A program made the position numbers and the translations under genes. Source: Marine Group I thaumarchaeote (lineage in GTDB: Archaea; Thermoproteota; Nitrososphaeria; Nitrososphaerales; Nitrosopumilaceae). From it: a DNA stretch of 64,000 nucleotides. Shown piece after piece: positions 1 to 64,000 of this stretch. Where the stretch lies: assembly GCA_013390745.1 (NCBI GenBank), contig JACASX010000004.1, positions 1 through 64,000 of the forward strand, written 5' to 3'. The notes beneath the pieces are model-generated. The model was not told the origin of the DNA and made no database searches. It saw nothing but the letters and a program-made list of their open reading frames with translations. How positions within the stretch are numbered: the first letter of the stretch is position 1; each line of letters starts with the position of its first letter.

Positions 1-133
1 TAAATTTAGACTTTGAGGGAAATGATGGATGTTTGTTTTCAGATTCTAATTTTGCGCGTAATCGTGCTAATTGTTCCTTAATTTTATTTACTTTTTTTTC
101 TTTTTTAGAGTCCAGATTGTCTTTATTTTTCAT
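1..133 (-). CDS. Partial small Lys/Glu-rich protein (5' end only)
   Basis: The first 44 codons of a minus-strand gene that leaves the window at its left edge. The ATG lies 5 nt downstream of GGTGAT (139-144), a good Shine-Dalgarno match, which supports the start. The visible peptide is highly charged and probably helical, beginning MKNKDNLDSKKEKK. No family is recognised and the C-terminus is not visible. Confidence 0.6.
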   Translation of the reverse strand, partial: MKNKDNLDSKKEKKVNKIKEQLARLRAKLESENKHPSFPSKSKF

Positions 134-258
134 CAAAAATCACCAATAGTTATCTTATCTAAGTAAAAAATTGAACGCAATATAAAACTCACCTAATGTT
201 AATTGTCGAACTAATTTTGGCTAATAATTTAAATCTCATTCAGGTCAACAGACACTAA

Positions 259-2337
259 TTGCGTCTTAGAAAATTTAGAGTTCAAGCGTTTCGTTGTATC
301 CACGATTCAGGTGATATTGTAGTTGGTGATTTGGCTGCATTTGTTGGTAGAAATGAAAGTGGCAAAACTACAATTCTTCAAGCATTAACTATGTTAAATA
401 GAGATGAAATGATCTCTGAACTTGATTTATGCGATGAAATGAATGAGCGTCTCAAATCTGAGATTAGAATTGTTGAAGGAGACTTTGAATTGAATCATGA
501 CGAAACAGAAATAGTTAAGGAAAGGTTTCCAGATTTTCACATAACAAAACTAAAAATTTTTAGAACCAACAAAGATCCAGAAATACAATATGACTTTGGC
601 GATATTAAGATTAGCGAGGAAGAAGATAAAAACTTAGAACATTGGCAAAATAGTACAAAACAACTATCAAATTTTGTTGAAAGTATTCCAAATTATATAA
701 GTAAAAAACTAGATGTCGATTTTTTTACAGGTAATACACCGAAGGATAAAAAAATTATTCAGGCTGAACTTGATGAATTTGACAACAGTCTACGAGATGC
801 GGCAACTGATGAGCAGCAAGTGATTTCTGAATGGGAAAAAGTTTACGCCGATATAACAAAAAATGTTAAAAAAATTTTAATTGATAACACCGAAACTGAT
901 GCTTTAAAAAATTTCATTGGAGATAATCTACATCCACGGTTTGTTTATTTCTCTGACTATAAGAAAATTCTAGGAAACATCAACTTGTCTGAATACATTA
1001 AAGAATCTGAAAACGAAACTTCTGCGGGAATTGAATATATTGAAGGATTTGACAGGGCAGAAACTGTAAGAAATTTACTTTATCTTGCAGAGCTTGACAT
1101 AGAAAAACTAGAGGGGTTTAAGAGCAGTCCGTCAAAGTTAATTAAATTTTTAAACACTGCAAGTAAAAATTTGACTCAACGGTTAAATCCATCTTGGAAG
1201 GGTGAAGCTATTAACGTAGAATTAAGACTCAACCCTGGTAATATTTTGAGTGTGGTACTATCAGATGTTCATAAGGATGGAACTATAACCAATACTGGTC
1301 TGCTGAATAGAAGAGCTGAAGGCTTCAAATGGACATTCTCATTCATAGTAAATTTTGCCGCTGAAACGCAAAGATCAGAGTTGAAAGAGGCAATTCTATT
1401 ACTTGATGAGCCAGCACGAAACTTACATCCAACACAGCAAGCTGGAATCTCCGATTTGTTAAAAAATCTTGCTGGATCAAATCAGGTCTTATACGCCACC
1501 CATTCACCTTTCATGATTTTTGACTATACACCCGGTAATCTTCTCGTTGTAGAACTTGATAGGAAAAAGCATCTAAGTAGAATTTTTTATGATTACTGGA
1601 AAGCAGATGATGCTACTCTTACACCAATTCTCTATGGGTTATCAAAGGGATTAGTAGGTTCAATAACTGATAGAGGAGTAGGTTATAACTCACGTCCTCT
1701 CATTATAGTGGAATCAATGTCAGATACAATGTATCTTAATGCGTTTGACAAATTTCTTCAAGATCCAAACATATCAATGAATCCTCTAAATGTAGTACCA
1801 GCTTACAGTAAAAATTCGGTATTGCCATTATCAATTTTTTATCATACTCATGGATACAACACATTTGTTTTACTTGACAATGATTACGAATCAAATCAAA
1901 TTGCTGAGCAGTTAAAAAATAATAAATTTTCAGAAACACAAATTATATTTTTCGAAAGTAATGGAAACCTCCTTCAATCAATAGAAGATTATATGGTAAC
2001 TGAAGATTATTTATACGCAGTAAACCAAACTTACGAGATAAAATTGCGTAGAGAAGGATTTACCAATCTTACCAAAGAAGAAGTACTAATTCATGGAAAA
2101 AATGGAATTGTTGAAAATCTAAAGGCAGTTTGGAATGAACATAGTGATGATGATTGGGGCGAATTTGAGAAAGAGGAAGTTTGCAGATACATATGCAGCA
2201 AAATTGCCCTAGGCGCTGCCACTTTCTTGACTGAAAAAACAAGAGACCGAACACGTACGTTATATCGGATAATTGCTGAGCGTATTCGTCAATACCAGAA
2301 TACAGCACCTAGGGAACAGTTTTCAAATGAATCATAA
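259..2337 (+). CDS. OLD-family ATPase with C-terminal TOPRIM domain
   Basis: A 692-residue ABC/SMC-type ATPase fused to a TOPRIM nuclease domain, the class 1 OLD architecture. Visible motifs are Walker A GRNESGKT at residues 30-37, Walker B LLLDEP with D383/E384, a TOPRIM glutamate at E485 (IIVESMSD) and a DND pair at 540-542. OLD proteins are ATP-dependent nucleases; several act in phage exclusion or anti-phage defence, with or without a GajB helicase partner. No helicase lies next to it here, so it probably acts alone. The start is TTG; no upstream ATG is in frame. The protein class is clear; the defence role is inferred from the family. Confidence 0.85.
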   Translation: MRLRKFRVQAFRCIHDSGDIVVGDLAAFVGRNESGKTTILQALTMLNRDEMISELDLCDEMNERLKSEIRIVEGDFELNHDETEIVKERFPDFHITKLKIFRTNKDPEIQYDFGDIKISEEEDKNLEHWQNSTKQLSNFVESIPNYISKKLDVDFFTGNTPKDKKIIQAELDEFDNSLRDAATDEQQVISEWEKVYADITKNVKKILIDNTETDALKNFIGDNLHPRFVYFSDYKKILGNINLSEYIKESENETSAGIEYIEGFDRAETVRNLLYLAELDIEKLEGFKSSPSKLIKFLNTASKNLTQRLNPSWKGEAINVELRLNPGNILSVVLSDVHKDGTITNTGLLNRRAEGFKWTFSFIVNFAAETQRSELKEAILLLDEPARNLHPTQQAGISDLLKNLAGSNQVLYATHSPFMIFDYTPGNLLVVELDRKKHLSRIFYDYWKADDATLTPILYGLSKGLVGSITDRGVGYNSRPLIIVESMSDTMYLNAFDKFLQDPNISMNPLNVVPAYSKNSVLPLSIFYHTHGYNTFVLLDNDYESNQIAEQLKNNKFSETQIIFFESNGNLLQSIEDYMVTEDYLYAVNQTYEIKLRREGFTNLTKEEVLIHGKNGIVENLKAVWNEHSDDDWGEFEKEEVCRYICSKIALGAATFLTEKTRDRTRTLYRIIAERIRQYQNTAPREQFSNES

Positions 2338-2409
2338 CTGGAAACCATAAAACTAGTTGAAAATACTCAATGAAAACTAAATTAAAGTTTAATTGCTGAC
2401 AAAAAACTG

Positions 2410-4560
2410 ATGAATGATATGAGGAAATATTCATCAAGTAGTATTTTCATTTCAGTGTTGCTTGTATTCTCTGTTGTTACTTTAATATCGATCTCAGAAG
2501 TAAATGCGGCGGAAGTAATTTCCGTAAATGCAAAAGGTTATGAAAATACGATAATTATTGAATTTGAAAACGAAAGCACATCTAAAATAAAGACAATTAA
2601 AGTGTGGCCAGGCGGAGAAATAACATTCACATCATTCAAGTCAGAACCTGGATGGGGTGGTGGAAAATATTCTGACAGTAAGTTGCTAATATTTACCGCA
2701 ACAAATACGCTGAATCCAGGTGAATCAGTAAAGTTTGGTCTTGTAACAGATGAAAAAGTAAATGCGATAAATTGGAAAGCATTGGATCCAAATGATAACG
2801 ACATCGATAAAGGCAAAATATCAATTCAGGTAATTTCTGAAACAAGCTCTGACATTATTGAAGAAGAAAGCGAGGATGTTGAACAGGCTAAAGAGACAGG
2901 CGGTGAACTTTACGGTACAAAGAAGTTCATTCCAGAACAAATTCGGTCTGGTTCAGATGTAAGACTAGTAGGAAATGGATTTGGCTCGGAAAAAAATTTA
3001 AAATTGTACCTTGATAGTACTATATTAAAATCAGTTAATACAGATAAACAAGGAAACTTTCTAACTACAATCTCTATACCTGACGCATACAATGTTGGGA
3101 CAAGTGAATTTATTATAAAAGATGAATTTGAAAATATTCAAACTACTAATATTAGCGTTAAAGAGCCAAAAAACAGATTTTTAAAGACTTCAAACTTTGA
3201 AGTTAATAACATCCCTGCTGAAATCAGATATGAGGAAACATTAACTATTTCAGGCAATGCATACCCACAAAGTGCAATTATTATCGCGTTCGAGAATAAT
3301 GAAAGAATTTTAGAAAAAACACGTGTAGTATCAGCTAATGCAAATGGAGAATGGATTTTTGAGGAAACGATAGAACGTACGGACGATCTTGGAGAAAAAT
3401 TTGTAATTTTTAAAAATAATCAAAATAAAACAACAAAAAACCTGACAGTAAAATCAGATTATCTAATACAAATTTCTATGTCTGCAGTAAGATACAATCT
3501 AGGAGAAACTGTCACTATAACTGGTACTGCTGAACCGAACAATGATACTACAATATGGGTTAAAAATGAAAATAAAAAAATAGTATACTATGACGTTTTT
3601 ACAACTAATGCAGATGGAAGTTTGAATTATGAATTTGTTACAGATGACACATTTTCTTCTGGAACTTATACTGTAATAGTAAAACAGGAAAGTGGGTCAG
3701 ATGCTGCTTTGTTTGGTATTGACAAATATCCAACATCAGTTATTATAGCATTGATGGAGAAAACAAATTTTGCGCTTGATTCTAAGGCAATCTTAAGCAT
3801 TGTTGGTCCAACATCATCCAGTGTATCAATTACAATCTTGGATTCCAATGATAATATCAAAATAACTGATTCTATTACATCAAGTTCCATTGGTAAAAAT
3901 AAGTACGCTATAGATTTAGATGGTCTTGATTCGGGTGTATACAGAGCTGTTGTTTCTTCAATAAACATTCAAGATTCAGTTAAATTTTCAATTGGTTTAG
4001 AATCAGCCTCTGGTGCAATTTCGTTAATTTCAACTAAATCCAATTATTCTGCAGGTGAATCAATTTTAGTTCTTGGGAATACTGGCAATAATGCTAGAAT
4101 AATTATAACTCTTCTTGATCCTTCTGGAAACGTATCAGCCATAACTGAAACTTTTTCAGACAGCACGGGTAGTTTTTCCACAGATGATATAGGAATTCCG
4201 CCTGATGGAGTACTTGGTGATTGGAAAATCACTGCACATAATCGTCTTGATAACAATAGTGTTGAGATTAACGTGTCTATTCCAACAGGAAAGAGTTTAA
4301 CATTACAAATTGAGGAAACGCAATTTAGCACTGGAGACATCATAATCATTAAGGGTATAGGACAATCAGACGCCAATCGTCTTAAAATTCAAATAACTAA
4401 TGAAATTGATGATGTGGTTATATTGTTACACACTCCTATAACATCTAGTGGTACGTTTTATCTTCCTTGGACAGTTCCTACTAGTTTTGACACTGGAACA
4501 TATACTATAACAGTAAGTGATGATGAAAACAGCTCTAGTTTTGAAATATTTATACAATAA
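2410..4560 (+). CDS. Secreted cell-surface protein with Ig-like repeats
   Basis: A 716-residue protein with an N-terminal signal peptide: a basic start, a hydrophobic stretch at about residues 11-29, and a likely cleavage site after VNAA. The rest is Ser/Thr/Asn-rich beta-strand sequence in roughly 90-100 residue repeats, several starting with patterns such as YNLGETVTITGTAEPN and FSTGDIIIIKGIG. This resembles archaeal Ig-like or big-domain surface proteins. There is no clear C-terminal membrane anchor. A role in the cell envelope or adhesion is inferred. ATG at 2410 is taken as the start; ATG at 2419 is also possible. Confidence 0.7.
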   Translation: MNDMRKYSSSSIFISVLLVFSVVTLISISEVNAAEVISVNAKGYENTIIIEFENESTSKIKTIKVWPGGEITFTSFKSEPGWGGGKYSDSKLLIFTATNTLNPGESVKFGLVTDEKVNAINWKALDPNDNDIDKGKISIQVISETSSDIIEEESEDVEQAKETGGELYGTKKFIPEQIRSGSDVRLVGNGFGSEKNLKLYLDSTILKSVNTDKQGNFLTTISIPDAYNVGTSEFIIKDEFENIQTTNISVKEPKNRFLKTSNFEVNNIPAEIRYEETLTISGNAYPQSAIIIAFENNERILEKTRVVSANANGEWIFEETIERTDDLGEKFVIFKNNQNKTTKNLTVKSDYLIQISMSAVRYNLGETVTITGTAEPNNDTTIWVKNENKKIVYYDVFTTNADGSLNYEFVTDDTFSSGTYTVIVKQESGSDAALFGIDKYPTSVIIALMEKTNFALDSKAILSIVGPTSSSVSITILDSNDNIKITDSITSSSIGKNKYAIDLDGLDSGVYRAVVSSINIQDSVKFSIGLESASGAISLISTKSNYSAGESILVLGNTGNNARIIITLLDPSGNVSAITETFSDSTGSFSTDDIGIPPDGVLGDWKITAHNRLDNNSVEINVSIPTGKSLTLQIEETQFSTGDIIIIKGIGQSDANRLKIQITNEIDDVVILLHTPITSSGTFYLPWTVPTSFDTGTYTITVSDDENSSSFEIFIQ

Positions 4561-4610
4561 TCTTAGTGGTTCAAAATAGTTTTTATTTCTCATTTATTGT
4601 TACAAGTAAT

Positions 4611-5123
4611 ATGAATTTGAAAAGAATAATAGCAGAATATCCGAACTTTCCGAAAAAAGGTATCTTGTTTCGAGATTTTAGTCCAATTCTTGGTGATGCT
4701 TCTGCAATGTCGTTTATTGTGGAAGAATTTTCAAAACAATTTCATTCTAACGATGTTGATATGTTTGTAGGAATCGAGTCTAGAGGATTTATTCTTGCTT
4801 CTATTCTTGCGCAAAAATATAGCAAAGGTATGGTAATGCTAAGAAAAGAGGGTAAGCTGCCAGGAAAAACTGTAAAAACTTCGTATACAATTGAATACGG
4901 TAAAGCTGTACTAGAGATTCAAAAAAATGTGTTAAGGGAAGGTCAAAGAGTGGTAATTTGTGATGATTTGTTAGCTACAGGTGGAACAGCAAAGGCTGCA
5001 GCAAAATTAGTGGAAAGAATGGGCGCAAAAGTTGCAGGGTTTGCATTTATTATTGAATTGACTGACTTGAATGGAATCAAAGAAATAAACAACTACAAAA
5101 CTGTCTCATTGGTGCAATATTGA
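4611..5123 (+). CDS. apt: Adenine phosphoribosyltransferase
   Basis: A type I phosphoribosyltransferase of 170 residues making AMP from adenine and PRPP. The PRPP-binding loop [14 protein letters not shown] is clear, and the N-terminal [10 protein letters not shown] matches bacterial-type Apt. The frame is open 15 codons further upstream, but the ATG at 4611 ([14 protein letters not shown]) gives the usual length. It overlaps mtnP by one base (TGATG). The pair forms a salvage module: MtnP releases adenine from methylthioadenosine and Apt recaptures it. Confidence 0.92.
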
Positions 5124-5929
5124 TGGTTAGCAACACAGCTGAGATTGGAATTTTTGGTGGAACAGGAATTTATGATTCTGAATTGTTGCAGGACAGCAAA
5201 GAAATCACGATTGAAACACCTTATGGTAAAACATCTGATACAATTACAATAGGAGAATTTAAAGGGAAAAAAATTGCGTTCATGCCAAGGCATGGAAAAA
5301 AACATTCTATTCCTCCACATATGATAAATTATTGTGCAAATATTTGGGCCTTCAAGGAATTAGGAGTTACAAGAATTGTTTCCCCATCAGCTGTTGGAAG
5401 CTTGAAAGAAGAAATAAAACCTGGCGACTTTGTTCTTCCAACACAATTTATTGATTTTACAAAATCTAGGAAAAATTCGTTTTCTAAGGAGGGTAAGGTT
5501 ATTCATATTTCAGTAGCGGATCCTTTTTGCCCAGAACTTCAAAAAATTGTTTCAGAAATAGCAAATAATCAGGATATAACCTTGCATGAAGATTGTACGT
5601 ATGCTTGTATTGAAGGACCAAGATTTTCAACAAAAGCAGAGTCTAGATTCTACAAATCTACTGGATCTGATATTATTGGAATGACATTGGTGCCAGAATG
5701 TCAGCTTGCAAGGGAAGCGCAAATATGTTACGTATCAATTTCTACAGTCACAGATTATGATGTTTGGGCAAAAAAACCTGTAACTGCGAAAGAAGTTATG
5801 GATACTTTGTCTAAAAATGTCCAAACCACAAAAAAACTCCTCGCAGAATTAATTGATAAGATGCCAGATGATTTTGCTACAAAAAGAACATGTTCTTGTG
5901 AGAAGGCATTAACTGAGGCAGAGTTTTAA
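5123..5929 (+). CDS. mtnP: S-methyl-5'-thioadenosine phosphorylase
   Basis: A 268-residue purine nucleoside phosphorylase family enzyme that cleaves MTA, a by-product of polyamine synthesis, to adenine and methylthioribose-1-phosphate. Motifs are [10 protein letters not shown] near the start, [13 protein letters not shown], the [11 protein letters not shown] substrate loop and GMTLVPE. It starts within the apt stop codon, so the two are translationally coupled. The C-terminal CSC motif resembles archaeal MTAPs that use disulfides. Confidence that it is MTAP rather than inosine phosphorylase is high but not absolute. Confidence 0.92.
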
Positions 5930-6210
5930 TCATCGATAAATGATTCACGTTTTAGACCATCAGGAAGACTAAGGTCTCCAGAAATAAGTTTTTTTTGCAA
6001 TTCGTCAATAACTTCTTCAACATTATATTCTAGTGTTTTTAGTTTGCTTTCCGTTTCTTCAGACAATTTTGCTCCAATGTTTTGTCCTCCTATACGACCA
6101 AATGCTATTGCTAAAAACTCAAATGAATTATCGTCAATTTCAAACGTTCCATTAATTTTTGCAGCCATCTGGGTGCCATCAACATTATTCACGTGTACTT
6201 TTAGGTTCAA
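5926..6210 (-). CDS. Conserved hypothetical protein, 94 aa
   Basis: A small acidic protein starting [19 protein letters not shown], with a predicted beta-rich first half and a helical C-terminal half rich in Glu and Lys. No family is recognised. It is convergent with mtnP, overlapping its stop by 4 nt, and is the last gene of a possible three-gene minus-strand operon with the two upstream genes. Confidence 0.6.
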
Positions 6211-6217
6211 CGCAAAT

Positions 6218-6649
6218 CTAGATTTCTACTGCCCTGTTTAAGTGATCTTCAATTAGAAAGCTAGAATGATAATCATCAACTATTTTATAATCCTCAATTT
6301 TAAGATCTAAAATTTTTTCGTCAACTGTTTCATATTTAATAATCCCATTTTGCTTTAATCTTACAAGTTTCCACTTATCTTTTCCTTTTTGAAGTTTGCT
6401 AACAATCACTGCCCATTTTTCACCATCCCCTATTCTTGGCATTCCTACAATATCAGTAATTGATTCTATTCCTAGCTGTTTTTCTTCACAGAATTTTTTT
6501 TTACAACTGGCACATCTCCAAACATCTACACTGCCTATTGTCCTCTCATCTATGTTGATATTAACAGGAGCTAGGTAAATGATTTGAGGGTTATCACAGC
6601 ATTTGTAAATTTCCGGAGTTTTTGGAGTTTCAGTTGGTATTTCGCTCAT
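6218..6649 (-). CDS. Hypothetical protein with possible zinc-binding cysteines
   Basis: 143 residues. A CC pair (YKCCDN) and a CASCKKKFC cluster in the N-terminal third could bind a metal; the rest looks like alternating strands. The function is unknown. Spacing of 6-7 nt on each side suggests co-transcription with the TrmB-like regulator upstream and the 94-aa protein downstream. Confidence 0.6.
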   Translation of the reverse strand: MSEIPTETPKTPEIYKCCDNPQIIYLAPVNINIDERTIGSVDVWRCASCKKKFCEEKQLGIESITDIVGMPRIGDGEKWAVIVSKLQKGKDKWKLVRLKQNGIIKYETVDEKILDLKIEDYKIVDDYHSSFLIEDHLNRAVEI

Positions 6650-6655
6650 ATTTTT

Positions 6656-7024
6656 TCACTTTTTTTTGTTATATTTAGTCCTTGCATCATCATATGGATC
6701 TTCTAATGCTATACCAATATTGTCAACAACTAAATTTTTTTTAAAATCAATATTTTCTCGTTCACACATTCTTCTGTACATATTTACTGCAGTAAATCTT
6801 GGATGCATCGCCTCATATTCAGTTTTAGGCATATCAATAAAACCGCCTAATCCAACAAGTTCTTGAGATGTTTCTTTAGCTTCATCAATAGTCATATCTG
6901 AAAGTTCTGCAATTTTGTTAACTGACATTTTTCCCTTCAGTGTAACTAGTAAAAATACTTCGGCCTGATTTTTGGTGAGCCTAACCTCAGATATTAGATC
7001 ATTTTTAATTTTCTCATAATTCAT
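6656..7024 (-). CDS. TrmB/MarR-like winged-helix DNA-binding protein
   Basis: 122 residues with an N-terminal winged helix: LTKNQAEVFLLVTLKGKMSVNKIAEL followed by a recognition-helix region at about residues 45-70. This is the pattern of TrmB-family regulators truncated to the DNA-binding domain. The C-terminal 50 residues contain no obvious sugar-binding domain. It is likely a local transcription regulator; its target is not known. Confidence 0.6.
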   Translation of the reverse strand: MNYEKIKNDLISEVRLTKNQAEVFLLVTLKGKMSVNKIAELSDMTIDEAKETSQELVGLGGFIDMPKTEYEAMHPRFTAVNMYRRMCERENIDFKKNLVVDNIGIALEDPYDDARTKYNKKK

Positions 7025-7111
7025 CCAAGATTCTAAGAATTTATTCTAATTAAAGTAGCCCTCTAATAATTCCAAATATACTTTATATTTGGCAGATGTG
7101 ATTCTCATTCA

Positions 7112-7573
7112 TTGTCTAAATTTAGTAGCACATCTTCATATACGGATCAAAAATCATTAAACTTTGTAATCCCAATAGTTGTGCTACTTTTTATTGGAAT
7201 TATTTACATGATATCACAAAGGGCAGATGGAAATTTTGTGGCTTTTATTTTGATTGGTATTGCAGCAGTTACAACAATTTATTGGGTCAGTGTTTTTAAA
7301 AAAATGCTGAAAAATATTAAGCCAAAATATACTGCAAGAGAAGCAGAAGCTAAGAATTGGGTTTATGATCTTATTAAGGGTGAAAACCAATTTGTTTTTG
7401 TAGCTGAAGTTCCAGGTCCTGACGATAAAATTATGGTAAGGCTAATTGATGGAATGTTATACGTTAGAGGTTCCGGTGGCTTTTCAAAAGAAATTCAAAT
7501 TGAAGGTTCAAATCAAATGAAGATAGCTGACTTCAAATACAGAAATGGTGTTCTGACACTTCGAATAAGTTAA
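7112..7573 (+). CDS. Membrane-anchored alpha-crystallin (Hsp20-like) protein
   Basis: 153 residues with two membrane helices (about 18-35 and 42-60) followed by a soluble domain at about 80-153. That domain reads like an Hsp20 fold: FVAEVPGPDDKIMVRLIDG, YVRGSGG and the closing strand YRNGVLTLRIS. Ordinary Hsp20 proteins are cytosolic; here the chaperone-like domain would be tethered to the membrane. The start is TTG. It converges on top6A with a 4 nt overlap. The Hsp20 assignment rests on motif resemblance only. Confidence 0.6.
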   Translation: MSKFSSTSSYTDQKSLNFVIPIVVLLFIGIIYMISQRADGNFVAFILIGIAAVTTIYWVSVFKKMLKNIKPKYTAREAEAKNWVYDLIKGENQFVFVAEVPGPDDKIMVRLIDGMLYVRGSGGFSKEIQIEGSNQMKIADFKYRNGVLTLRIS

Positions 7574-8667
7574 AGACTTTTTGCAATTTCAAGTTTCTGT
7601 GGCAGATATTTGTCTGTAATATTCGTTAGACCATACTTTGAGAATGCTTCAAGTTCTGCCTTTCTTTTAATTTTTAAGAATACTTCAAGTTCTTTCTTCC
7701 AAATACCTTCTTGATATCTAGGATCTTTCAGTAGATCATGACATCTCTTTATGTCAGATTCTGTCATAGGTATGGTAGGAAGTTTGTATTTTTCAATATC
7801 AGTGGCCCACACACCTACCCATTTTGCATCCGGAACAGTCAGTTCCCTTAAATGCGCCGCATTGGCAGAACCAGATTTTATTACCATTGCGATATGTTCT
7901 CCATACACATCACCGTCAGTTAAAATAACAACAGGAAGATTCAACTCGTCATGAAGTCTTTTTAAAAGTGACCTAGTTGAACGGGGAGCCTGACCTCCAG
8001 TGTCAACTATAATCGCCTTGAATTTTTTATCAACTTGCTCTTCAACAAATCTAGTAAACAAACCACCTTTCTCAATTGCAATTACAACTTCTGCACTTGT
8101 TTCTATTAATTCTGCAGAGGTCAAACTTGGACCTATTGCATAGCCATCCGGATGATCAGACAAATTTGTTTTTTTTCCTTGATATCCAGGAACAGTATAT
8201 TCGATTGTTAAATCCCCAAACACACTACTTCGTTCCTCTGGAAATACATGAAAAGATTCTCTAGGAGATGAAAGTACAGCCTCGAGGTCAACTATTATGT
8301 TATCAGATTCACCCTGATCTTCAAAGTCAACTTCAAAAGCCTGAGATGAGTAATATACATCTCGAAGAGTCGAAGATTTTTTTTGCCTTGTTAACCTGTT
8401 AGCAAAAAATGCTAACCACATTAGTTGCGTAAACGAACGAAGCTGAGATGTATTTCTAGAACTTCTAACTGCCGTGTTTGCTCCAAGTATGTACTGCCGT
8501 ATTTTTTTATCATATACAATATTGCTTACTGAACGGCTAGGAATTGAAAATTTTGGGAAATTTCCTTTATCAAGATCATCATAAATCTGTGCCCCATGTT
8601 TTTTTAAAAGTTCAGTAAGGATATGGTGCTTGTCCTCTAAATCTTTTTTCTTAGGTTTTTTCTTCAA
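7570..8667 (-). CDS. top6A: DNA topoisomerase VI subunit A
   Basis: A 365-residue Spo11-type subunit that cuts both DNA strands through a tyrosyl-5'-phosphate. The catalytic tyrosine is in RDVYY (Y106 by alignment with Spo11 RDIFY). TOPRIM metal ligands are visible as E199 in AIEKGG and D251/D253 in LTDGDVYG. It overlaps top6B by 17 nt and is last in the minus-strand cluster 12131-7570. With Top6B it forms the A2B2 enzyme that relaxes and decatenates DNA. Confidence 0.95.
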   Translation of the reverse strand: MKKKPKKKDLEDKHHILTELLKKHGAQIYDDLDKGNFPKFSIPSRSVSNIVYDKKIRQYILGANTAVRSSRNTSQLRSFTQLMWLAFFANRLTRQKKSSTLRDVYYSSQAFEVDFEDQGESDNIIVDLEAVLSSPRESFHVFPEERSSVFGDLTIEYTVPGYQGKKTNLSDHPDGYAIGPSLTSAELIETSAEVVIAIEKGGLFTRFVEEQVDKKFKAIIVDTGGQAPRSTRSLLKRLHDELNLPVVILTDGDVYGEHIAMVIKSGSANAAHLRELTVPDAKWVGVWATDIEKYKLPTIPMTESDIKRCHDLLKDPRYQEGIWKKELEVFLKIKRKAELEAFSKYGLTNITDKYLPQKLEIAKSL

Positions 8668-10489
8668 CTATGGGTTCCTCCGTAATCATTTTCTTATAAT
8701 TTGGTTCTTTCTTTTTACCAGCGAGCTCTGTACAAAATTGTGCTATCAATGGAATGTATTTTGAATAAAGATTTTTTCTTTTTATGGCAGCTTCAGCCTG
8801 ACCTCTTTTAGACATGAATGAAGATAGTTTTCTAGACAAAGATAGTAATGCCAGTTTTAACTCACGTTCAATCTCAGGTCTGTCTGCTACATTTTCTTTC
8901 CCTACTGTTTTGTAAGGTACTCGCGTAGAACAGATATGTGATACTATCACCAAAGGTGGTTCACCCTTTACTTTGTAGCGTGACCAGTCAGTGTCATTTA
9001 CAACCTTTAGAACCACATCACTTCCCTCATCATAAAGAAGGGGAATTCTATTAGCAAATCGATAAACGTTGATTCCACGACTAGAAATTTTTCCCCCATA
9101 TGCTATTCCCATCTCGATGATGAATGGAAATCCTGAATAAGCAGAAGCCCCACGCTGTACAACTGCAAGAAAGTCTGGTTCAAAAAATCGCTCCATCCCT
9201 TTTTCCAATGGAGATTCACCTAGTGGAGCCAAACAACTTGGATCAGGTGCCATAAAGTCATCAAAGGATTGTAATGCATCAGTAAGTTTTACAAGCTCTT
9301 GGTTTGTCATGGTACCAATTCTGTGTTCAGGTTTAAACTTTGCATACTCAGCAAACTTTAAAGCTGTAGTAGGTCCTACCCTTTGGAAACGTTTAGTCAA
9401 AAATGAGGTTAATGTTTCACCTTGTACAGTGTTTGCGAGTTGTTTATAGTAAAAACTTTCGGGATCCATATCAACGGAAACAGATTGCGATTCACCAAAA
9501 TCCCAGTAGGTTAATTTCTTGTTTCCTATATCAATTTCTTCAATGGTAGTCTTGCTTAACTTTTCAAAATCCATTTTTAAAAATGACATCAAAGCCATTA
9601 CTGTACGAACGGGTCGTGTCAAAGCTTTCCATTTTTTTTGTGTCTTATCCATTATTTCCGAGTGACTAAGATTTTTGTTGGCTAATCCTAGCTCTTTCCT
9701 AACTTTTGAGATCATATTGTCATCAACCGCCGGAATTTGATAATTGGTGTCTAACAGCATTCGTCGAATTGTTTCAACGTCAATTCCATGTGGATGTGGT
9801 CTGATGATTGTTGGAGAGGGTGGCATTGTTCTGACAACTTTCGTATACCTGTACTTGTCTCCTTTTGGATCATCAAAAGTAATTGTTGCATATGGCGTTA
9901 TCAGCGAGGTTTGATATACATAGTCGCGTATTTTTGTACCCGCTTTTGCATAATCACCCTCTAAACGTATACTCAGTGACAGTCCACCTTTTGAAACTTC
10001 TTTTGTTTCGTGTTTTAGTATTACAGGTTTGTTCTTCTGTATATCCAAAAGCATTTCATATTCATCCTGGATTTTTCCATCTGTACTACTCTTCACAATT
10101 AATGGCTTGTTAGTTGTAATTTGGCCGTAAAGAATTGCCATCGTAGCACCCAATCCAAACATTCCCCTTGCCTGCTTTAGACCAAATTTTGAGCCATACA
10201 GTACTGTACCAAATGCCAAAGGAACCTGCTTTGACTCGATACCAGGACCGTTGTCCCTTACGCTTAAGATATACTGTTTTGGATCAGGCTTTTCTGCATC
10301 AACTGCTTTTATCGACATGTGAACATCAGGTAAAATTCCTTTTTGATCACATGCGTCAAGAGAATTCTCGATGAATTCACGAACTGCAGTATAAAGTGAC
10401 CTTGTTGGATTACTAAAGCCTGCAAGGTCTCTGTTACGATAAAAAAATTCACTGGGAGAGATCTGGGTGAAAGTTTCTTTAGAAGACAT
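8651..10489 (-). CDS. top6B: DNA topoisomerase VI subunit B
   Basis: A GHKL ATPase subunit of 612 residues. Visible motifs are REFIENSLDACD (N box), VRDNGPGI (G1), ARGMFGLGATMAILYG (G2), and the later helical and transducer regions that contact Top6A. The start is taken at the ATG of MSSKETFTQISPSEFFYRNRD, which overlaps the KH gene's stop by 11 nt. A longer reading of 26 more codons is unlikely because it would lie inside the KH gene and does not match the family. Confidence 0.95.
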   Translation of the reverse strand: MSSKETFTQISPSEFFYRNRDLAGFSNPTRSLYTAVREFIENSLDACDQKGILPDVHMSIKAVDAEKPDPKQYILSVRDNGPGIESKQVPLAFGTVLYGSKFGLKQARGMFGLGATMAILYGQITTNKPLIVKSSTDGKIQDEYEMLLDIQKNKPVILKHETKEVSKGGLSLSIRLEGDYAKAGTKIRDYVYQTSLITPYATITFDDPKGDKYRYTKVVRTMPPSPTIIRPHPHGIDVETIRRMLLDTNYQIPAVDDNMISKVRKELGLANKNLSHSEIMDKTQKKWKALTRPVRTVMALMSFLKMDFEKLSKTTIEEIDIGNKKLTYWDFGESQSVSVDMDPESFYYKQLANTVQGETLTSFLTKRFQRVGPTTALKFAEYAKFKPEHRIGTMTNQELVKLTDALQSFDDFMAPDPSCLAPLGESPLEKGMERFFEPDFLAVVQRGASAYSGFPFIIEMGIAYGGKISSRGINVYRFANRIPLLYDEGSDVVLKVVNDTDWSRYKVKGEPPLVIVSHICSTRVPYKTVGKENVADRPEIERELKLALLSLSRKLSSFMSKRGQAEAAIKRKNLYSKYIPLIAQFCTELAGKKKEPNYKKMITEEPIVEEKT

Positions 10490-11048
10490 CTTGATTTTCC
10501 CATAATTGTAATCTGGCAAATTTTTCCTGCCGTCTTCCAGCTTCAATTTTCTTGTAAACATATCCATGCATGCTGCCGCTTAACAATGATTCAATAGCAT
10601 CTATTGCAAGTTTTAGCTGCGTTGATTCACCAATGACTGATACAGTTTTCCCATAAACAGTAATGTCTGCGTTACTCAAATTTTCCATATTCACTCTCGC
10701 CTTACCACCATCACCTATTATTCTTCCTTTGATCCTTTCAATTTGTTCTGGAGTTTTTCCACCAAACTCACGTAAATTAATTACATGCAAAGTATTTTCA
10801 CCTTTAAGTAATCTCATAGCTTTTTCTGGTGAAAATCCACGACCTATTGCTGTTATAATTTCCAAAGCCTTGAAAGTTTGAAATTGTTCATCAACAACTT
10901 CACTTAAAACCTGAACTTCCCCATTTTTACTATCTATGTCTAATTTCACTGAACAGGTTTCTTCAATTTTTGATTTTGTTTTTCCAGACTTGCCTATTAG
11001 AACACCAATTCTGTCTTCCGGAATTCTAATTAATTTTTCAAAACTCAT
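10479..11048 (-). CDS. KH-domain RNA-binding protein, Dim2/Pno1 type
   Basis: 189 residues with two KH domains. The first has the IPEDRIGVLIGKSGKTKSK loop, the second IKGRIIGDGGKARVNME. GRGFSPEKAMRLL between them is typical of the archaeal Dim2/Pno1 group. In archaea this protein binds near the 3' end of 16S rRNA and contacts aIF2, acting in small-subunit maturation. The neighbours aIF1A and aIF2-beta fit that role. Confidence 0.88.
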   Translation of the reverse strand: MSFEKLIRIPEDRIGVLIGKSGKTKSKIEETCSVKLDIDSKNGEVQVLSEVVDEQFQTFKALEIITAIGRGFSPEKAMRLLKGENTLHVINLREFGGKTPEQIERIKGRIIGDGGKARVNMENLSNADITVYGKTVSVIGESTQLKLAIDAIESLLSGSMHGYVYKKIEAGRRQEKFARLQLWENQDVF

Positions 11049-11065
11049 TTAGCGAAATAATTTTT

Positions 11066-11377
11066 TTAGAAATCTTTTGGTATGTGATCATTTTGTTTAA
11101 GCCAATCTGTTTGTGGTAATGTGTATCTCCACAAAATATCACCTCTTTGAGCCTTTCCAAATTCCCAAGGTGCAATTATCACTATATCATTATCACGTAT
11201 CCATACTCTTCGTTTTAATTTTCCTCTAATTCTTCCTCTTCTAGTAATACCATCAGCACATTTTACCAAAAGGTTTTCACCCCCAAGAAGCTTGATTACT
11301 CTTCCAAACATCTCACCTTCTTGAGGTAGTTGCAATTCTTTTAATGCACTTTCGTTTAGTACTTTACGTTTACCCAT
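11066..11377 (-). CDS. eif1A: Translation initiation factor aIF1A
   Basis: A 103-residue S1-like OB-fold factor binding the small-subunit A site during initiation. Family motifs are LPQEGEMFGRVIKLLGGENLLVKCADG, RRGRIRGKLKRRVWI and DIVIIAPWEF. Length is normal for archaeal aIF1A. It sits 17 nt upstream of the KH/Dim2 gene in the same direction. Confidence 0.95.
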   Translation of the reverse strand: MGKRKVLNESALKELQLPQEGEMFGRVIKLLGGENLLVKCADGITRRGRIRGKLKRRVWIRDNDIVIIAPWEFGKAQRGDILWRYTLPQTDWLKQNDHIPKDF

Positions 11378-11415
11378 AGAAAAAAGTAAAAATTTTTCTA
11401 TATAATTGTGGTGAT

Positions 11416-11709
11416 TTACATTTTGAAAACAACTAAGAAAGGAACTCCATCTATTTCTTTAACTCCATTTTGTGTTCCAATTCCCATATCTACAGACAAA
11501 GAAATTATTTCCTTTCCTGCCATGTTAATGTTATCAGATCTTTTCAACATTTCCTTTGCCTCTTCTTTCTCAACAACTTTTTCTGCATAATATTTTTCAC
11601 TTATTTTGAGGGTAAAACTGCTTTTATTGAGAGTCCTACCTAACAATTCAGTATCACATATGTTTAGCATACATGTATCCTTATGATTAATCAAACGTGC
11701 AGAAAACAT
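11416..11709 (-). CDS. DUF424 family protein
   Basis: 97 residues matching the small archaeal DUF424 family: an N-terminal strand, CDTELLGRTL, a central acidic helix (EEAKEMLKRSDNINMAGKE) and a closing GVPFLVVFKM. Its molecular function is unknown, but family members usually sit beside translation genes, as here directly after aIF2-beta. Its ATG overlaps that gene's stop (TAATG), supporting the start at 11709 rather than the internal ATG. Confidence 0.75.
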   Translation of the reverse strand: MFSARLINHKDTCMLNICDTELLGRTLNKSSFTLKISEKYYAEKVVEKEEAKEMLKRSDNINMAGKEIISLSVDMGIGTQNGVKEIDGVPFLVVFKM

Positions 11710-12131
11710 TAGGCATATTTGCCCTTAATTGTGGATTTTGCCCCACATGCTTCACAAATAAGAAAATGTATTCTTTTTTCCTTTTCTATTCTTGTATCAG
11801 GACTTTGGCAAGTAATACAACTAATGTAATCACTAACATAAATTTTAAGCAGCCGTGTAAAATCATCAGGATCCCTTTTTCCAGTAAACATTGCACTATC
11901 ACCAACCCTTTCAGCAGGAACTGCAAATTCTTTTGATAGATATTGTAATAATTTAGCAGGATCTCTACGCATTATTTTTGGATATTCTACAAAATTTCTC
12001 AAGTAAGTCTTTTGACCTTCCCACATCACATCAACTGGAGGAAGCTCAAATCTGCCATCAGTAACTTTAGAATGTTTAATCAAATTCTTTTCTATTCGTT
12101 TTAACATCTTTTCATAGTCTGACTTTGCCAT
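11709..12131 (-). CDS. eif2b: Translation initiation factor aIF2 subunit beta
   Basis: 140 residues, the usual archaeal length. The central part (RFELPPVDVMWEGQKTYLRN) and the C-terminal zinc ribbon (CITCQSPDT then LICEACGAKSTIKGK) are typical. The subunit helps aIF2 deliver initiator tRNA. It is coupled to the DUF424 gene by a TAATG overlap. Confidence 0.95.
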   Translation of the reverse strand: MAKSDYEKMLKRIEKNLIKHSKVTDGRFELPPVDVMWEGQKTYLRNFVEYPKIMRRDPAKLLQYLSKEFAVPAERVGDSAMFTGKRDPDDFTRLLKIYVSDYISCITCQSPDTRIEKEKRIHFLICEACGAKSTIKGKYA

Positions 12132-12183
12132 AAAAACGGAAATCCTAACTCCCCCTATATGAGTTTAGAAAATACCAGTAAGA

Positions 12184-12336
12184 TTAAGCGTCTGGATTTT
12201 TGCCTATTCGAAAAACATTAGTTCCACATTCAGGACAAGTACCTTTTAGGGCAGGTCTGCCATTTTTGAGCTCAGTTTCTACTGGATCTTTTATTTCTCT
12301 TTTGTCTCTACATTTTACACAATATGCTGTTGCCAT
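12184..12336 (-). CDS. Small zinc-ribbon protein (DUF5679-like)
   Basis: A 50-residue protein starting MATAYCVKCRDKREIKDP with two knuckles, CVKC (6-9) and CPEC (34-37). The central KNGRPALKGTCPECGT matches a small zinc-ribbon family common in archaea and actinobacteria. Function unknown. It lies 52 nt upstream of aIF2-beta and may head the translation/topoisomerase cluster. Confidence 0.75.
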   Translation of the reverse strand: MATAYCVKCRDKREIKDPVETELKNGRPALKGTCPECGTNVFRIGKNPDA

Positions 12337-12569
12337 TCTAACTTTTGACAAATAAAGTCGTATTTAGGATATTGCTGTGAAAAAATTTTAACTAGAAACT
12401 AGATGATTGTATAATTTTTAGTGGTAAAACCTAATCCTATTTAACTAATTTTGATTATTTTTGATATTTCTCAATTATAGAAACCATTGTTGGAAATTTT
12501 ACAAGAATTCTATTGAAGGAAAATTTTGAAAAGTTGGCAACATAAATAATAGATTTTCGTAATTTACAA

Positions 12570-13070
12570 ATGGCGTCAAAAAAGGGTATTGCAGTAACTA
12601 TAGCTATTCTTGTTGGTGTTGCCGTATTTGCATATTCTTTGCCTTTTCTAATAGCCTTCGATACTGAAATGAAAATTACTGTTTCAGATTTTGGAAAACA
12701 TCTTGATATTACTAAAGAAAGAGTCGCGATGGAGTATTCAAGCATTGATGAATCATTTGAAAAATTGATGAAAAAGAAGATGAGTCCAAATGAATACATC
12801 GGGATTGCAAAAATTTCTTCATCACAAATTAATTCTTTAATAATAGAATTAACTGACAGTGGTGCTACGCAAGAATGGGTTGAAAGCTATGTAAATTATA
12901 TTGGTGCATTAAAAAAACTAAATGAAAAGATTACAGAAACAATTGTTGTTGCAAATTTGATGAATGATGATGATAATTCAAATTCTATTAATGAAATAAT
13001 TGCTAAAATACATCAATTGGAAACAGAATCACTAGACCTAATCAAAAAATCAGATAATACAAGACCATAA
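12570..13070 (+). CDS. Membrane-anchored helical hypothetical protein
   Basis: 166 residues: one N-terminal membrane helix (about 6-28, GIAVTIAILVGVAVFAYSL) and then a soluble helical domain with coiled-coil character at about 40-160. The orientation is probably with the helical part outside. No family recognised. The 233 nt upstream of it (12337-12569) contain no gene that could be supported. Confidence 0.6.
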   Translation: MASKKGIAVTIAILVGVAVFAYSLPFLIAFDTEMKITVSDFGKHLDITKERVAMEYSSIDESFEKLMKKKMSPNEYIGIAKISSSQINSLIIELTDSGATQEWVESYVNYIGALKKLNEKITETIVVANLMNDDDNSNSINEIIAKIHQLETESLDLIKKSDNTRP

Positions 13071-13151
13071 CCAATCTAGTCGTATAATACTAAACTTCAT
13101 GGTAAGAATGGTGGGAAATCGTTAAAAGGTAATTTTGTTATATAATAGACT

Positions 13152-14291
13152 ATGTCGCTGAGTGGAAAACTGGAAAATGATGTTAAGGCTACTACAGCAA
13201 ACAAATTACTAGTTATTTGCATAGATAGAGATGATGATTTAGGAAGAAAGACTGGAATTTCAACCCCTGTTGTTGGCAGAAATGCATGCATAGAAGCGGC
13301 ACAAAGATTAGCTCTGGAAGATCCTGAAGATGCGGATTCTAATTCAATATTTTTTGCTGTTAAAACATATGAAGACTTGGTAAGCAAGGGATACAAGGCG
13401 CAGGTAATCACAGTTACTGGTGTAGAGAACAGAGGCGTGCAGGCAGATGAAAAAGTTGCTTCGGAGATAAAGTCAGTATTAAAGAAATTTTCTGCAAATG
13501 GAGCTGTAATAGTTTCAGATGGAGAAGACGATGAGATGGTTATACCTGTGATTCAAAATGTAATTCCAGTTATTTCAGTGCAAAGAGTAGTTATGCAAGT
13601 CAGCAGAACGATTGAGCATTCCTATGCCGTATTTGGCAAGTTCCTAAAATTAGTAATGTACAACCCAAAATATTCAAAGTTCTTTTTGGGCGTTCCAGGA
13701 ATTTTGTTATTGATCGGTGGAATAGGAGCTGTTACAGGATACAACGTAGAGATTTTTGCTGTGCTAATTACCATTCTTGGTGGTGCATTTTTGATCAGAG
13801 CATTTGATATCGATAAAGCATGGACCAACTGGGCAAAACCTACGCCAGAAGGGTTTACCAGAATGTTTACACTAATCACTGGGCTAATTCTGATAGCAGC
13901 ATCAGTTCCAGCTGGCATAACTACTGTAAGTCCAGAAAACATCTCCGGCGATGTAGGAATTATTAATCTAATTACGGACGAAGTAGTGATAGGTCAATTT
14001 GTTTCAGGTATGATTCCATTCTTGTGGATCGGTCTTGGAACAATATTTGTAGGAATTTTATTTAGTAACTGGCTAAACAGAAAATTACGATACATTAGTG
14101 ATCTTCTTAGGATAATTGTGTTAGTTGCGTTGTATCCTACTGTTCATCAGTTTACAAACATCCTAATGTATGAAGAAAGTTCATTCTCATTGATCCTTCC
14201 TTTAGTTGCGGGTTTTGCGGTTACAGCTGCATCTGCCACTCTTTTGATCCGTAGATATAGAAAAAGAGGAAGCAGAGAATTAGAACAGTAA
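13152..14291 (+). CDS. DUF373 family membrane protein
   Basis: 379 residues. The N-terminal soluble part has KLLVICIDRDDDLGRKTG and IVSDGEDDEMVIPVIQ, the aspartate-rich motifs of archaeal DUF373 proteins. It is followed by about six membrane helices from residue 180 onward. The function is unknown; the Asp clusters suggest a metal- or nucleotide-binding head on a membrane domain. It precedes the cis-prenyltransferase by 113 nt in the same direction. Confidence 0.8.
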   Translation: MSLSGKLENDVKATTANKLLVICIDRDDDLGRKTGISTPVVGRNACIEAAQRLALEDPEDADSNSIFFAVKTYEDLVSKGYKAQVITVTGVENRGVQADEKVASEIKSVLKKFSANGAVIVSDGEDDEMVIPVIQNVIPVISVQRVVMQVSRTIEHSYAVFGKFLKLVMYNPKYSKFFLGVPGILLLIGGIGAVTGYNVEIFAVLITILGGAFLIRAFDIDKAWTNWAKPTPEGFTRMFTLITGLILIAASVPAGITTVSPENISGDVGIINLITDEVVIGQFVSGMIPFLWIGLGTIFVGILFSNWLNRKLRYISDLLRIIVLVALYPTVHQFTNILMYEESSFSLILPLVAGFAVTAASATLLIRRYRKRGSRELEQ

Positions 14292-14404
14292 ATTTTTCAT
14301 TCTGTTTAGAACCATATTATAATAACACATATCTGTCTCTATCTAATCCAAAAATATGTGAAAGGTGATGCACCGTTAACGGAATACTAGATGCCGTATT
14401 TCAT

Positions 14405-15166
14405 ATGTCAGGACTCTATAGATTCTACGCCAAAAGATTAGAAAAAGAAGTTGTAAATGGTGATAGACCTAACCACATAGCTATAGTACTAGATGGTAAC
14501 CGTAGATGGGCAAAACGAAATTTAGTTATGCAAAAACAAGGTCATTTTAAGGGTGCTGATACAGTTGAAAACCTTCTTGACTGGTGTGAAGAATTTGATA
14601 TAAAAATTATAACTTTGTATGTTTTATCAGCTGAAAATCTGGATAGAAAAAATGAAGAACTTGATTATATTTATGATTTAATCAAAACAAGATTAGAGAA
14701 ACTCTACAATGATCCTAGAATTCATAAAAACGAAATGAGAGTCAAAGGAATAGGACGAATTGAATTGTTACCAGATTCGATAAAAGATGTACTGTCAAGA
14801 TTGGATAACGCTACAAAGGATTACAGTAATCATTTTCTCAATATTGCAATTGCATATGGTGGCCAGAACGAACTGGTTGATGCAGTTAGAAAGATTGGTG
14901 CCAAGATAAAAGAAGGCAAATTAGATGCAAAGGACATTACCAAGGATGTAATTGAAGAAAATTTGTATACTTCACATCTTCCCCAGCCATCAGCTGATAT
15001 GATTTTAAGAACATCTGGGGAAAAAAGAATGAGTGGTTTTTTGATGTGGCAAAGTGCATATAGTGAATTAGTATTCTTAGATGTTTTTTGGCCGGAATTT
15101 AGAAAGATTGATCTTATGCGAGCCATACGCACATTCCAGAAAAGAAAAAGACGTGCAGGAAAATAA
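14405..15166 (+). CDS. uppS: cis-Prenyltransferase (polyprenyl diphosphate synthase)
   Basis: 253 residues. The signature IAIVLDGNRRWAKR holds the catalytic Asp and the GNRRWA loop; later motifs are YVLSAENLDR, NIAIAYGGQNELVDA and RTSGEKRMSGFLMWQSAYSE. The enzyme adds isopentenyl units in cis to make the long polyprenyl carrier lipid for glycosylation. Length and motifs are normal. A NUDIX gene follows 32 nt later. Confidence 0.93.
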   Translation: MSGLYRFYAKRLEKEVVNGDRPNHIAIVLDGNRRWAKRNLVMQKQGHFKGADTVENLLDWCEEFDIKIITLYVLSAENLDRKNEELDYIYDLIKTRLEKLYNDPRIHKNEMRVKGIGRIELLPDSIKDVLSRLDNATKDYSNHFLNIAIAYGGQNELVDAVRKIGAKIKEGKLDAKDITKDVIEENLYTSHLPQPSADMILRTSGEKRMSGFLMWQSAYSELVFLDVFWPEFRKIDLMRAIRTFQKRKRRAGK

Positions 15167-15198
15167 CCTAAATAAACTGAAATACAATCTATCCAAAT

Positions 15199-15618
15199 AT
15201 GAGAGAGCAAAAATCTGCAGGTATTGTTTTGTTCAGAAATGATTCAGATAAAAATGAGTTCTTGTTGTTAAATTATCCCCAAGGACACTGGGACTTTGTT
15301 AAGGGAAAAATTGAGCAAAATGAGACATCGCATGAAACAGCACTAAGAGAAACAAAGGAGGAGACAGGGATTACGAATATTAAATTTGTAGATGGTTTTG
15401 AAGAATCTGTAGAATATAATTTTAGGTTCAAAAAGGAGGATATTCATAAAAAAGTTATTTTCTTCTTGGCAAAAACTAACGAAAAAAACATCAAACTATC
15501 TCATGAACATAACGATTATCTCTGGCTGGAATATAACGATGCTCTAAAAAAGACCACATTTGAAAATGCTAAAAATGTGTTAACTAAAGCAAATGAATTT
15601 CTATCAAGCATTAGCTGA
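15199..15618 (+). CDS. NUDIX hydrolase, Ap4A-type
   Basis: 139 residues with a complete NUDIX box spanning GKIEQNETSHETALRETKEE, followed by TG, which supplies the metal-binding glutamates. The opening (REQKSAGIVLF) and the PQGHWDFVKGK context resemble archaeal bis(5'-nucleosyl)-tetraphosphatases that clean up Ap4A. The exact substrate cannot be proven from sequence. It converges with pyrF, overlapping 15 nt. Confidence 0.85.
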   Translation: MREQKSAGIVLFRNDSDKNEFLLLNYPQGHWDFVKGKIEQNETSHETALRETKEETGITNIKFVDGFEESVEYNFRFKKEDIHKKVIFFLAKTNEKNIKLSHEHNDYLWLEYNDALKKTTFENAKNVLTKANEFLSSIS

Positions 15619-16344
15619 TTGTAATTGTTTTGCGGTACGTGCAGGGTTTCTGGAACCAAGAATTGTTCTTCCCACAATCAGAAAGTCACTACCACTTGTA
15701 ATCGCTTTCGTTACACTTCCACCTTGCGTACCAATTCCAGGGGAATAGATGTCAAGTTTTTTCCCAGAAATTTTCTTGCAATGGCTTATGATTTTCGGAT
15801 AAGTTGCACCAACAATTATTCCGTCAGCCCCGCTTGATATGGCCCATTTTAAGAACAATTGATACAGCGGTTTAGGCTTTGAATTTTTTGAAAGACTTAC
15901 GTTAATCTCATAGGATACTTTAGCTTCAGGTGCGCTCATATGACATAATGCAATTACACCCCTATCTCGTTTGTGTGCTTCTCTAACAATTTTCTTGAGG
16001 CTTTCAGGACCCATTATTGGATTTACTATAATCGCATCAAATCCAAAATCCCATAATATTTTTGACGTTATTTGATTTGTATTTCCTATATCATTTAGCT
16101 TTATGTCGGCAATTGTTTGAAGACCATATTGATGAGCCGTTTTATTGATTTTCACAATCTCTTTTTTTCCTAACGGTAACAATGCGTGGAAATTCAATTT
16201 AATGCCACATAGAAATTTGTGCATGGTTTTGATGTTCTTGATAGTCTGTGAAACAATTTTCGTATTTGCCGAACTATAATCATTGGCAAGTATGATCAAA
16301 CTATTCTTAGAGGATTTTGAAATTCTAGTTTTGAATTTGGTCAT
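15604..16344 (-). CDS. pyrF: Orotidine 5'-phosphate decarboxylase
   Basis: 246 residues forming a TIM barrel that converts OMP to UMP. The catalytic motif ADIKLNDIGNTN gives the D-K-D triad, and SPGIGTQGG and LIVGRTILGSRNPARTA bind phosphate. The upstream gene overlaps the start by 20 nt, so the two are likely co-transcribed. Confidence 0.92.
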   Translation of the reverse strand: MTKFKTRISKSSKNSLIILANDYSSANTKIVSQTIKNIKTMHKFLCGIKLNFHALLPLGKKEIVKINKTAHQYGLQTIADIKLNDIGNTNQITSKILWDFGFDAIIVNPIMGPESLKKIVREAHKRDRGVIALCHMSAPEAKVSYEINVSLSKNSKPKPLYQLFLKWAISSGADGIIVGATYPKIISHCKKISGKKLDIYSPGIGTQGGSVTKAITSGSDFLIVGRTILGSRNPARTAKQLQSANA

Positions 16345-16990
16345 AGTTGACCAATGGATGTGTATCGTGTAGTTTAACTATTTTGATGTAAGAATATCCA
16401 TGTTCACAGGTATTATCTACTAAGATGGGGTCAGAACCATTAGATGTGCTGTGTTTTAAAAATGGTTTAATCGGCTCTTCTTTTAACACGACATAACAGA
16501 AATACGAATCTCCATCTTCATTAAAAGTAAGAAAGACTCCAAGTAACCACCGTCCCTGAAATGGAAATGCAAATAATGGAAACGGTGCATCTTCAAAACC
16601 ATAACTAAGTTTAGCCAGACTTCCCAAGTCATCTAATTCAATAGGTTGGTATTTTTCAGAATTATTATCAGATGATGGTTTAAGAGATTGTGGTAATGAT
16701 TTTATTTTTACAATTGGAGAATACATCTTTGAATTATCAATTGTGGATTCCACCATTAATGATTCTTCCTTACCAGATTTGAAACCATAAGATAAGTAAT
16801 GGTTAAAATTTTCAATTGGGGTATAGTATATGACAGGACTTTCTTTGAGCAAATCCATTTGAACTGAAAGAACTTTTGTACCCCTATGTTCATGAAGGAA
16901 TGACACTCTAGGTGCTCTCTCTAATGCACATACTAACCTAGTAAATTCCAAAGGTGAGTTTACTTGAATATAACTTGGAAACTTATCCAC
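16325..16990 (-). CDS. Conserved hypothetical protein, 221 aa
   Basis: A soluble 221-residue protein with no recognisable domain. It has mixed alpha/beta character, single Cys residues and a Trp-rich patch (FPFQGRWLLGVFLTF). It overlaps the pyrF start by 20 nt and probably shares its transcript. No function can be assigned. Confidence 0.6.
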   Translation of the reverse strand: MDKFPSYIQVNSPLEFTRLVCALERAPRVSFLHEHRGTKVLSVQMDLLKESPVIYYTPIENFNHYLSYGFKSGKEESLMVESTIDNSKMYSPIVKIKSLPQSLKPSSDNNSEKYQPIELDDLGSLAKLSYGFEDAPFPLFAFPFQGRWLLGVFLTFNEDGDSYFCYVVLKEEPIKPFLKHSTSNGSDPILVDNTCEHGYSYIKIVKLHDTHPLVNYDQIQN

Positions 16991-17031
16991 AAAAAGTAAA
17001 ATCAGGATACTAAATTAAAGGATAACCGAAA

Positions 17032-18036
17032 CTAGTCAGATCTAATATCTATTATATCATCCACGAGTGGACCAGTTCCAATGAGTGTGACTCGTACTTG
17101 GAGTTTATCTTCAATATTTTTTATAAAAGATTTAGCCTCATCACTCAAGTCGCTGAAAGACTTTACGCCTGCACACTCTGGAAACCTCACATCTAATTTT
17201 GTTATAGCCAATTGTGTTGCACTGCTAAGCATGATTGCTCTTTGCGCCAAATCAAAATCAAATTCTGCGGCACGCCTAGGCCTTCCTGTGACTGTGCCAA
17301 ACTCAGCCCATCCCTTTTGCTCGATTTCTTCAGCGCTGAGCTCATTATCCATTGGTCCAGTACCAACACGCGTCAAGTATGCCTTAAACACAACTAGAAC
17401 TTCATCCACATTCTTTGGACCTATACCGATATCTGCACATATGCCTGATGCAGTAACATCCTTAGAAGTAACAAATGGATAAGTTCCGTGCCATAATGAT
17501 AGGTGGGTACCTTGAGTACCTTCTATTAGAACATTTTTTTGATCTTTTAGTGCAGAATGAACCTCAGCTGGTACATCTATAACGTATGAGGAAAGTGATT
17601 CAACGTCTTTTGCCATCTTTAGTGTTCTCATTGCACGCTCAGCATTTGCTGGACCAGTTCCTGAGCCAGTGCTTCCAATCTTTTCTTTCAACCTACCTTT
17701 AGAATCCTGATCAAGATGGTTTTGTTCAATTATCCCACAATGTTTATCCAAAAACGCTCTGCCTGAAACACCATACTCTTGTATTTCCTTAAAAAAGATA
17801 TCAGGATTGACAACTACGCCAGGTCCAATCATGACTTTGGTATTTTTATTTAAAAATCCACTTGGTAACATACGTACCTTGTAAGTAGTACTACCATCCT
17901 TGATTGTATGACCTGCATTTGGTCCGGCTCCTCCACGAACAACAATTGATGGATTATCCTTTTTTGACAGATATGAGATGATTTTTCCCTTTCCCTCGTC
18001 GCCAAAAAAGCCACCCACCACAACAGTTGAAGGCAT
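17032..18036 (-). CDS. purA: Adenylosuccinate synthetase
   Basis: 334 residues, the short archaeal form of the GTP-dependent enzyme joining IMP and aspartate. Visible motifs are GGFFGDEGKGK (P-loop), GAGPNAGHT, GSTGSGTGPANAERAMR, EGTQGTHLSLWHGTYPFVTS and TRVGTGPMDNEL. purB, the next step to AMP, is at 35886-37247, not adjacent. Confidence 0.95.
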   Translation of the reverse strand: MPSTVVVGGFFGDEGKGKIISYLSKKDNPSIVVRGGAGPNAGHTIKDGSTTYKVRMLPSGFLNKNTKVMIGPGVVVNPDIFFKEIQEYGVSGRAFLDKHCGIIEQNHLDQDSKGRLKEKIGSTGSGTGPANAERAMRTLKMAKDVESLSSYVIDVPAEVHSALKDQKNVLIEGTQGTHLSLWHGTYPFVTSKDVTASGICADIGIGPKNVDEVLVVFKAYLTRVGTGPMDNELSAEEIEQKGWAEFGTVTGRPRRAAEFDFDLAQRAIMLSSATQLAITKLDVRFPECAGVKSFSDLSDEAKSFIKNIEDKLQVRVTLIGTGPLVDDIIDIRSD

Positions 18037-18093
18037 ACACAGATGCTGTAGTTTTCATATATTTAATTCAACAACAAGTTATGGTTAATACCT

Positions 18094-18576
18094 GTGTTAC
18101 AAACAGTCACAGTATTGTCTGAGCCAAATTATGCAGGAAATATAATAATAAATCTTGCAAGCCTGCCAGATTTTCTTAGAAAGCCCATTCTTAAGAAAAG
18201 AATGACAGAGTTTTTCTCAATGTCAGAGCCTGAAAAATCAGAAATTATCAATAACGCCCTAGATGCTGGACCAACCATACCGTTTCCAAGTTTTTCAAAA
18301 CTGTTCAAGACATGGCTCGAAGTGCTTTGCACAGTTTCTGAAGAAAATAGGTATACAATGTTTTCAAATTATATCAAACACATAATCAATTCACCTCAAA
18401 AGATAATTGCGTTTAACTTGGACGGTATTCTTGAGATATTTCTGAGCTTGGAGCAAGCAAATCAGGAGATTATATCACTTTCAATTCAAAAAGTGGTTAA
18501 AAATTTAGAGCAAGATTCAAAAAGAAAATTGATTTTACTATTTCCGGAAAACGCTAGAAAATTAATTGGTTTTTAG
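18094..18576 (+). CDS. Hypothetical helical protein, 160 aa
   Basis: A largely helical protein starting at GTG (MLQTVTVLSEPNYAG), with Pro-rich loops around residues 65-72 and no cysteine motif. No family recognised. It is divergent from purA and converges with the zinc-ribbon gene, overlapping it by 4 nt. Confidence 0.55.
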   Translation: MLQTVTVLSEPNYAGNIIINLASLPDFLRKPILKKRMTEFFSMSEPEKSEIINNALDAGPTIPFPSFSKLFKTWLEVLCTVSEENRYTMFSNYIKHIINSPQKIIAFNLDGILEIFLSLEQANQEIISLSIQKVVKNLEQDSKRKLILLFPENARKLIGF

Positions 18577-18851
18577 GCAGGTGATTCTTCCGGATTTCTA
18601 TTATCTTCATTTGTATAATCAACGACGTCTCCCTCAGGAGTTAACACACCAACGAATACCTTTTCATGTTTTTTTAGTAGCTTTCGATGATCCTTTAATG
18701 ACATATCTAGCCTCATTTCGTTTATTACCATAACACGGTTCTCCTTCCATTCACCCCAACATTTGGTACAACAAGGATAAGAAGATGGAACTGGTTCTAA
18801 TTCCTCATTATCAGGAATTTCATTTTTACATTTGGTACAAGTACGAGTCAT
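18573..18851 (-). CDS. Zinc ribbon fused to a YggX-like segment
   Basis: 92 residues. Two CxxC pairs (CTKC at 5-8, CTKC at about 29-32) form a ribbon. The following NRVMVINEMRLDMSLKDHRKLLKKH resembles the helix of bacterial Fe(2+)-trafficking protein YggX, which has a similar INE..L..HRK pattern. Protection of iron-sulfur proteins from oxidation is therefore possible but inferred from one short motif. Confidence 0.6.
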   Translation of the reverse strand: MTRTCTKCKNEIPDNEELEPVPSSYPCCTKCWGEWKENRVMVINEMRLDMSLKDHRKLLKKHEKVFVGVLTPEGDVVDYTNEDNRNPEESPA

Positions 18852-18926
18852 ATTTTTGTTAATTTGTCTCCCCTTTTATTTTTTTCAGATCAATAGTAAT
18901 AATAGATAATACTATGAATATGACAT

Positions 18927-19136
18927 ATGAAGATAAAATGCCCAAAGTGTAAAGAAAATGCAGAATTAACTCCAGATTTTTCTTTAATTACATGTACAAA
19001 ATGCAACTTGGAAATGAGTTATGGAGAATATGTTAGATACATCGCACATTCTAATTCAACATATTCTGATATCCTTGGAGATTATGCTGGTAGTACTGAA
19101 GGTCAAACAGCTGGTAGTCTAGATGAATGGGATTAA
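18927..19136 (+). CDS. Small zinc-ribbon protein, 69 aa
   Basis: Two CxxC knuckles (CPKC at 4-7 and CTKC at 23-26) make a compact ribbon, followed by a polar, acidic tail. It could be a nucleic-acid-binding or adaptor protein; no family is assigned. It stands alone between the YggX-like gene and the seven-helix membrane gene. Confidence 0.55.
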   Translation: MKIKCPKCKENAELTPDFSLITCTKCNLEMSYGEYVRYIAHSNSTYSDILGDYAGSTEGQTAGSLDEWD

Positions 19137-19213
19137 TGTTAGAATGTAATGAATCAAAAAGTTAGAAAACTTGTTCTCAAACCTTATTTAAAACAGTAAC
19201 CGAGTCAGCGTAA

Positions 19214-19852
19214 TTGGAATTCTTTTTTGAAATAATTCTCAATCTGGTAGGACTCTTAGTAGGTCTTGTTATTGGTACTATTTCATATATAGGATTCAAA
19301 AATACTGCCAGTCCTACATTATTTAGATTATCAATAGCTTTTTTTGCAATTGGAATAGGTTTTGGAATATTAGCAACAGGATTTATTCTTGATGATTTTA
19401 TTTTCAAAACTGGAGATATTAATAGAGGGATTTCAACATTGGGTGTTGCCTCCCAAACAGTTGGATATTGGTTCATTGCATTTTCTCATACTATCAGAAC
19501 TTTCTTTCCCAAATCAAGATATTTCAGATCTATAGGAGCCATACCGTTATTCTTAGTATCGTTCAATTATATTGAAAACATACTCAGAGCAGTTTCATTT
19601 ATTTTGTTAGTGTATGGCGCTATCGAAACTCTGATATCATATATTCAAGGAAGAAAAAAAACAACTCTTTTTGTTGCTGTTGGTCTTGGTCTTTTGGCGT
19701 TTGGTGAATTTATTGGATGGTATTCGTTTGTATTTCCTGAAACCGTTTTGTATGTGACTTCAATTATAATTAAAATTGGGGGATTAATATCGGTCGGTAT
19801 TCCAGTCTCGAAAATTCCATTACGAAAAATTTCATTTGATGAAAATTTGTAG
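19214..19852 (+). CDS. Polytopic membrane protein, about 6-7 helices
   Basis: 212 residues with helices at about 7-27, 35-58, 78-95, 104-122, 125-140, 148-165 and 172-190. It starts at TTG. Its spacing pattern resembles small archaeal seven-helix sensory proteins without a cytoplasmic output domain. The winged-helix gene 110 nt downstream in the same direction could be its partner, but this is inference. Confidence 0.6.
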   Translation: MEFFFEIILNLVGLLVGLVIGTISYIGFKNTASPTLFRLSIAFFAIGIGFGILATGFILDDFIFKTGDINRGISTLGVASQTVGYWFIAFSHTIRTFFPKSRYFRSIGAIPLFLVSFNYIENILRAVSFILLVYGAIETLISYIQGRKKTTLFVAVGLGLLAFGEFIGWYSFVFPETVLYVTSIIIKIGGLISVGIPVSKIPLRKISFDENL

Positions 19853-19961
19853 GAGTTTAAACTGATCGTAGGAATGCATTAGATTGTCAAAATATTTTAT
19901 CTTTATGGTATATGGAAAAACATACTTCAATAACATATAGGATAATAGAAGGAATGAAAGT

Positions 19962-20249
19962 ATGGCTGAACATAGAACACAAATGAAAATAGTTGGAGAA
20001 ATATTAGATACAGCTACACAAGAAATCGACGAATACGAAGGTACTACTATTACACACATTATTAGAAAGGCAAATATTTCACATGGACGACTTTCTAGAA
20101 TTTTGAATAATTTAGTTTCGCAAGGTCTCTTGGAACAAGTAACTTCAAAAAGATCTTATCGTTATAAAACCAGTCCTTCAGGAAGAGAATTTCTTGTAGC
20201 ATACAAAACTTTTAGAGAATTTTCGGATGATTTTGGCTTAACTATTTAG
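19962..20249 (+). CDS. Small winged-helix regulator
   Basis: 95 residues with one winged-helix domain: THIIRKANISHGRLSRILNNLVSQGLLEQ is the recognition-helix region and YRYKTSPSGREFL the wing. It belongs with the 93-aa protein at 26575-26856, which shares the pattern KANLSHSRL, an L-x-GL turn and the C-terminal YxxFxx....FGL ending. Many paralogues of this type are usual in Nitrososphaerota. Confidence 0.75.
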   Translation: MAEHRTQMKIVGEILDTATQEIDEYEGTTITHIIRKANISHGRLSRILNNLVSQGLLEQVTSKRSYRYKTSPSGREFLVAYKTFREFSDDFGLTI

Positions 20250-20280
20250 TTAGAGTAAAATATTAAAAAATGTAAATAAT

Positions 20281-20880
20281 TTGAAAATTTCATGCAATGA
20301 TGTAGATATACAAATAGCATCTAAAGCAATTAACAATGGTGCGATTGTAATTTTTCCTACAGATACTGTCTATGGTTTAGGATGTAATCCTTACAATCAT
20401 GATGCGGTGCTATCTATATATGAAATCAAAAAAAGGAAAAAAACAAAACCTTTTCCTGTGATTGGATATTCAAAAAAAGAATTAGAAAAAATTGCAGAAT
20501 TTAATTCGTTAGAAGAAAAAATTGCAGAAAAGTTTTGGCCTGGTCCAATTACATTGATATTAAAAATAAAGGATAAGGAAATTCAAAAATCATTAGATCT
20601 TGAAGGAAAAATTGCTGTTAGAGTGCCTAACAATCAATGCGTTTTGGCACTTCTTAAAGAATGTAAATTATTGGTGGGTACAAGTGCCAATATTTCTGGT
20701 ACTGCTCCGTTTAATGATCCGAAAGAATGTGGTAAAAATCTAAGTGGCTATGATTTACTAATAGATGGAGGAATAATTTCAGGTCAAGGTGAATCAACAA
20801 TTGTTGAAATTGAAAATAATGACGTAAAGATTCTTAGAAAAGGAAATGTCTCAGAAGAAATGATAAAAGAATTAACTTGA
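20281..20880 (+). CDS. L-threonylcarbamoyladenylate synthase (YrdC/Sua5 family)
   Basis: 199 residues, a stand-alone YrdC domain. FPTDTVYGLGCN, KKRKKTKPFPVI, FWPGPITLILK, VAVRVPN-like IAVRVPNNQC and TSANISGTAPF are all family motifs. The enzyme makes threonylcarbamoyl-AMP, the donor for t6A at tRNA position 37. Start TTG. It overlaps the THUMP gene by 4 nt; a KEOPS-type subunit gene lies just beyond, so three tRNA-modification genes are clustered. Confidence 0.92.
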   Translation: MKISCNDVDIQIASKAINNGAIVIFPTDTVYGLGCNPYNHDAVLSIYEIKKRKKTKPFPVIGYSKKELEKIAEFNSLEEKIAEKFWPGPITLILKIKDKEIQKSLDLEGKIAVRVPNNQCVLALLKECKLLVGTSANISGTAPFNDPKECGKNLSGYDLLIDGGIISGQGESTIVEIENNDVKILRKGNVSEEMIKELT

Positions 20881-21395
20881 ATCTAATTATTACCTGTGCC
20901 AGAAATCTTGAATCAGAAACAAAAAATGAGATAAGCAAAATACTTGATGAGTTAGGTGATCAAGAACCAGAAATTTTGAATGTTGGTATGAGAGGTGTTT
21001 TGATGGCTAACACTGTAATTGAACCATCAAAAATTATAGATTACGTCAAAAACAAGATGATTGAAGAACCTTGGTTAATCCGATATTGCTTAAGAATAAT
21101 TCCAATTCAAATGATAACTGAAACGGAGATAGATAAAATCAAACAAAATGTAATTAAATTAAAGGACACGATTCAAAAAAATGATTCTTACAGAATTACA
21201 ATTGAGAAACGAAATACGAGTATTTCATCAAATGAAATAATTACTGAAATTGCAAAAATATTTCCCAATAAAGTTTCATTGAATCAACCTGACTGGATAA
21301 TACTAATAGAGATTCTTGGAAATGAGACGGGAATATCAATTTTAAAAGATGACGGGATATTCAGCCTAGATAAGGCAAAACGGATGTCAGACTAG
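20877..21395 (+). CDS. THUMP-domain protein, Tan1-like
   Basis: 172 residues starting at a TTG that overlaps the YrdC stop. The N-terminal LIITCARNLESETKNEI resembles Tan1, and the C-terminal two thirds fits a THUMP RNA-binding fold (YRITIEKRNTSISSNEIITEIA). Tan1 assists acetylation of tRNA-Ser/Leu in eukaryotes. A role in tRNA modification is likely; the partner enzyme is not in the window. Confidence 0.75.
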   Translation: MNLIITCARNLESETKNEISKILDELGDQEPEILNVGMRGVLMANTVIEPSKIIDYVKNKMIEEPWLIRYCLRIIPIQMITETEIDKIKQNVIKLKDTIQKNDSYRITIEKRNTSISSNEIITEIAKIFPNKVSLNQPDWIILIEILGNETGISILKDDGIFSLDKAKRMSD

Positions 21396-22163
21396 TATCG
21401 TAGCTTTTTCAACGATAATATCTTCCAGTGAATCCTTAGATTGTACTACTGACAGCTGATTTTTTGATACGTTGAATTGTCTTTTTAGAAATGGATGGTT
21501 ATTTCTTGAAAGTGGCTTTGGATTGAGAAACGGCTTGAGTTCAAAATAAAGTCTGTTCAAGGAAGATTTTTTGCCCATGGCAATTACCAAATAATCCATA
21601 TTCATTTTTCTTCCCGCAACCTTAATTGCTGCTGATATCTGTGTAGTGACTGCAAATCTAAGCAAAATGTCTGTTTCAATTTTTTTTGAAAGCATGGTCT
21701 TGGTTTTTTTTGCATGAAGAGATATTGCAAGTATTTTTTTGGCATGTTGTACACTGAGAAGAAACTGTGGGTTTATTGCTTGAATTATTAGATGCTTGTG
21801 TTTGTTTCTCAACTCATCCAAAAAATCTCTATGAAACCTCTTGTCAAAGAGTGTGTCAAATATCTCTACATTTGACTGTACAACTAAGAATTGGATTCTA
21901 CAGGAGGAACCTCCATGTATGATTGGAATAATAGTGATTTCATCGTTACCGCTCAGCTTTGTATCATAGCCCTGCAGTGCTGAGGAATCTACCCCGTTTA
22001 CAGCTATGAGCAGATTTTTTGTATCAAATTCTAATGTGTCTTTGGGCTTGATTTGTATGAGATGGCTAATCAATTCATTTATGGTAGAGATATTTTTTTC
22101 CAAAACTATCTTATCGGTGGAAAATGATTTTTTGGCGCCACCAAGCAATTTCACAGTAATCAA
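21387..22163 (-). CDS. Fusion of MoaD/ThiS-like beta-grasp domain and KEOPS Cgi121-like domain
   Basis: 258 residues. Residues 1-85 look like a MoaD/ThiS/SAMP ubiquitin-like domain: MITVKLLGGAKKSF, NELISHL, VNGVDSS and IIPIIHGG, where the GG would be the thiocarboxylated end in a free carrier. Residues 90-258 look like Cgi121, with HAKKTKTMLSKKIETDILLR and AVTTQISAAIKVAGRK. The GG is internal, so it cannot be activated without cleavage. It converges with the YrdC-THUMP genes, linking it to t6A. Confidence 0.75.
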   Translation of the reverse strand: MITVKLLGGAKKSFSTDKIVLEKNISTINELISHLIQIKPKDTLEFDTKNLLIAVNGVDSSALQGYDTKLSGNDEITIIPIIHGGSSCRIQFLVVQSNVEIFDTLFDKRFHRDFLDELRNKHKHLIIQAINPQFLLSVQHAKKILAISLHAKKTKTMLSKKIETDILLRFAVTTQISAAIKVAGRKMNMDYLVIAMGKKSSLNRLYFELKPFLNPKPLSRNNHPFLKRQFNVSKNQLSVVQSKDSLEDIIVEKATILV

Positions 22164-22189
22164 TGCATTAACCTGGGATTAGTTCAAAA

Positions 22190-22537
22190 TTAATCTTGTA
22201 ATTCTGTTGTAGCAGAAGATTTTTCCACTATAACTTCACTCTTTGATTCATCCTTGGAAGGTTCTTCCACTATAACTTCACTCTTTGATTCATCCTTGGA
22301 AGGTTCTGTAGCTTCTGAAATTTGTTCCTCATTTTCAGCAGATTCTATTTTTTCTCTTTCATTTCTAAGTTCATTTTTGATAAATTTTGTAATGTATCCA
22401 GCCAGTTCATTTTTTAATATTTTAGATGTAATCGTAGATATTTTGTTGAGGGCTTTCTTATTTTCATCAAAATTAACTCCAAACATGGATTTGTTGTCTT
22501 TTAAAACCTCCATTGAAAATCGTTTTATCCTATTCAC
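22190..22537 (-). CDS. rps17e: Ribosomal protein S17e with acidic repeat tail
   Basis: 115 residues. The first 60 match archaeal S17e: RIKRFSMEVLKDNKSMFGV, FDENKKALNKIS and LAGYITKFIKNE. The remainder is an acidic Glu/Ser-rich tail with a 14-residue unit repeated twice (42-bp DNA units at 22225-22266 and 22267-22308). Such a tail is not part of the S17e fold and is probably disordered. Start GTG. Confidence 0.88.
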   Translation of the reverse strand: MNRIKRFSMEVLKDNKSMFGVNFDENKKALNKISTITSKILKNELAGYITKFIKNELRNEREKIESAENEEQISEATEPSKDESKSEVIVEEPSKDESKSEVIVEKSSATTELQD

Positions 22538-22568
22538 TAAATCAAGACATCTGGACTGTTTTTTATAT

Positions 22569-23324
22569 CTATAGAATGAGAAAACGTTTAGAATTTTGTT
22601 CTATTACATCACATAATTCGTCATAATTCACATGTAAAACCTTGGATGCACAAAAAACTATACTTGGAATAAAATCAATTTGGGCAGTTTTGTTTTCAAA
22701 ACATCGAGAGAATCTAACAGGTCCATCAGTTTCTACTAGAATTTTATCTTTATTCGCTTTTGACAGTAATACCTGTTTGTCTTTTGAATAAACTGTTACT
22801 GGGCCAAAGGAAACATAGCAGTCCAAGTCCATTGCCTGCTGTAATTGCTTTTTGCTTCCATCAAACCAATGTAACAAAGTAGTAGGAATGTTATATGATG
22901 GTAATATTTTGAATATCTCATCAAGTGTTTTTCTAGAATGTATTGAAACTGGTTTTCTAAATTTTTCTGCATATGAAAGTTGAGTTCTAAAAACGTGTTC
23001 CTGTTTTAAGAATTCTTCATCAGAGTTAGTATAGGTATGATCTAATCCAATCTCACCTACTCCTGAAATTTTTTCGTTATTCTCAACAATTAATTTGAAT
23101 ATTGATTCAGTGTCATCCTGTGCTTTTTCTGGATGCATGCCTATGAATGGTAAAATATACTCACTTTTTTTTCCGAGTTCAAGGGTTTTTTTTGATGAAG
23201 TGTAATCCATAGAGACACAGCATGCCTTGATACAAAGTCTTTTCATGCAGTTAAGAATTAGTGGGATGTCATGTTCATACTCAGCATCAGAAAGGTGAAT
23301 GTGAGCATCGTAAAGCCAAGTCAT
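22569..23324 (-). CDS. TatD-family metal-dependent hydrolase
   Basis: 251 residues. DAHIHLSDAEY supplies the first two His metal ligands, GEIGLDHTY the Glu, PVSIHSRKT and TLLHWFDGS the later His residues, and VETDGPVRF the final Asp. TatD enzymes are Mg-dependent DNases, some acting on D-tyrosyl-tRNA or in DNA repair; the substrate here is not determined. It lies 31 nt upstream of rps17e in the same direction. Confidence 0.88.
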   Translation of the reverse strand: MTWLYDAHIHLSDAEYEHDIPLILNCMKRLCIKACCVSMDYTSSKKTLELGKKSEYILPFIGMHPEKAQDDTESIFKLIVENNEKISGVGEIGLDHTYTNSDEEFLKQEHVFRTQLSYAEKFRKPVSIHSRKTLDEIFKILPSYNIPTTLLHWFDGSKKQLQQAMDLDCYVSFGPVTVYSKDKQVLLSKANKDKILVETDGPVRFSRCFENKTAQIDFIPSIVFCASKVLHVNYDELCDVIEQNSKRFLIL

Positions 23325-23427
23325 GGAACTGATAACTTTGGCTGCCTAAAATAGTCTGTTTTAATCATACTTGTATTGGAATTTTTTTACTAATGATCTT
23401 TTATCATACATTTGATAAAAAAAAACT

Positions 23428-23649
23428 GTGAGGTCATCAGAATTAGGGCTTTCAGCGATGTATCGTATTTTAAAAAAATCTGGAGCTCAACGGGTAAGTG
23501 ACGAGTCTGCCACCGAGCTTAGAAGGGTTATAGAGGAAATAGCGGAAGTTATTGCAAAAAATGCTGTTGATGATGCAAATCATGCTGGCAGGAAAACTGT
23601 CAAGGCTGATGACGTCAAACTAGCTTCTAAGCAATTTAGTAAGTTTTAA
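23428..23649 (+). CDS. Archaeal histone
   Basis: 73 residues forming a single histone fold: LSAMYRILKKSGAQRVS, ATELRRVIEEIAEVIAKNAV, and GRKTVKADDVKLA, which carries the canonical loop-2 residues. It packages DNA as dimers and longer multimers. The start is GTG, 9 residues before the AMYRILKKS helix, consistent with the family length. Confidence 0.93.
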   Translation: MRSSELGLSAMYRILKKSGAQRVSDESATELRRVIEEIAEVIAKNAVDDANHAGRKTVKADDVKLASKQFSKF

Positions 23650-23689
23650 TCTAAAGAGTTAATTTCTGGTTTCGTGTTTTTTCTACTAC

Positions 23690-23763
23690 GGTGAGGTAGT
23701 ACAGTCCGGTAGTGCATGGGCCTGCAAAGCCTAGTGTCGGGAGTTCAAATCTCTCCCTCACCT
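23690..23763 (+). tRNA. tRNA-Cys (GCA)
   Basis: A complete cloverleaf. The acceptor stem pairs GGTGAGG with CCTCACC, the D stem GTAC with GTGC, and the anticodon stem TGGGC with GCCTA around loop CTGCAAA, giving anticodon GCA. The T stem pairs GGGAG with CTCTC around TTCAAAT. The discriminator is T, usual for tRNA-Cys. CCA is not encoded. There is no intron. Confidence 0.95.
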
Positions 23764-23829
23764 CTTTGATCCTGGTTATTTCATAATTACCCACCCTTTC
23801 TTAAGGGGAACAAAAGATCAAAATCAAAA

Positions 23830-25584
23830 TTGACATCTAAAGAAGCGACTCTCTTAGATTATAGCGAGGAGGGACGTACTCTCCTAACTCAACTATCAAG
23901 TGCACCTCTTGAAGGATTTGCAACGCATGCAGTAGATGCAAGCATTACTGAATTCATGAAGGACGCAAAAAACGAAGTAGAGAAAGGACATCTCTACCTT
24001 TTATGGCATTTACTATACGTTGAAGAAGTACTGGAAGATGTTGCAGAAAATGCAATAATAGATGGTGCATATGATTGTGGAATTGACGCGTATTTGGTGG
24101 ATACTTCAGAAAAAAGAATTAGATTATTCCAATCAAAGTATGGCGAAGCTCATTCTGTAGGAGCAATTGACAAATTCATCAAGGACGTTGATCGGTTCAA
24201 AAAATTAGAACAGTCAAAGATCAGACGAGATGAGTTACAATATCTTTGGAAACATCTTCATGAAAAAAACATGAAGACAGAGTTAGTTTACATGACTGAT
24301 AATGATGTAGACGAGTATGAAAGTGGTGAAGTGAAAGTTGTGGGAAAGGAACAGGTCTATCAAATATTGTGGGAACGCATTAAGAAACCAGCCAAAGGAG
24401 AAAAGTCTAGTTTGAGTATTTTAAAATGCCTCGAGCATGATAATGCATTATGCTGCATTGTTTCTGCATTTGACTATGCAGATTTTGTAGAAAGGAATGA
24501 ACATTATGTCTTCGAGTCAAATATTAGAAAACATCTTGGCGGAAAAGGATCAATTAACAAAGGAATTACAAAAACTCTAGAAGAAGATCCCCACAAATTC
24601 TTTGAATGGAATAATGGGATTACCATAACTGTAGATGATTACTCGATGAAAAATAATCAGCTTAGCCTAGGAGGAGCACAAATTGTCAATGGTGCGCAAA
24701 CATCTAAGAGCATTCTTGACAGAAAAAAGAAAACAAACAACCTAGATGCAGAAGTTTTGGTTACCATTATTAAAACCAAAGATGAGGAACACCAGAGAAA
24801 TATCACAAAATACAGGAACTCCCAGAATGCCATTAAAGGTAAAGACTATGTCTCGCTAGAGGATTACCATATAGCAATACATTCCATGTTAGAAAGGATA
24901 GGCTATTTCTATGAACATCAACAGGGTTCTTGGCTGAACCTTTCATCTTCGGAAAAAGCTAAATTCGATGGTAATGAGATTTACAACAAATACCTATCAG
25001 ATAAAAAAGAAAAATGTAGAATCAAAGATGATACTGCGATTGCCTCAATGGTCTCATATTTTGAACAGAAACCAAATGATGTGTATGGCGGCATAGGAAA
25101 ATATCTCCCCAAGGGTGCAAAATATGAAACTGTCTTTGATGATGAACTAGAATGTGATTATCGATACTTCCTATTTCCACACTTAATTCGTGAATATGCC
25201 AAAAATGTATTGGGATACGACAGAAGTAATACTCAAAATAGATACAAGAAGTATGCACAGAATCTTTTTGTTGCAGTCACTGCAAGAATAATTCACAAAA
25301 ACATTTTAGGAACAGATGATGATTTTAAGAAGGATATTTCTGAATTGGAAAAGATGATTCAAAATATTGGATTGTTCACAAAAATTCTAAAAACTACCGA
25401 CAAGGTTGTAACAAAATTCCTTGAAGATTCTAAGGTTGAAGAAAAGATAGATGAGGCCAATACTGCTCATAACTTTTTTTCAAACCAAGTTTACAGCAAA
25501 GACATGTTGGAAGTAATAGATTCGAAAATTAGACAAGAACAAGAAGAAATAGACTATATCAAAAAAACAATTTCTGGCATATAA
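23830..25584 (+). CDS. AIPR-family (abortive infection phage resistance) protein
   Basis: 584 residues with the AIPR core: NIRKHLGGKGSINKGI, FFEWNNGITITVDDYS, QIVNGAQTSKSIL and KYRNSQNAIKGKD. The N-terminal part (DGAYDCGIDAYLVD..RLFQSKYG) resembles a PD-(D/E)XK nuclease, with D in GIDAY and QSK. AIPR proteins occur in abortive-infection and restriction contexts. The start is TTG, 66 nt after tRNA-Cys, a common landing site for accessory genes. No duplicated tRNA end was found on its far side. Confidence 0.85.
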   Translation: MTSKEATLLDYSEEGRTLLTQLSSAPLEGFATHAVDASITEFMKDAKNEVEKGHLYLLWHLLYVEEVLEDVAENAIIDGAYDCGIDAYLVDTSEKRIRLFQSKYGEAHSVGAIDKFIKDVDRFKKLEQSKIRRDELQYLWKHLHEKNMKTELVYMTDNDVDEYESGEVKVVGKEQVYQILWERIKKPAKGEKSSLSILKCLEHDNALCCIVSAFDYADFVERNEHYVFESNIRKHLGGKGSINKGITKTLEEDPHKFFEWNNGITITVDDYSMKNNQLSLGGAQIVNGAQTSKSILDRKKKTNNLDAEVLVTIIKTKDEEHQRNITKYRNSQNAIKGKDYVSLEDYHIAIHSMLERIGYFYEHQQGSWLNLSSSEKAKFDGNEIYNKYLSDKKEKCRIKDDTAIASMVSYFEQKPNDVYGGIGKYLPKGAKYETVFDDELECDYRYFLFPHLIREYAKNVLGYDRSNTQNRYKKYAQNLFVAVTARIIHKNILGTDDDFKKDISELEKMIQNIGLFTKILKTTDKVVTKFLEDSKVEEKIDEANTAHNFFSNQVYSKDMLEVIDSKIRQEQEEIDYIKKTISGI

Positions 25585-25723
25585 TCAAATAATCCTCAAG
25601 AATGGCAGACATCCAGCCAAGAAACTTCTTGCAGGAGGTTTACAATGGCCAGACATTCTACCGGTAATTTATAAAAAAAACTTCTATATAACAAAATATG
25701 GTTTTTATAACAAATCAAAAGTG

Positions 25724-25897
25724 ATGGTGTGTATGAACTCTGAAAAATGTGTGTTATGTGATGATGAAATTGATCAGGCATACTCGCCTATGAAAGAATG
25801 GGGTATAGATGGACATTTGTGCGGTAAATGTTATTCAAAAAAACTTTCAGAGTTTTATCCTGGCGATCATGAAAGGGTAAACCTTTCAGAGAAATAG
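25724..25897 (+). CDS. Small zinc-ribbon protein, 57 aa
   Basis: A short protein with two CxxC knuckles (CVLC and CGKC) about 21 residues apart and an acidic, aromatic tail (SEFYPGDHERVN). The start is either ATG 25724 or ATG 25733, in the same frame. No known family. It ends 6 nt before the convergent 195-aa gene. Confidence 0.6.
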   Translation: MVCMNSEKCVLCDDEIDQAYSPMKEWGIDGHLCGKCYSKKLSEFYPGDHERVNLSEK

Positions 25898-25903
25898 TCA
25901 CTT

Positions 25904-26491
25904 CTATCTTTTCTCAGTGTATTTATTAACAGAAAAACAGTTCCACGCCAGTACGTCGTCCTTTATTTCAGTCTCTGTAAGAAATTTAATGTCAGAAACA
26001 GTTTTTTTCTTTTTCAGCAAGTTTACTTGAAATGTTTCAAATTTTTTACAATCGCAGTCCTCAAAAAGACAACTGTCATCGTCTTTCCCCTCTTCATGGT
26101 CCTCCTTGATATGACCACAGTTACATTTTGCATCATCTTTGACATCTTTTTTGAATTTTATAGCATAAGTGCCTAGTCGCAGATATGCAGTGCCTTCATG
26201 TCCTTTTTTAAAGCGATCAAAGTGAGGAGACTTTGGAAGAACTTTGAAAATAGCTCTATTGTTTTTTGGATTACGAGATTCCGCTCCCATTATGAACCAG
26301 TAAGTATCGCCCGTTTCTACGAATCTAATTTTAATAGAATGATCGTTCCACCAATGCATCGTATCCATCCAAAATTTCCGCGCTATTTTGAGATCAGAAA
26401 ATAGTGGCACCACGTTCATGCGTATTTCATAATAACGATAAGCAACGCCAAGAAAACTATCAAACCATGGAATTGGCGAATCTGAAGACAT
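25904..26491 (-). CDS. Hypothetical protein with cysteine cluster
   Basis: 195 residues. An aromatic N-terminal half (WMDTMHWWNDHSIKI) precedes a compact Cys/His cluster around residues 123-150 (CNCGHIKEDH then CLFEDCDCKKF), which could bind zinc. No family recognised. It is divergent from the winged-helix gene at 26575. Confidence 0.55.
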   Translation of the reverse strand: MSSDSPIPWFDSFLGVAYRYYEIRMNVVPLFSDLKIARKFWMDTMHWWNDHSIKIRFVETGDTYWFIMGAESRNPKNNRAIFKVLPKSPHFDRFKKGHEGTAYLRLGTYAIKFKKDVKDDAKCNCGHIKEDHEEGKDDDSCLFEDCDCKKFETFQVNLLKKKKTVSDIKFLTETEIKDDVLAWNCFSVNKYTEKR

Positions 26492-26574
26492 ATTACGAAA
26501 TCAAATTAATATTATATGTACTTGATTAATTCTACAGTTATACTCTTATATCCGAGTAATTTTAAAATGTTCTA

Positions 26575-26856
26575 ATGGTAGTTTACCGAACCAGCATGCA
26601 AATTGTAGCCGATCTTTTAGTTGCTACAGATCAATGCGGACAAGAAGGAATCAAAACTACCTCGTTACTTTCAAAGGCCAATCTTTCACATTCAAGATTA
26701 GAAAAATTTGTTAGTAATTTAACTGGAGCAGGACTTGTCAACAAAATTGAATACGATGGAAGGAATGTATTTGTGATTACTCCAAAAGGCAGACAGTATC
26801 TTGAACAGTACCAAAAATTTGCTGATGTAGCAGAATCTTTTGGTTTAGAAATGTAA
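26575..26856 (+). CDS. Small winged-helix regulator
   Basis: 93 residues. The helix-turn-helix is LLSKANLSHSRLEKFVSNL followed by the wing GLVNKIEYDGRNVFVITPKG. It is a paralogue of the 95-aa protein at 19962-20249, with matching KAN-SH-RL and FGL motifs. No ligand domain is present. It overlaps nothing and is followed 4 nt later by a convergent membrane gene. Confidence 0.75.
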   Translation: MVVYRTSMQIVADLLVATDQCGQEGIKTTSLLSKANLSHSRLEKFVSNLTGAGLVNKIEYDGRNVFVITPKGRQYLEQYQKFADVAESFGLEM

Positions 26857-26859
26857 AAA

Positions 26860-27102
26860 TTATTTCTTAAATTTTCTTCTTCTCTCTCTATTAGCTTGTT
26901 GTCTGGCTTTCTTTCCTTTGTAGCCATTGTACATAATAACTACAATTATACCACCAATAGACGCATAAAATAATAGATAAAGCGGTTGATCCCGAAGTTC
27001 TCCTGTGTCTGGTTGCAAAAATGCTATTGGTATTCCAACCAACAGAAAACCCAAAACAACCATCATAGTCTTATCCATGAGAGTGTGCTGTTGTAAAGCC
27101 AT
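26860..27102 (-). CDS. Small membrane protein, two helices
   Basis: 80 residues with membrane helices at about 11-29 and 43-60 and a very basic C-terminal tail (KARQQANRERRRKFKK), which should stay in the cytoplasm. No family recognised. It is divergent from the 57-aa membrane protein starting 29 nt away, so the two share a promoter region. Confidence 0.6.
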   Translation of the reverse strand: MALQQHTLMDKTMMVVLGFLLVGIPIAFLQPDTGELRDQPLYLLFYASIGGIIVVIMYNGYKGKKARQQANRERRRKFKK

Positions 27103-27130
27103 ATATCTTTTTGATGTTTATCATGTTACA

Positions 27131-27304
27131 TTGTCAAAAATTCTGGAAGTGATTGGACTGGCTTTGATCGGTGGAACAATTTACTCGTTTATTGGAATGA
27201 TAGAATCAGAGTTACGATGGCCAGTATTTTGGTCGTGTGCTGGAGGAGCGTTGGCAATCATATTATATAGAAACTACATCAGGAGGAAAAAAAAAAATAC
27301 GTAG
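27131..27304 (+). CDS. Small membrane protein, 57 aa
   Basis: The TTG at 27131 (MSKILEVIGLAL) is chosen because the longer reading frame would run through the divergent membrane gene and its promoter. Two membrane helices (about 5-24 and 32-48) and a basic tail RRKKKNT. No family recognised. The following 335 nt (27305-27639) hold no supported gene but contain the tRNA-Thr fragment. Confidence 0.5.
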   Translation: MSKILEVIGLALIGGTIYSFIGMIESELRWPVFWSCAGGALAIILYRNYIRRKKKNT

Positions 27305-27521
27305 ACATTACATCACAAAACAACAAACAAAACTACACATCGACAGATCTATTAAGGAGCATTTTAGGATAATTGAAGGGGAGTATGACAGAACAAACTG
27401 AATGGTGGAATGGATTGGGAGAAGAACTTGAAACAGACATAGAAACCCTAACTGATAAAACTGAAAACTCTTAAAATTATTTTAAAAAAATGTAATTGAA
27501 AAACATTGTTAATTTTTATGA

Positions 27522-27624
27522 AAGCCTCGAGCGAGATTCGATCTCGCGACCTAACGCTTACGAGGCTCATCTTTCCTATCGGAAAGAGGGGATTTCCTCT
27601 AAAGAGAAAATCAGTTCGCTCTAC
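27522..27624 (-). pseudogene. tRNA-Thr fragment (duplicated 3' part with a 47-nt insertion)
   Basis: Bases 27522-27566 are identical to 29978-30022, covering the tRNA-Thr anticodon arm to its 3' end. The 11-bp D-arm piece at 27614-27624 also matches the tRNA (30023-30033), but 47 nt intervene. The acceptor 5' strand is missing, so no tRNA can form. The insertion has two hairpins, CTTTCC-GATA-GGAAAG and AGAGG..CCTCT (minus strand). It looks like the far attachment site of an old integration at tRNA-Thr. Confidence 0.85.
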
Positions 27625-27639
27625 TTTGATTAAATAGAA

Positions 27640-29082
27640 TTAATTGGTAAATTTTTTATTCACGGTTTGCGTATCCTTATCAAGTTTATTGGTAAATTCT
27701 TTATTCACGATTTGCATATCCTCATCAAGTTCATTGGTAAATTCTTTATCCACGATTTGCATATCCTCATCAAGTTTATTCCTAAACATTACCAATCTTC
27801 GTATAGCCTCAAAGTTTGTCATAACTGCCAGAATGATTAGTGCTATTGGAATTTGATTAGTTAAAGCACCAATTGTTATGAGTAGTAATCTCATGTCTCT
27901 CCCTATGCGTATTTGATGGCTTCCAATACTCATGGTCATTTTGAGATTAAGGTCGTATTTGTCTGCAGTATAGCTGTTAAGGAAGCTTCCAATTATTGCA
28001 AAAAATCCGAGTACCCATATTGTGATATCTCCATTGATACTCCAGTAACCATAGACTAGTCCAAAAACAATGATAGCATCAACATATCTGTCTAAAACTG
28101 AATCAAGCCAAGCTCCATACTTTGTCTGTCTTAGTTTAAGACGTGCTACTTCCCCATCACACCCATCCACTATAGAATGTATATGAATTAGTATTCCTCC
28201 TAAAACTAGATAAAAATATTCTCCAAGGAAGAAAAAAGATGCACCAACTAAACCAATAACAAAACTCAGAACTGAGATTTGGTTTGGTGTAATTCTTGTT
28301 TTTAGCAATATTTTAGAAAGTCTCAGTGAAAGTGGTCTGTTGAGTATTGTTGATATTGGTCCGTCTGTATTTTTTTTGAGTTTGTTACAAATGAGCAGTT
28401 CTGCATTATTCTTATCTGTTTTATCGTCAACATCAATCCAGAAATTGTCTTCAAGTGGCATATATCTCATCTTGCGTCGTTGTGCTAGAATTGATATTGC
28501 ACCAGAAAGACCCTCATCTCCATTGGAGATGCTTTGTTCTAATGCATCAAAAATTACAGGATTGCATATGAATATGCCAGTATCGATACAGTTGTAATCA
28601 CTTAGCTCTTTACCAATTACTTCGATTCTATGATCTATAGTTAGAACCTTTGTAGCATCATCTATGTTTAGATAATTTTTTGGATTTTTATCAACACAAA
28701 GTATACATTCATCTTTTTTGATCTTCGTTTTTAATAATTCGTTTAATATTCTATGGTCATAGTTGTGATCAGCCATCAAAAGTACAAATGATTCCTTAAA
28801 ACGATCTCTAGCCTTTAGGACTGAAATAGCATTGCCTCGAGTCCATTGATCATTTTGAATATACCGTATCTTTACACCATATTTTTTTCCATCAGATAGC
28901 TGCTCACGAATATTCTCCCCATGATATCCTACTACAATCTCAAATTCTTTAATTCCTGATTTTTTTGCAGTAAGGATAACTCGTTCTATAAGACATAAAC
29001 CAAGGAGGGATGCCAATGGTTTAGTATCCACAACAGATCTCAGTCTTGTTCCTTGCCCTGCGGCAATAATTAACGCTTTCAT
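27640..29082 (-). CDS. Bifunctional nucleotidyltransferase / CDP-alcohol phosphatidyltransferase (IPCT-DIPPS type)
   Basis: 480 residues. The N-terminal domain has ALIIAAGQGTRLR and TKPLASLLG of sugar-phosphate nucleotidyltransferases and LLMADHNYD. From about residue 240 a membrane CDP-alcohol phosphatidyltransferase follows, with DGCDGEVARLK and the later G...D...D ligands. This fusion matches inositol-1-phosphate cytidylyltransferase/DIPP synthase. The IMPase gene upstream, overlapping the start region, fits inositol-phosphate metabolism. The product (soluble DIP or a phosphoinositide) is uncertain. The C-terminus carries three 15-residue repeats. Confidence 0.85.
   Translation of the reverse strand: MKALIIAAGQGTRLRSVVDTKPLASLLGLCLIERVILTAKKSGIKEFEIVVGYHGENIREQLSDGKKYGVKIRYIQNDQWTRGNAISVLKARDRFKESFVLLMADHNYDHRILNELLKTKIKKDECILCVDKNPKNYLNIDDATKVLTIDHRIEVIGKELSDYNCIDTGIFICNPVIFDALEQSISNGDEGLSGAISILAQRRKMRYMPLEDNFWIDVDDKTDKNNAELLICNKLKKNTDGPISTILNRPLSLRLSKILLKTRITPNQISVLSFVIGLVGASFFFLGEYFYLVLGGILIHIHSIVDGCDGEVARLKLRQTKYGAWLDSVLDRYVDAIIVFGLVYGYWSINGDITIWVLGFFAIIGSFLNSYTADKYDLNLKMTMSIGSHQIRIGRDMRLLLITIGALTNQIPIALIILAVMTNFEAIRRLVMFRNKLDEDMQIVDKEFTNELDEDMQIVNKEFTNKLDKDTQTVNKKFTN
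27643..27777 (-). repeat. Three tandem 45-bp repeats at the gene's 3' end
   Basis: Three in-frame 45-bp units (27643-27687, 27688-27732, 27733-27777) encode copies of the pattern N(E/K)LD(E/K)D(M/T)Q(I/T)V(D/N)K. They form a charged tail after the membrane domain. Units two and three differ at only a few bases, so the expansion looks recent. Confidence 0.9.
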
Positions 29083-29087
29083 TTTTA

Positions 29088-29891
29088 TCACTGTTTTTTT
29101 ATTTCAGATGTTATTTGATCTAGACTTTCTTGATTGGCTGCACCAATAAATGACAATCTAGTCATCGTTGCAAAATCTGAATCTAATGGTTGTAAATCTG
29201 CATCCACTATTAAACCACCGGCTTCTTTGATTAACAGATATCCTGCAGCCATATCTTGAATTCTAATTTTACCTCGTAAATCAATGAAAACATCTATTGA
29301 ACCTCTTGCAAGAAAAGCCATCTCAAGTGCATTTGCCCCAAAGTGTCTTGTAGGGCTATGACGTTCAAAAATTGTCTGTAACTTTTCCAAAAGTTCTGGA
29401 GATGCCCCGGATGTATTCACCCCAACAATTTTGTGTACTGTTTCTTTATTTTGTACATGGATTTTAGTCTCATTCAAAAATGCGCCTTTCCCCTTTGATG
29501 CCCAATACTGTTCTCCATTTGATAGATTAGTAACTACTGCATCCGTAATAGAACTCAGTTTGTTATCTGTTGCAAACGCTAAGGAACAGCAGAAGAACGG
29601 AATGCCGTTAACTGCATTAGATGTTCCGTCAATTGCATCCATAATGACATATCCTTTTGGATTATCATTTATTTCGACACGCCCACATTCTTCACCTAAT
29701 ACAATACAATTGAAATTAGTTTGTTTTAGATAATCTAGAACTGTTTTTTCAGCTATGATGTCAATATTTTGTGAAATATCTCCACCAGCACCTCTGCCAA
29801 AATCACCTGTAGTGTATTCTGTTATAGACAGATTTTTTACATTATCAAAAACTTGTTTTGAAACTTGCCGTAAAATTTCGATTACTTCCAT
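29088..29891 (-). CDS. Inositol monophosphatase family phosphatase
   Basis: 267 residues. Motifs are GEECGR, MDAIDGTSNAVNGIPFF (metal-binding DxxDGT) and IRIQDMAAGYLLIKEAGG. Archaeal members hydrolyse inositol-1-phosphate and often fructose-1,6-bisphosphate. Its stop overlaps the upstream region of the IPCT-DIPPS gene (TGA at 29088-29090), so the two are one operon for inositol-phosphate metabolism. Confidence 0.9.
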   Translation of the reverse strand: MEVIEILRQVSKQVFDNVKNLSITEYTTGDFGRGAGGDISQNIDIIAEKTVLDYLKQTNFNCIVLGEECGRVEINDNPKGYVIMDAIDGTSNAVNGIPFFCCSLAFATDNKLSSITDAVVTNLSNGEQYWASKGKGAFLNETKIHVQNKETVHKIVGVNTSGASPELLEKLQTIFERHSPTRHFGANALEMAFLARGSIDVFIDLRGKIRIQDMAAGYLLIKEAGGLIVDADLQPLDSDFATMTRLSFIGAANQESLDQITSEIKKQ

Positions 29892-29978
29892 AACAGAAAT
29901 AAATTTTTTAGTAATTTAAATGAAAAAAAATACAGAAGAAAATGTAGTAGATAAAGTTGCAAGTGTGGGAACAAATCA

Positions 29979-30052
29979 AGCCTCGAGCGAGATTCGATCT
30001 CGCGACCTAACGCTTACGAGGCGTTCGCTCTACCAGGCTGAGCTATCGAGGC
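29979..30052 (-). tRNA. tRNA-Thr (CGT)
   Basis: A full cloverleaf on the minus strand. The acceptor stem pairs GCCTCGA with TCGAGGC, the anticodon stem AACGC with GCGTT around CTCGTAA (anticodon CGT), and the T stem GCGAG with CTCGC around ATCGAAT. Discriminator T. It is intronless. Its 3' 45 bp, including the trailing AAG on the plus strand, recur at 27522-27566. Confidence 0.95.
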
Positions 30053-30104
30053 ACTAACCATTGCCTCTCAGAGTTTAATAAAAAGCGTATCTAAGTTTGA
30101 AGCA

Positions 30105-31403
30105 TTGAAAATATCAGTGTCAGGAATCAGAGGCGTTTTTGGGAAAGACTTGATGTTACGTGATATCTTGAAATTTTCAAAGAACTTTTCTGTACTAATA
30201 AATTCAAAAAAATGTGTTATCGCAACAGATACCAGACCAACTGGACAGATGGTAGCAGAAACTGTTAAAGCTGGATTAATGCAATCAGGCATAGATGTTT
30301 ATGATTTAGGAATAGCACCGACCCCTGTAGCGTTTCGGGAATCGCGTAAATATGGTGCAGGAATCATTGTTACTTCTTCACATAATCCTATAGAATGGAA
30401 TGGGCTAAAGATGATCATAGATGGAAAGGGAGTAAACGAAAAACAACTTGATACGGTAATGAACGAACAGAACCCGCCCAAGTCAAAAATTGGAGAAGAG
30501 CATAAAATTGAATCCGCCTATGTTGATGATGCGTCTAAAATCATAGGAAAAATATCTGACATTCCTAAGGTTGTAGTCGATATTGGAGGCGGGGCTGCAA
30601 AGGGATTTCCATCGCAATTACTAGAGAAAGTTGGATGTGATGTTGTTACAATTAACAGTGAATTAGAAAAAAGCTCTAGGGGACCTGACCCAACAGTGGA
30701 TACACTGGAAGAGCTTGTAACAAATACCAAAAACAGGGACATCGGTTTTGCCTTTGACCTGGATGGCGACCGACTTGTTATTGTGATTAATGGAGAAAAA
30801 AAGGACCCTGATGTTACGCTAGGAATGGGAGTAGTCAAGGCGCTTGAACTAGGTTACAAAAATTTTGTGCTTAGCCAGGATACCAGCATATCTGTTGAGA
30901 AGTACATAAAACAAAACGGTGGAACAGTTTTCCGTTCCAAGGTGGGTGAAGCAAACGTTACTGAAAAGATGATTGAAACAAAATCGCAGGTTGGTGGCGA
31001 GGGAAGCAGTGGCGGTTTCATTCTGTCTGACTTTAACTACTGCCGCGATGGAATTTTGGCTAGCGGCCTGATTGCATCAATAATTAAGAAAGACGAGTTT
31101 GTTGATGCACTGAACTTTATGGAAAAATATCATATCATAAGGGACAAGGTAGAGTACGATTCAGAACACCATGACGATATACTGAAAGCACTGCATAGCA
31201 AGATGAAGGAAAAATTTGGCAGTGTGGAAACTCTTGACGGTATTAAAGCGATAGTTGACGAGGATAGTTGGGCGCTGGTCAGAAAATCAAACACTGAAAA
31301 CTCTATTCGCGTGTCTGCAGAATCCAACAGCTTGGAAAAAGTTAGAAACATCCATCAAGAGATAAAGGATCTTGTCAAAGAAAGCTATGAACAAATTAAG
31401 TGA
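30105..31403 (+). CDS. glmM: Phosphoglucosamine/phosphomannomutase family enzyme
   Basis: 432 residues with ISVSGIRGVFG at the start, the phosphoserine loop VTSSHNPIEWNGLK, the metal loop DLDGDRLV, the sugar loop GEGSSGGF and a C-terminal phosphate-binding region with RVSAES. It interconverts hexosamine or hexose 6- and 1-phosphates; GlmM is the preferred label but PMM/PGM activity is possible. Start TTG. It overlaps thiL by 17 nt. Confidence 0.88.
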   Translation: MKISVSGIRGVFGKDLMLRDILKFSKNFSVLINSKKCVIATDTRPTGQMVAETVKAGLMQSGIDVYDLGIAPTPVAFRESRKYGAGIIVTSSHNPIEWNGLKMIIDGKGVNEKQLDTVMNEQNPPKSKIGEEHKIESAYVDDASKIIGKISDIPKVVVDIGGGAAKGFPSQLLEKVGCDVVTINSELEKSSRGPDPTVDTLEELVTNTKNRDIGFAFDLDGDRLVIVINGEKKDPDVTLGMGVVKALELGYKNFVLSQDTSISVEKYIKQNGGTVFRSKVGEANVTEKMIETKSQVGGEGSSGGFILSDFNYCRDGILASGLIASIIKKDEFVDALNFMEKYHIIRDKVEYDSEHHDDILKALHSKMKEKFGSVETLDGIKAIVDEDSWALVRKSNTENSIRVSAESNSLEKVRNIHQEIKDLVKESYEQIK

Positions 31404-32343
31404 AAAAAAAATAATTGGACTTTTTCAGAACAAGTTGGGTAATGCAAGTTTTGTTCCGGAAGATGTTGAATCATTTAAGATTGGAAAAAAGCGCCTTATA
31501 GTTAAGGTAGACACGCTTGTTGAAAGCACCGATCTTCCTCCTGGGATGAAGCTGGAGGACGCGGCAAGGAAAAGCATAGTGTCATGTGTCAGTGACTTTG
31601 CCGCAAAGGGTGTAAAACCAATTTTTGGTATCATATCACTAACAATTCCCAAAAGATTTTCAAGATCAAACATAGAAAGTCTTGCCAAGGGATTTCAAAA
31701 GGCTGCAAAAGAGTTCCGACTAAAAATATTGGGTGGAGATACGAATGAAGGAAAGGAACTTGTTATAAATTTCTCATTGTTTGGTGTTACAGAAAAAATT
31801 GTAAAGAGAAAAGGCGCAAAAACAAATCATGTGATAATTGCTTCCGGACCGTTTGGATATACTGGAGCTGGTCTCTCCATACTGCTGAAAAATAAAAAAT
31901 GTTCGAAAAAGTTTGGTGCAAAGGCGAAAAGGGCTGTGTTTAAACCAAATTGCAGGTTGATGTTTGGGTTAAAAAATAAAAATTACTTCTCGTCAAGCAT
32001 GGACTCAAGTGACGGGCTGTCAACAACGCTAAATGAAATGTCGAGCCAAAGCAAGAAAAGATTTGTCATTACCAGAATGCCATCAGAAAATGATGTTTTT
32101 GACTTTGCCAGTTCAAGCAGATTGAATGCGGACAATTTGATCCTTAATGGTGGAGAGGAATATGAGATTGTGGCAACTGTAAATGTGTCTAATTTACCAA
32201 AGATCAAAAAATATGCAAAAAAACATCGAATGAAGTTATATGAAATTGGCTATGTTACAAAAGGCAAGGGAGTATTTTATAAAAAAAATGGAAGATTGAT
32301 TAGAATTAAGGATGAAGGATGGCAACATCTACAAAAATCCTGA
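31387..32343 (+). CDS. thiL: Thiamine-monophosphate kinase-like protein (ThiL/AIRS family)
   Basis: 318 residues. The family pattern is visible: KVDTLVESTDLPPGMKLEDAARK, CVSDFAAKGVKP, LGGDTNEGKE, SSMDSSDGLSTTLNEM and LNGGEEYEIV. ThiL phosphorylates thiamine monophosphate to the cofactor. The ATG at 31387 is preferred over a TTG 15 nt upstream. The DTLVE motif differs slightly from classical DxxVE-H ThiL, so substrate confidence is moderate. Confidence 0.8.
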   Translation: MNKLSEKKIIGLFQNKLGNASFVPEDVESFKIGKKRLIVKVDTLVESTDLPPGMKLEDAARKSIVSCVSDFAAKGVKPIFGIISLTIPKRFSRSNIESLAKGFQKAAKEFRLKILGGDTNEGKELVINFSLFGVTEKIVKRKGAKTNHVIIASGPFGYTGAGLSILLKNKKCSKKFGAKAKRAVFKPNCRLMFGLKNKNYFSSSMDSSDGLSTTLNEMSSQSKKRFVITRMPSENDVFDFASSSRLNADNLILNGGEEYEIVATVNVSNLPKIKKYAKKHRMKLYEIGYVTKGKGVFYKKNGRLIRIKDEGWQHLQKS

Positions 32344-32361
32344 TTACAATACGAGTGAATA

Positions 32362-32371
32362 TGTTTTTTAA
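32362..32371 (+). promoter_or_regulatory. TATA box of rps11, leaderless transcript likely
   Basis: TGTTTTTTAAACC lies about 27-28 nt upstream of the TTG at 32395. This is the normal TATA-to-start spacing, so transcription would begin at or next to the start codon. It supports TTG 32395 over the in-frame TTG at 32377. Confidence 0.6.
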
Positions 32372-32394
32372 ACCCCTTGAGATTGTGGTATACA

Positions 32395-32958
32395 TTGTCT
32401 GAAACAGAAACTGTTACTGAAGAGGAAGTAAAGGAAACAGTCTCCGAAACTTCATCTGAAGCTCCAACGGAAACTGCTAAGGCAGCAACGGAATCTAGTG
32501 AGGCAGTATCTGAATCTAGTAAGGCAGTAGCTAAAACTGTTGTGGAGACAACAACCCAAACTATGAAAGAAGGAAAAGAGAAATGGGGTATTGCCCATAT
32601 TTACAGCAGTTACAATAATACAATTATTCATCTGACAGATCTTACTGGTGCTGAAACAGCCGCAATTAGTTCTGGTGGTTGTCATGTCACTGCTGATAGA
32701 TACGAGTCATCACCGTTTGCAGCAATGAAAGCATCTAACGCTGTCGTAGAGGTTGCTAAAGCAAAAGGTTTCACAGCATTACATATCAAAGTGCGGGCAG
32801 TTGGTGGCGTAGGCTCCCGCGTTCCAGGACCTGGTGCTCAAGCAGCAATAAGAGCACTCGCAAGAGGAGGATTCAAAATTGGACGCATTGATGATGTTAC
32901 ACCTATTCCACACGATACTACTAGAAGAAAGGGCGGCAAGCGTGGAAGAAGGGTTTAA
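32395..32958 (+). CDS. rps11: Ribosomal protein S11 with long N-terminal extension
   Basis: 187 residues. From about residue 60 the sequence is classical S11: [64 protein letters not shown] and [20 protein letters not shown]. The first 55 residues are a Glu/Ser/Thr/Ala-rich repetitive stretch, with [17 protein letters not shown]-type repeats, absent from ordinary S11. It would project from the platform and is probably disordered. Confidence 0.92.
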
Positions 32959-33266
32959 TCATTACCCAACTTCACTTTAACACTACAGCCCTTAGATTCA
33001 AAATATTGGCCTAGAAAATTTATAAATTTTTCATCTGGTTTATTCCCTTTACATTTTTTTATCATGTCTGAAAATTCATCTTGAATTCCCACATACAATT
33101 CCTGATCTAAGAACATTTGGAAAAATGTCCAGCCAAATCGTGAAACTGGATCTCCAAACTTGAATCCCACAGTAACATTACAGACTGCTGCCATCTTAGT
33201 CATGGCAACCTGAAGAAGTTTGATATTTTCCTCGTACTTGGTTGTGCTAATTTCAAAGAAAGCCAT
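32955..33266 (-). CDS. Conserved hypothetical protein, 103 aa
   Basis: A mostly helical protein, [22 protein letters not shown], with [16 protein letters not shown] in the centre. No family recognised. It sits one base after the PDCD5-like gene in the same direction and converges with rps11 (4 nt overlap), so it probably belongs to an rtcB-PDCD5-like operon. Confidence 0.6.
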
Positions 33267-33267
33267 G

Positions 33268-33681
33268 TTATTCGTCCGCTGAAGATGATTTACCTAGTTT
33301 GTCGGAAAGGGATACAAACTTACCGTCCTTTTCCACATTGATTTTAGTTTTCATTCGCACATTAATTCCAACACTCCGGAATAACTCCAAAAGATTACCT
33401 CCATCTAATACTTCGGTAATGTCACCAGATGAGATCAATTCAGATAGTTTCAGTACTATGATCTCCGTTTCCTTTGGAAACTGATACTCTGCGTTTTGTA
33501 AAACTTCTAGGCCCCTGTAGCCTAACTGCTTGATGACAATCTCGCGTGGAGATGATTTCTTATCTTTTTGTTCTTTTTGTAATGCTGCGATTTTTTCTTT
33601 CTCCTGCTGAGAAGAAAGATTTTTTCGCATTTCTTCCAGGCGTTTTGCCTGAAGTCTTTCTAGATCCTTATCTTCGCTCAT
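33268..33681 (-). CDS. PDCD5-like DNA-binding protein
   Basis: 137 residues. A basic, charged N-terminal helix (LERLQAKRLEEMRKNLSSQQEKEKIA) leads to the triple-helix core at about 45-110, with LKLSELISSGDITEVLDGGNLLELF. This fits the archaeal PDCD5/TFAR19-related family, small nucleic-acid-binding proteins often near ribosomal or translation genes. It overlaps the rtcB stop by 4 nt. Confidence 0.7.
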   Translation of the reverse strand: MSEDKDLERLQAKRLEEMRKNLSSQQEKEKIAALQKEQKDKKSSPREIVIKQLGYRGLEVLQNAEYQFPKETEIIVLKLSELISSGDITEVLDGGNLLELFRSVGINVRMKTKINVEKDGKFVSLSDKLGKSSSADE

Positions 33682-35126
33682 CCCTTGATTACACCTATTG
33701 GTACAAGTTTTGCAACTTTGGTGGCGATTCCAAGTTCGTGTGAAACATTAACCACAGCATCAACATCCTTGTATGCTTGCGGTGTTTCTTCCACTGTGCC
33801 ATCACGTGTTAACGACTTTAGGAAAATTCCTTTATCACTAAGAGATTTTTTAACTTCAGACTCGGTAAAACTTCGCCTTGCTTTTGTACGGGACATCATT
33901 CTTCCTGCACCATGTGCTGTGGAACCAAAAGTTGTATTCATGGAATTTTCTTGTCCCAAAAGTATCCAACTTCCCGTTCCCATGGAACCTGGTACTAGAA
34001 CTGGCTGGCCAAGATCACGATACTTTGCTGGCACGTCATCCATGTTTGCAGGAAATGCTCTGGTAGCTCCCTTCCTATGAACCACAACTGACTTTAACTT
34101 CCCATCAATTTTGTGTTTTTCTACTTTGGCTATGTTATGTGCCACATCATAGACAAGTTTCATATCCAAATCAGACTCTGATTGTTTGAAAACCCTTTCA
34201 AAAGATTTTCTCGTCCAATGAGAAATCATTTGCCTGTTACTCCAAGCAAAATTTAGCGCTGCAAACATTGCAGCCCTGTATGATTCTCCCTCTTCTGATT
34301 TGTTTGGAACACATGCAAGCTCTCTGTCTGCTAAGTGAATGTCATATTTTTTTTGTGCCTGTTCCGAAATTCTAAGGTAATCACTACATACCTGATGACC
34401 AAACCCTCGTGAACCACAATGAATCAATACTGTAACACTGCCTTTTTCAATTCCCATTGCCTTTGCTGCCTTCTCATCATGAATCTCTGCCACCTTTTGT
34501 ATTTCGAGAAAATGATTTCCAGAACCAAGACTTCCTAACTGTGGCGCGCCTCTTTTCCTTGCACGGTCAGAAACCTTGTTAGGGTCAGCGTTTGCTATCT
34601 GTCCACTTTCTTCACATACATCTGCATCATCGCTTGTACCGTATCCATGATCAATTGCCCAACTTACTCCCCTAACCAAAACTTCGTCTAGCTCTGATGT
34701 ATTTAGCCGGATAGCTCCTTTAGACCCAACACCAGAAGGAATTGATTTGAAAAGATCATTCACAATATCTTTGAGTTTGGGTCTAACGTCACCTTCTGTT
34801 AAATTAGTTCTAAGAAGTCTAACACCACAATTGATATCATATCCCACACCGCCTGGGCTAATCATTCCCTCTTCTGCATCCATGGCGGCAACACCTCCAA
34901 CAGGAAATCCATATCCTTCATGGCCATCAGGTAGAACTATTGCATGCTGTTGAATTCCGGGAAGTGTTGACACGTTTACAGCCTGTTGAATTGTCCTGTC
35001 GGTCATCATTTTGGTCAGCAACTTTTCATCCGCAAAAATTGTTACAGGCACTTTCATTCCCTTGGAAGAATCAGCATCTATCTGATATCTCATATTCCCA
35101 ACTTTTTTAGGTGTGAAACTAGACAT
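33678..35126 (-). CDS. rtcB: RNA-splicing ligase RtcB
   Basis: 482 residues. RtcB joins 2',3'-cyclic phosphate and 5'-OH RNA ends and is the tRNA-exon ligase of archaea. Visible are ALPDGHEG-like VLPDGHEGYGFPVGGV, the metal-binding Cys in GGVGYDINCGVR, GSLGSGNHFLEIQ, HCGSRGFGHQVC, and SMGTGSWILLG. It has no intein. The start at 35126 is chosen because a TATA-like ATTTAAAT (centre 35155) is 29 nt upstream; an ATG at 35141 would be too close. Confidence 0.95.
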   Translation of the reverse strand: MSSFTPKKVGNMRYQIDADSSKGMKVPVTIFADEKLLTKMMTDRTIQQAVNVSTLPGIQQHAIVLPDGHEGYGFPVGGVAAMDAEEGMISPGGVGYDINCGVRLLRTNLTEGDVRPKLKDIVNDLFKSIPSGVGSKGAIRLNTSELDEVLVRGVSWAIDHGYGTSDDADVCEESGQIANADPNKVSDRARKRGAPQLGSLGSGNHFLEIQKVAEIHDEKAAKAMGIEKGSVTVLIHCGSRGFGHQVCSDYLRISEQAQKKYDIHLADRELACVPNKSEEGESYRAAMFAALNFAWSNRQMISHWTRKSFERVFKQSESDLDMKLVYDVAHNIAKVEKHKIDGKLKSVVVHRKGATRAFPANMDDVPAKYRDLGQPVLVPGSMGTGSWILLGQENSMNTTFGSTAHGAGRMMSRTKARRSFTESEVKKSLSDKGIFLKSLTRDGTVEETPQAYKDVDAVVNVSHELGIATKVAKLVPIGVIKG

Positions 35127-35197
35127 GTAGATTTGAATCATCGCATGACAATTTAAATCATAATTAGATTAAAATGAAATGAAATTATTTGACAGTT

Positions 35198-35845
35198 ATG
35201 AAGACTGCCATAGTCTTAGGTGGCTCGAGGGGAATTGGGAAAGCAATTGCCGACTCGCTGAAATCAATTGGCTGTGATGTAATTGCCACCTCAAAGAACG
35301 AACTGGACACATCAAATTTGGAAAGTGTTTCAAGTTTTGCTGAAAAACATAATCAAGTTGATATCTTGGTCCTAAACACTGGTGGACCTGAACCAAAAGA
35401 ATTTTTTTCCGTAACCGAAGACGACTGGAATCATTATCACAATCAATTGTTTCTAGGCTTTTGCTTACTTTTACAAAAGATCAAAATTAATGACAATGGA
35501 TACATATTTCTCATCTCTTCTAATGTGATAAAGGAACCTAATCCAAAGTTAATTATCTCAAGTGCATACCGCTCCGCCTTCTCTAGCGTGTTTAAAATTC
35601 TCAGCAAAAAGTTTGCAAGCAAACAAATCAGTTGCATCAACATAGCTCCCGGACCAATCAACACAGATAGAACTAAAGAACTGATTGATGATGTTGAAGC
35701 ATTTGCCAAAACTCTACCAATGAAAAGACTGGGAAAGCCAGAAGAAATTGGTAACTTTGTAAAGTCCATAGTTGAACATGACATCAAATATCTTTCTGGC
35801 GCAGTAATCAATTTTGATGGCGCTAACTCCAATTTTGTTTACTAG
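35198..35845 (+). CDS. Short-chain dehydrogenase/reductase
   Basis: 215 residues with a Rossmann nucleotide-binding motif GGSRGIGKAIAD, LNTGGPEPK, and the active-site pattern S..(Y)xxxK partly visible as SSAYRSAFSSVFKILSKK. IAPGPINTDR follows. The spacing around the catalytic Tyr is acceptable. The substrate is unknown. The upstream TTG (35189) is possible, but the ATG at 35198 fits the start of the fold. Confidence 0.85.
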   Translation: MKTAIVLGGSRGIGKAIADSLKSIGCDVIATSKNELDTSNLESVSSFAEKHNQVDILVLNTGGPEPKEFFSVTEDDWNHYHNQLFLGFCLLLQKIKINDNGYIFLISSNVIKEPNPKLIISSAYRSAFSSVFKILSKKFASKQISCINIAPGPINTDRTKELIDDVEAFAKTLPMKRLGKPEEIGNFVKSIVEHDIKYLSGAVINFDGANSNFVY

Positions 35846-35885
35846 CAAGACATAGATTTATTTCCAGAACAAGCTGAGAATAATT

Positions 35886-37247
35886 GTGTCCATCTTACCT
35901 ATAGATACTGGCCGTTATGGTACAAAGGAAATGCTGGATATTTTTAGGGAACAAAAAAAGATTGATTACCAATTAGACATTGAAGCTGCCGTTGCATTAT
36001 CACAAAGCGAAATAGGATTGATTCCTGCTTCCATTGCAAGGAACATATCCAAAATAGCAAAATCTGGGAAAATTACCGCTAAGAGAATCAAGCAGTTGGA
36101 AGCTAAAAGTGATCACGACACTGCTGCGTTGGTGGAAGCACTGGCGGAAAAGTGTAACAAAGAATCAAGACCATGGATTCATTATGGTTTGACATCTAAT
36201 GACCTGGTTGACACAAGCAACTCGATGCAGATGAGAGATGCAATTAAGATTATTCAGCCAAAGGTTTCAAAACTATCATTAATTCTTGCAAAAAATGCTG
36301 TAAAACATAGGAGTGTTCCAGCAGTCGGAAGAACACATGGACAGCATGCCAGCATCATTTCGTTTGGATTAAAGTTTGCAAACTGGGCTGCGGAAATGTC
36401 AACCCACCTTGAAAGATTGGATGAGATAAAGAAACGTGTTCTTATTTGCAAGACGCTGGGAGTGGTTGGAACAGGATCCCTAATGGGTAAAAATGCGATA
36501 AAAGTTCAAGAACGTGTAGCTAGGAAACTTGCACTTTATCCCGCAAAGGTTACCACACAAATTGTTCCAAGGGAAAGATATGCCGAATACATTTTTCAAT
36601 TAGCGTTACTTGGGGCAACTTTAGAAAAAATTGCTATAGAAATTAGAAACTTGCAACGGACAGAAATTGCCGAAGTTTCGGAACACTTCAAGAAAGGCCA
36701 GATGGGCTCTAGTGCAGTACCTACGAAAAGAAACCCAATCAAAAGTGAAAGGATTTCATCTTTATCAAAACTTCTAAGAAGCCAAATCAACACGTCATTT
36801 GAGAACATTCCAAGCTGGCATGAAAGAGATTTGTCAAACTCTGCCAATGAGCGATTCACACTTCCAATGACATCCATCCTGCTGGATGAAATGCTGGAAA
36901 CGATGATCACAGTAATTGAAAATCTTCAGGTTGATACAAAGCGTGTACAGGAAAATCTTCACATAACAAAGGGGCAAATCTTTTCCGAATTCGTGTTAGA
37001 GGCACTAATCAAAAAAGGCATACCACGGTTCAAGGCATACAGAGATGTACAAAGGGTTGCATTTGCTGCACACAAGAAAGGAATCAACTTTATGGATGCG
37101 CTAGGAAATGACAAGGTTGTTTCATCTGCTCTTTCAGATAAGGAAATAAAATCAATCTTTGTTGCACAAAACCACCTTGGTGCATCGCTAACAATAATTG
37201 ATAATGTTAACAAGCACGTTAAGGAATACGTTAAGAAGTTTTCCTAG
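35886..37247 (+). CDS. purB: Adenylosuccinate lyase
   Basis: 453 residues, a fumarase-superfamily enzyme acting twice in purine synthesis (SAICAR and adenylosuccinate cleavage). Signatures are HYGLTSNDLVDTSNSMQM, VGRTHGQHA and GQMGSSAVPTKRNPIKSE, holding the flexible catalytic Ser loop. GTG start. It converges with the PP-loop gene, overlapping 17 nt. Confidence 0.93.
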   Translation: MSILPIDTGRYGTKEMLDIFREQKKIDYQLDIEAAVALSQSEIGLIPASIARNISKIAKSGKITAKRIKQLEAKSDHDTAALVEALAEKCNKESRPWIHYGLTSNDLVDTSNSMQMRDAIKIIQPKVSKLSLILAKNAVKHRSVPAVGRTHGQHASIISFGLKFANWAAEMSTHLERLDEIKKRVLICKTLGVVGTGSLMGKNAIKVQERVARKLALYPAKVTTQIVPRERYAEYIFQLALLGATLEKIAIEIRNLQRTEIAEVSEHFKKGQMGSSAVPTKRNPIKSERISSLSKLLRSQINTSFENIPSWHERDLSNSANERFTLPMTSILLDEMLETMITVIENLQVDTKRVQENLHITKGQIFSEFVLEALIKKGIPRFKAYRDVQRVAFAAHKKGINFMDALGNDKVVSSALSDKEIKSIFVAQNHLGASLTIIDNVNKHVKEYVKKFS

Positions 37248-37986
37248 ATTTTAACAACGACTTGTGTATCTGAGAACCATACTGTAGCGCCTTTTTCTGT
37301 TTTTGTGCGGCAACTTCCGGTACGCCATAATCCATGGCTAACTCACGAATGGGATGCTTTCGCTTCATATCATCGGGACCGTGAATCTTTTCTGAAACTG
37401 GAATTTTTTTCGCATATTCTATGAAATTTGGCAATAGGAAAGGCTGAACCATTTTCACACCAAACTCTGCAGTAACTGCATTGACTGCAATCATCATCTC
37501 TCCTTCGTTTTTTAATTTGTCATTCATCATCTTCACAACCTCATCCTCACCTGTTTCAATTGCCTCACGGTAGGAATTGTACCCACAAAACAATTCATCA
37601 ATGCCGTTAGCGGTAATAACTGTCTTTAGTTCATTTTTTCGTGCAAGCTCCGCAACATAGTAAAACGCAATTGAATTTTCATTCCAGGAAAGATTGTCTG
37701 ATTTGATTGTCTGATGAATCTTCTCACTAACATCCTTGAATTTTTCAGGATCAATCTCCGAAATGCTGTGTGGGAAATTTAGCAATTGATTTACCTCCTT
37801 GGCAAAATTGATGTCATGGGAATCCTGGAATCCAATTGTCAGAAGATGGACATCATATCCCATATCTTTGACAAGTTTTGCCAGCAGGGTGCTATCTACT
37901 CCACCTGAAAATGCAACTCCAACCTTCTTATCTGTGACAGTATCTTTTACTGCGTTCTCCATTTCATCAAGTAATTGCTTATTCAT
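37231..37986 (-). CDS. Asparagine synthase-like PP-loop ATPase
   Basis: 251 residues. GVAFSGGVDSTLLAKL is the ATP-pyrophosphatase P-loop; TANGIDELFCGYNSYRE and KHPIRELAMDYGVPE match the synthetase domain of asparagine synthase B without the glutaminase domain. It could amidate or adenylate a small substrate or RNA; the acceptor is unknown. The start is at ATG 37986. Confidence 0.8.
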   Translation of the reverse strand: MNKQLLDEMENAVKDTVTDKKVGVAFSGGVDSTLLAKLVKDMGYDVHLLTIGFQDSHDINFAKEVNQLLNFPHSISEIDPEKFKDVSEKIHQTIKSDNLSWNENSIAFYYVAELARKNELKTVITANGIDELFCGYNSYREAIETGEDEVVKMMNDKLKNEGEMMIAVNAVTAEFGVKMVQPFLLPNFIEYAKKIPVSEKIHGPDDMKRKHPIRELAMDYGVPEVAAQKQKKALQYGSQIHKSLLKSRKTS

Positions 37987-38040
37987 AATCGCAATCAAGT
38001 AATCTAGTCAATTTATTAATTAACTATGCTATGTCCCTAC

Positions 38041-38322
38041 ATGGGATTGGCAAAACTCTCAGATGAGCAAATTCAAACAGCACTCCAAGACTTGGAAGGT
38101 TGGTCAGTTGTGGACGGCAAACTCCACAAGGAATTCCAATTTTCAGACTTCAATGAGGCGTTTGGATTTATGGCTAGGGCATCCATGCATATTGAAAAGA
38201 TGAACCACCATCCAGAATGGTTCAACGTATACAACAAGTTGGTTGTTGACCTGATGACTCATGATGCTTCGGGCATAACTGAAAATGATACCAAACTGGC
38301 AAAGATTCTCAACTCACTTTAG
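38041..38322 (+). CDS. Pterin-4a-carbinolamine dehydratase
   Basis: 93 residues. [29 protein letters not shown] and the active-site run [15 protein letters not shown], then [15 protein letters not shown], are family motifs. It recycles oxidised pterin cofactor or takes part in pterin metabolism. The start is ATG 38041; an earlier ATG (38026) is in frame. It ends 2 nt before valS. Confidence 0.9.
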
Positions 38323-38324
38323 AT

Positions 38325-40637
38325 ATGGAACCAAAAATTCAGGAGAAGGTATGGGACCCCAAGTTAGAATCTAACATTAGAAAGAAATGGGAAGACTCGA
38401 AACTTTATGAATTTCATTCTGACGCTGATGGTTACACAATAGATACTCCGCCACCATATCCTTCTGGCAGACCGTGGCACATTGGAGCCGCAGCTCACTA
38501 TGCTCAGATAGATATGATTGCCAGAACTGCCCGCATGAACGGGAAGAACGTTTACTTTCCAATTGGCATAGACCGAAATGGTCTGCCTGTCGAGCTTTAC
38601 ACTGAAAAAAAACACGGCATCAGAATGCGAGAGACAGAGAGAGGAAAGTTTCTGGACCTCTGCAAGGATGCGCTTGATGATCTTGAGGCTGAGATGATTC
38701 AGATTATGAAAAATCTGGGACTCAGCTGTGACTTTGATAACTATTATCGAACAGACTCGAAAGAATATCGAGCCCTAACCCAGGCTACCTTCATAGAACT
38801 ATGGAAGAATGACTCGATTTACCTAGCAACCAGACCTAACAACTATGATTGGGTGACTGGAACAACAATAGCAGATGCCGAGATAATCTACGAGGAACTT
38901 CCAACCAAACTTGTCCATATGAAATTCAAGACAAAGGATGGAGAGGTCATCATTGCCAGTACCCGACCTGAACTTCTGTGCGCATGCAAGGCAGTAATTG
39001 TAAACCCGGAAGATGTGAGATATACTGACCTGATTGGGACAAAAGTAACCGTCCCAATATCAAACCAGGAAGTTGAGATTCAAGCTCACCACTCTGCACA
39101 AATAGAATTTGGTTCTGGAGCGGTGATGGTCTGTAGCTATGGTGACCACAACGACGTTGCACTATTTCGAGAGTTAGATCTGGAGGAGGTTATTGCAATC
39201 GGGCAGGACGGAAGGCTGACCGAGGCCGCTGGAGCTTATGCAGGTCTCAAACCAAAGCAGGCACGTACAAAAATAATTGAGGACTTGGAAAGCAAGGGGT
39301 TTGTTGAAAAGATTGAGGAGATTTCCCATCGCACGCCAATCTCGGAGCGAAGCAGAACTCCAATTGAGATCATTCCCATGGAAGAATATTATTTGAAACA
39401 AAAGGGCTCGGTAGAAAAAATGAGAGAGCTTGGATCCCAAATCAAGTTTTACCCAAAGATGCACCAGCAAATTCTAATGAATTGGCTGGATTCGATTAAG
39501 ATTGACTGGCCAATTTCTCGGAGACGATATTATGGAACAGAGATTCCAATCTGGTATTGTAAAAAATGTTCAGAGCCATACCTGCCAGAGCCTGGAGAAT
39601 ATTATCAGCCGTGGTATCTGGAATGTCCGGCAGAGAAATGTTCCAAGTGTGGCTTTACCGAGTTTGTTGGCGAGGAGAGAACCTTCGATACATGGATGGA
39701 CTCTAGTATTTCTCCATTATTCATTACAAAATTCAAAAAGGATGAGGAGTTTTTCAAAAGAACTTATCCAACCGCAGTGAGACCGCAGGCAAAGGACATT
39801 GTAAGAACCTGGTTATACTATACTCTTTTGAGATGTGAAAATCTCACTGGCGAGAAACCATGGTCCGAGGCTTGGATTATGGGATATGGATTGGATGAGA
39901 AGGGAATGAAGATGTCTAAGAGTAAGGGAAATGCTTTGGACCCCCTGCCAATTATTGAAAAGTTTGGCGCTGACACCTTTAGGTTTTGGAGTGCCAGTGA
40001 GGTCAACCACGGAAATGACTTTAGATGTTCTGAACAAAAAATAGAGTCAACGAAAAAGTTTCTCACTAAACTTTGGAATGTGTCTAGGTTTCTGTCCAGT
40101 TTTCCTATAGTTGAGTCGGCAGACCTGGCTGATACCGACAAGTGGATCATTTCTGAACTGGACAAGCTGGTAAAGGACTGCAAGGCTGGCTTTGATGAGT
40201 ATAATTTCTTCATCCCAGCCATAGCAATTCGGGAGTTTACCTGGAATGTCTTTGCTGCCCAGTATATCGAGATGGCAAAGGCTCGGGCATATGGAATTGA
40301 GTTTTCAGATGCCGAGCGGGATGGTGCGATCTATACCTTGCATAAGGTTTTGTCCACCCTGCTGAAGCTTTTGGCTCCAATCACCCCATACATTACCGAT
40401 TTCCTCTGGCAAACTCTCTACTCGGACAAGAGCATCCACACCGAGCAGCAGACAAAGGCGGAGTCAAACGAGGACCTAACCCAGCACACTCAGGCCATCA
40501 GCGATTTCAACTCGAAGGTTTGGAATGAGAAGAAGGAGAAGGGACTTCATCTTCCGGACTCGATTAAGATAGAGATTCCAAAAGAGCTGGAGATTTTCAA
40601 GAAAGACCTGGTTGCGATGCATCATTTAGAAATCTAG
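38325..40637 (+). CDS. valS: Valyl-tRNA synthetase (archaeal type)
   Basis: 770 residues, class Ia synthetase. The HIGH-type motif is PPPYPSGRPWHIGA, the editing-domain motif is ASTRPELLCACKAV, KMSKS is GMKMSKSKGN, and ISRRRYYGTEIPIW is typical for ValRS. A zinc-binding Cys cluster (CKKC, then CPAEKCSKC) follows. ValRS is preferred over LeuRS and IleRS from the DTWMDSSISPL motif and length. It is the last clear housekeeping gene before the accessory region. Confidence 0.88.
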   Translation: MEPKIQEKVWDPKLESNIRKKWEDSKLYEFHSDADGYTIDTPPPYPSGRPWHIGAAAHYAQIDMIARTARMNGKNVYFPIGIDRNGLPVELYTEKKHGIRMRETERGKFLDLCKDALDDLEAEMIQIMKNLGLSCDFDNYYRTDSKEYRALTQATFIELWKNDSIYLATRPNNYDWVTGTTIADAEIIYEELPTKLVHMKFKTKDGEVIIASTRPELLCACKAVIVNPEDVRYTDLIGTKVTVPISNQEVEIQAHHSAQIEFGSGAVMVCSYGDHNDVALFRELDLEEVIAIGQDGRLTEAAGAYAGLKPKQARTKIIEDLESKGFVEKIEEISHRTPISERSRTPIEIIPMEEYYLKQKGSVEKMRELGSQIKFYPKMHQQILMNWLDSIKIDWPISRRRYYGTEIPIWYCKKCSEPYLPEPGEYYQPWYLECPAEKCSKCGFTEFVGEERTFDTWMDSSISPLFITKFKKDEEFFKRTYPTAVRPQAKDIVRTWLYYTLLRCENLTGEKPWSEAWIMGYGLDEKGMKMSKSKGNALDPLPIIEKFGADTFRFWSASEVNHGNDFRCSEQKIESTKKFLTKLWNVSRFLSSFPIVESADLADTDKWIISELDKLVKDCKAGFDEYNFFIPAIAIREFTWNVFAAQYIEMAKARAYGIEFSDAERDGAIYTLHKVLSTLLKLLAPITPYITDFLWQTLYSDKSIHTEQQTKAESNEDLTQHTQAISDFNSKVWNEKKEKGLHLPDSIKIEIPKELEIFKKDLVAMHHLEI

Positions 40638-40648
40638 GATGATGGAAT

Positions 40649-41089
40649 ATGAATAATTTACACGATAGTGTTGAACGCTGGTTAGTTCAAGATGGCCATT
40701 CGGTTATTGAAACTAAAACGGATGATAATTTCAAAATTATAATAAAAAATATTGATGCATTTAGTAACGATTTAGAAATTTTTGAGCCAAAACAGCAGGC
40801 CAATGTACTAGTAATTGGTGTAAAGATTCCGCTGAAAAGTAAACAGATGATAAGGTACCGTCAATTGAATCAAAAGGAAAAAGAAAATTTTGAGAAAAAA
40901 ATGACAGATTTTTGTTATTCAATACAGGTGGTTAACAAGTTTTTTGATGAAGATGGTATGAAAAAGGTGGGAGTTTACATTGTATTAGATAAAAAAGAGC
41001 AGTTAAACCAACCAAACTTTATGATAACACTGACAAAAATTATAGAAGTAAGCGAAAAAACTGCCCAATTTCTCTACAAGTCATTTTAA
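40649..41089 (+). CDS. DUF2299-like protein
   Basis: 146 residues, soluble alpha/beta. The N-terminal VERWLVQDGHSVIE and the later QANVLVIGVKIPLK resemble the small archaeal DUF2299 family, function unknown. It follows valS by 11 nt in the same direction and may be the last chromosomal gene before the accessory region. Confidence 0.6.
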   Translation: MNNLHDSVERWLVQDGHSVIETKTDDNFKIIIKNIDAFSNDLEIFEPKQQANVLVIGVKIPLKSKQMIRYRQLNQKEKENFEKKMTDFCYSIQVVNKFFDEDGMKKVGVYIVLDKKEQLNQPNFMITLTKIIEVSEKTAQFLYKSF

Positions 41090-41224
41090 TTGATATGAAG
41101 ATTTTCAAGAAAGGACTTTTGATGGGAAAACAACCCAAAAATGGTAGTTAAGTATAGATTAACTTACTAATACTAATATTAACTTCTACTTAATATTCAT
41201 ATACGATGTAAACTAACCATATCT

Positions 41225-41434
41225 ATGAAGAATGACTGGAAACAGATTTTCGAAGGGGAGTATCTTGACATTTGGCAAACCCCTAAGGGCAAAGATGGAA
41301 AGAGTGACTTTGTTTTGGCCGTTGGCGGCACACACTTGTTCCTGAATGCTAACACTGTATTTCCCGAGCTAAAGATTGCTACGGACACAGTAAGTCGTGA
41401 AATGTTAAAACCAAACGAGGCGTGCTATCAATGA
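41225..41434 (+). CDS. Unknown small protein, first of a four-gene module
   Basis: 69 residues starting MKNDWKQIFEGEYLDIWQ, with a beta-rich hydrophobic core (FVLAVGGTHLFLNANTVF). No family recognised. It overlaps the next gene by ATGA (41431-41434). AT-rich DNA lies immediately upstream (41150-41220), but no repeat leader, so this module is under a separate promoter. Confidence 0.65.
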   Translation: MKNDWKQIFEGEYLDIWQTPKGKDGKSDFVLAVGGTHLFLNANTVFPELKIATDTVSREMLKPNEACYQ

Positions 41435-42027
41435 GCAAGGCATTACAGGTCTACGATAAGATCGAAGAAAAGGTAGTGGACATACCAGAGGATGAAGTTG
41501 AATCAGTACAGAACACGAGGCGAGTGTATTTTGGCATTCAAAAGAAGGTCTTCGAGGCAAGCACAGTAGGAACTGTCGCCAACATTTCAGTCCGGAGCTT
41601 TATCACTGGACTCCTGCGGTATGGAAAATGGGAAGTTGAGCACAGTTTGAAACAAAACCCAAAACATGGTGAATTTCCCGAAAGGATTTGGGAAATCATA
41701 GAAAACAAGATCATCGACATAGCGGAAGACATAACGAATTCAGAAGACGACAGGGCTGCCATAGCAAAATTCAAAAAACCGTACAAGCAGCTTAGTGACG
41801 CAGAAAAGGAGACTCTGGAAGAGGACTTGGACGATCGATATACTCTTGATGCAATAGCATATTGTCTCATATGCAAAGCGTTAGACCTTTGGACTCCAAA
41901 ATTCTGGAGACTCGATGAAGTTGCAGCCAAGATAGCGGAAGTAGAGAAGGCCGAGTATGAAAAAGAGAAAGCCATAGCGGAAAAAGACAAAGCCAAGGCT
42001 GAAAAAAGAGTGCCGGTGGGGAGTTGA
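41431..42027 (+). CDS. Unknown helical protein with C-terminal EKRVPVGS tail
   Basis: 198 residues. The N-terminal two thirds is mainly helical (EIIENKIIDIAEDI). Residues about 165-188 form a charged coiled coil with repeated A-E-K units. It ends AEKRVPVGS. The same EKRVPVG tail ends the protein at 42753-43256, otherwise unrelated. No family recognised. Start fixed by ATGA overlap with the upstream gene. Confidence 0.65.
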   Translation: MSKALQVYDKIEEKVVDIPEDEVESVQNTRRVYFGIQKKVFEASTVGTVANISVRSFITGLLRYGKWEVEHSLKQNPKHGEFPERIWEIIENKIIDIAEDITNSEDDRAAIAKFKKPYKQLSDAEKETLEEDLDDRYTLDAIAYCLICKALDLWTPKFWRLDEVAAKIAEVEKAEYEKEKAIAEKDKAKAEKRVPVGS

Positions 42028-42033
42028 CAAAAA

Positions 42034-42726
42034 ATGTATGTGTATACAGAAAAAGATCTAGAAAACATTCGAAAGGAGGTATTAGGAAAGATAGCTGATC
42101 AGCGTTATGAACTAGACATAACCAGTTTGGCTGTCAACCCGGGATCAGGTTTTGTGGCTTGGTATCCTACACTTGCAGGTTTACTGAAAGGCAAACTTGA
42201 AAACGTTGATCACGTTCAATGGACAACAGAAGAGGATGGACATTCGACAATTAAAAGTGGCAAAGTTACGTCAAAACATGTGACAGTAAGATTCCAATTC
42301 AGCGATGAGGAGTATCTAAAGACACGGAAGCTTGGAATCAAGAAAAAACTCTACAATGTCGTATCTGCTCTTGATGACGCATTCAATAAATCATTCTTTC
42401 TGTCAGCTTACAGCTTCAAGGCTGCATTTGATGGTAAAGGGCGGGGTGGTCATTCTGTGCAAGGTTGGCATACATCAATTCGAAATTATGTCTTTAACAC
42501 GTGGATCGTAGAAATTGTGGATCATATGATGGGAATAGAACAATGGAAACATCTTGGTGGTGGAAAAATATATCCCAATGTGCCCCCTCCCCCACAGAGG
42601 ATTAGCACCAAGGGAACAAGGTGGCCCATCTCAGCACATGACAGACTTGGAATTGATCTTGACAAGGATGGTAAATTTCCTGACGGTTCTTCAACCAATG
42701 CGCTACATCCACAGATTGTCCCGTAG
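42034..42726 (+). CDS. Unknown protein, 230 aa
   Basis: A soluble protein starting MYVYTEKDLENIRKEVLGKI with an aromatic, Gly-rich middle (GRGGHSVQGWHTSIRNYVFNTW) and a Pro-rich stretch (NVPPPPQRI). It ends with HPQIVP and lacks the EKRVPVG tail. No family recognised. 6 nt after the previous gene, 26 nt before the next. Confidence 0.65.
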   Translation: MYVYTEKDLENIRKEVLGKIADQRYELDITSLAVNPGSGFVAWYPTLAGLLKGKLENVDHVQWTTEEDGHSTIKSGKVTSKHVTVRFQFSDEEYLKTRKLGIKKKLYNVVSALDDAFNKSFFLSAYSFKAAFDGKGRGGHSVQGWHTSIRNYVFNTWIVEIVDHMMGIEQWKHLGGGKIYPNVPPPPQRISTKGTRWPISAHDRLGIDLDKDGKFPDGSSTNALHPQIVP

Positions 42727-42752
42727 GTAGAAAAGGGAGCACCGAATGTAAG

Positions 42753-43256
42753 ATGGCAAAAACAATCAAGTTGAATGAGACCAGCCTGGTTTGCGACAAA
42801 CCACATAACATCAAATGTTGGAAAAAAGGTAAGGAGATTGAACATCCACATCCTATAAAATGGCGAGCCGGTGGTGAGATTGTCGTACTAAAAAGATGGA
42901 AGCTGGAAGAGATACTGGATCCGGACGGTCCTATCAATGACAGTAAGTTCTGGAACTTTAGAAAAAAACCATTCCTCATGGGTCCATTTGTTTGGTGTAC
43001 TCCAGGATTGTGGGTGGAAGAAGCAGGATTTGTCTATGAGGGTGATATAGATGTAAAAATACTGTTTGGTGGTGGCCCATGGGTTCCACATACTTGGAGG
43101 GACTTGAGAAAAGTGCAGGTACAACTTGAAGAAGAGCTTGACAAGTTTGGCTACAAGGATAGGGATCTTATAATTTACAGAACAATCAAAGCCTCACAGA
43201 TCAACTGGGACTCTATTGCAGTTTTTTCTGAAAAAAGAGTACCCGTAGGAAACTAG
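42753..43256 (+). CDS. Unknown protein with C-terminal EKRVPVGN tail
   Basis: 167 residues, Trp-rich, probably beta-rich (FVWCTPGLWVEEAGFVYEGDIDV). It ends SEKRVPVGN, matching the tail of the 198-aa protein two genes upstream. No domain family recognised. Last gene of the 41225-43256 module and convergent with the nuclease-like gene 16 nt away. Confidence 0.65.
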   Translation: MAKTIKLNETSLVCDKPHNIKCWKKGKEIEHPHPIKWRAGGEIVVLKRWKLEEILDPDGPINDSKFWNFRKKPFLMGPFVWCTPGLWVEEAGFVYEGDIDVKILFGGGPWVPHTWRDLRKVQVQLEEELDKFGYKDRDLIIYRTIKASQINWDSIAVFSEKRVPVGN

Positions 43257-43271
43257 GGTCTCAATTTTATT

Positions 43272-43616
43272 TTAAAAAAATAATTCCACGCCATTTTCAT
43301 TCACAATGTAAACCATAATACTAAGTTTTTGTAAAGGAAATCTACAGCGAGCCGCATATTTTCTATAATTTTCTGAAACTACAAGTATATACTTGTCAGA
43401 AGATGTTCCATCAATGTTTTTCATAATTTGATAAATCAAAGCACCAAACCACGCTATGTCGCTTGGATCACCTTTTAATTCAAGCAAAAACTTGTGGCCG
43501 TCTTTAGTTGCAACAATGTCCGTTCCATGTTCGTGTCCACGATGCTGCTCTAAGATACTGTAACCTTCCTTTTCTAGATAGGCAATCATTGGATCAAAAA
43601 GCTGTTCTTCTTTCAT
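43272..43616 (-). CDS. Small PD-(D/E)XK nuclease-like protein
   Basis: 114 residues with the restriction-endonuclease-like core: HEHGTDIVATKDGHKFLLELKG, where D31 and the ExK pair (E43, K45) would be catalytic. A helix and strands follow, with no further domain. It could be an effector nuclease or a Holliday-junction-type enzyme. It overlaps a 21-codon leader ORF by ATGA; that ORF begins at repeat leader 1. Confidence 0.65.
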   Translation of the reverse strand: MKEEQLFDPMIAYLEKEGYSILEQHRGHEHGTDIVATKDGHKFLLELKGDPSDIAWFGALIYQIMKNIDGTSSDKYILVVSENYRKYAARCRFPLQKLSIMVYIVNENGVELFF

Positions 43617-43678
43617 TTTTCCTCTAGTATTGCATGCAAGGTTCTCATCATATCTCCAAAATATACTGAATTTGCCAT
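43613..43678 (-). CDS. 21-aa leader ORF between repeat 1 and the nuclease gene
   Basis: The first ATG after repeat leader 1 opens a 21-codon frame (MANSVYFGDMMRTLHA...) whose stop overlaps the nuclease gene's ATG (ATGA). Either it is a small protein or it serves translational coupling. Its ATG occupies the position where other repeats start METRKE-type genes. Confidence 0.45.
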   Translation of the reverse strand: MANSVYFGDMMRTLHAILEEK

Positions 43679-43752
43679 ACTCTTACTTCACACCCATATC
43701 AGCTAAGGCTTTTACAGTTTGTAACCAAAAATTTTGGTTGAATTTTGTAAAT
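43679..43752 (-). promoter_or_regulatory. Repeat leader 1 of 7
   Basis: Minus-strand copy, type A: AACCAAAA/TTTTGGTT arms, then TTACA-AAC-TGTAA (43712-43724), AAAGCCTTAGCT and micro-ORF MGVK followed by TAA, 4 nt and the ATG. It directs a leader ORF and the PD-(D/E)XK gene. It is the only copy on the minus strand. Confidence 0.8.
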
Positions 43753-43756
43753 TAAT

Positions 43757-43779
43757 TCATATGCTTGGACCGCATATGA
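43757..43779. promoter_or_regulatory. Perfect inverted repeat between divergent genes
   Basis: TCATATGC-7 nt-GCATATGA, an 8-bp perfect inverted repeat. It lies 8 nt upstream of the ATG at 43787 and next to repeat leader 1. It could be an operator for the divergent promoter or a stem-loop; the site has no other copies noticed in the window. Confidence 0.45.
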
Positions 43780-43786
43780 TTACCTA

Positions 43787-44020
43787 ATGGCTGTTCCACT
43801 CACATTTCTGAAGCCTTTTCTAAAAGCTATCAAAGATTTTCTAGATAGTATAAGTTCAGGAATTCGCGGAATTTTTCATGGTGATGATGGTTCTATACCA
43901 GGTATCAGGCCAATTAAAGAAGTTGGAGAAAATATTGGAGAAGAGGTCGGAGAAGAGACACCAGAAATTATTCAGGAGATTATAGGCGAATTCATACTTG
44001 TTGCAATCAAATTCATTTAG
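43787..44020 (+). CDS. Small amphipathic protein, 77 aa
   Basis: Starts MAVPLTFLKPFLKAIKDFLDS, an amphipathic helix, then a Gly-rich linker, an acidic segment (GENIGEEVGEETPEIIQEII) and a hydrophobic end. It might associate with membranes. No family recognised. Its 3' end overlaps the CARF gene by 8 nt (convergent). Confidence 0.5.
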   Translation: MAVPLTFLKPFLKAIKDFLDSISSGIRGIFHGDDGSIPGIRPIKEVGENIGEEVGEETPEIIQEIIGEFILVAIKFI

Positions 44021-44885
44021 TTGGTTTGTAACCAAGTAATGCTGATTTACCCATTGCTGTTATAGAAACTAACGGTTCTTTTTGATCAATAAAATATTCG
44101 TGTCGTGGATATTCTACACCACCTTTTACAGAGTGTTTAGGTACATTGTGTTTTATACTTACTAATCCATCTGCCTCCATTTGATCTAGACGGTTTCGAG
44201 TTGTTTGTTTAGACACTTTATATTTCGTCTCGATTATTTCTTTCAAATCTTTTAGAGTAGCTACACCTTTTCTCGTTTCTTTGGCATTCCAATCTGAATT
44301 TTTAATACTTTGGTTTACTTCAACAGGTTCTTTACTTGTTTCTGGAATGCCCTCCCAGTCAAAAGTTTGTTTGCTGAGAACATCTAGTATTTGTTGATGG
44401 TCTGGATTATTGGCTGATACTGAAAAACGGTTATACTTTGGTGTGGCGATTGGAACAAGATAAGACTTGAGGCCTGGATTTTTATCCTCTCTCAATATAT
44501 AATACGAATCAAGTTTTAGGCTACCAGCAGCCCACATTGAAGCCACTGCCATAATGTTAGTTCCACCAGTTACATTAACAACTATATCGTTAAGTGGATT
44601 TGGATCATCACCGTGTTCTTTTCTCTCAATTTTTGTGATTTCATCAAGAATAGGATGCATCTCAAACGCCCCGGTTGCCGAAAGTTCCCTGAGAATAACA
44701 GTATGACCAATTTTCTCTAAATCTTTCTTTAGATCAACTGCAATTTGTTTTAATGGAAATTCAGAATTATCAGGGCTGTGAATAAGGTATATTTTGTTAA
44801 TTGGTAAATAACTTGGCTCCTTTATTGCTGCCGTCACATGTTTTACATTTTCTCCTATTGGCATGATGTGGATATATCCGTACAT
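44013..44885 (-). CDS. CARF-domain winged-helix regulator
   Basis: 290 residues. Residues 1-180 resemble a CARF (CRISPR-associated Rossmann) domain: a parallel-strand beginning, KIYLIHSPDNS, a regular LKQIAVDLKKDLEKIG helix and the loop VNVTGGTNIMA at 103-110, typical of CARF ligand sites. Residues about 205-275 form a winged helix (VSKQTTRNRLDQMEADGLVSIK). This matches Csa3-type regulators that respond to cyclic oligoadenylate. No CRISPR array or cas gene is in the window. It is divergent to repeat leader 2 and is a candidate to bind the repeat operators. Confidence 0.75.
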   Translation of the reverse strand: MYGYIHIMPIGENVKHVTAAIKEPSYLPINKIYLIHSPDNSEFPLKQIAVDLKKDLEKIGHTVILRELSATGAFEMHPILDEITKIERKEHGDDPNPLNDIVVNVTGGTNIMAVASMWAAGSLKLDSYYILREDKNPGLKSYLVPIATPKYNRFSVSANNPDHQQILDVLSKQTFDWEGIPETSKEPVEVNQSIKNSDWNAKETRKGVATLKDLKEIIETKYKVSKQTTRNRLDQMEADGLVSIKHNVPKHSVKGGVEYPRHEYFIDQKEPLVSITAMGKSALLGYKPTK

Positions 44886-44937
44886 TTTCTACCGTAACCA
44901 ATCAGCTTCAAACTGTTTAAGGTTTTGGCCTGAATTT

Positions 44938-45019
44938 AGGCACAAATTTACAAGATTCAACTATATTTTTCGGTTACAAACTGTAAAAGCCTTAGCTGAT
45001 ATGGGTGTGAAGTAAGAGT
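44938..45019 (+). promoter_or_regulatory. Repeat leader 2 of 7
   Basis: Type B copy: begins AGGCACAAATTTACAAGATT, then a degenerate AAC...GGTT pair, operator-like TTACA-AAC-TGTAA (44974-44986), AAAGCCTTAGCT and micro-ORF MGVK. It ends at the ATG of the 133-aa gene. Confidence 0.82.
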
Positions 45020-45421
45020 ATGGAAACAAGAAAAGAAGACAGCAAACCAGAAAGTCAATCACTTTCAGGATATGAAAATGATAAGACCTGGAGAGGTGAG
45101 AAACCAACAGAAAAGCAATTAGTTTTTCTAAAAACTCTAGGATATGTTGGGCCCAAACCACAAACACGTGGTGATGCTTCTGACCTAATTGATGAAGGTT
45201 TGAAGGTGACAAAGAATGTTCCCAAGGAACGAATGATGTCACAACTTGTGTTTGTCGATGTTCCATTATTTGATTCTAAAAAGAGAATTTTGGCGCAAGT
45301 ACAAATCAACATGCATCTCTCCGAAGGATTTCAGATACAAAGAGACTGGGATTATGATGGAGGAACAATTATGGTTCTAGTAAAGTGGGAATTGAAACCA
45401 ATGGAGGAAGAAGTGCAATGA
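45020..45421 (+). CDS. Phage-type LGY/AS-domain protein with C-terminal ssDNA- or RNA-like fold domain
   Basis: 133 residues. After a charged start METRKEDSK, residues about 31-60 (PTEKQLVFLKTLGYVGPKP, then ASDLIDEGLK) match a short helical domain found in phage and plasmid proteins. The C-terminal part, LSEGFQIQRDWDYDGGTIMV and KWELKP, is paralogous to the end of the 97-aa protein at 52158-52451. Function unknown. Followed by a 42-aa gene with ATGA overlap. Confidence 0.6.
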   Translation: METRKEDSKPESQSLSGYENDKTWRGEKPTEKQLVFLKTLGYVGPKPQTRGDASDLIDEGLKVTKNVPKERMMSQLVFVDVPLFDSKKRILAQVQINMHLSEGFQIQRDWDYDGGTIMVLVKWELKPMEEEVQ

Positions 45422-45546
45422 TTTTCAAACATTTGAATAAAAAGAAACCACACAAATTACATTATTTTGTTGTAGACAAATCAAACGAGTTTACTGTGTG
45501 TAGTATTTGCGGTAAAAAAAAGGTGAGAAAAATAATTGGCTGGTAA
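45418..45546 (+). CDS. Small basic protein with one CxxC knuckle
   Basis: 42 residues, starting MIFKHLNKKKPHKLHYFVV, with CSIC in the middle and a basic end KKKVRKIIGW. It is coupled to the 133-aa gene by ATGA. One knuckle alone suggests it dimerises around a metal or is half of a ribbon with His residues. Unknown function. Confidence 0.5.
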   Translation: MIFKHLNKKKPHKLHYFVVDKSNEFTVCSICGKKKVRKIIGW

Positions 45547-45569
45547 TGAACAATTAACATTTACGCATA

Positions 45570-45644
45570 GAATTACAAAATTCAACCAAAATTTTTGGTT
45601 ACAAACTGTAAAAGCCTTAGCTGGTATGGGTGTGAAGTAATAGT
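45570..45644 (+). promoter_or_regulatory. Repeat leader 3 of 7
   Basis: Type A copy with perfect AACCAAAA-T-TTTTGGTT, TTACA-AAC-TGTAA at 45599-45611, and micro-ORF MGVK. It ends at the ATG of the first GHKL gene and so drives the 45645-50927 operon. Confidence 0.82.
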
Positions 45645-47027
45645 ATGGAACAAATAATGAAGATTGATGTATTACATGCATTAGAAGATCTTGTAAGAAT
45701 CTATGATTCGAGTGCAAAGATGGTTTTTAGAGAAGCCACTGATAATGCGTTAGATATTCTGGCAACAGAAATTGATATTAAAATTGGAAAAGATAGCAAT
45801 GGAAAATACTGGATTTCATTTGAGGATAACGGTTCTGGAATGGATAAAAAAACATTCGAGTCCTATCATGTAATAGCAAAATCTACAAAAACTTATGGTA
45901 AATCAATAGGATTTGCAGGAATTGGCGCCAAAGTATATTTGGCCGTAGGCGATTTTGTCAGGATCTTTACAGAAACATGCTGTGGTAATGAATCTTGGTC
46001 ATCAGAGATGTATAGAAAAGGAAATGATCTAATGCATTCAACTCCAAAAAAATCCTCTAGAAAAAAGAATGGAACTTACTATAAGGTGTTGATAAATTAT
46101 ACAGACTATCTAGAGCTTCAACAAAGTTTGGAAGATTGGGTAAAAGTGTTTTGTAATAATGCCTTACTAAATGGAATAAAAATTTCTGTTAATGGTAAAT
46201 CAGTTAAACCCTGGATACCAGAAACTAGTAAAACGAAAAGCTATATTGTAATGGCTGAGAACAAAAAATTCCCATGCAAACTTCATCTATGCAAAAATGA
46301 TTTACATAAATCAAAACGTAATATTGAATATCATATCAATAATCATTTTGTAAAAGGTAGACGTCCTGATTATTATGATCAAGTTAAACTAGAATTTAGG
46401 AACAAATGGTTTGTTTCAGTAGAAGCATACGAAATAGCTGATTATCTAAAAACAGACAAAAGTGGATTTAGAGGAGGCTGGTGGAAATATGGTGATGCTA
46501 TTGAAAAGAAAATTTTTAAAGAATTACAAAAATTAGGTCTAATTTCAACTCAAACCAAAAAGGCGGCAGCGCCACAATCATTAGCAAAAGCATTTGAGAA
46601 GCTTTTGAAAGGAAAATTTGCTTTTCTAAACCCAAACTCGCTAATTGGAGGTTTAATTGGTACAAAACGACCTGGGCCAATATGTGGTCCAAGTCCAAGG
46701 CCACCATCAAAACCTGGCTCAAAATCACCTAGACCAGGAACATCAAAATCAGGTTTTTCGGTTGTAGTCAGTTATCGTCAAAATGATAAAAGAGAAGGAT
46801 ACTTAGATCCAGGAAGTCATCAACTTGTAATAAATTCAGGACATGCCCTAGCCATCTCAACAGGACAAGACAAAAAGGCCTGGAGTTATCATTGTACCAA
46901 AGTTGTTGTATTGATACTTTTGGAAGAATATAACAAAAAGAATCCGATTTCAATTTCAAAATTTGTTACTACTCAATCTGAATTCATGGATGCAGTTCGT
47001 GCGGAGGTAAAAGATTGGAAACTATAA
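45645..47027 (+). CDS. GHKL ATPase (Hsp90/MORC-like), 460 aa
   Basis: The N-terminal ATPase has REATDNALDI (E30, N34), EDNGSGMD (D61-G65) and GKSIGFAGIGAKVY (85-98), all Bergerat-fold motifs. The middle (about 150-300) may be a transducer; residues 340-375 are a Pro/Ser-rich linker; the last 80 residues form another small domain. It is not a topoisomerase, gyrase or histidine kinase. It begins a four-gene ATPase/nuclease operon and overlaps the next gene by TAATG. Confidence 0.8.
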   Translation: MEQIMKIDVLHALEDLVRIYDSSAKMVFREATDNALDILATEIDIKIGKDSNGKYWISFEDNGSGMDKKTFESYHVIAKSTKTYGKSIGFAGIGAKVYLAVGDFVRIFTETCCGNESWSSEMYRKGNDLMHSTPKKSSRKKNGTYYKVLINYTDYLELQQSLEDWVKVFCNNALLNGIKISVNGKSVKPWIPETSKTKSYIVMAENKKFPCKLHLCKNDLHKSKRNIEYHINNHFVKGRRPDYYDQVKLEFRNKWFVSVEAYEIADYLKTDKSGFRGGWWKYGDAIEKKIFKELQKLGLISTQTKKAAAPQSLAKAFEKLLKGKFAFLNPNSLIGGLIGTKRPGPICGPSPRPPSKPGSKSPRPGTSKSGFSVVVSYRQNDKREGYLDPGSHQLVINSGHALAISTGQDKKAWSYHCTKVVVLILLEEYNKKNPISISKFVTTQSEFMDAVRAEVKDWKL

Positions 47028-47593
47028 TGGAAGGAAAAATTCCTGTACGTATCACTTGGATGAAAAATGAAAAAGGAATCATAGAATCTGAAGTTTTAAT
47101 AGGTTTAGACGACGTCTTTAGTGAAGGAATTTCTATATCAAAGAAGATTGAAAAATTCAAAAAAAGATATTACCAATTTCTTAGTGATGTAAAAAAATTA
47201 GCAAAGAAAAATAAACAAAAGAAGGCGAGCGACTATTGGAAACTTAGTCGTCTATTAATTGAGTTTAACAGTAAAATTGAGAAGGAATTTTTCATAATAA
47301 ACTACATTGAAGCAATTTCGAAAGACATGAAAGGATTTCACCTCTCAGTGACTCAAGTTGATAGATTATTTCAGTTTGCAAACTATTTCAAAAAGAGTGA
47401 GATTGATGATGCAATATCATATTCGCATTATCGTGAACTAACTGATAAAAGAAACCGACTAGTAGAACTTGATTTATTTGAACGGGAAAAAAAGAAGCTC
47501 CTTGAATTAAGCGATAAAGGAAAACTGCCGAGTCATAAACCAGAATATAGGAATTATCTCAACAAGATTACAAGAGGTGACGTAACCGCATGA
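47027..47593 (+). CDS. Helical middle protein of the GHKL operon
   Basis: 188 residues, highly charged and mostly helical: IEKFKKRYYQFLSDVKKLAKK, then KKLLELSDKGKLPSHK. An N-terminal strand block begins IPVRITWMKNEKGI. No family recognised. It sits between two GHKL ATPases, overlapping each (TAATG in, 4 nt out), so it probably bridges or scaffolds them. Confidence 0.65.
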   Translation: MEGKIPVRITWMKNEKGIIESEVLIGLDDVFSEGISISKKIEKFKKRYYQFLSDVKKLAKKNKQKKASDYWKLSRLLIEFNSKIEKEFFIINYIEAISKDMKGFHLSVTQVDRLFQFANYFKKSEIDDAISYSHYRELTDKRNRLVELDLFEREKKKLLELSDKGKLPSHKPEYRNYLNKITRGDVTA

Positions 47594-49977
47594 GCAAGCA
47601 AATCAATATATCCAAAGTCAAAGTTTTATTCAATAAAATACTAAGATGTGAGACAGAAGCTGAAGTCATCGAAGTCTTAACTAAAGAGGGCTATTGGAAT
47701 GATGGTAGAGCTTGGCGCTCATTTGGTGGAATTGATTCTAATTATTCAATTATTGGTGGCCAATCATCAAATCCTGTTGCCGCACTTGGAGAAAAAGAGA
47801 TAAACTCTGTAGACACTGTACTAGAAAACGCATGTTTAGAGGCAGGAATTGATCCAAGATCTAAAGACGCACCTAAAAACATGCAGCATGCATCAGAAAT
47901 CTTTTTTGGAATTCCACATGGAGAATTAGAGAATGCTGATAAATCAACTATACAAAAATTAGCAGATAAAATACATCTTTTCTCCTCAGGCAAAAAAGGC
48001 TATGACATGTGTGTATCCATTGCAGATCAAGGAACAGGTCAAACGCCCAATAATATGCCAAAAACAATTCTGTCCTTGCCAGGTGTAAAGGAAACTAACA
48101 AAACAGGAATTACATTCCAACAAGGAATTTTTAATATGGGTGGTTCAGGTAGTCTTACATTTTGTGGTAACTATGGAATTTCACTAATAATAAGTAAAAG
48201 AAATCCAAAGATACTAGATCCTAATCACAATCCGGATGATGAGAAATGGGGCTTTACTGTTACTCGAAAATTTATGCCAAACGGTAGAAAACAAAACCCA
48301 AGATATCAATATCTTGCTCCACATGGAGAAGTTCTTAGATTCGAATCAGATTCTATAAACGTACTACCAGGTAAATATCCCACTAAATATTCAAAACCAC
48401 TAGACTATGGTACTTGCATAAAATTATTTGAATACAAATTGAATGGCCTTAAAACAGCTATTAATTTAGATTTGAATTATGCTCTAAGCAAACTTTTCTT
48501 CCGTTTGGCAATACCAATTAGGATTGAAGAACGAAGAGAAGGATTTAATGCAAATTCACCAGAAGCAATTCTTTCTGGTATGGCATACAGACTTCACAGT
48601 GACAGAAGCGAAAACTTGGAAAAGACACTGAAGAGTGGTTTGTTAAATGTTGATCAGGTTGGAGAAATGCCAATTGCAGTTTATGTCTTCAAGCATAAAA
48701 TGAATAGAGAAAAATGGCAAAAAGGTTCAGAAATTTCAGTTATTCTAAACGGTCAAAAACATGCACATTTTCCTAAATCTCTATTCAAACGACAATCTGT
48801 AGGACTTTCATGGCTAGCGGATGACTTGATGGTAATTCTTGATGCCACTGAAATTAACAGAATGGCACAGACCAATATTTTTATGAATAATCGAGAGAAT
48901 GCTCGTGACACTGTAGAGTGGCGAAATATTGAAAAATCACTTGAGAAATTTTTGAGTGAAAACCAAATACTGCAAGATCTAGCAAAAAAAAGACGTGATG
49001 AACTATTACTCTCAGAGGTAAATGACGATAAGCTTACTGATGATATTTTTTCAGAACTTTTGACAGACGCAAGTAATCTTCATGATTTCTTTCCTAAAGG
49101 AACGAGATTTAAAAAGAAAACAGATTTTGATTGGGTTAAGATACCTGGTAAATTCAAAGGAGAGTTTTATCCAACATTTTTTAGATTAGAAAGTAAGACG
49201 AAAAGAATTACAATCAAATGTCCAAAAAATGGATATGTTTATGTTAATTTTGAAACAGATGTTGAAGATGACTATCTAGGTAGAAGTAAACACAAAGGTA
49301 AATTCACATGTACTAACAAAAGCATATACCGTCATCTAAGCTTGTTTTCTGGTATTGCAAAATTAAAACTACAAGCACCAAAACATGCAAAGCTTGGACA
49401 AAAAATAGAATTTCAAACAAAATTAAGAGACAGTCACACAAAACAAGAATGGAAGAATATAATCACACTTAGGATCGTTGATCCAGAAAAACGAAAGAAG
49501 TCACAGCCAAGTAAGCATCATACACCTAAACCACACGATAGAAAGAAAATAAAAAATGGTGGTTGTGGTGAACAAGAAGATACCGGAAAACCAAAAATCA
49601 TTCTAGTGAGAGATAGCGAACAAGCCTATGAAGATCTTGAAATGGATAAAAACACTGCTGTAATTACCAGGCTTGATCAGAATGATATAACATTCTTTGT
49701 CAACGGGGATAATAATTTCTTGGTAAGACAACGCCAAATAGAGAAAAAAGAAAATCCAAAATTTCTAAACGAGATTTTTAGACTTACCTTAGGTTATCAA
49801 TGCTTTGCACTTTATTTGAAATACAAAGAGAAACAAAAGAATAATCCAGAAGAGGTAGACATTGCAAAAAAAGTTGATGATGCGTCAGAAGGTTTAGCGA
49901 TGACAATATTTCCTGTAACCACACAACTCTCTCAGATTACACATTCATACACAAATTCAAAAAGTTTGGGAGACTAG
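47590..49977 (+). CDS. Large GHKL-type ATP-binding protein, 795 aa
   Basis: The N-terminal Bergerat fold has ALGEKEINSVD (E68, N72, D75), ADQGTGQTP (D146-G150) and a glycine loop IFNMGGSGSLTF (180-191). A long second part includes RKFMPNGRKQNPRY. Residues about 520-640 look beta-rich, then a basic region and a helical end. The N-terminal pattern recurs in large uncharacterised ATPases found near phage-defence genes, as far as I recall; that is inference. Genes either side are co-transcribed. Confidence 0.75.
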   Translation: MSKQINISKVKVLFNKILRCETEAEVIEVLTKEGYWNDGRAWRSFGGIDSNYSIIGGQSSNPVAALGEKEINSVDTVLENACLEAGIDPRSKDAPKNMQHASEIFFGIPHGELENADKSTIQKLADKIHLFSSGKKGYDMCVSIADQGTGQTPNNMPKTILSLPGVKETNKTGITFQQGIFNMGGSGSLTFCGNYGISLIISKRNPKILDPNHNPDDEKWGFTVTRKFMPNGRKQNPRYQYLAPHGEVLRFESDSINVLPGKYPTKYSKPLDYGTCIKLFEYKLNGLKTAINLDLNYALSKLFFRLAIPIRIEERREGFNANSPEAILSGMAYRLHSDRSENLEKTLKSGLLNVDQVGEMPIAVYVFKHKMNREKWQKGSEISVILNGQKHAHFPKSLFKRQSVGLSWLADDLMVILDATEINRMAQTNIFMNNRENARDTVEWRNIEKSLEKFLSENQILQDLAKKRRDELLLSEVNDDKLTDDIFSELLTDASNLHDFFPKGTRFKKKTDFDWVKIPGKFKGEFYPTFFRLESKTKRITIKCPKNGYVYVNFETDVEDDYLGRSKHKGKFTCTNKSIYRHLSLFSGIAKLKLQAPKHAKLGQKIEFQTKLRDSHTKQEWKNIITLRIVDPEKRKKSQPSKHHTPKPHDRKKIKNGGCGEQEDTGKPKIILVRDSEQAYEDLEMDKNTAVITRLDQNDITFFVNGDNNFLVRQRQIEKKENPKFLNEIFRLTLGYQCFALYLKYKEKQKNNPEEVDIAKKVDDASEGLAMTIFPVTTQLSQITHSYTNSKSLGD

Positions 49978-50322
49978 ATGATGATTAGAAGACTGAGAAA
50001 AATAGTGAGTAGAAAGAAGGATAATGCATTGAAAGATGAAGTGTTCACGTATTATACAGCGTTTTATGATCCATCCGCCAAGGAACCACATTGTAATTGT
50101 AAAATATGTCCAGGTCCAGAAAACAATTTAGAATTATTAACAATAGATCACAAAAGAAAAAGGACAAAGAAAGATAATCTTAGTGGAACATCTTTATACA
50201 AATATCTGAAAGAGAATGATTACCCAGACGGTTATCAAGTATTATGTTTTAACTGTAATTTTGGCAAAGGGCTCTACGGAAGGTGTCCGCATTTATGGAA
50301 GGACAATAGAAATGGCAGTTAG
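49978..50322 (+). CDS. HNH endonuclease
   Basis: 114 residues: CNCKIC at 35-40, TIDHKRKR, then YQVLCFNCNFGKG. The two CxxC pairs bind structural zinc and the DH of TIDHK is the HNH catalytic part. It could cut DNA or RNA as the effector of the GHKL pair. It begins at the base after the large ATPase's stop; a further in-frame ATG is 3 nt later. Its stop overlaps the membrane gene. Confidence 0.8.
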   Translation: MMIRRLRKIVSRKKDNALKDEVFTYYTAFYDPSAKEPHCNCKICPGPENNLELLTIDHKRKRTKKDNLSGTSLYKYLKENDYPDGYQVLCFNCNFGKGLYGRCPHLWKDNRNGS

Positions 50323-50602
50323 TAATTGGATTCTCTATATTGGAGTTTTTCTCTGCGCCACCGGATTTGGTGTAGTTATTGGTGCAATCTTCATTTTTTA
50401 TTGGGGTATTAAAAAATTGGAAGAATCTAAACAGGGTAATGCTTACACCGAAAATAACTATACAGCTAACATAGATCATTATCATGCAGATGATGGCGGA
50501 TCTAATAATACAGATAATAGTGAACCATGGAAAACCACAGCAAATCCTAACGGTACATCAAGAGATTATATCTCAAAGGATACTTTGGAGGGAAACCGAT
50601 GA
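50312..50602 (+). CDS. Single-span membrane protein, 96 aa
   Basis: One membrane helix (about 6-29, ILYIGVFLCATGFGVVIGAIF) and a hydrophilic Asn/Asp/Thr-rich tail. It lies downstream of the HNH gene in the same transcript, with its ATG inside the HNH stop region. It could be a membrane anchor for the system or an unrelated passenger. Confidence 0.6.
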   Translation: MAVSNWILYIGVFLCATGFGVVIGAIFIFYWGIKKLEESKQGNAYTENNYTANIDHYHADDGGSNNTDNSEPWKTTANPNGTSRDYISKDTLEGNR

Positions 50603-50646
50603 ATGCCTATCTCCCCATTTTAAAAAAGGAGGATGTGAAATGTTAA
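50599..50646 (+). CDS. 15-codon bridging micro-ORF
   Basis: Starts by ATGA overlap with the membrane gene's stop and ends by overlap with the next ATG, MNAYLPILKKEDVKC. Its DNA contains AAGGAGGATGTG, the Shine-Dalgarno of the following gene. It probably serves translation coupling rather than a protein function. Confidence 0.4.
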   Translation: MNAYLPILKKEDVKC

Positions 50647-50927
50647 GTGATAGAGAGAAATTCGTACTACATTTCGCGGCTATGATAACCATCGCAAGGA
50701 TGGCTGAGATGCCACGTAGTGACAAACTCATTCACAAAATGATAGAGGATGTAAGACGTAATAGATGCCGTTCGATAGCTCCAGAAGACGTACATGAATT
50801 ACTTGAAGAAATCAATGAAGAATTGGTATCAGGAAAACTCATGCTCAAACACGTGATGGAAGATACAATTTGGAGTATGACAGGAGAACGCCCAAACAAG
50901 AATACTAATTGGGATGATATGAAATGA
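50640..50927 (+). CDS. Small helical protein, 95 aa
   Basis: Start fixed by GGAGGATGTGAA before ATG 50640. Helical, MLSDREKFVLHFAAMITIARMA, with SIAPEDVHELLEEINEELVSG. No family recognised. Last gene before repeat leader 4, so presumably end of the GHKL operon. Confidence 0.6.
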   Translation: MLSDREKFVLHFAAMITIARMAEMPRSDKLIHKMIEDVRRNRCRSIAPEDVHELLEEINEELVSGKLMLKHVMEDTIWSMTGERPNKNTNWDDMK

Positions 50928-50946
50928 GAGAAAATTGTAACGTTCT

Positions 50947-51028
50947 AGGCACAAATTTACAAGATCTAACTACAATTTTTGGTTAAAAACTGTAATAGCC
51001 TTAGCTGATATGGCTGTGAAGTAATAGT
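50947..51028 (+). promoter_or_regulatory. Repeat leader 4 of 7 (most divergent)
   Basis: Begins AGGCACAAATTTACAAGATC. The operator-like site is TTAAA-AAC-TGTAA (50983-50995), one mismatch from the others. The micro-ORF reads MAVK, intermediate between the MGVK and MAGK copies. It drives 51029-54370. Confidence 0.8.
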
Positions 51029-51316
51029 ATGAAACAACAAACTTGTTCTCAAATGGGTGGCGACCTAACCGCTAAGTACGTTAGTGCTTTGATGGCTTTT
51101 TGTGAATTCATGTATGCAGCGGAGAAATCCGATTTATCTCTGCAACAAAAGAATTCAGAGCCATTTGAACTCTCATTACCTGACGATCCACCACGAAAGG
51201 TAAGGCCAACGAGAGGTTTGCCGTTCGACAAGAGTCCACTATACTTTGGTAAGTATATCAGAGTACATGATAGACTTTGTCACAGACTTGTCACCAGTAA
51301 GGTGAGAGACAATTGA
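51029..51316 (+). CDS. Hypothetical protein, 95 aa
   Basis: First gene after repeat leader 4, starting MKQQTCSQMGGDLTAKY. Pro/Arg-rich middle and one Cys-His cluster near the C-terminus (DRLCHRL). No family recognised. It overlaps the next gene by 4 nt. Confidence 0.55.
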   Translation: MKQQTCSQMGGDLTAKYVSALMAFCEFMYAAEKSDLSLQQKNSEPFELSLPDDPPRKVRPTRGLPFDKSPLYFGKYIRVHDRLCHRLVTSKVRDN

Positions 51317-52161
51317 GTCTCAAAACTTCTCTCTGTATGATTTGCGAAAAGGCTCGCAATGATCACAGTGAAAAACTATGGAAATTGCACGAGTCCCTGC
51401 AAAACAATCCGGAACTCAAAACAAGAGATCCAGCTATGGTCAAAAGGCTAATAGAATGGGAAGCAATTCTATGGCCTTCAGCCTGTAGAACTCCAATCGA
51501 GGTCATTGAAGGTACCGTAACCCTAGAACAACTAGGCGAAAAATGGGCATCAATGTCAAGAAGCGAACGTGGATATCTATTACGAAGAGTTAACTTCGAA
51601 GAATATCTCATGGGACAAACCTCGATGCCAAAATTGTCCTGGGTTCAGCTAGGGATTTGTCAAGTTGCTGAATACAGCGAATATCACAACCCAGAAAATC
51701 TTGGTAAATCTTGGACCAAATTTTCAGACGAAGACCAGAAGAAGATCCTTCGAGCCTACAACTGGAACTTCTCTTACATCTACTATGATGTAGAGAAAAA
51801 TTGTGATGTACTCTATAGTACATTCCTAAACAAGTATCAAGCAACAGAAAAGTTGATTGATCAAGATGACTCTGTCTGCGACAACAGATGGTGCACATGC
51901 CGCGAAAAAATAGTACCATGTAGTCAATGTGGTCTATCCATGGGTAAGTCTGAAACGGAACACTCTGATGTTTTGGGTGAAATGTGCCTAAAATGTTTCA
52001 GAGAGATGACTGATCAGACACATGAATGGTATGACAAGACACCCACTACAAAGATCCTCAAAGAAGGTGTGAGGATTCGTCAATATCGTGATTCCAAGGG
52101 GAAGTTGCATAAGTTGTATGGCAATTTTACTGACGCCCATCATTGTGGTGAGATGCAATGA
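51313..52161 (+). CDS. Cysteine-rich zinc-binding protein, 282 aa
   Basis: Starts at TTG within the previous stop region. An opening CMICEKA, then a helical domain to about residue 190, and a zinc-finger tail: CDNRWCTCREKIVPCSQCG followed by CLKC. It ends with a basic, aromatic segment. The many cysteines suggest two zinc sites and a nucleic-acid or protein-binding role. No family assigned. Overlaps the next gene by ATGA. Confidence 0.6.
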   Translation: MSLKTSLCMICEKARNDHSEKLWKLHESLQNNPELKTRDPAMVKRLIEWEAILWPSACRTPIEVIEGTVTLEQLGEKWASMSRSERGYLLRRVNFEEYLMGQTSMPKLSWVQLGICQVAEYSEYHNPENLGKSWTKFSDEDQKKILRAYNWNFSYIYYDVEKNCDVLYSTFLNKYQATEKLIDQDDSVCDNRWCTCREKIVPCSQCGLSMGKSETEHSDVLGEMCLKCFREMTDQTHEWYDKTPTTKILKEGVRIRQYRDSKGKLHKLYGNFTDAHHCGEMQ

Positions 52162-52451
52162 ATAGGTTTGAAGAAAGTAAAATCGCAGAGCATGATGGAC
52201 GTCTTGATGAGATGACAAGAGAGATTCACGACCTAAGGATAGAAAAAGAAGAACCGGAAAAAGAAATGACAAGGGTAAGGGTAGTTGCCGTAGAATTCAA
52301 GAAAGAAAAATACAGATTGGGCGAAGATGAGGTCAACAGAAATCTCTCTGATGGGTTTGTTATACAGAAGGAGTTTCAGACAGAATCTGGCGTCGTGATT
52401 TTCATGACAAAATGGGAGAAACCAAAAAAGGTGGATGGGGCGATGAACTAA
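52158..52451 (+). CDS. Small coiled-coil protein paralogous in its C-terminus to 45020-45421
   Basis: 97 residues. The first 45 form a charged helix (DEMTREIHDLRIEKEEPEKE). The end, NLSDGFVIQKEFQ, VIFMTKWEKPKK, matches the end of the 133-aa protein driven by leader 2 (LSEGFQIQRDW, KWELKP). A shared module under two different leaders. ATGA start, TAATG at the end. Confidence 0.6.
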   Translation: MNRFEESKIAEHDGRLDEMTREIHDLRIEKEEPEKEMTRVRVVAVEFKKEKYRLGEDEVNRNLSDGFVIQKEFQTESGVVIFMTKWEKPKKVDGAMN

Positions 52452-52714
52452 TGGATAATATGGTTGAATATGTAGCCAATCATTTTTTCTATAGTTCACT
52501 AAAAAAAAATTCAGGTACAATAGAGGAACTTGCCAAGGAGATTTCTAAAATGGAACAGGATAAAATTTGTGAACTTCTTTGCATACTTGGCGGAATCATT
52601 TCCGGACATATTGAATATTCAGAAAAATTATCGCCAGATTTGGAAGCTCTGAATAAGAAATGGGCCTCAAATATGAATAAAATTCCTAAATCAGAAAAGG
52701 AGGATTTGAAATAA
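52451..52714 (+). CDS. Small helical protein, 87 aa
   Basis: Start by TAATG overlap (52449-52453). Helical throughout: MDNMVEYVANHFFYSS, IEELAKEISKMEQDKI. Acidic. No family recognised. It may be an accessory factor; 1 nt before the next gene. Confidence 0.55.
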   Translation: MDNMVEYVANHFFYSSLKKNSGTIEELAKEISKMEQDKICELLCILGGIISGHIEYSEKLSPDLEALNKKWASNMNKIPKSEKEDLK

Positions 52715-52715
52715 A

Positions 52716-53240
52716 ATGTCAACTAGATTTACCCAAAATAAGCAAAATGGATTACTAGCGGAAAAAATTGCCAGAGAAGATTTTATTGAACAAGGGTTTA
52801 GTATTAAAAAAACCGGTATTGGTAGCGATTTTATTGCATTTAAAAAAACGCCAGGAAAGAAGGAACATCAAATCTACGTTGAAGTAAAATACAACAAGGC
52901 GGAACTTTCACCTTTACAAAAAAAGAAAAGATCCGCAATGAAGAAGAGTGGAATAGACTACATAGTGTATAGAGTAACTTCCAAATTTATGGAAAATTAC
53001 AAAAAAGAGAATGGAATTGAGGATAACATCATTTCATCAATAAATCTTGGAGAGCCATTTACTAATAGATACATAGCATCCAAAAATGAAAATTTTAGAA
53101 TAATTTTACCCTGGAAATGCCCAAATTGTAAAAGAAACTCAGCCTCAACAATTTCGGAATTAATCAAGAATTTTGGTTTAAGAGCAATGGGAAAAAATGG
53201 AACAGTTAGGAATCAATCATGGTGTAGAGAATGCAGATGA
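52716..53240 (+). CDS. PD-(D/E)XK-like nuclease with zinc ribbon
   Basis: 174 residues. GIGSDFIAFK and IYVEVKYNKAE give the D and ExK of a restriction-endonuclease-like fold (about residues 36-56). LSPLQKKKRSAMKKSG is typical of VRR/Mrr-like neighbours. The C-terminal CPNCKRNSA and WCRECR form a zinc ribbon. Likely a DNA-processing nuclease of the element; the target is unknown. Overlaps the TFB-like gene by up to 10 nt. Confidence 0.65.
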   Translation: MSTRFTQNKQNGLLAEKIAREDFIEQGFSIKKTGIGSDFIAFKKTPGKKEHQIYVEVKYNKAELSPLQKKKRSAMKKSGIDYIVYRVTSKFMENYKKENGIEDNIISSINLGEPFTNRYIASKNENFRIILPWKCPNCKRNSASTISELIKNFGLRAMGKNGTVRNQSWCRECR

Positions 53241-54370
53241 ATGAGTCTTATTCATATTCACGCCCAACAGATCAACTTTTAGGTTTTGATGACGTAGATA
53301 GAAGTTATCGAGTTGATCATATGACGGATGAAGATTGCCCAATTTGCAACAAAAAATTAAAACCTAAAACAGTGTATGATGCAGGCAGGACAGATAGTGT
53401 GTGTGCAAACTGTCTCATGTATGTTATTCCTGATCAAATTATCCCTGAAACTGACGATACACCTTCTGAAGCAGCAATATCTCCAGATGAGATACCTATT
53501 GCACCACTAACAAAATACGACCCAAACAAAGAAGAATTTGGAGAAAAGATAGACAAATCAGATGAAGATACCAAAGCAAAACAAGAACGCGTTGATAAAT
53601 TTGGTAGTTCATCTATGATGGGCACGAGAGATGCAAAAGGAAAACCTGTCAAATCTGTTGGAAAAAGAATCGTAAATAAAAAAACTGGCAAACAAATGAG
53701 CCTTTATCAACGTCTGGCTGTGTTGGATCGAAGGATCCCAACTAGCAAACATGATCGGGAGTGGGCGTTCTGGCGCAGAACAGTTATGAAAATAATTGAA
53801 GAAGTACTTCCAGGTATAGCAAATAAATATGTTAGAGATGATGTTTATACCCTCTTTAAAAAATGTTTAAGAAAAAAATTATTGCATGGTAGAAAATTCA
53901 CAATTTTCCTAGCTAGTTGTATACAGATAGAAACGAAAAGATCTGGAAAGGATGTTAGTGATTATGAAAAAATTGATGAAAAAATTCAAGGGGATTGGAA
54001 AAAAAAAGTTACGCAATATAATCATCTAATTCAAAAGAAATGTATTTTGAGCGAAAACCCTGACACAAATTTGCCACATAGTAGCCCTGAAAAATATGTT
54101 GAAGAAATAACAAATGCGGTTTGTACTGCAATGAAAATTGATAACCATGAAGAAATTTCTTCTGCTGCTTCGAAGATCTTGAAGAATGTTGAAGTGCTTG
54201 GAAAAAAACCGAAGAACTTGGCAGCAGCTGCTGTTTATCTTTCCTGTAGAGAACATGAATATGAAATTGACATATTCAAAATGGTTAAAATTGTAGAAAC
54301 ATCAAGTGCCACAATTAAGGCGATAGCAAGAGAACTAAATGATAAATTGAGACTAGATATATCCTTATGA
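53231..54370 (+). CDS. Diverged TFB-like transcription factor
   Basis: 379 residues. The N-terminal ribbon is C36, C39, C58, C61 (CPIC and CANC). An acidic, Pro-rich linker follows (72-125), then a B-finger-like FGSSSMMGTRD and SVGKRIVNKKTGKQMSL. Two cyclin-like repeats follow; the second has NLAAAAVYLSCREHEYEI, characteristic of TFB. It is much longer than normal TFB (about 300). Start is ATG 53231 or 53237. Likely directs RNA polymerase to element promoters. Confidence 0.75.
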   Translation: MQMNESYSYSRPTDQLLGFDDVDRSYRVDHMTDEDCPICNKKLKPKTVYDAGRTDSVCANCLMYVIPDQIIPETDDTPSEAAISPDEIPIAPLTKYDPNKEEFGEKIDKSDEDTKAKQERVDKFGSSSMMGTRDAKGKPVKSVGKRIVNKKTGKQMSLYQRLAVLDRRIPTSKHDREWAFWRRTVMKIIEEVLPGIANKYVRDDVYTLFKKCLRKKLLHGRKFTIFLASCIQIETKRSGKDVSDYEKIDEKIQGDWKKKVTQYNHLIQKKCILSENPDTNLPHSSPEKYVEEITNAVCTAMKIDNHEEISSAASKILKNVEVLGKKPKNLAAAAVYLSCREHEYEIDIFKMVKIVETSSATIKAIARELNDKLRLDISL

Positions 54371-54383
54371 AGTTGATATACAC

Positions 54384-54416
54384 GATCACATTTTTAATTG
54401 ATTTAGTGCCGTGATC
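54384..54416. promoter_or_regulatory. Inverted repeat around a TATA-like box
   Basis: GATCAC (54384-54389) and GTGATC (54411-54416) flank TTTTTAATTGATTTAG. The TATA-like segment is about 27 nt from the ATG at 54422, fitting a leaderless transcript. A repressor spanning the promoter is a reasonable guess. Confidence 0.4.
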
Positions 54417-54421
54417 AAACA

Positions 54422-55858
54422 ATGAATCGTGCAGCTGAGCTATTCGAAGAATTATCGAAGGAATTGTTATCCAAACTAGGATATCATATTGTGAAAGAAG
54501 ATTTTGATATGCGTGATGCAGTAGATGCAGAAACTGTTGATTTGTGTGTGGATTTTAAAGATGAGTTATTTTTACAGCCAGCATACTCGCCAAAAGGAAT
54601 TACTTTTGTTGAATGTAAGGAATCTATAGGTAGCAACCAAAAACCATTAGATGATCTTGAACAAAGCATCAAGCATGCAAACGAAGACGAGTATCATATA
54701 AAAAGACTTGATGGGAAAAAAGTAACTGGTGGTTTATTATTGATCAATCAAAAAGCAACTCAGTTTGATAGTGATGTAATAAATAACGCAAAGTCTAAAG
54801 GATATTATCTGTGGGACCAAAGCAGAATTTTCTTTTACGCAATGAAGGTGTTTGGTCACAGCGTCCTTGAAAATTGGGTAAGTCAAAACAGGTTAGGAAT
54901 TGTTCTAAACGAAGAAATTATGAAAAACCAATTTCATCCTGAAATGTTTCACACTACAGTTTTCGTTGGAGTGAGATATGGTGAGCAGTTAGATAATGTT
55001 GAAGTGTATTTTTCTTATTATGTTGACTGTCTAAAAAGTCCAACGGAACTAGACAGTCAGCATGATGCATTACACACCGAAAATGTCAAGATAATACTAG
55101 ATGATGTTTATCATAGACTTGAAGAAGTCAATAAAAAATATTATCCACGTCTTCAAAAAAGTGTAACTATTGAAATCCATTCTCTTTCTGGTTTTACAAA
55201 GGATGCAGAAAATAATGTCAAACTTTATTCTAAACATCAAAATGATTGGTCCAACGTTAATGCATTATCACCAAAAGTAGATGAGCATACACTATTCAAG
55301 TATGCAACAATTCCATGGGAAGCTGTAATGGATTTTGCATTTTCAAAAAGAACGGGAAGAAATACAAAAAAACGTGATCAGGTTGATGATGAATTACTAA
55401 GAATAGAAAAACTATTCACTAAAGAATTTGAGAATGGTGTTAGAGATGGCCACATTAAAGATCCATTTACGGAACATAGTTTTAGAAATAAGAATAATGG
55501 TAGTGATACAATAGCTGGTTACAAACCAATACTTGTGGCAGAGTTAACAGAAAAAACACCAATTCATCAACGCTTACTTATCTTTTCTAGAACTAAGTTA
55601 AAGGAACCAAAAATTAATGAAATTAAGAATATAATAATGGAAATTAAATCAAAACAAGACTTTCAATATACCTGGATAGGATTAATGTCTGGTTCTGGAT
55701 TTTCGTGGGAAGCTATTGAATATAACAAATCTTTCAATGAACCAGGAATTGGGTTTGGCCTTGTTGATGCAGTTACTAAGAAACTTTTTGTTAACAAGGA
55801 AACTAGTGAAGGTAAAAAACTAAATCAGATGTTTCTTTCTGAATGCATCACTTCCTAG
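54422..55858 (+). CDS. PD-(D/E)XK-like protein of unknown function, 478 aa
   Basis: The N-terminus (AAELFEELSKELLSKLGYHIVKE, then TVDLCVDF and GITFVECKES) reads like an Mrr/PD-(D/E)XK nuclease with D in VDLCVD and ExK in VECKES. The remaining 350 residues are unassigned alpha/beta with a basic stretch (KRTGRNTKKRD). It is separate from the repeat-led operons. The HEPN gene follows 42 nt later. Confidence 0.6.
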   Translation: MNRAAELFEELSKELLSKLGYHIVKEDFDMRDAVDAETVDLCVDFKDELFLQPAYSPKGITFVECKESIGSNQKPLDDLEQSIKHANEDEYHIKRLDGKKVTGGLLLINQKATQFDSDVINNAKSKGYYLWDQSRIFFYAMKVFGHSVLENWVSQNRLGIVLNEEIMKNQFHPEMFHTTVFVGVRYGEQLDNVEVYFSYYVDCLKSPTELDSQHDALHTENVKIILDDVYHRLEEVNKKYYPRLQKSVTIEIHSLSGFTKDAENNVKLYSKHQNDWSNVNALSPKVDEHTLFKYATIPWEAVMDFAFSKRTGRNTKKRDQVDDELLRIEKLFTKEFENGVRDGHIKDPFTEHSFRNKNNGSDTIAGYKPILVAELTEKTPIHQRLLIFSRTKLKEPKINEIKNIIMEIKSKQDFQYTWIGLMSGSGFSWEAIEYNKSFNEPGIGFGLVDAVTKKLFVNKETSEGKKLNQMFLSECITS

Positions 55859-55900
55859 GGGTAATATACTAGTAATTTTAAAATTGTTGAGGTTTTGTGC

Positions 55901-58018
55901 ATGAATTCTGTTCCGATGTTACCAAAAAATGGAGACTTCAATCCTTCTTTACAAAATACTGTAATGGAAGTAAAGAAATTGAAAGAAAAACTAGAGCAAA
56001 TGTTACGGGATCAAAACCTGCCTGCTGGATCAGCAGGCGTAGAAATAGATGATCTTACCGCAGTTCATAGTGAAACGAATGTTAAACTTGGAAGACTTGA
56101 CGAGTTAGAAAAGAAAGAACAGTCGATAAAAGAGACTGAAGAAAAATTGGATAAGGCAAGAGAGGCAATAACCAAACACGAGGGAGAGCTAAACTCAGTT
56201 AAACAATCAATAGGCGCAGATATAGCAGAACTAAAAGAACAAGACAAAATCATCAAAGAAGCAGAATATCAAAAGAATTACGCTAAAGATGAATATAACA
56301 AATTACTAGAAAATGAAAAAAAACTGGAAGAAAATTATGAAAAATTTCAGGAAAGTTCTATAGACGACTCTTTTGTTGATGAGGAAGATGCCCATTATAC
56401 CAAAGAAAGAGTAGAACAAGGAGAAGAAGACCAGGCAAGGCGTAAGGAAAATCAGTATGATGATTACATAGACGAGGGGCTTGAGAATACTGCAGAAGAA
56501 GAAGCTAGAGAAGCAGAAGAAGCTGCATTAGCAAGAGGTGCGACACTAGAAGAACAGCACGACGCGTATGAAACTACAAAAAATGATTTTTACTCGAAAT
56601 ATTCTTTTGGGGGGGAAGACATGAACGTATCCTTTCATACTTATGTCAAAAGTGATCTCGAAGATGGAGAAGAACGAATTAATGCCGCAGAAGAATTGAA
56701 AGATAAAGCGAAGGACAATATTACTAAAAGGCGAGCAAAGATTACTGAGTTAGAAGCACAACATGATGAAATAAGCTCTAACCTTGGTCAGGCACAGCAA
56801 GACTACGAATCTGCACGCAAAATTGCTGCTAATATGAAGCTGGAACGAGATCAATTAAAACATGATATCATGAATGGTCTAATACCGTTAATAGAAAAAA
56901 TAAACAAACTTTATGGAAATTTTATTTCTGCTAAAAAATCAAACCAAGTTGTAGAAAAATCAAATAAAGTTAAAAACGAATTAGAAGAATTAAAAAAAGA
57001 ATTAAGTAACACAGAAGACCAAGTTGATGAACACAAAGAGTTAGTACAACATGGAAAAATCAAAAGACTAGCAATTAAAATAAGTAATATTGATCAAATG
57101 CTTTATGATTTAACTATTAGGCATGACAAAATTTTGGAAACTCTTAATGAGACAGATGATAGAAACACATCTGGACTTAATCTTGAAGAACATGTCTCAA
57201 TGCAATTAAACTTGACACAACTAGTTGAAGAACGTAAACGTGTGCGCTCGTTTTTTATACAACGTTTTAACATTCCTGAAATAAAACTTGTAAAAAATTC
57301 TGAAAAACAAAGATTAAATCTTGAAGTTGATCTTGCTATTTTGCGTCAGAAGAAAAAACTAATCAGCGCATACTTGAAAAGCGAGGAAGCTTATTACACT
57401 TTTCAACAAGACCCTAAAAAATATGAAGAAGACGTGATGCGCAACCAGGCTCTGATTATCCAAAAACGACCGCCAGATATTGACCGCTTACCGCCAGATG
57501 CATTACAATACATGACAAGTACTGATGTTGAACCTCCTACGATTCAACCTGATCCTGTTCTTGTGCAAGAATTCAGCTGGATATCTACACTTGAAACAGA
57601 ATTTATAAAACTTGTAGCAAACGTTTTCAAAGACGTTAACAATTGGTGGACTGAATTAGTTCCTAGTCATGTAAGAAAGAATGCTAGACTACGTAATGAC
57701 AGAAGTAAAGATTTTTCGGAATGGGATAAAACTCAGGATTTTAAACTGCTTGGCAAACTGAATTTTAATGCTATTACACAAATTTTCACTGATCCAAAAT
57801 GTTGGAAGTACTTTTCTGATATTTTCCCGAAGCCAGCAGAATTTCAACAAGATTGGTTAATATCTATCAGATCAAAATTAATCGATACCGCCTACTGTAG
57901 AACACGTGTTAACCATAGTCATCGATTGGATGATATGAGTCATGAAATGCTCAAAGGACATTATGGCTTTTTCATAAAATGCATGGATGATTTTAAAAAA
58001 AAGAAACGTCTAGTTTAA
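55901..58018 (+). CDS. Long coiled-coil protein with C-terminal Swt1-like HEPN domain
   Basis: 705 residues. Residues 20-430 form long coiled coils (KKEQSIKETEEKLDKAREAI and more), broken by an acidic stretch. The last 150 residues, beginning WWTELVPSHVRKNARLRNDR and including LNFNAITQIF and the motif CRTRVNHSHRL, match HEPN_Swt1 domains, with R-x3-NH as the RNase motif. HEPN proteins usually cut RNA in defence or toxin roles. The start is ATG 55901; no SD or leader repeat is upstream. Confidence 0.65.
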   Translation: MNSVPMLPKNGDFNPSLQNTVMEVKKLKEKLEQMLRDQNLPAGSAGVEIDDLTAVHSETNVKLGRLDELEKKEQSIKETEEKLDKAREAITKHEGELNSVKQSIGADIAELKEQDKIIKEAEYQKNYAKDEYNKLLENEKKLEENYEKFQESSIDDSFVDEEDAHYTKERVEQGEEDQARRKENQYDDYIDEGLENTAEEEAREAEEAALARGATLEEQHDAYETTKNDFYSKYSFGGEDMNVSFHTYVKSDLEDGEERINAAEELKDKAKDNITKRRAKITELEAQHDEISSNLGQAQQDYESARKIAANMKLERDQLKHDIMNGLIPLIEKINKLYGNFISAKKSNQVVEKSNKVKNELEELKKELSNTEDQVDEHKELVQHGKIKRLAIKISNIDQMLYDLTIRHDKILETLNETDDRNTSGLNLEEHVSMQLNLTQLVEERKRVRSFFIQRFNIPEIKLVKNSEKQRLNLEVDLAILRQKKKLISAYLKSEEAYYTFQQDPKKYEEDVMRNQALIIQKRPPDIDRLPPDALQYMTSTDVEPPTIQPDPVLVQEFSWISTLETEFIKLVANVFKDVNNWWTELVPSHVRKNARLRNDRSKDFSEWDKTQDFKLLGKLNFNAITQIFTDPKCWKYFSDIFPKPAEFQQDWLISIRSKLIDTAYCRTRVNHSHRLDDMSHEMLKGHYGFFIKCMDDFKKKKRLV

Positions 58019-58033
58019 TCAACTGTGTAATTT

Positions 58034-58115
58034 AGGCATAAATTTACAAGATTTAACTATATTTTTCGGTTACAAACTGTAAAAGCCTTAGCTGATATGG
58101 CTGGCAAGTAATAGT
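58034..58115 (+). promoter_or_regulatory. Repeat leader 5 of 7
   Basis: Type B copy, AGGCATAAATTTACAAGATT, operator-like TTACA-AAC-TGTAA at 58070-58082, micro-ORF MAGK. It ends at the 50-aa gene and drives the TFB operon 58116-60419. Confidence 0.82.
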
Positions 58116-58268
58116 ATGGAAATAAGAAAAGAAAACGAAAAGGCTGGCGAACCTACCGCCGTAATCAACCACGAAAAGTGGTTTTTTGATAATGTTAGAA
58201 ATAACGAAGAGGAAACCTGGTTCCAGGATTATCATCGCAAAGTCAGAACAATAGAGGTTGCCGCATGA
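58116..58268 (+). CDS. 50-aa leader gene of the TFB operon
   Basis: Starts MEIRKENEKAGEPTAV, sharing the charged N-terminus of other post-repeat genes (METRKE). It is soluble, acidic and aromatic. It ends with ATGA overlap to the TFB gene. A small regulatory protein or translation-coupling leader; no family. Confidence 0.5.
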   Translation: MEIRKENEKAGEPTAVINHEKWFFDNVRNNEEETWFQDYHRKVRTIEVAA

Positions 58269-59179
58269 CACAAAATGATAATTTAGTTCAAAAGTGTGCA
58301 AGTTGCGGTACGCGTAATTTTGTCACAGATAATGAAACAGGTGAGATATTTTGTAAAAGATGTGGGTATGTAATCCCTGAACAAGATAACGAAATTAATT
58401 CAATTCCATATAATGTAGAGGAATGTAAAACTGGATCACCAACCTCCCTTGCAAAACATGACATGGGATTATCAACAGTCATTGGCTCAACAAAAACAGA
58501 CGCCACGGGAAAACCACTCTCAACATCCATGAAAAATCATGTAAAAAAATTAAAACTCCATGATGGTAGAAGTTTAGGTAATTCATCTGATCGAAGTCTA
58601 AAAATTGCATTTAATTTTCTTTGGAGATTAAAGGACAAGCTTACACTTTCTAACATTGTTGTAGATGATGCGGCATATATTTACAGAAAAGTAGTTGAAA
58701 AAAACCTGGTCAGAGGAAGATCAGTCACTGGTATGATGTCCGCAGCAACATATGCAGCGTGTCGCAAGAATGGAATACCAAGAAATCTTAAGGATTTTGC
58801 ACAGGTTGGAAATGTAAAACGAAAAGATGTTGCAAGATGCTATAGAATTCTTCTAAGGGAATTAGATCTACGAATGCCAGTTACGGATTCTATTCAATGC
58901 ATACCACGCATTGCAAGTGGAATTGGAATTTTAGAAAAAACAAAACAAGCTGCAATTAAAATTTTAAAGATAGTATATGAAAATGGAATGGCAGCCGGAA
59001 AAGATCCTATGGGGCTTGCCGCAGCTGCATTATACTATGCATGTTTAGAAAATGGTGAAAATGTAACACAAAGAGTAATTTCAAAGTCATCAAATGTAAC
59101 AGAGGTTACAATCAGAAATCAGTATCATGGATTAAAAAAAATGCACATCAAGAAACATTCCGAGGGGAAACAAAAATGA
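58265..59179 (+). CDS. tfb: Transcription initiation factor TFB
   Basis: 304 residues, canonical: zinc ribbon C11, C14, C30, C33 (CASC and CKRC), B-reader region SLAKHDMGLSTVIGS, and two cyclin folds with VRGRSVTGMMSAATYAACR and GLAAAALYYACLENGENVTQ. TFB binds TBP-TATA and recruits RNA polymerase. Placement inside the repeat-led element suggests an element-specific factor. Overlaps the next gene by 4 nt. Confidence 0.92.
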   Translation: MTQNDNLVQKCASCGTRNFVTDNETGEIFCKRCGYVIPEQDNEINSIPYNVEECKTGSPTSLAKHDMGLSTVIGSTKTDATGKPLSTSMKNHVKKLKLHDGRSLGNSSDRSLKIAFNFLWRLKDKLTLSNIVVDDAAYIYRKVVEKNLVRGRSVTGMMSAATYAACRKNGIPRNLKDFAQVGNVKRKDVARCYRILLRELDLRMPVTDSIQCIPRIASGIGILEKTKQAAIKILKIVYENGMAAGKDPMGLAAAALYYACLENGENVTQRVISKSSNVTEVTIRNQYHGLKKMHIKKHSEGKQK

Positions 59180-59523
59180 GTCTCTTAAAAAAAATGGATT
59201 CAGTGATGTTCAAAATTTTTCAAATTATGAATAAAATTAGCAAGTTTTCAAATCAACTAGCAGAATTTAGTTCATCTCCAGATTATGATAAGAAAAAAAC
59301 AAAAAGAAAAGACAAACACAAAAAACATCTTGATAAACTTGAGCAAAAGAAAAAAAGACTTCAGATAGAGATTGACAACATTAAGAAAAAGAGAGGTAGT
59401 AAAAAAGAAAAGAAAAAACTGCGAAAGAAAACCTCTACCGAGTCAGAAATTTTAGGCGGTTTCGACTACAAGCGCATAGGCGACGGAATGTTGAATCAGA
59501 CTGGGCATAACGATGAGGTGTAA
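59176..59523 (+). CDS. Lys-rich coiled-coil protein, 115 aa
   Basis: A strongly basic coiled coil (KKKTKRKDKHKKHLDKLEQ and further KK/EK repeats at about 40-90). It could bind nucleic acid or act as a scaffold. Ends in a hydrophilic Gly/Asn tail. Co-transcribed with TFB. Confidence 0.55.
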   Translation: MSLLKKMDSVMFKIFQIMNKISKFSNQLAEFSSSPDYDKKKTKRKDKHKKHLDKLEQKKKRLQIEIDNIKKKRGSKKEKKKLRKKTSTESEILGGFDYKRIGDGMLNQTGHNDEV

Positions 59524-59623
59524 AAACTGTCTTCTGGTAATTAGTCACCCAAGCAAAAAATCAAAGATCATACAGATTTGTGGTTTGTGTAGACGGTTTT
59601 ACGATAGGAATTTTTGGAGATAA
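59513..59623 (+). CDS. 36-aa zinc-ribbon protein
   Basis: MRCKNCLLVI...CGLCRRFYDRN has CxxC-CxxC knuckles 17 residues apart, basic in between. It starts 11 nt inside the coiled-coil gene and stops 4 nt before the J-domain gene's ATG, whose GGAGA Shine-Dalgarno it contains. Likely a real small zinc-binding protein. Confidence 0.55.
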   Translation: MRCKNCLLVISHPSKKSKIIQICGLCRRFYDRNFWR

Positions 59624-59627
59624 GACT

Positions 59628-60419
59628 ATGGTCATCGTATTCATTGTTATTATTATTTTTTTATTTGGAGTGTTTATTTTGCTATTACCGTATATTTTAG
59701 TTGCAGCGGCAATTGGCATTCCAATTTATGTTACACACCGTATCATCAAACAACATAGAAAGAAGGCTGCGGCAGCAATATGGGAAGCACAAAGGGCAAG
59801 GCGTCTTACTCCATCTCAGAGATATAGAGAGAGGCTGTTAAGACACAGGCTTAGAAAATTTAATCTTTCAGAGTTTTATGCAGAGTTAGTTTTTGGGCCA
59901 AGATGGAGAATTAAGCTGCGTAAAAAACACATAGAATCTAACCATGGATTCTTTTTTGACATAATAGCAATTAAGACAAAACTTCTCTTCGATCTTGGTT
60001 ACAGAAAGAAAATACTTCAGGGCTACACAAGACTTGCAATACAATCCATGTCCCTGGTTGACAATGTAATACTAATGATAGATTCTGTATTCAATGAAGA
60101 TCCAGAAATTGTTAGAATATATAAAAAATTTATGAATGAAAACAAGTATCACAAATACTACTACGAAAATCAATGGGAGTACTTTAAAGCACACAAGAAA
60201 ACAGAGTTTGATCCAAATTCTGAAAACATATTTGATAAAACAGAAGCCTACAAGATTTTGGGTTTGGACATAAGTGCAACGATTGAACAAGTGAAGAAAA
60301 AGTATCGGGAGCTTGCACTAAGATTGCATCCTGATAAAAACATGGCAAACAAAACTCAAGCCGAACAAAAGTTTGTGAAGATTAACCTAGCATATGAAAC
60401 TATTATGGCGGCAGCATGA
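59628..60419 (+). CDS. Membrane-anchored J-domain protein
   Basis: 263 residues. One N-terminal membrane helix (about 2-29, VFIVIIIFLFGVFILLLPYILV), a long basic helix, and a C-terminal J domain (about 200-260) with EAYKILGLDISATIEQVKKK and HPDK (H234-D236). The J domain stimulates Hsp70 ATPase. Gly/Phe and zinc regions of true DnaJ are missing. The ATG at 59628 is preceded by GGAGA. Confidence 0.75.
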   Translation: MVIVFIVIIIFLFGVFILLLPYILVAAAIGIPIYVTHRIIKQHRKKAAAAIWEAQRARRLTPSQRYRERLLRHRLRKFNLSEFYAELVFGPRWRIKLRKKHIESNHGFFFDIIAIKTKLLFDLGYRKKILQGYTRLAIQSMSLVDNVILMIDSVFNEDPEIVRIYKKFMNENKYHKYYYENQWEYFKAHKKTEFDPNSENIFDKTEAYKILGLDISATIEQVKKKYRELALRLHPDKNMANKTQAEQKFVKINLAYETIMAAA

Positions 60420-60425
60420 CTAGAA

Positions 60426-60500
60426 TATTTACAAAATTCAACCAAAATTTTTGGTTACAAACTGTAAAAGCCTTAGCTGATATGGCTGGCAAGTAATAGT
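60426..60500 (+). promoter_or_regulatory. Repeat leader 6 of 7
   Basis: Type A copy, AACCAAAA-T-TTTTGGTT, TTACA-AAC-TGTAA at 60455-60467, micro-ORF MAGK. Only here does an ATG (60416, overlapping the J-domain stop) open the full 26-codon frame through the repeat. Confidence 0.82.
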
Positions 60501-60824
60501 ATGGAAACACAAGTTGACTCTAGAAAAAAATCTGCGCTTGAAACAGTTATTGATGTTATCTTAGGCTTTATGATTTTTGTTCCAGTTAATTATTTGGTTT
60601 TACCACTCTTTGTAGATCAAATAGCAGGGTACGATATAGTTGGAATGTTAACAATATCAGCAATCTTCACTTCAATTTCGTTAGTAAGAAAATATGCAAT
60701 TAGAAGATGGTTTGAAAATCATAGGCTAGTACTTTCTGAGAAAAAAATTTGGATTATCAATAACATAAACCCTAAGCGATTCGTTCGTAATCTGTTAGAA
60801 AAATTAGGAGGGCTAAAAAATTGA
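60501..60824 (+). CDS. Phage-type two-helix membrane protein (DUF7220-like)
   Basis: 107 residues. A family pattern SALETVIDVILGFMIFVPVN then LPLF and SLVRKYAIRRWFEN matches small phage and plasmid membrane proteins. Two membrane helices (about 17-37, 47-63). Starts METQVDSRKK. Overlaps the next gene by 4 nt. This supports a viral or conjugative history. Confidence 0.65.
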   Translation: METQVDSRKKSALETVIDVILGFMIFVPVNYLVLPLFVDQIAGYDIVGMLTISAIFTSISLVRKYAIRRWFENHRLVLSEKKIWIINNINPKRFVRNLLEKLGGLKN

Positions 60825-61159
60825 TCTCCTGGTTTAAGAAAATTTTTGGAATAAAACCAAAATTATTCAGACATGGTGATCTGTTAATTAGGAAAGTTTC
60901 TTCAATACCTAAAACTGCTATACTTACATCTACTAATATCATCGCAGAGGGTGAGCTTACAGGACATAATCATCAGATTGTGGGTTCCCATCAAGTTTTT
61001 GAAACACTTGACAAGCAACTGTATTTTCAAGCCGAGGATCACGTTCTAATCAAACACCCAGATCATAATACGCTAGATATACCTGCAGGTCAGTATATTA
61101 TTGAACGCCAGAGAAGATACAATCCATTCGAAAATCTCCAGGAAGAGGTATTGGACTAG
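60821..61159 (+). CDS. Phage-associated soluble protein
   Basis: 112 residues with the pattern HGDLLIRKVSSIP, EGELTGHNHQIVG and a closing EDHVLIKHPDHNTLDIPAGQ, matching a beta-rich protein common in actinophages. His-rich, so it may bind a metal. Starts at TTG. Overlaps the next gene by one base. Confidence 0.6.
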   Translation: MISWFKKIFGIKPKLFRHGDLLIRKVSSIPKTAILTSTNIIAEGELTGHNHQIVGSHQVFETLDKQLYFQAEDHVLIKHPDHNTLDIPAGQYIIERQRRYNPFENLQEEVLD

Positions 61160-62115
61160 TGTTTTGGAAAATTTCTTTGGTTCTAGTTTTACTACTAATT
61201 ACCAACTCATTTGCTATGCAAAATAATGCAGAAGCAAGGGGTGCTGACGAACCATGTTCATACTTGAATCCAAGTGCCTTCAAAAAGGATGCGGCAGGTA
61301 ACTGTGTTCGTATTACACCCGTTGGTGTAAATACTAGCGAACCATGCTCGTATCTCAAACCAGAAAAATATCAGCGTGATCCCAATACTGGGTTATGCCA
61401 TAAAGTAACTCCATCACCACAACCACAACCCGTTACACCAGCTGCAGCAATGCCAAATTCCCCAAGCAATGGCGGATCGAATTATTATCTGGGAGTAAAT
61501 GATTTACACGCTTCATCTCAACAAGTTAATTGTGGAGCAGGTACTGTACTAAGAAATAATGTTTGTGTAGTTGGAATAAACGATGTATCTCTGACGCCTG
61601 ATTACACAATCTACATCTCTAATGTAATACTTTTGTGTATATGCGGTGCCGTAGGCTTCATTATTTACAAACTCGGACTTTACTTTCATAACAGGTGGGA
61701 CAGGACTCACAATTCGAGGATTGACAGAGATATTATAGAATTAACAACCGATGGCCGTACACAACGTAGTACTACAATAGCAAATCCGAATACAATGACG
61801 GTAACGGCAGAGGTAGCAAAAAGAATACGAGAGTATGAAAACGACTTTGAACAGACGGGACAATCAGATCCCGAATATTTTCTAGTAAAATGGAATGCAG
61901 AATTTATTGATTCATCAAAGCGAGGTAATGAGATCTATGCTAACAGTACTATAATTCCTGGAAGAACACTGAAACTAGTAAAATATCGTGACCCATCAAC
62001 AGGCCAATTGTATCTTGTCCATGTACCAGATGGAATCAATGATCCAGATGATGGGGTGGGCTGGACGCTTGGTCTGTCAGGTGATGATTATCGTGGAATG
62101 GGTGATGAAGCATGA
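61159..62115 (+). CDS. Secreted membrane protein with two PCSYL cysteine repeats
   Basis: 318 residues. A signal peptide (MFWKISLVLVLLLITNSFA) precedes two tandem units, EPCSYLNPSAFKKDAAGNC and EPCSYLKPEKYQRDPNTGLC. Pro-rich linker, then a third Cys pair (NCGAGTVLRNNVC), a membrane helix (about 150-172) and a 140-residue cytoplasmic domain. It looks like a surface or adhesion protein of the element. Start GTG. Confidence 0.65.
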   Translation: MFWKISLVLVLLLITNSFAMQNNAEARGADEPCSYLNPSAFKKDAAGNCVRITPVGVNTSEPCSYLKPEKYQRDPNTGLCHKVTPSPQPQPVTPAAAMPNSPSNGGSNYYLGVNDLHASSQQVNCGAGTVLRNNVCVVGINDVSLTPDYTIYISNVILLCICGAVGFIIYKLGLYFHNRWDRTHNSRIDRDIIELTTDGRTQRSTTIANPNTMTVTAEVAKRIREYENDFEQTGQSDPEYFLVKWNAEFIDSSKRGNEIYANSTIIPGRTLKLVKYRDPSTGQLYLVHVPDGINDPDDGVGWTLGLSGDDYRGMGDEA

Positions 62116-62816
62116 AATCTCATACCCGTCTTACAAAAAAACTCGATAAAAAAAGAGTCATAATTTGTCTACTAGTGTTTTTTACACTTATGCCTATTTT
62201 CAGCTATCTGCATGAAGCCGGACATGCACTGGTTTGTATTGCTGATGGGAACGAAGCCGAAATTAGTGTCGACATTCTAAGTGGCGGCCTAACTTTATGT
62301 CATGGAGAGGTTAGCAATCTATTTGCATACAAGATCTCTGGAGGTCTACTTGCAGGAATTGTTGGTACAACTATAGGTCTAGCGTTATTTGTTAAGAAAC
62401 CTTTTGCTGGATATTCACTCGAATCTACTCGTTACAATTCATGGGAAATTGATGGAAAAGTAGAGCGCATAGAATCTAGGAAGCGACGATATCTTGACAT
62501 AATATGGAAGGCTCCATTTATTGCTCTTACAACTATTGGTATAGGACATCTAGTCAATGCAGCGATTGAAACGTTTGCAGACTCGTACTTTACACATGGT
62601 GCTGAATGGGGTTTCTTTTTAGGAGCAGTTGAGTTTGTTACATTTATCACTCTTCTACTAATTTTTGATAGAAAAACGGTGCGACAAGATAGACGAGAAA
62701 TGGAAGGGCGAGGGCGGACTGTGAGCATCAGACTTTTGTTCGGATTGAGCTGTATAATTGTAGGTAGTGGGTTAATAGTACTAGGTCTACTTCGGGGTGT
62801 GGAATTTGCCAGATGA
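62112..62816 (+). CDS. Membrane protein with HExxH (M50-like)
   Basis: 234 residues. HEAGH (H34-H38) sits in a membrane helix, as in site-2 proteases, followed by three further helices. The second M50 ligand motif (NxxPxxxLDG) is not seen, so activity is uncertain. It may cleave or handle the surface protein just upstream, with 4 nt overlap. Confidence 0.55.
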   Translation: MKSHTRLTKKLDKKRVIICLLVFFTLMPIFSYLHEAGHALVCIADGNEAEISVDILSGGLTLCHGEVSNLFAYKISGGLLAGIVGTTIGLALFVKKPFAGYSLESTRYNSWEIDGKVERIESRKRRYLDIIWKAPFIALTTIGIGHLVNAAIETFADSYFTHGAEWGFFLGAVEFVTFITLLLIFDRKTVRQDRREMEGRGRTVSIRLLFGLSCIIVGSGLIVLGLLRGVEFAR

Positions 62817-62854
62817 TTTTAGCTATTGGTGCAGGAGGAGAAGATAAGAAATGA
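62813..62854 (+). CDS. 13-codon bridging micro-ORF
   Basis: MILAIGAGGEDKK; ATGA overlap at both ends with 62112-62816 and 62851-63252. Contains the GGAGGAG Shine-Dalgarno of the next gene. Probably coupling, not a protein. Confidence 0.4.
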   Translation: MILAIGAGGEDKK

Positions 62855-63252
62855 CATATCCATTTGATGGTTCATCTGAAAATCCATGCCAGAAATGTGG
62901 GTTGCCTATGACTACTGAAGAGATTCAGGAAAATACCAATGAAGAACCTAGATGTAGAAAATGTACTGCAATGCAACAACGATTACAAGATTTTCGTGAT
63001 CATCTGGATGACGATAATTATTTTATGCCAGACGGTTGTGCAGAAGTTGGCCCGGGCGGAGTACCATATTGGGAATGGTATGCTTACCGTGTTATATGTG
63101 ACTTTGAAGATGCACCTGCAATGATAGAGGATCTAAAACAAATGGAAAAGGATAATCTTTCACCAGAAGATTATCGTAAAATTATTTGGCTTTTAACAGA
63201 TGCACTACTCTACTACAAATATTCAGAGGAAGCCTTTGAGTTACCAAGATGA
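62851..63252 (+). CDS. Zinc-ribbon/aspartate-rich protein, 133 aa
   Basis: Starts MTYPFDGSSENPCQKCGLP with CQKC and CRKC, forming a ribbon. Acidic helical region after. Its N-terminus MTYPFD is shared with the next gene. Unknown function. SD GGAGGAG upstream. Confidence 0.6.
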   Translation: MTYPFDGSSENPCQKCGLPMTTEEIQENTNEEPRCRKCTAMQQRLQDFRDHLDDDNYFMPDGCAEVGPGGVPYWEWYAYRVICDFEDAPAMIEDLKQMEKDNLSPEDYRKIIWLLTDALLYYKYSEEAFELPR

Positions 63253-63277
63253 TCAAATGAACCGGAGAAAGAAATGA
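63249..63277 (+). other. Two overlapping micro-ORFs bridging to the next gene
   Basis: ATG ATC AAA TGA (63249-63260) overlaps ATG AAC CGG AGA AAG AAA TGA (63257-63277), and its stop overlaps the ATG at 63274. All junctions are ATGA. This bridges a 21-nt gap without translation loss. Confidence 0.35.
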
Positions 63278-63771
63278 CATATCCGTTTGATTATATCGCC
63301 AGAATAAAGGCTACAAAAAAACTTGCAAGGGAAAAGAACGTGCCGGTCTGGTTGATTCCTTTTGCAAACTCGGTTGGATTAATACTGCTAACGGCTGTCT
63401 ATCTGGGAGTTTATACATTGGTAGTATTGGTGGATATGGAAAAAAACATGGATTATGTTCCAGCTTGGTGGAAGATGTTGGTTGTCCATGCAGATTGGAT
63501 TCCGTTAATTTATTTTGCCGTGATAAGCCTGACAATGCTTGACAAGGTGTTAATTACAATCATAATAATCCAATCAGCAATAACAAAAAGTATTTTTAAA
63601 ATCATACAGAAAACTGATCATAAAATTTGGCGTAAGACAGGGAAAGATTCGTATATCGCAAACAAGATTTGGTGGCTACAACAGAAATGGGTAGGACTTG
63701 ACAAAAGAATTAGGGTGATGATAATCATACAGTTTCTAATAGCGTTTATCAGTTGGAGATACTTCTTTTGA
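63274..63771 (+). CDS. Membrane protein, 165 aa
   Basis: Starts MTYPFDYIARIKATKK, then helices at about 26-47, 66-88 and 145-162. Basic C-terminal region. N-terminal MTYPFD identical to the upstream gene's, suggesting a duplicated start region. Unknown function. Overlaps the 29-aa gene by TGATG. Confidence 0.6.
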   Translation: MTYPFDYIARIKATKKLAREKNVPVWLIPFANSVGLILLTAVYLGVYTLVVLVDMEKNMDYVPAWWKMLVVHADWIPLIYFAVISLTMLDKVLITIIIIQSAITKSIFKIIQKTDHKIWRKTGKDSYIANKIWWLQQKWVGLDKRIRVMIIIQFLIAFISWRYFF

Positions 63772-63860
63772 TGGGAATTAAATCATGCAGGGGAATCTGC
63801 AAAAAATTGCGAGGTCGTGGTGGAACGTATAGCTTCCAGGCACGAATTTACAAGATTTAA
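63771..63860 (+). CDS. 29-aa basic peptide, possibly a truncated zinc protein
   Basis: MGIKSCRGICKKLRGRGG...; the CRGIC-basic-RGG part recalls longer Nitrososphaerota proteins with CxxxC..RY..GQKRC (recollection, not searched). It ends inside repeat leader 7, as if insertion of the repeat had truncated it. Confidence 0.4.
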   Translation: MGIKSCRGICKKLRGRGGTYSFQARIYKI

Positions 63861-63919
63861 CCACTTTTTTCGGTTACAAACTGTAAAAGCCTTAGCTGGC
63901 ATGGTTGGCAAGTAATAGT
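63838..63919 (+). promoter_or_regulatory. Repeat leader 7 of 7
   Basis: Type B copy, AGGCACGAATTTACAAGATT, TTACA-AAC-TGTAA at 63874-63886, micro-ORF MVGK. It overlaps the 3' end of the 29-aa gene and drives the gene running off the window. Confidence 0.82.
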
Positions 63920-64000
63920 ATGGAAACAAGAAAAGAAACCAACCAACTGGAGACTGGCGCATTAAACGCAATGCAGCTAGAAGCAGCAGCTTCACCAGCT
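63920..64000 (+). CDS. Partial gene following repeat leader 7
   Basis: 27 codons visible, METRKETNQLETGALNA, running past the right edge. The METRKE start is shared with the gene after leader 2. Function not determinable. Confidence 0.55.
   Translation, partial: METRKETNQLETGALNAMQLEAAASPA

Follow-up and report, generated by a model that had tools for sequence, protein, structure and literature searches.

Cryptic integrated elements of Thaumarchaeota were surveyed by Krupovic et al. (2019, PMC6563490) and are inserted into the 3′ ends of tRNA genes, where they are bounded by direct repeats of the attachment (att) site. According to the available text of that survey, they span 2.6 to 98 kb, have the integrase as their best-conserved protein and mostly carry att repeats shorter than 26 bp. 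One of them, NitEve-E3, has an SSV1-like integrase that is split on integration (PMC6563490), and a 2021 review describes SSV-type “suicidal” integrases as enzymes that target tRNA genes and whose own gene contains the 40- to 50-bp att site and is split when the element integrates (PMC8371274). A gene for a fused IPCT-DIPPS protein and one for an inositol monophosphatase (IMPase) have been described close together on a small island, along with a TATA-box-binding-protein gene, in hadal Thaumarchaeota (MAG MTA1, PMC7265257) and in deep-sediment clades (PMC8397731). This island is reported as horizontally transferred and transcribed at depth, and its proposed product is di-myo-inositol phosphate (DIP), an osmolyte, with the phosphatase acting last; the available text of the two papers names neither an integration site nor a vehicle (PMC7265257, PMC8397731).

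The locus described here lies in a stretch of 64,000 nucleotides (“the window”) from a Marine Group I thaumarchaeote of the Nitrosopumilaceae (assembly GCA_013390745.1, contig JACASX010000004.1, positions 1 to 64,000). It resembles the cryptic thaumarchaeal elements in its insertion at a tRNA 3′ end and its direct att repeats, but is only 2.46 kb long, encodes no integrase, carries a metabolic gene pair and nothing else, and has an att repeat of 45 bp. With the hadal island it shares the same two closely spaced genes; here, however, the pair stands alone, within a tRNA att site. Two relatives (G097 and G117) display the features of SSV-type integrases at this tRNA, whereas the integrase of the present element would have been lost save for a possible stub. 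Tycheposons, tRNA-site elements of marine bacteria in the ocean plankton, have metabolic cargo and use other recombinases; the locus is like them in its tRNA site and metabolic cargo, and unlike them in being archaeal and in its probable recombinase. Both the DIP-gene island and tRNA-integrated thaumarchaeal elements are thus already published, and a search of titles and the openings of abstracts, covering mostly papers outside subscription, found no work linking IPCT/DIPPS genes to a tRNA integration site. The DIP genes are a published transferred trait of deep-sea ammonia-oxidizing archaea for which the available text of the two reports names no vehicle (PMC7265257, PMC8397731), and the present locus offers a concrete, datable case of transfer: it has a recombinase site, sister species show the empty site with base precision, and an integrase family occurs at the same site.

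Repeat, target tRNA and empty sites

Two copies of a 45-nt sequence, 100% identical and both on the minus strand, lie at 27522..27566 and 29978..30022 (2,456 bp from start to start), an exact repeat far beyond what chance would produce. The original prediction had described this repeat as bracketing IMPase and IPCT-DIPPS-type genes, with an intact tRNA-Thr at the right, a fragment at the left and a common direction, and each of these points was confirmed. The right copy corresponds to positions 31 to 75 of the integration target, an intact tRNA-Thr (CGU) (29979..30052, minus strand; ARAGORN; Rfam tRNA, 66.3 bits), and includes one T beyond the gene. The left copy is identified by repeat comparison and empty-site alignments as the displaced tRNA-Thr 3′ end (attR-like). 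The direct repeats are therefore copies of a tRNA 3′ end with the intact tRNA at one end, as in tRNA-integrated elements, and the insertion is bounded on that side by the 3′ part of the intact gene (attL-like). The genome yielded no further complete tRNA-Thr(CGU). Between the repeat copies, the only genes are an inositol-monophosphatase-family gene (29088..29891; 267 aa) and an IPCT-DIPPS-like gene (27640..29091; 483 aa; NTP transferase plus CDP-alcohol phosphotransferase), both assigned by domain searches and alignment. They lie on the minus strand, that of the tRNA-Thr, overlap by 4 bp and are intact.

To the right of the tRNA and in the opposite reading direction lies a GlmM-like gene (30105..31403, plus strand; identified from domain and profile searches and from relatives' loci), a conserved host neighbor that fixes the site. 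The pairing of tRNA-Thr(CGT) with glmM was found at 28 of 30 GlmM loci, the present one included, and was lacking only at L063 and at L062, which lies at a contig end. Elsewhere in the window (23690 to 25584), an AIPR-family gene follows tRNA-Cys, and similar genes occur in the corresponding region of G117 and G097.

Comparison of the tRNA-Thr locus with relatives lacking the gene pair revealed base-exact empty sites in the six closest species (G030, G002, G026, G004, G008 and G024), where tRNA-Thr directly joins the DNA that lies beyond the left fragment here. When the flanks were joined at the core, 172 of 174 aligned bases were identical to G030 and 157 to 170 bases were identical to the other five. 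The two flanks, compared with G030 over 12 kb and 1.5 kb, were 94.5% and 96.9% identical, respectively, and homology broke exactly at 27566 and 29978. Regions of 31 relatives were checked, of which 29 gave a tRNA-Thr(CGT) call (none was called in L092 or L095), and a second tRNA 3′ copy was found at none of these 29 readable tRNA-Thr(CGU) loci within the 2.2 to 12 kb of downstream DNA inspected for each. The pair and the tRNA fragment are thus not fixed at this position among relatives.

Elements at the same tRNA and their integrases

The search for tRNA fragments took in eight genomes. Two of them, the one-contig genome G117 and G097, each have on a common strand an intact tRNA-Thr(CGU) and a fragment of its positions 33 to 74/75, separated by 12.2 kb and 13.2 kb, respectively, with the same tRNA, orientation and core as in the present insertion. 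In both, an integrase of family PF16795 adjoins the tRNA-Thr fragment, the integrase frame passes through the att core, and rejoining of the element ends yields one 365-aa frame from an ATG. Judged from these frames, the two integrases are of SSV type in a self-splitting arrangement, and the tyrosine-recombinase integration pattern claimed for the locus is matched by elements of 12 to 13 kb at the same tRNA that carry the expected recombinase. Relatives of this integrase type were detected in 11 of 250 family genomes and in none of the genus, where PF16795 had no match in any of 31 genomes. In the genome itself, no integrase was found by PF00589, by PF16795 or by direct search with the G097 protein (the assembly being 86% complete); the PF00589 search missed the relevant integrases, which belong to PF16795. 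Phage records gave no integrase match either.

Some further observations concern elements elsewhere in the family. In G117 (L178/L226, C1), the T-arm of the intact tRNA-Thr is unlike that of the displaced native 3′ half and like that of the window's subclade; from these sequences, the element is read as having swapped part of the tRNA-Thr. Several PF16795 integrases in other genera (L232 to L243) adjoin what by eye appear to be other tRNA 3′ ends, and the family seems to have switched its target between tRNAs. In G184 (L182/L227, C18; 4656-11755), a tRNA-Thr 3′ fragment (positions 33 to 74) lies near Cas1 and PolB genes, a casposon-like pair. A casposon origin of the present insertion was considered and rejected, as the element in the window holds nothing casposon-like.

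At the left end, the tRNA match continues past the core. A 47-nt spacer with two hairpins (27567..27613, minus strand; tRNA comparison and folding) separates the core from 11 nt, GTAGAGCGAAC (27614..27624, minus strand), that match tRNA-Thr positions 20 to 30, giving the left copy 56 tRNA-matching bases in total, interrupted by 47 nt. Two occurrences of the 11-mer in the window compare with an expectation of 0.01, and this D-stem match is a feature that the original prediction had missed. At the corresponding place in G097, within the integrase gene, a 28-nt hairpin spacer is followed by 10 nt of the same D-stem, so that both loci have the order core, hairpin spacer and D-stem 10-mer; the 47-nt spacer itself had no counterpart in the other 249 of 250 family genomes. 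An open frame of 36 codons on the plus strand leads out of the core, across the spacer and up to a TAA (27523..27633), in the frame of the C-part of the G097/G117 integrase, and is probably an integrase stub. Its protein match to the integrase beyond the core is SLY, which is weak, and its homology there consists in the frame and the 10-nt match, itself tRNA sequence and missing from G117. The rejoined frame at this locus has 44 codons and no start, and the other integrase half is absent. The insertion therefore encodes at most a stub of an integrase. The claim that the integrase is gone held for the genome as searched, but was perhaps slightly too strong, given that the in-frame stub abuts the fragment.

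Proposed mechanism and its closest alternatives

The repeat, the empty sites and the same-site split-integrase elements, together with the patchy distribution, the conflict between gene and host divergence and the purifying selection described below, are most probably explained by an SSV-type element that integrated site-specifically in the recent past and whose integrase has since disappeared, so that the osmolyte genes stay behind as fixed cargo. A mobile element with the IMPase and IPCT-DIPPS genes would have entered tRNA-Thr(CGU) by recombination at the 3′ half of the gene; the incoming 3′ half would have made the tRNA whole again, and the native one would have ended up 2.46 kb off, at the opposite end of the insertion. 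A tyrosine integrase of the SSV (“suicidal”) type, its gene containing the att site and being split on integration, is the most likely recombinase. By analogy with G097 and G117, we infer that such an enzyme acted here and that its gene was lost after insertion, save perhaps for the 36-codon stub. Since the integrase gene is missing, the pair would be permanent cargo, and the empty sites, the att repeat and the lack of an integrase in the genome bear out the earlier suggestion that the two genes are a fixed passenger of an element. A self-splitting integrase can in this way leave useful genes behind, and stress-protection genes (here for a putative inositol osmolyte) may be movable between ocean archaea through a tRNA integration site.

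Alternatively, the pair could have been mobilized in trans, as a satellite-like 2.4-kb circle with no integrase of its own and an att site used by the SSV-type integrase of another element. This would suit the lack of an integrase gene, the intactness of both cargo genes and the spacing of only 6 bp between the stop of the stub and the neighboring gene. However, the stub is equally well explained by loss after insertion, and there was no sign of a further copy at a different tRNA, of a free circle or of a copy in viral contigs, which makes the reading unlikely. We attach a similarly low probability to its broader form, a minimal integrase-less archaeal “metabolic cassette” (a 2.4-kb circle of osmolyte pair and tRNA-Thr att) moved between genera of marine ammonia oxidizers by SSV-type integrases in trans. 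Homologous recombination without any integrase, by crossing over of a circle or fragment with a tRNA-Thr 3′ piece within the 45 bp, would give a product identical in appearance to the observed repeat, and 45 bp is a short yet usable length of homology. It is nonetheless very unlikely, as the ends coincide with a classical integrase site and two independent integrase-bearing elements use the same site and orientation.

Assembly support

The genome is a draft assembly of 18 contigs (86% complete), in which the repeat could have led the assembler to join unrelated pieces, and the contig that independently records the right junction is a chimera. This record, CATLOT010000001.1 (L244 1-2195), is filed as Bacteriovoracaceae and starts with the tRNA-Thr/IMPase/DIPPS stretch, fused to bacterial DNA. 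The left junction was seen in one assembly only, but the right junction has been seen twice, because CATLOT010000001.1 matches the right part for 2,195 bp, including the whole tRNA-Thr, at 98.3% identity (dS of 0.04 to 0.05), and we consider an assembly artefact highly improbable.

Distribution, divergence and age of the gene pair

IPCT-DIPPS was found in 13 of 250 family genomes and in 2 of 31 in the genus, namely the present genome and G026, whose copy lies at a pdxST-like locus (pdxST being read from translations) with no IMPase nearby. In a tree of 16 rows, the DIPPS of the window did not group with that of G026, which joined G073 and G062 (support of 90/97, not starred); on this tree, the two copies in the genus are not related as vertical sisters. 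Compared with G141, from another genus, dS was 0.35 for IMPase and 0.50 for DIPPS, while GlmM dS against members of five other genera (G141 not among these comparisons) was saturated in four and 2.3 in one. Against same-genus G026, dS was 0.89 for DIPPS and 0.44 for GlmM. The phylogeny of the DIPPS gene, part of the check that had been proposed, thus separates the window's copy from that of G026, and the genes diverge in a way that does not follow their hosts. The insertion is young because G030, with its empty site, differs by a dS of just 0.08 in the neighboring GlmM gene, and the earlier description as an “old element” has to be abandoned.

Had the genes instead been ancestral here, with a local duplication of the tRNA 3′ end and deletion of the region in relatives, deletion between direct repeats would likewise have left clean empty sites. 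Several independent exact deletions would be needed across the subclade, however, and gene divergence disagrees with host divergence; such a history has a very slight chance of being correct. Slightest of all is the chance that the 47 nt are an archaeal intron in the anticodon stem and the left copy a tRNA gene that is split or contains an intron, a reading that we rejected: the exon-like parts on either side match tRNA-Thr exactly, but nothing corresponds to the first 19 tRNA bases and the exons are thus incomplete, no such intron occurs in the other 249 family genomes, no bulge-helix-bulge is evident by eye in the listed folds, and G097 has the same layout inside its integrase gene, with two tRNA bases missing.

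A tRNA fragment was found at none of the 12 other IPCT-DIPPS loci, and a search for long flanking direct repeats at 7 of these 12 revealed nothing att-like. Viral contigs gave no match in one search and a single match at 20% identity in another, and phage records gave weak partial matches only.

Structure and predicted function of the cargo genes

Across relatives, dN/dS was 0.12 to 0.27 for DIPPS (nine relatives with a finite value) and 0.14 to 0.21 for IMPase (six relatives), ranges that leave out the near-identical L244 copy (0.30 and 0.08, respectively); by this measure, both genes are under purifying selection. The IPCT-DIPPS-like protein combines an N-terminal nucleotidyltransferase and a C-terminal CDP-alcohol phosphotransferase in one chain, and D312, G313, A316, R317, G326, D330 and D334, which we take to be the motif of bifunctional IPCT/DIPPS, are invariant across 11 aligned sequences. 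The match to NCBIfam NF041135, a Thermococcales model, is near full-length and scores 298 bits, below the curated cut-off of 580. The domains and motif residues of both genes agree with the published DIP reading, and the pair is predicted to make di-myo-inositol phosphate as an osmolyte.

A PF07994 search for myo-inositol-1-phosphate synthase, which would provide the inositol phosphate substrate, gave 0 of 31 for the genus, with 5 of 14 positive in the control; inositol-lipid-type synthases nevertheless seem to be present in these genomes. At the end of the IPCT-DIPPS gene, the last 15 codons stand in three 45-bp tandem copies (27640 to 27786), of which the two extra ones are absent from all ten relatives in the alignment.

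Follow-up and report, generated by a model that had tools for sequence, protein, structure and literature searches.

How two proteins with unrelated bodies, encoded in one small gene cluster of a marine group I thaumarchaeote, came to end in the same tail, EKRVPVG(S/N), is the question raised by this locus. The window, i.e. the whole stretch of 64,000 nucleotides that was analysed, lies on contig C4 of a draft genome (labelled G000), and the cluster in it has on its left a leucyl-tRNA synthetase gene, identified by sequence inspection, and a DUF2299 gene. On the + strand the cluster is formed by a 69-aa ORF, a 198-aa protein ending in AEKRVPVGS, a 230-aa ORF and a 167-aa protein ending in SEKRVPVGN, with a 4-nt overlap followed by gaps of 6 and 26 nt (Table 1). 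An earlier note, made from the window alone, had placed both tails correctly, had described the two bodies as otherwise unrelated and had pointed out that the tail codons differ (gtg ccg gtg ggg in the 198-aa gene, gta ccc gta gga in the 167-aa gene), and all of this is confirmed. The window has 173 mechanical ORFs with a length of 60 aa or more, and no other pair of them shares a 5-mer within the last 12 residues.

The cluster has a sole conserved leader, the block upstream of the 69-aa gene, which is promoter-like and may act as a promoter. The 69-aa gene occurs in four of the 31 genomes compared in the genus, the same four that carry the 198-aa gene; homologues of the 198-aa protein are present in four of 250 genomes of the family, all of them within this genus; and the 230-aa and 167-aa proteins are found in G000 and one relative (G002) only. 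Searches of Pfam, PHROGs, PADLOC and NCBIfam gave no credible family for the cluster proteins, except TPR for a gene of G002, an Rfam search returned nothing relevant, and relatives of the 198-, 167- and 230-aa proteins are absent from IMG/VR and phage records. The sole viral pattern match, L034, lacks surroundings like those of the cluster and is probably a chance match. The same locus is present in G002 (C39), G004 (L009) and G024 (L010), which are marine group I thaumarchaeote single-cell genomes, and in a further relative, G008 (L066).

Table 1. Features of the cluster and its right-hand surroundings, in window positions.
Feature	Position	Strand	Remarks
Conserved block upstream of 69-aa gene	41143..41224	+	About 85-93% identity among G000, G002, G004 and G024
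69-aa ORF, first in cluster	41225..41434	+	No tail; 4-nt overlap with next gene
198-aa protein	41431..42027	+	ORF; helical, Lys/Glu-rich; C-terminus AEKRVPVGS
Tail-coding repeat, internal copy	42001..42027	+	No hairpin; near-identical to 3' end of G002 paralogue
230-aa ORF	42034..42726	+	No tail; G002 counterpart 97% identical
167-aa protein	42753..43256	+	C-terminus SEKRVPVGN; G002 counterpart 95% identical
Tail-coding repeat, terminal copy	43230..43256	+	24/24 nt identical to G002:C39:10354; 28/28 to G004 copy outside zinc-ribbon ORF
Inverted repeat over tail and stop codon	43237..43262	+	GAG.ACCC.TAG-GAAA-CTAGGGTCTC; then T-rich run to 43273
Second repeat	43671-43753	-	
290-aa protein	44013-44885	-	
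Second repeat	44934-45039	+	
Second repeat	45555-45663	+	
Plasmid-/virus-like island	45645-60419		
Second repeat	50938-51041	+	
Second repeat	58029-58133	+	
Second repeat	60427-60512	+	
Second repeat	63834-63937	+	

In the relatives, the tail proves to be encoded by a DNA repeat of 24-28 nt, AAAAAAGAGTRCCCGTAGGAAACT(AGGG), of which nine copies are known, two in the window and seven at the same locus in the three relatives G002, G004 and G024, all on a single strand and each at the 3' end of a gene. A search of the 31 genomes of the genus at up to three mismatches found no further true copy, the scattered matches with two or three mismatches not resembling the repeat, and a scan of genome contigs returned the three known loci plus seven scattered bacterial matches. 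Four copies are carried by G002, at the ends of the 198-aa orthologue, of an adjacent tandem paralogue (54% identity), of the 167-aa orthologue and of a 14-codon mini-ORF, MFSEISEKRVPVGN, whose start ATG overlaps the stop of the preceding TPR gene (TAATG). G004 has two, one in the 198-aa protein and one just past the stop of a 73-aa zinc-ribbon ORF (L009:7288-7315), and G024 has a single tail copy. A 24-nt block, AAAAAAGAGTACCCGTAGGAAACT, is identical in the 167-aa gene of the window, in the 198-aa gene of G002 and next to the zinc-ribbon gene of G004; between the first and the last of these the identity takes in the next four bases (AGGG), and in the array-end copies it runs beyond the stop codon. 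Since identical DNA stands at different genes, the tail came to be shared by DNA copying. The earlier note had read the differing codons as a sign of selection on the protein and not of DNA duplication, an argument that does not survive the comparison, as the 198-aa orthologue of G002 reads gta ccc gta gga aac and is identical over 24 nt to the 167-aa tail of the window.

The copy beside the zinc-ribbon ORF is instructive in that it lies outside the protein, because relatives of this ORF align up to IPKSK, three residues short of its stop, and in at least one relative the protein ends soon after; a one-base change could bring the repeat in frame. This copy shows no mismatch to that of G000 and three to the gene-end copy 1 kb away in its own genome, and is therefore not a fresh local duplicate; the zinc-ribbon gene probably arrived with its own repeat. 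Between the untranslated copy and the 69-aa leader, G004 also holds an apparent gene remnant (L009:7333-7446, FELPYGYRSETILNRYGDCLIEYHGPNQELWKPEKRCT), with no relative in the fetched loci.

The different codons of the two tails within the window are explained by an exchanged gene end. The last codons of the 198-aa gene of the window (GAC, GCT and gtg ccg gtg ggg) are those of the G002 paralogue rather than those of the orthologues, GAC and the ccg, gtg and ggg codons occurring in no 198-aa orthologue, and the tails differ because this gene bears the 3' end of the paralogue. G002 still carries the paralogue beside the orthologue and G000 does not, which we read as a probable loss of the paralogue, deleted when the 3' ends of the two genes recombined. 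The presence of the paralogue's end on the 198-aa gene of the window shows that this joint is a site of loss or gain of entire genes. Simple tandem duplication, instead of a mobile cassette, could also account for the paralogue itself.

The repeat occurs in two forms, which differ in their capacity to fold. The hairpin of the terminal copy in the window has a predicted stability of -12.0 kcal/mol, within the top 0.2% of local 32-mers, and a hairpin is found in all five terminal or non-ORF copies (the four at array ends and the zinc-ribbon copy of G004) and in none of the four internal ones, which lack the 3' arm. In the hairpin-forming copies the block is followed by CTAGGG, and the stem is predicted to close on a GNRA-type loop, GAAA or GAAG; across copies the stability ranks in the top 0.2-1.4% of neighbouring 32-mers and is mildly unusual when set against whole-sequence shuffles (z -0.9 to -1.7). 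A T-run follows the four array-end hairpins and is missing after the zinc-ribbon copy. Array-end copies, then, keep the hairpin and T-run, and internal copies have lost the hairpin.

The explanation that best fits these observations, to which we assign a probability of about 0.6, is that a short, recombination-prone DNA repeat, specific to this locus, marks where each gene unit, or cassette, of a small variable operon ends on its 3' side, and that the tail is what its translated part gives. Each unit would be formed by one or two genes, each ending in the repeat; new genes would come in through recombination at a repeat and end up flanked by two copies, in the manner of 3'-end integration sites, and gain or loss of units at the repeat would leave the ends of the neighbours intact. 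Where the repeat falls in frame, a gene would gain the new C-terminus EKRVPVG(S/N) with its stop, and once translated the tail may be retained by protein-level selection, a step for which support is moderate. Direct repeats of 24-28 nt at gene 3' ends flank the inner units in G000, G002 and G004, and insertion at the repeat is what we infer. Units present in G002 are missing from G004 and G024, and the paralogue from G000, but the flanks past the terminal hairpin differ in every genome, and the four genomes offer no direct pair of an empty and a filled site for each cassette. The surroundings fit an exchange hotspot, with defence-type genes that differ by genome. Against this reading, no gene in the units matches an integrase or casposase, and the tyrosine recombinase family PF00589 is absent from G000, G002 and G004, which are draft genomes and 63-86% complete. 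A different role for the terminal copy, as att site of the large element to its right, is unsupported, since no second copy was found in the G000 assembly.

In Thaumarchaeota, 14 of 68 mapped integrated elements lie in the 3' ends of protein-coding genes, their att/TSD repeats are short (median 17 bp over all targets) and tandem re-use of one site is known (PMC6563490). As 3'-end integration with short repeats and tandem re-use is common in this phylum, the principle is already known. Ca. Nitrosopelagicus brevis, one of the reference species of marine group I, was reported to have no identifiable integrated elements (PMC6563490). The present locus resembles the integrated elements of Thaumarchaeota (PMC6563490) in its short direct repeats at the 3' end of coding genes, in the re-formation of the C-terminal codons and stop, and in the tandem re-use of the site; it differs in that a unit comprises one or two small genes, among which no integrase, casposase or virus/plasmid hallmark occurs, and in that the inserted genes receive the tail from the repeat as well. 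A likeness to integron cassette arrays, including those of archaeal integrons, is also evident, for small genes in the same orientation are each followed by a related, hairpin-capable repeat, and genes are gained and lost (PMC9668308). Unlike integrons (PMC9668308), the repeat is 24-28 nt long and the hairpin is limited to terminal or non-ORF copies; no pair of attC cores (RYYYAAC/GTTRRRY) lies within -80 to +110 of any copy, and no integron integrase IntI, which is optional in CALINs, was found with PF00589 as the wider family in these incomplete genomes. The locus thus has the layout of a cassette array and fails as an integron on attC cores and integrase.

A different view is that the tail is primarily a C-terminal recognition peptide, for docking, sorting, processing or degradation, that serves a partner in the same cell, DNA copying being only the route by which it spread. 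Seven full-length proteins with either body, five from the 198-aa family and two from the 167-aa family, all keep the tail, so that a search of related genomes turned up no full-length body without it. Its form throughout is EKRVP(V/L)G, and the change of V to L, tolerated in two genomes, speaks against a tag. In the internal coding copies all changes within EKRVPVG are synonymous, and constraint on the peptide is therefore supported. Between the G002 paralogues the tail shows four synonymous and no nonsynonymous differences, against 18 and 131 for the remainder of the protein (Fisher p = 3e-4). The counts between G000 and G002 are 4:0 in the tail and 6:26 in the body (p = 0.004), but here the tail difference already used is counted a second time, so the two comparisons are not independent; the 167-aa pair gives counts too low to be informative (p = 0.18). 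In this small and related sample, the peptide appears with moderate confidence to be under constraint as well, and protein function accounts for synonymous-only changes more readily than a mere site of recombination does. Adenine-directed variation of the diversity-generating retroelement type was rejected, since the A-rich E, K and R codons never vary. Of the earlier proposal of protein-level selection, the part that concerns the tail itself is upheld by the mainly synonymous changes and by its retention, and the part that excluded DNA duplication is not.

The mini-ORF of G002 also suits a tag, as if the tail were produced as a free peptide. Three other proteins of the cluster (69 aa, 230 aa and TPR) nevertheless lack the tail, one copy in G004 is not translated with its gene, and the identity of array-end copies continues past the stop codon; no tail-bearing protein is known outside this locus, and the AlphaFold models of the two proteins, built from shallow alignments, are too poor to judge (pLDDT 47 and 39). 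Cargo-loading peptides of encapsulins and similar signals are short extensions, common to unrelated proteins, at the extreme C-terminus. The present case differs from them, as no shell gene is recognised in the cluster, the repeat also occurs untranslated, and it is restricted to one locus. A tag as the primary identity of the tail is consequently rather unlikely, and docking is a live, secondary possibility. A more ambitious and distinctly speculative idea, which we consider improbable, is that this streamlined marine archaeon has a minimal cassette system that works without an integrase and in which one 25-nt sequence would be at once a recombination joint, a selected C-terminal peptide that enrols captured proteins into a common complex or pathway, and a hairpin at the 3' end of the array.

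The terminal hairpin with its T-run may act as a terminator, and the repeat as a whole could chiefly serve as a portable terminator of transcription, or as a hairpin at RNA 3' ends, that was duplicated with gene ends and codes for a peptide only incidentally. This would suit the folding of the terminal or non-ORF copies, most of them with a T-run, and their local stability; it sits badly with the four internal copies, which have lost the hairpin yet kept the peptide through synonymous changes, with a consensus terminator scan that called no site at the hairpin of the window, and with the zinc-ribbon copy and its missing T-run, and is very improbable. Chance or convergent evolution of the same C-terminus, for which the dissimilar bodies and the different codons within the window might be adduced, can be set aside, given a composition-based probability of 2e-9 for EKRVPVG at a given place and the 24-28 nt of identical DNA in different genes of related genomes.

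The neighbourhood of the locus varies between genomes. In G024 the single tail copy is directly followed (L010:8088-13824) by a 1012-aa helicase and DrmC- and DrmB-like genes (PADLOC 1e-32 and 2e-73), a DISARM-like set, and in G008 a 1045-aa type IIG restriction-methylation protein (L066:1295-4432) replaces the module after DUF2299. On the right-hand side of the module, G000 and G004 have CARF genes, and G004 a UvrD-like helicase as well; the 290-aa protein of the window has an HFX_2341/CARF-like N-terminus and a predicted winged helix, its best PADLOC match being CARF3 (3e-23). The plasmid-/virus-like island encodes an HATPase, a 795-aa protein of no known family, a 707-aa coiled-coil-like protein, a VRR-NUC nuclease, two TFIIB-like proteins and a J-domain protein, and two stretches of it match the sequence that follows the module on the right in G004 at about 80% identity. 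A second repeat family, of about 80-105 nt and containing CAAACTGTAAAAGCCTTAGCTGATATGGG, is present in seven copies, several of them just upstream of the start codons of unrelated genes, and among the 31 genomes of the genus it is found in G000 only; it is possibly a shared leader or promoter, or a cassette boundary, of the element right of the cluster.

The repeat shows how unrelated proteins can gain an identical C-terminus by DNA insertion and not by convergent selection, so that shared tails need to be checked at the DNA level before they are taken for targeting signals. Should the tail have a function too, each captured gene would receive its tag automatically on entering the operon. With this locus the marine group I lineage also gains a small island that resembles a cassette array and has defence genes in neighbouring genomes.
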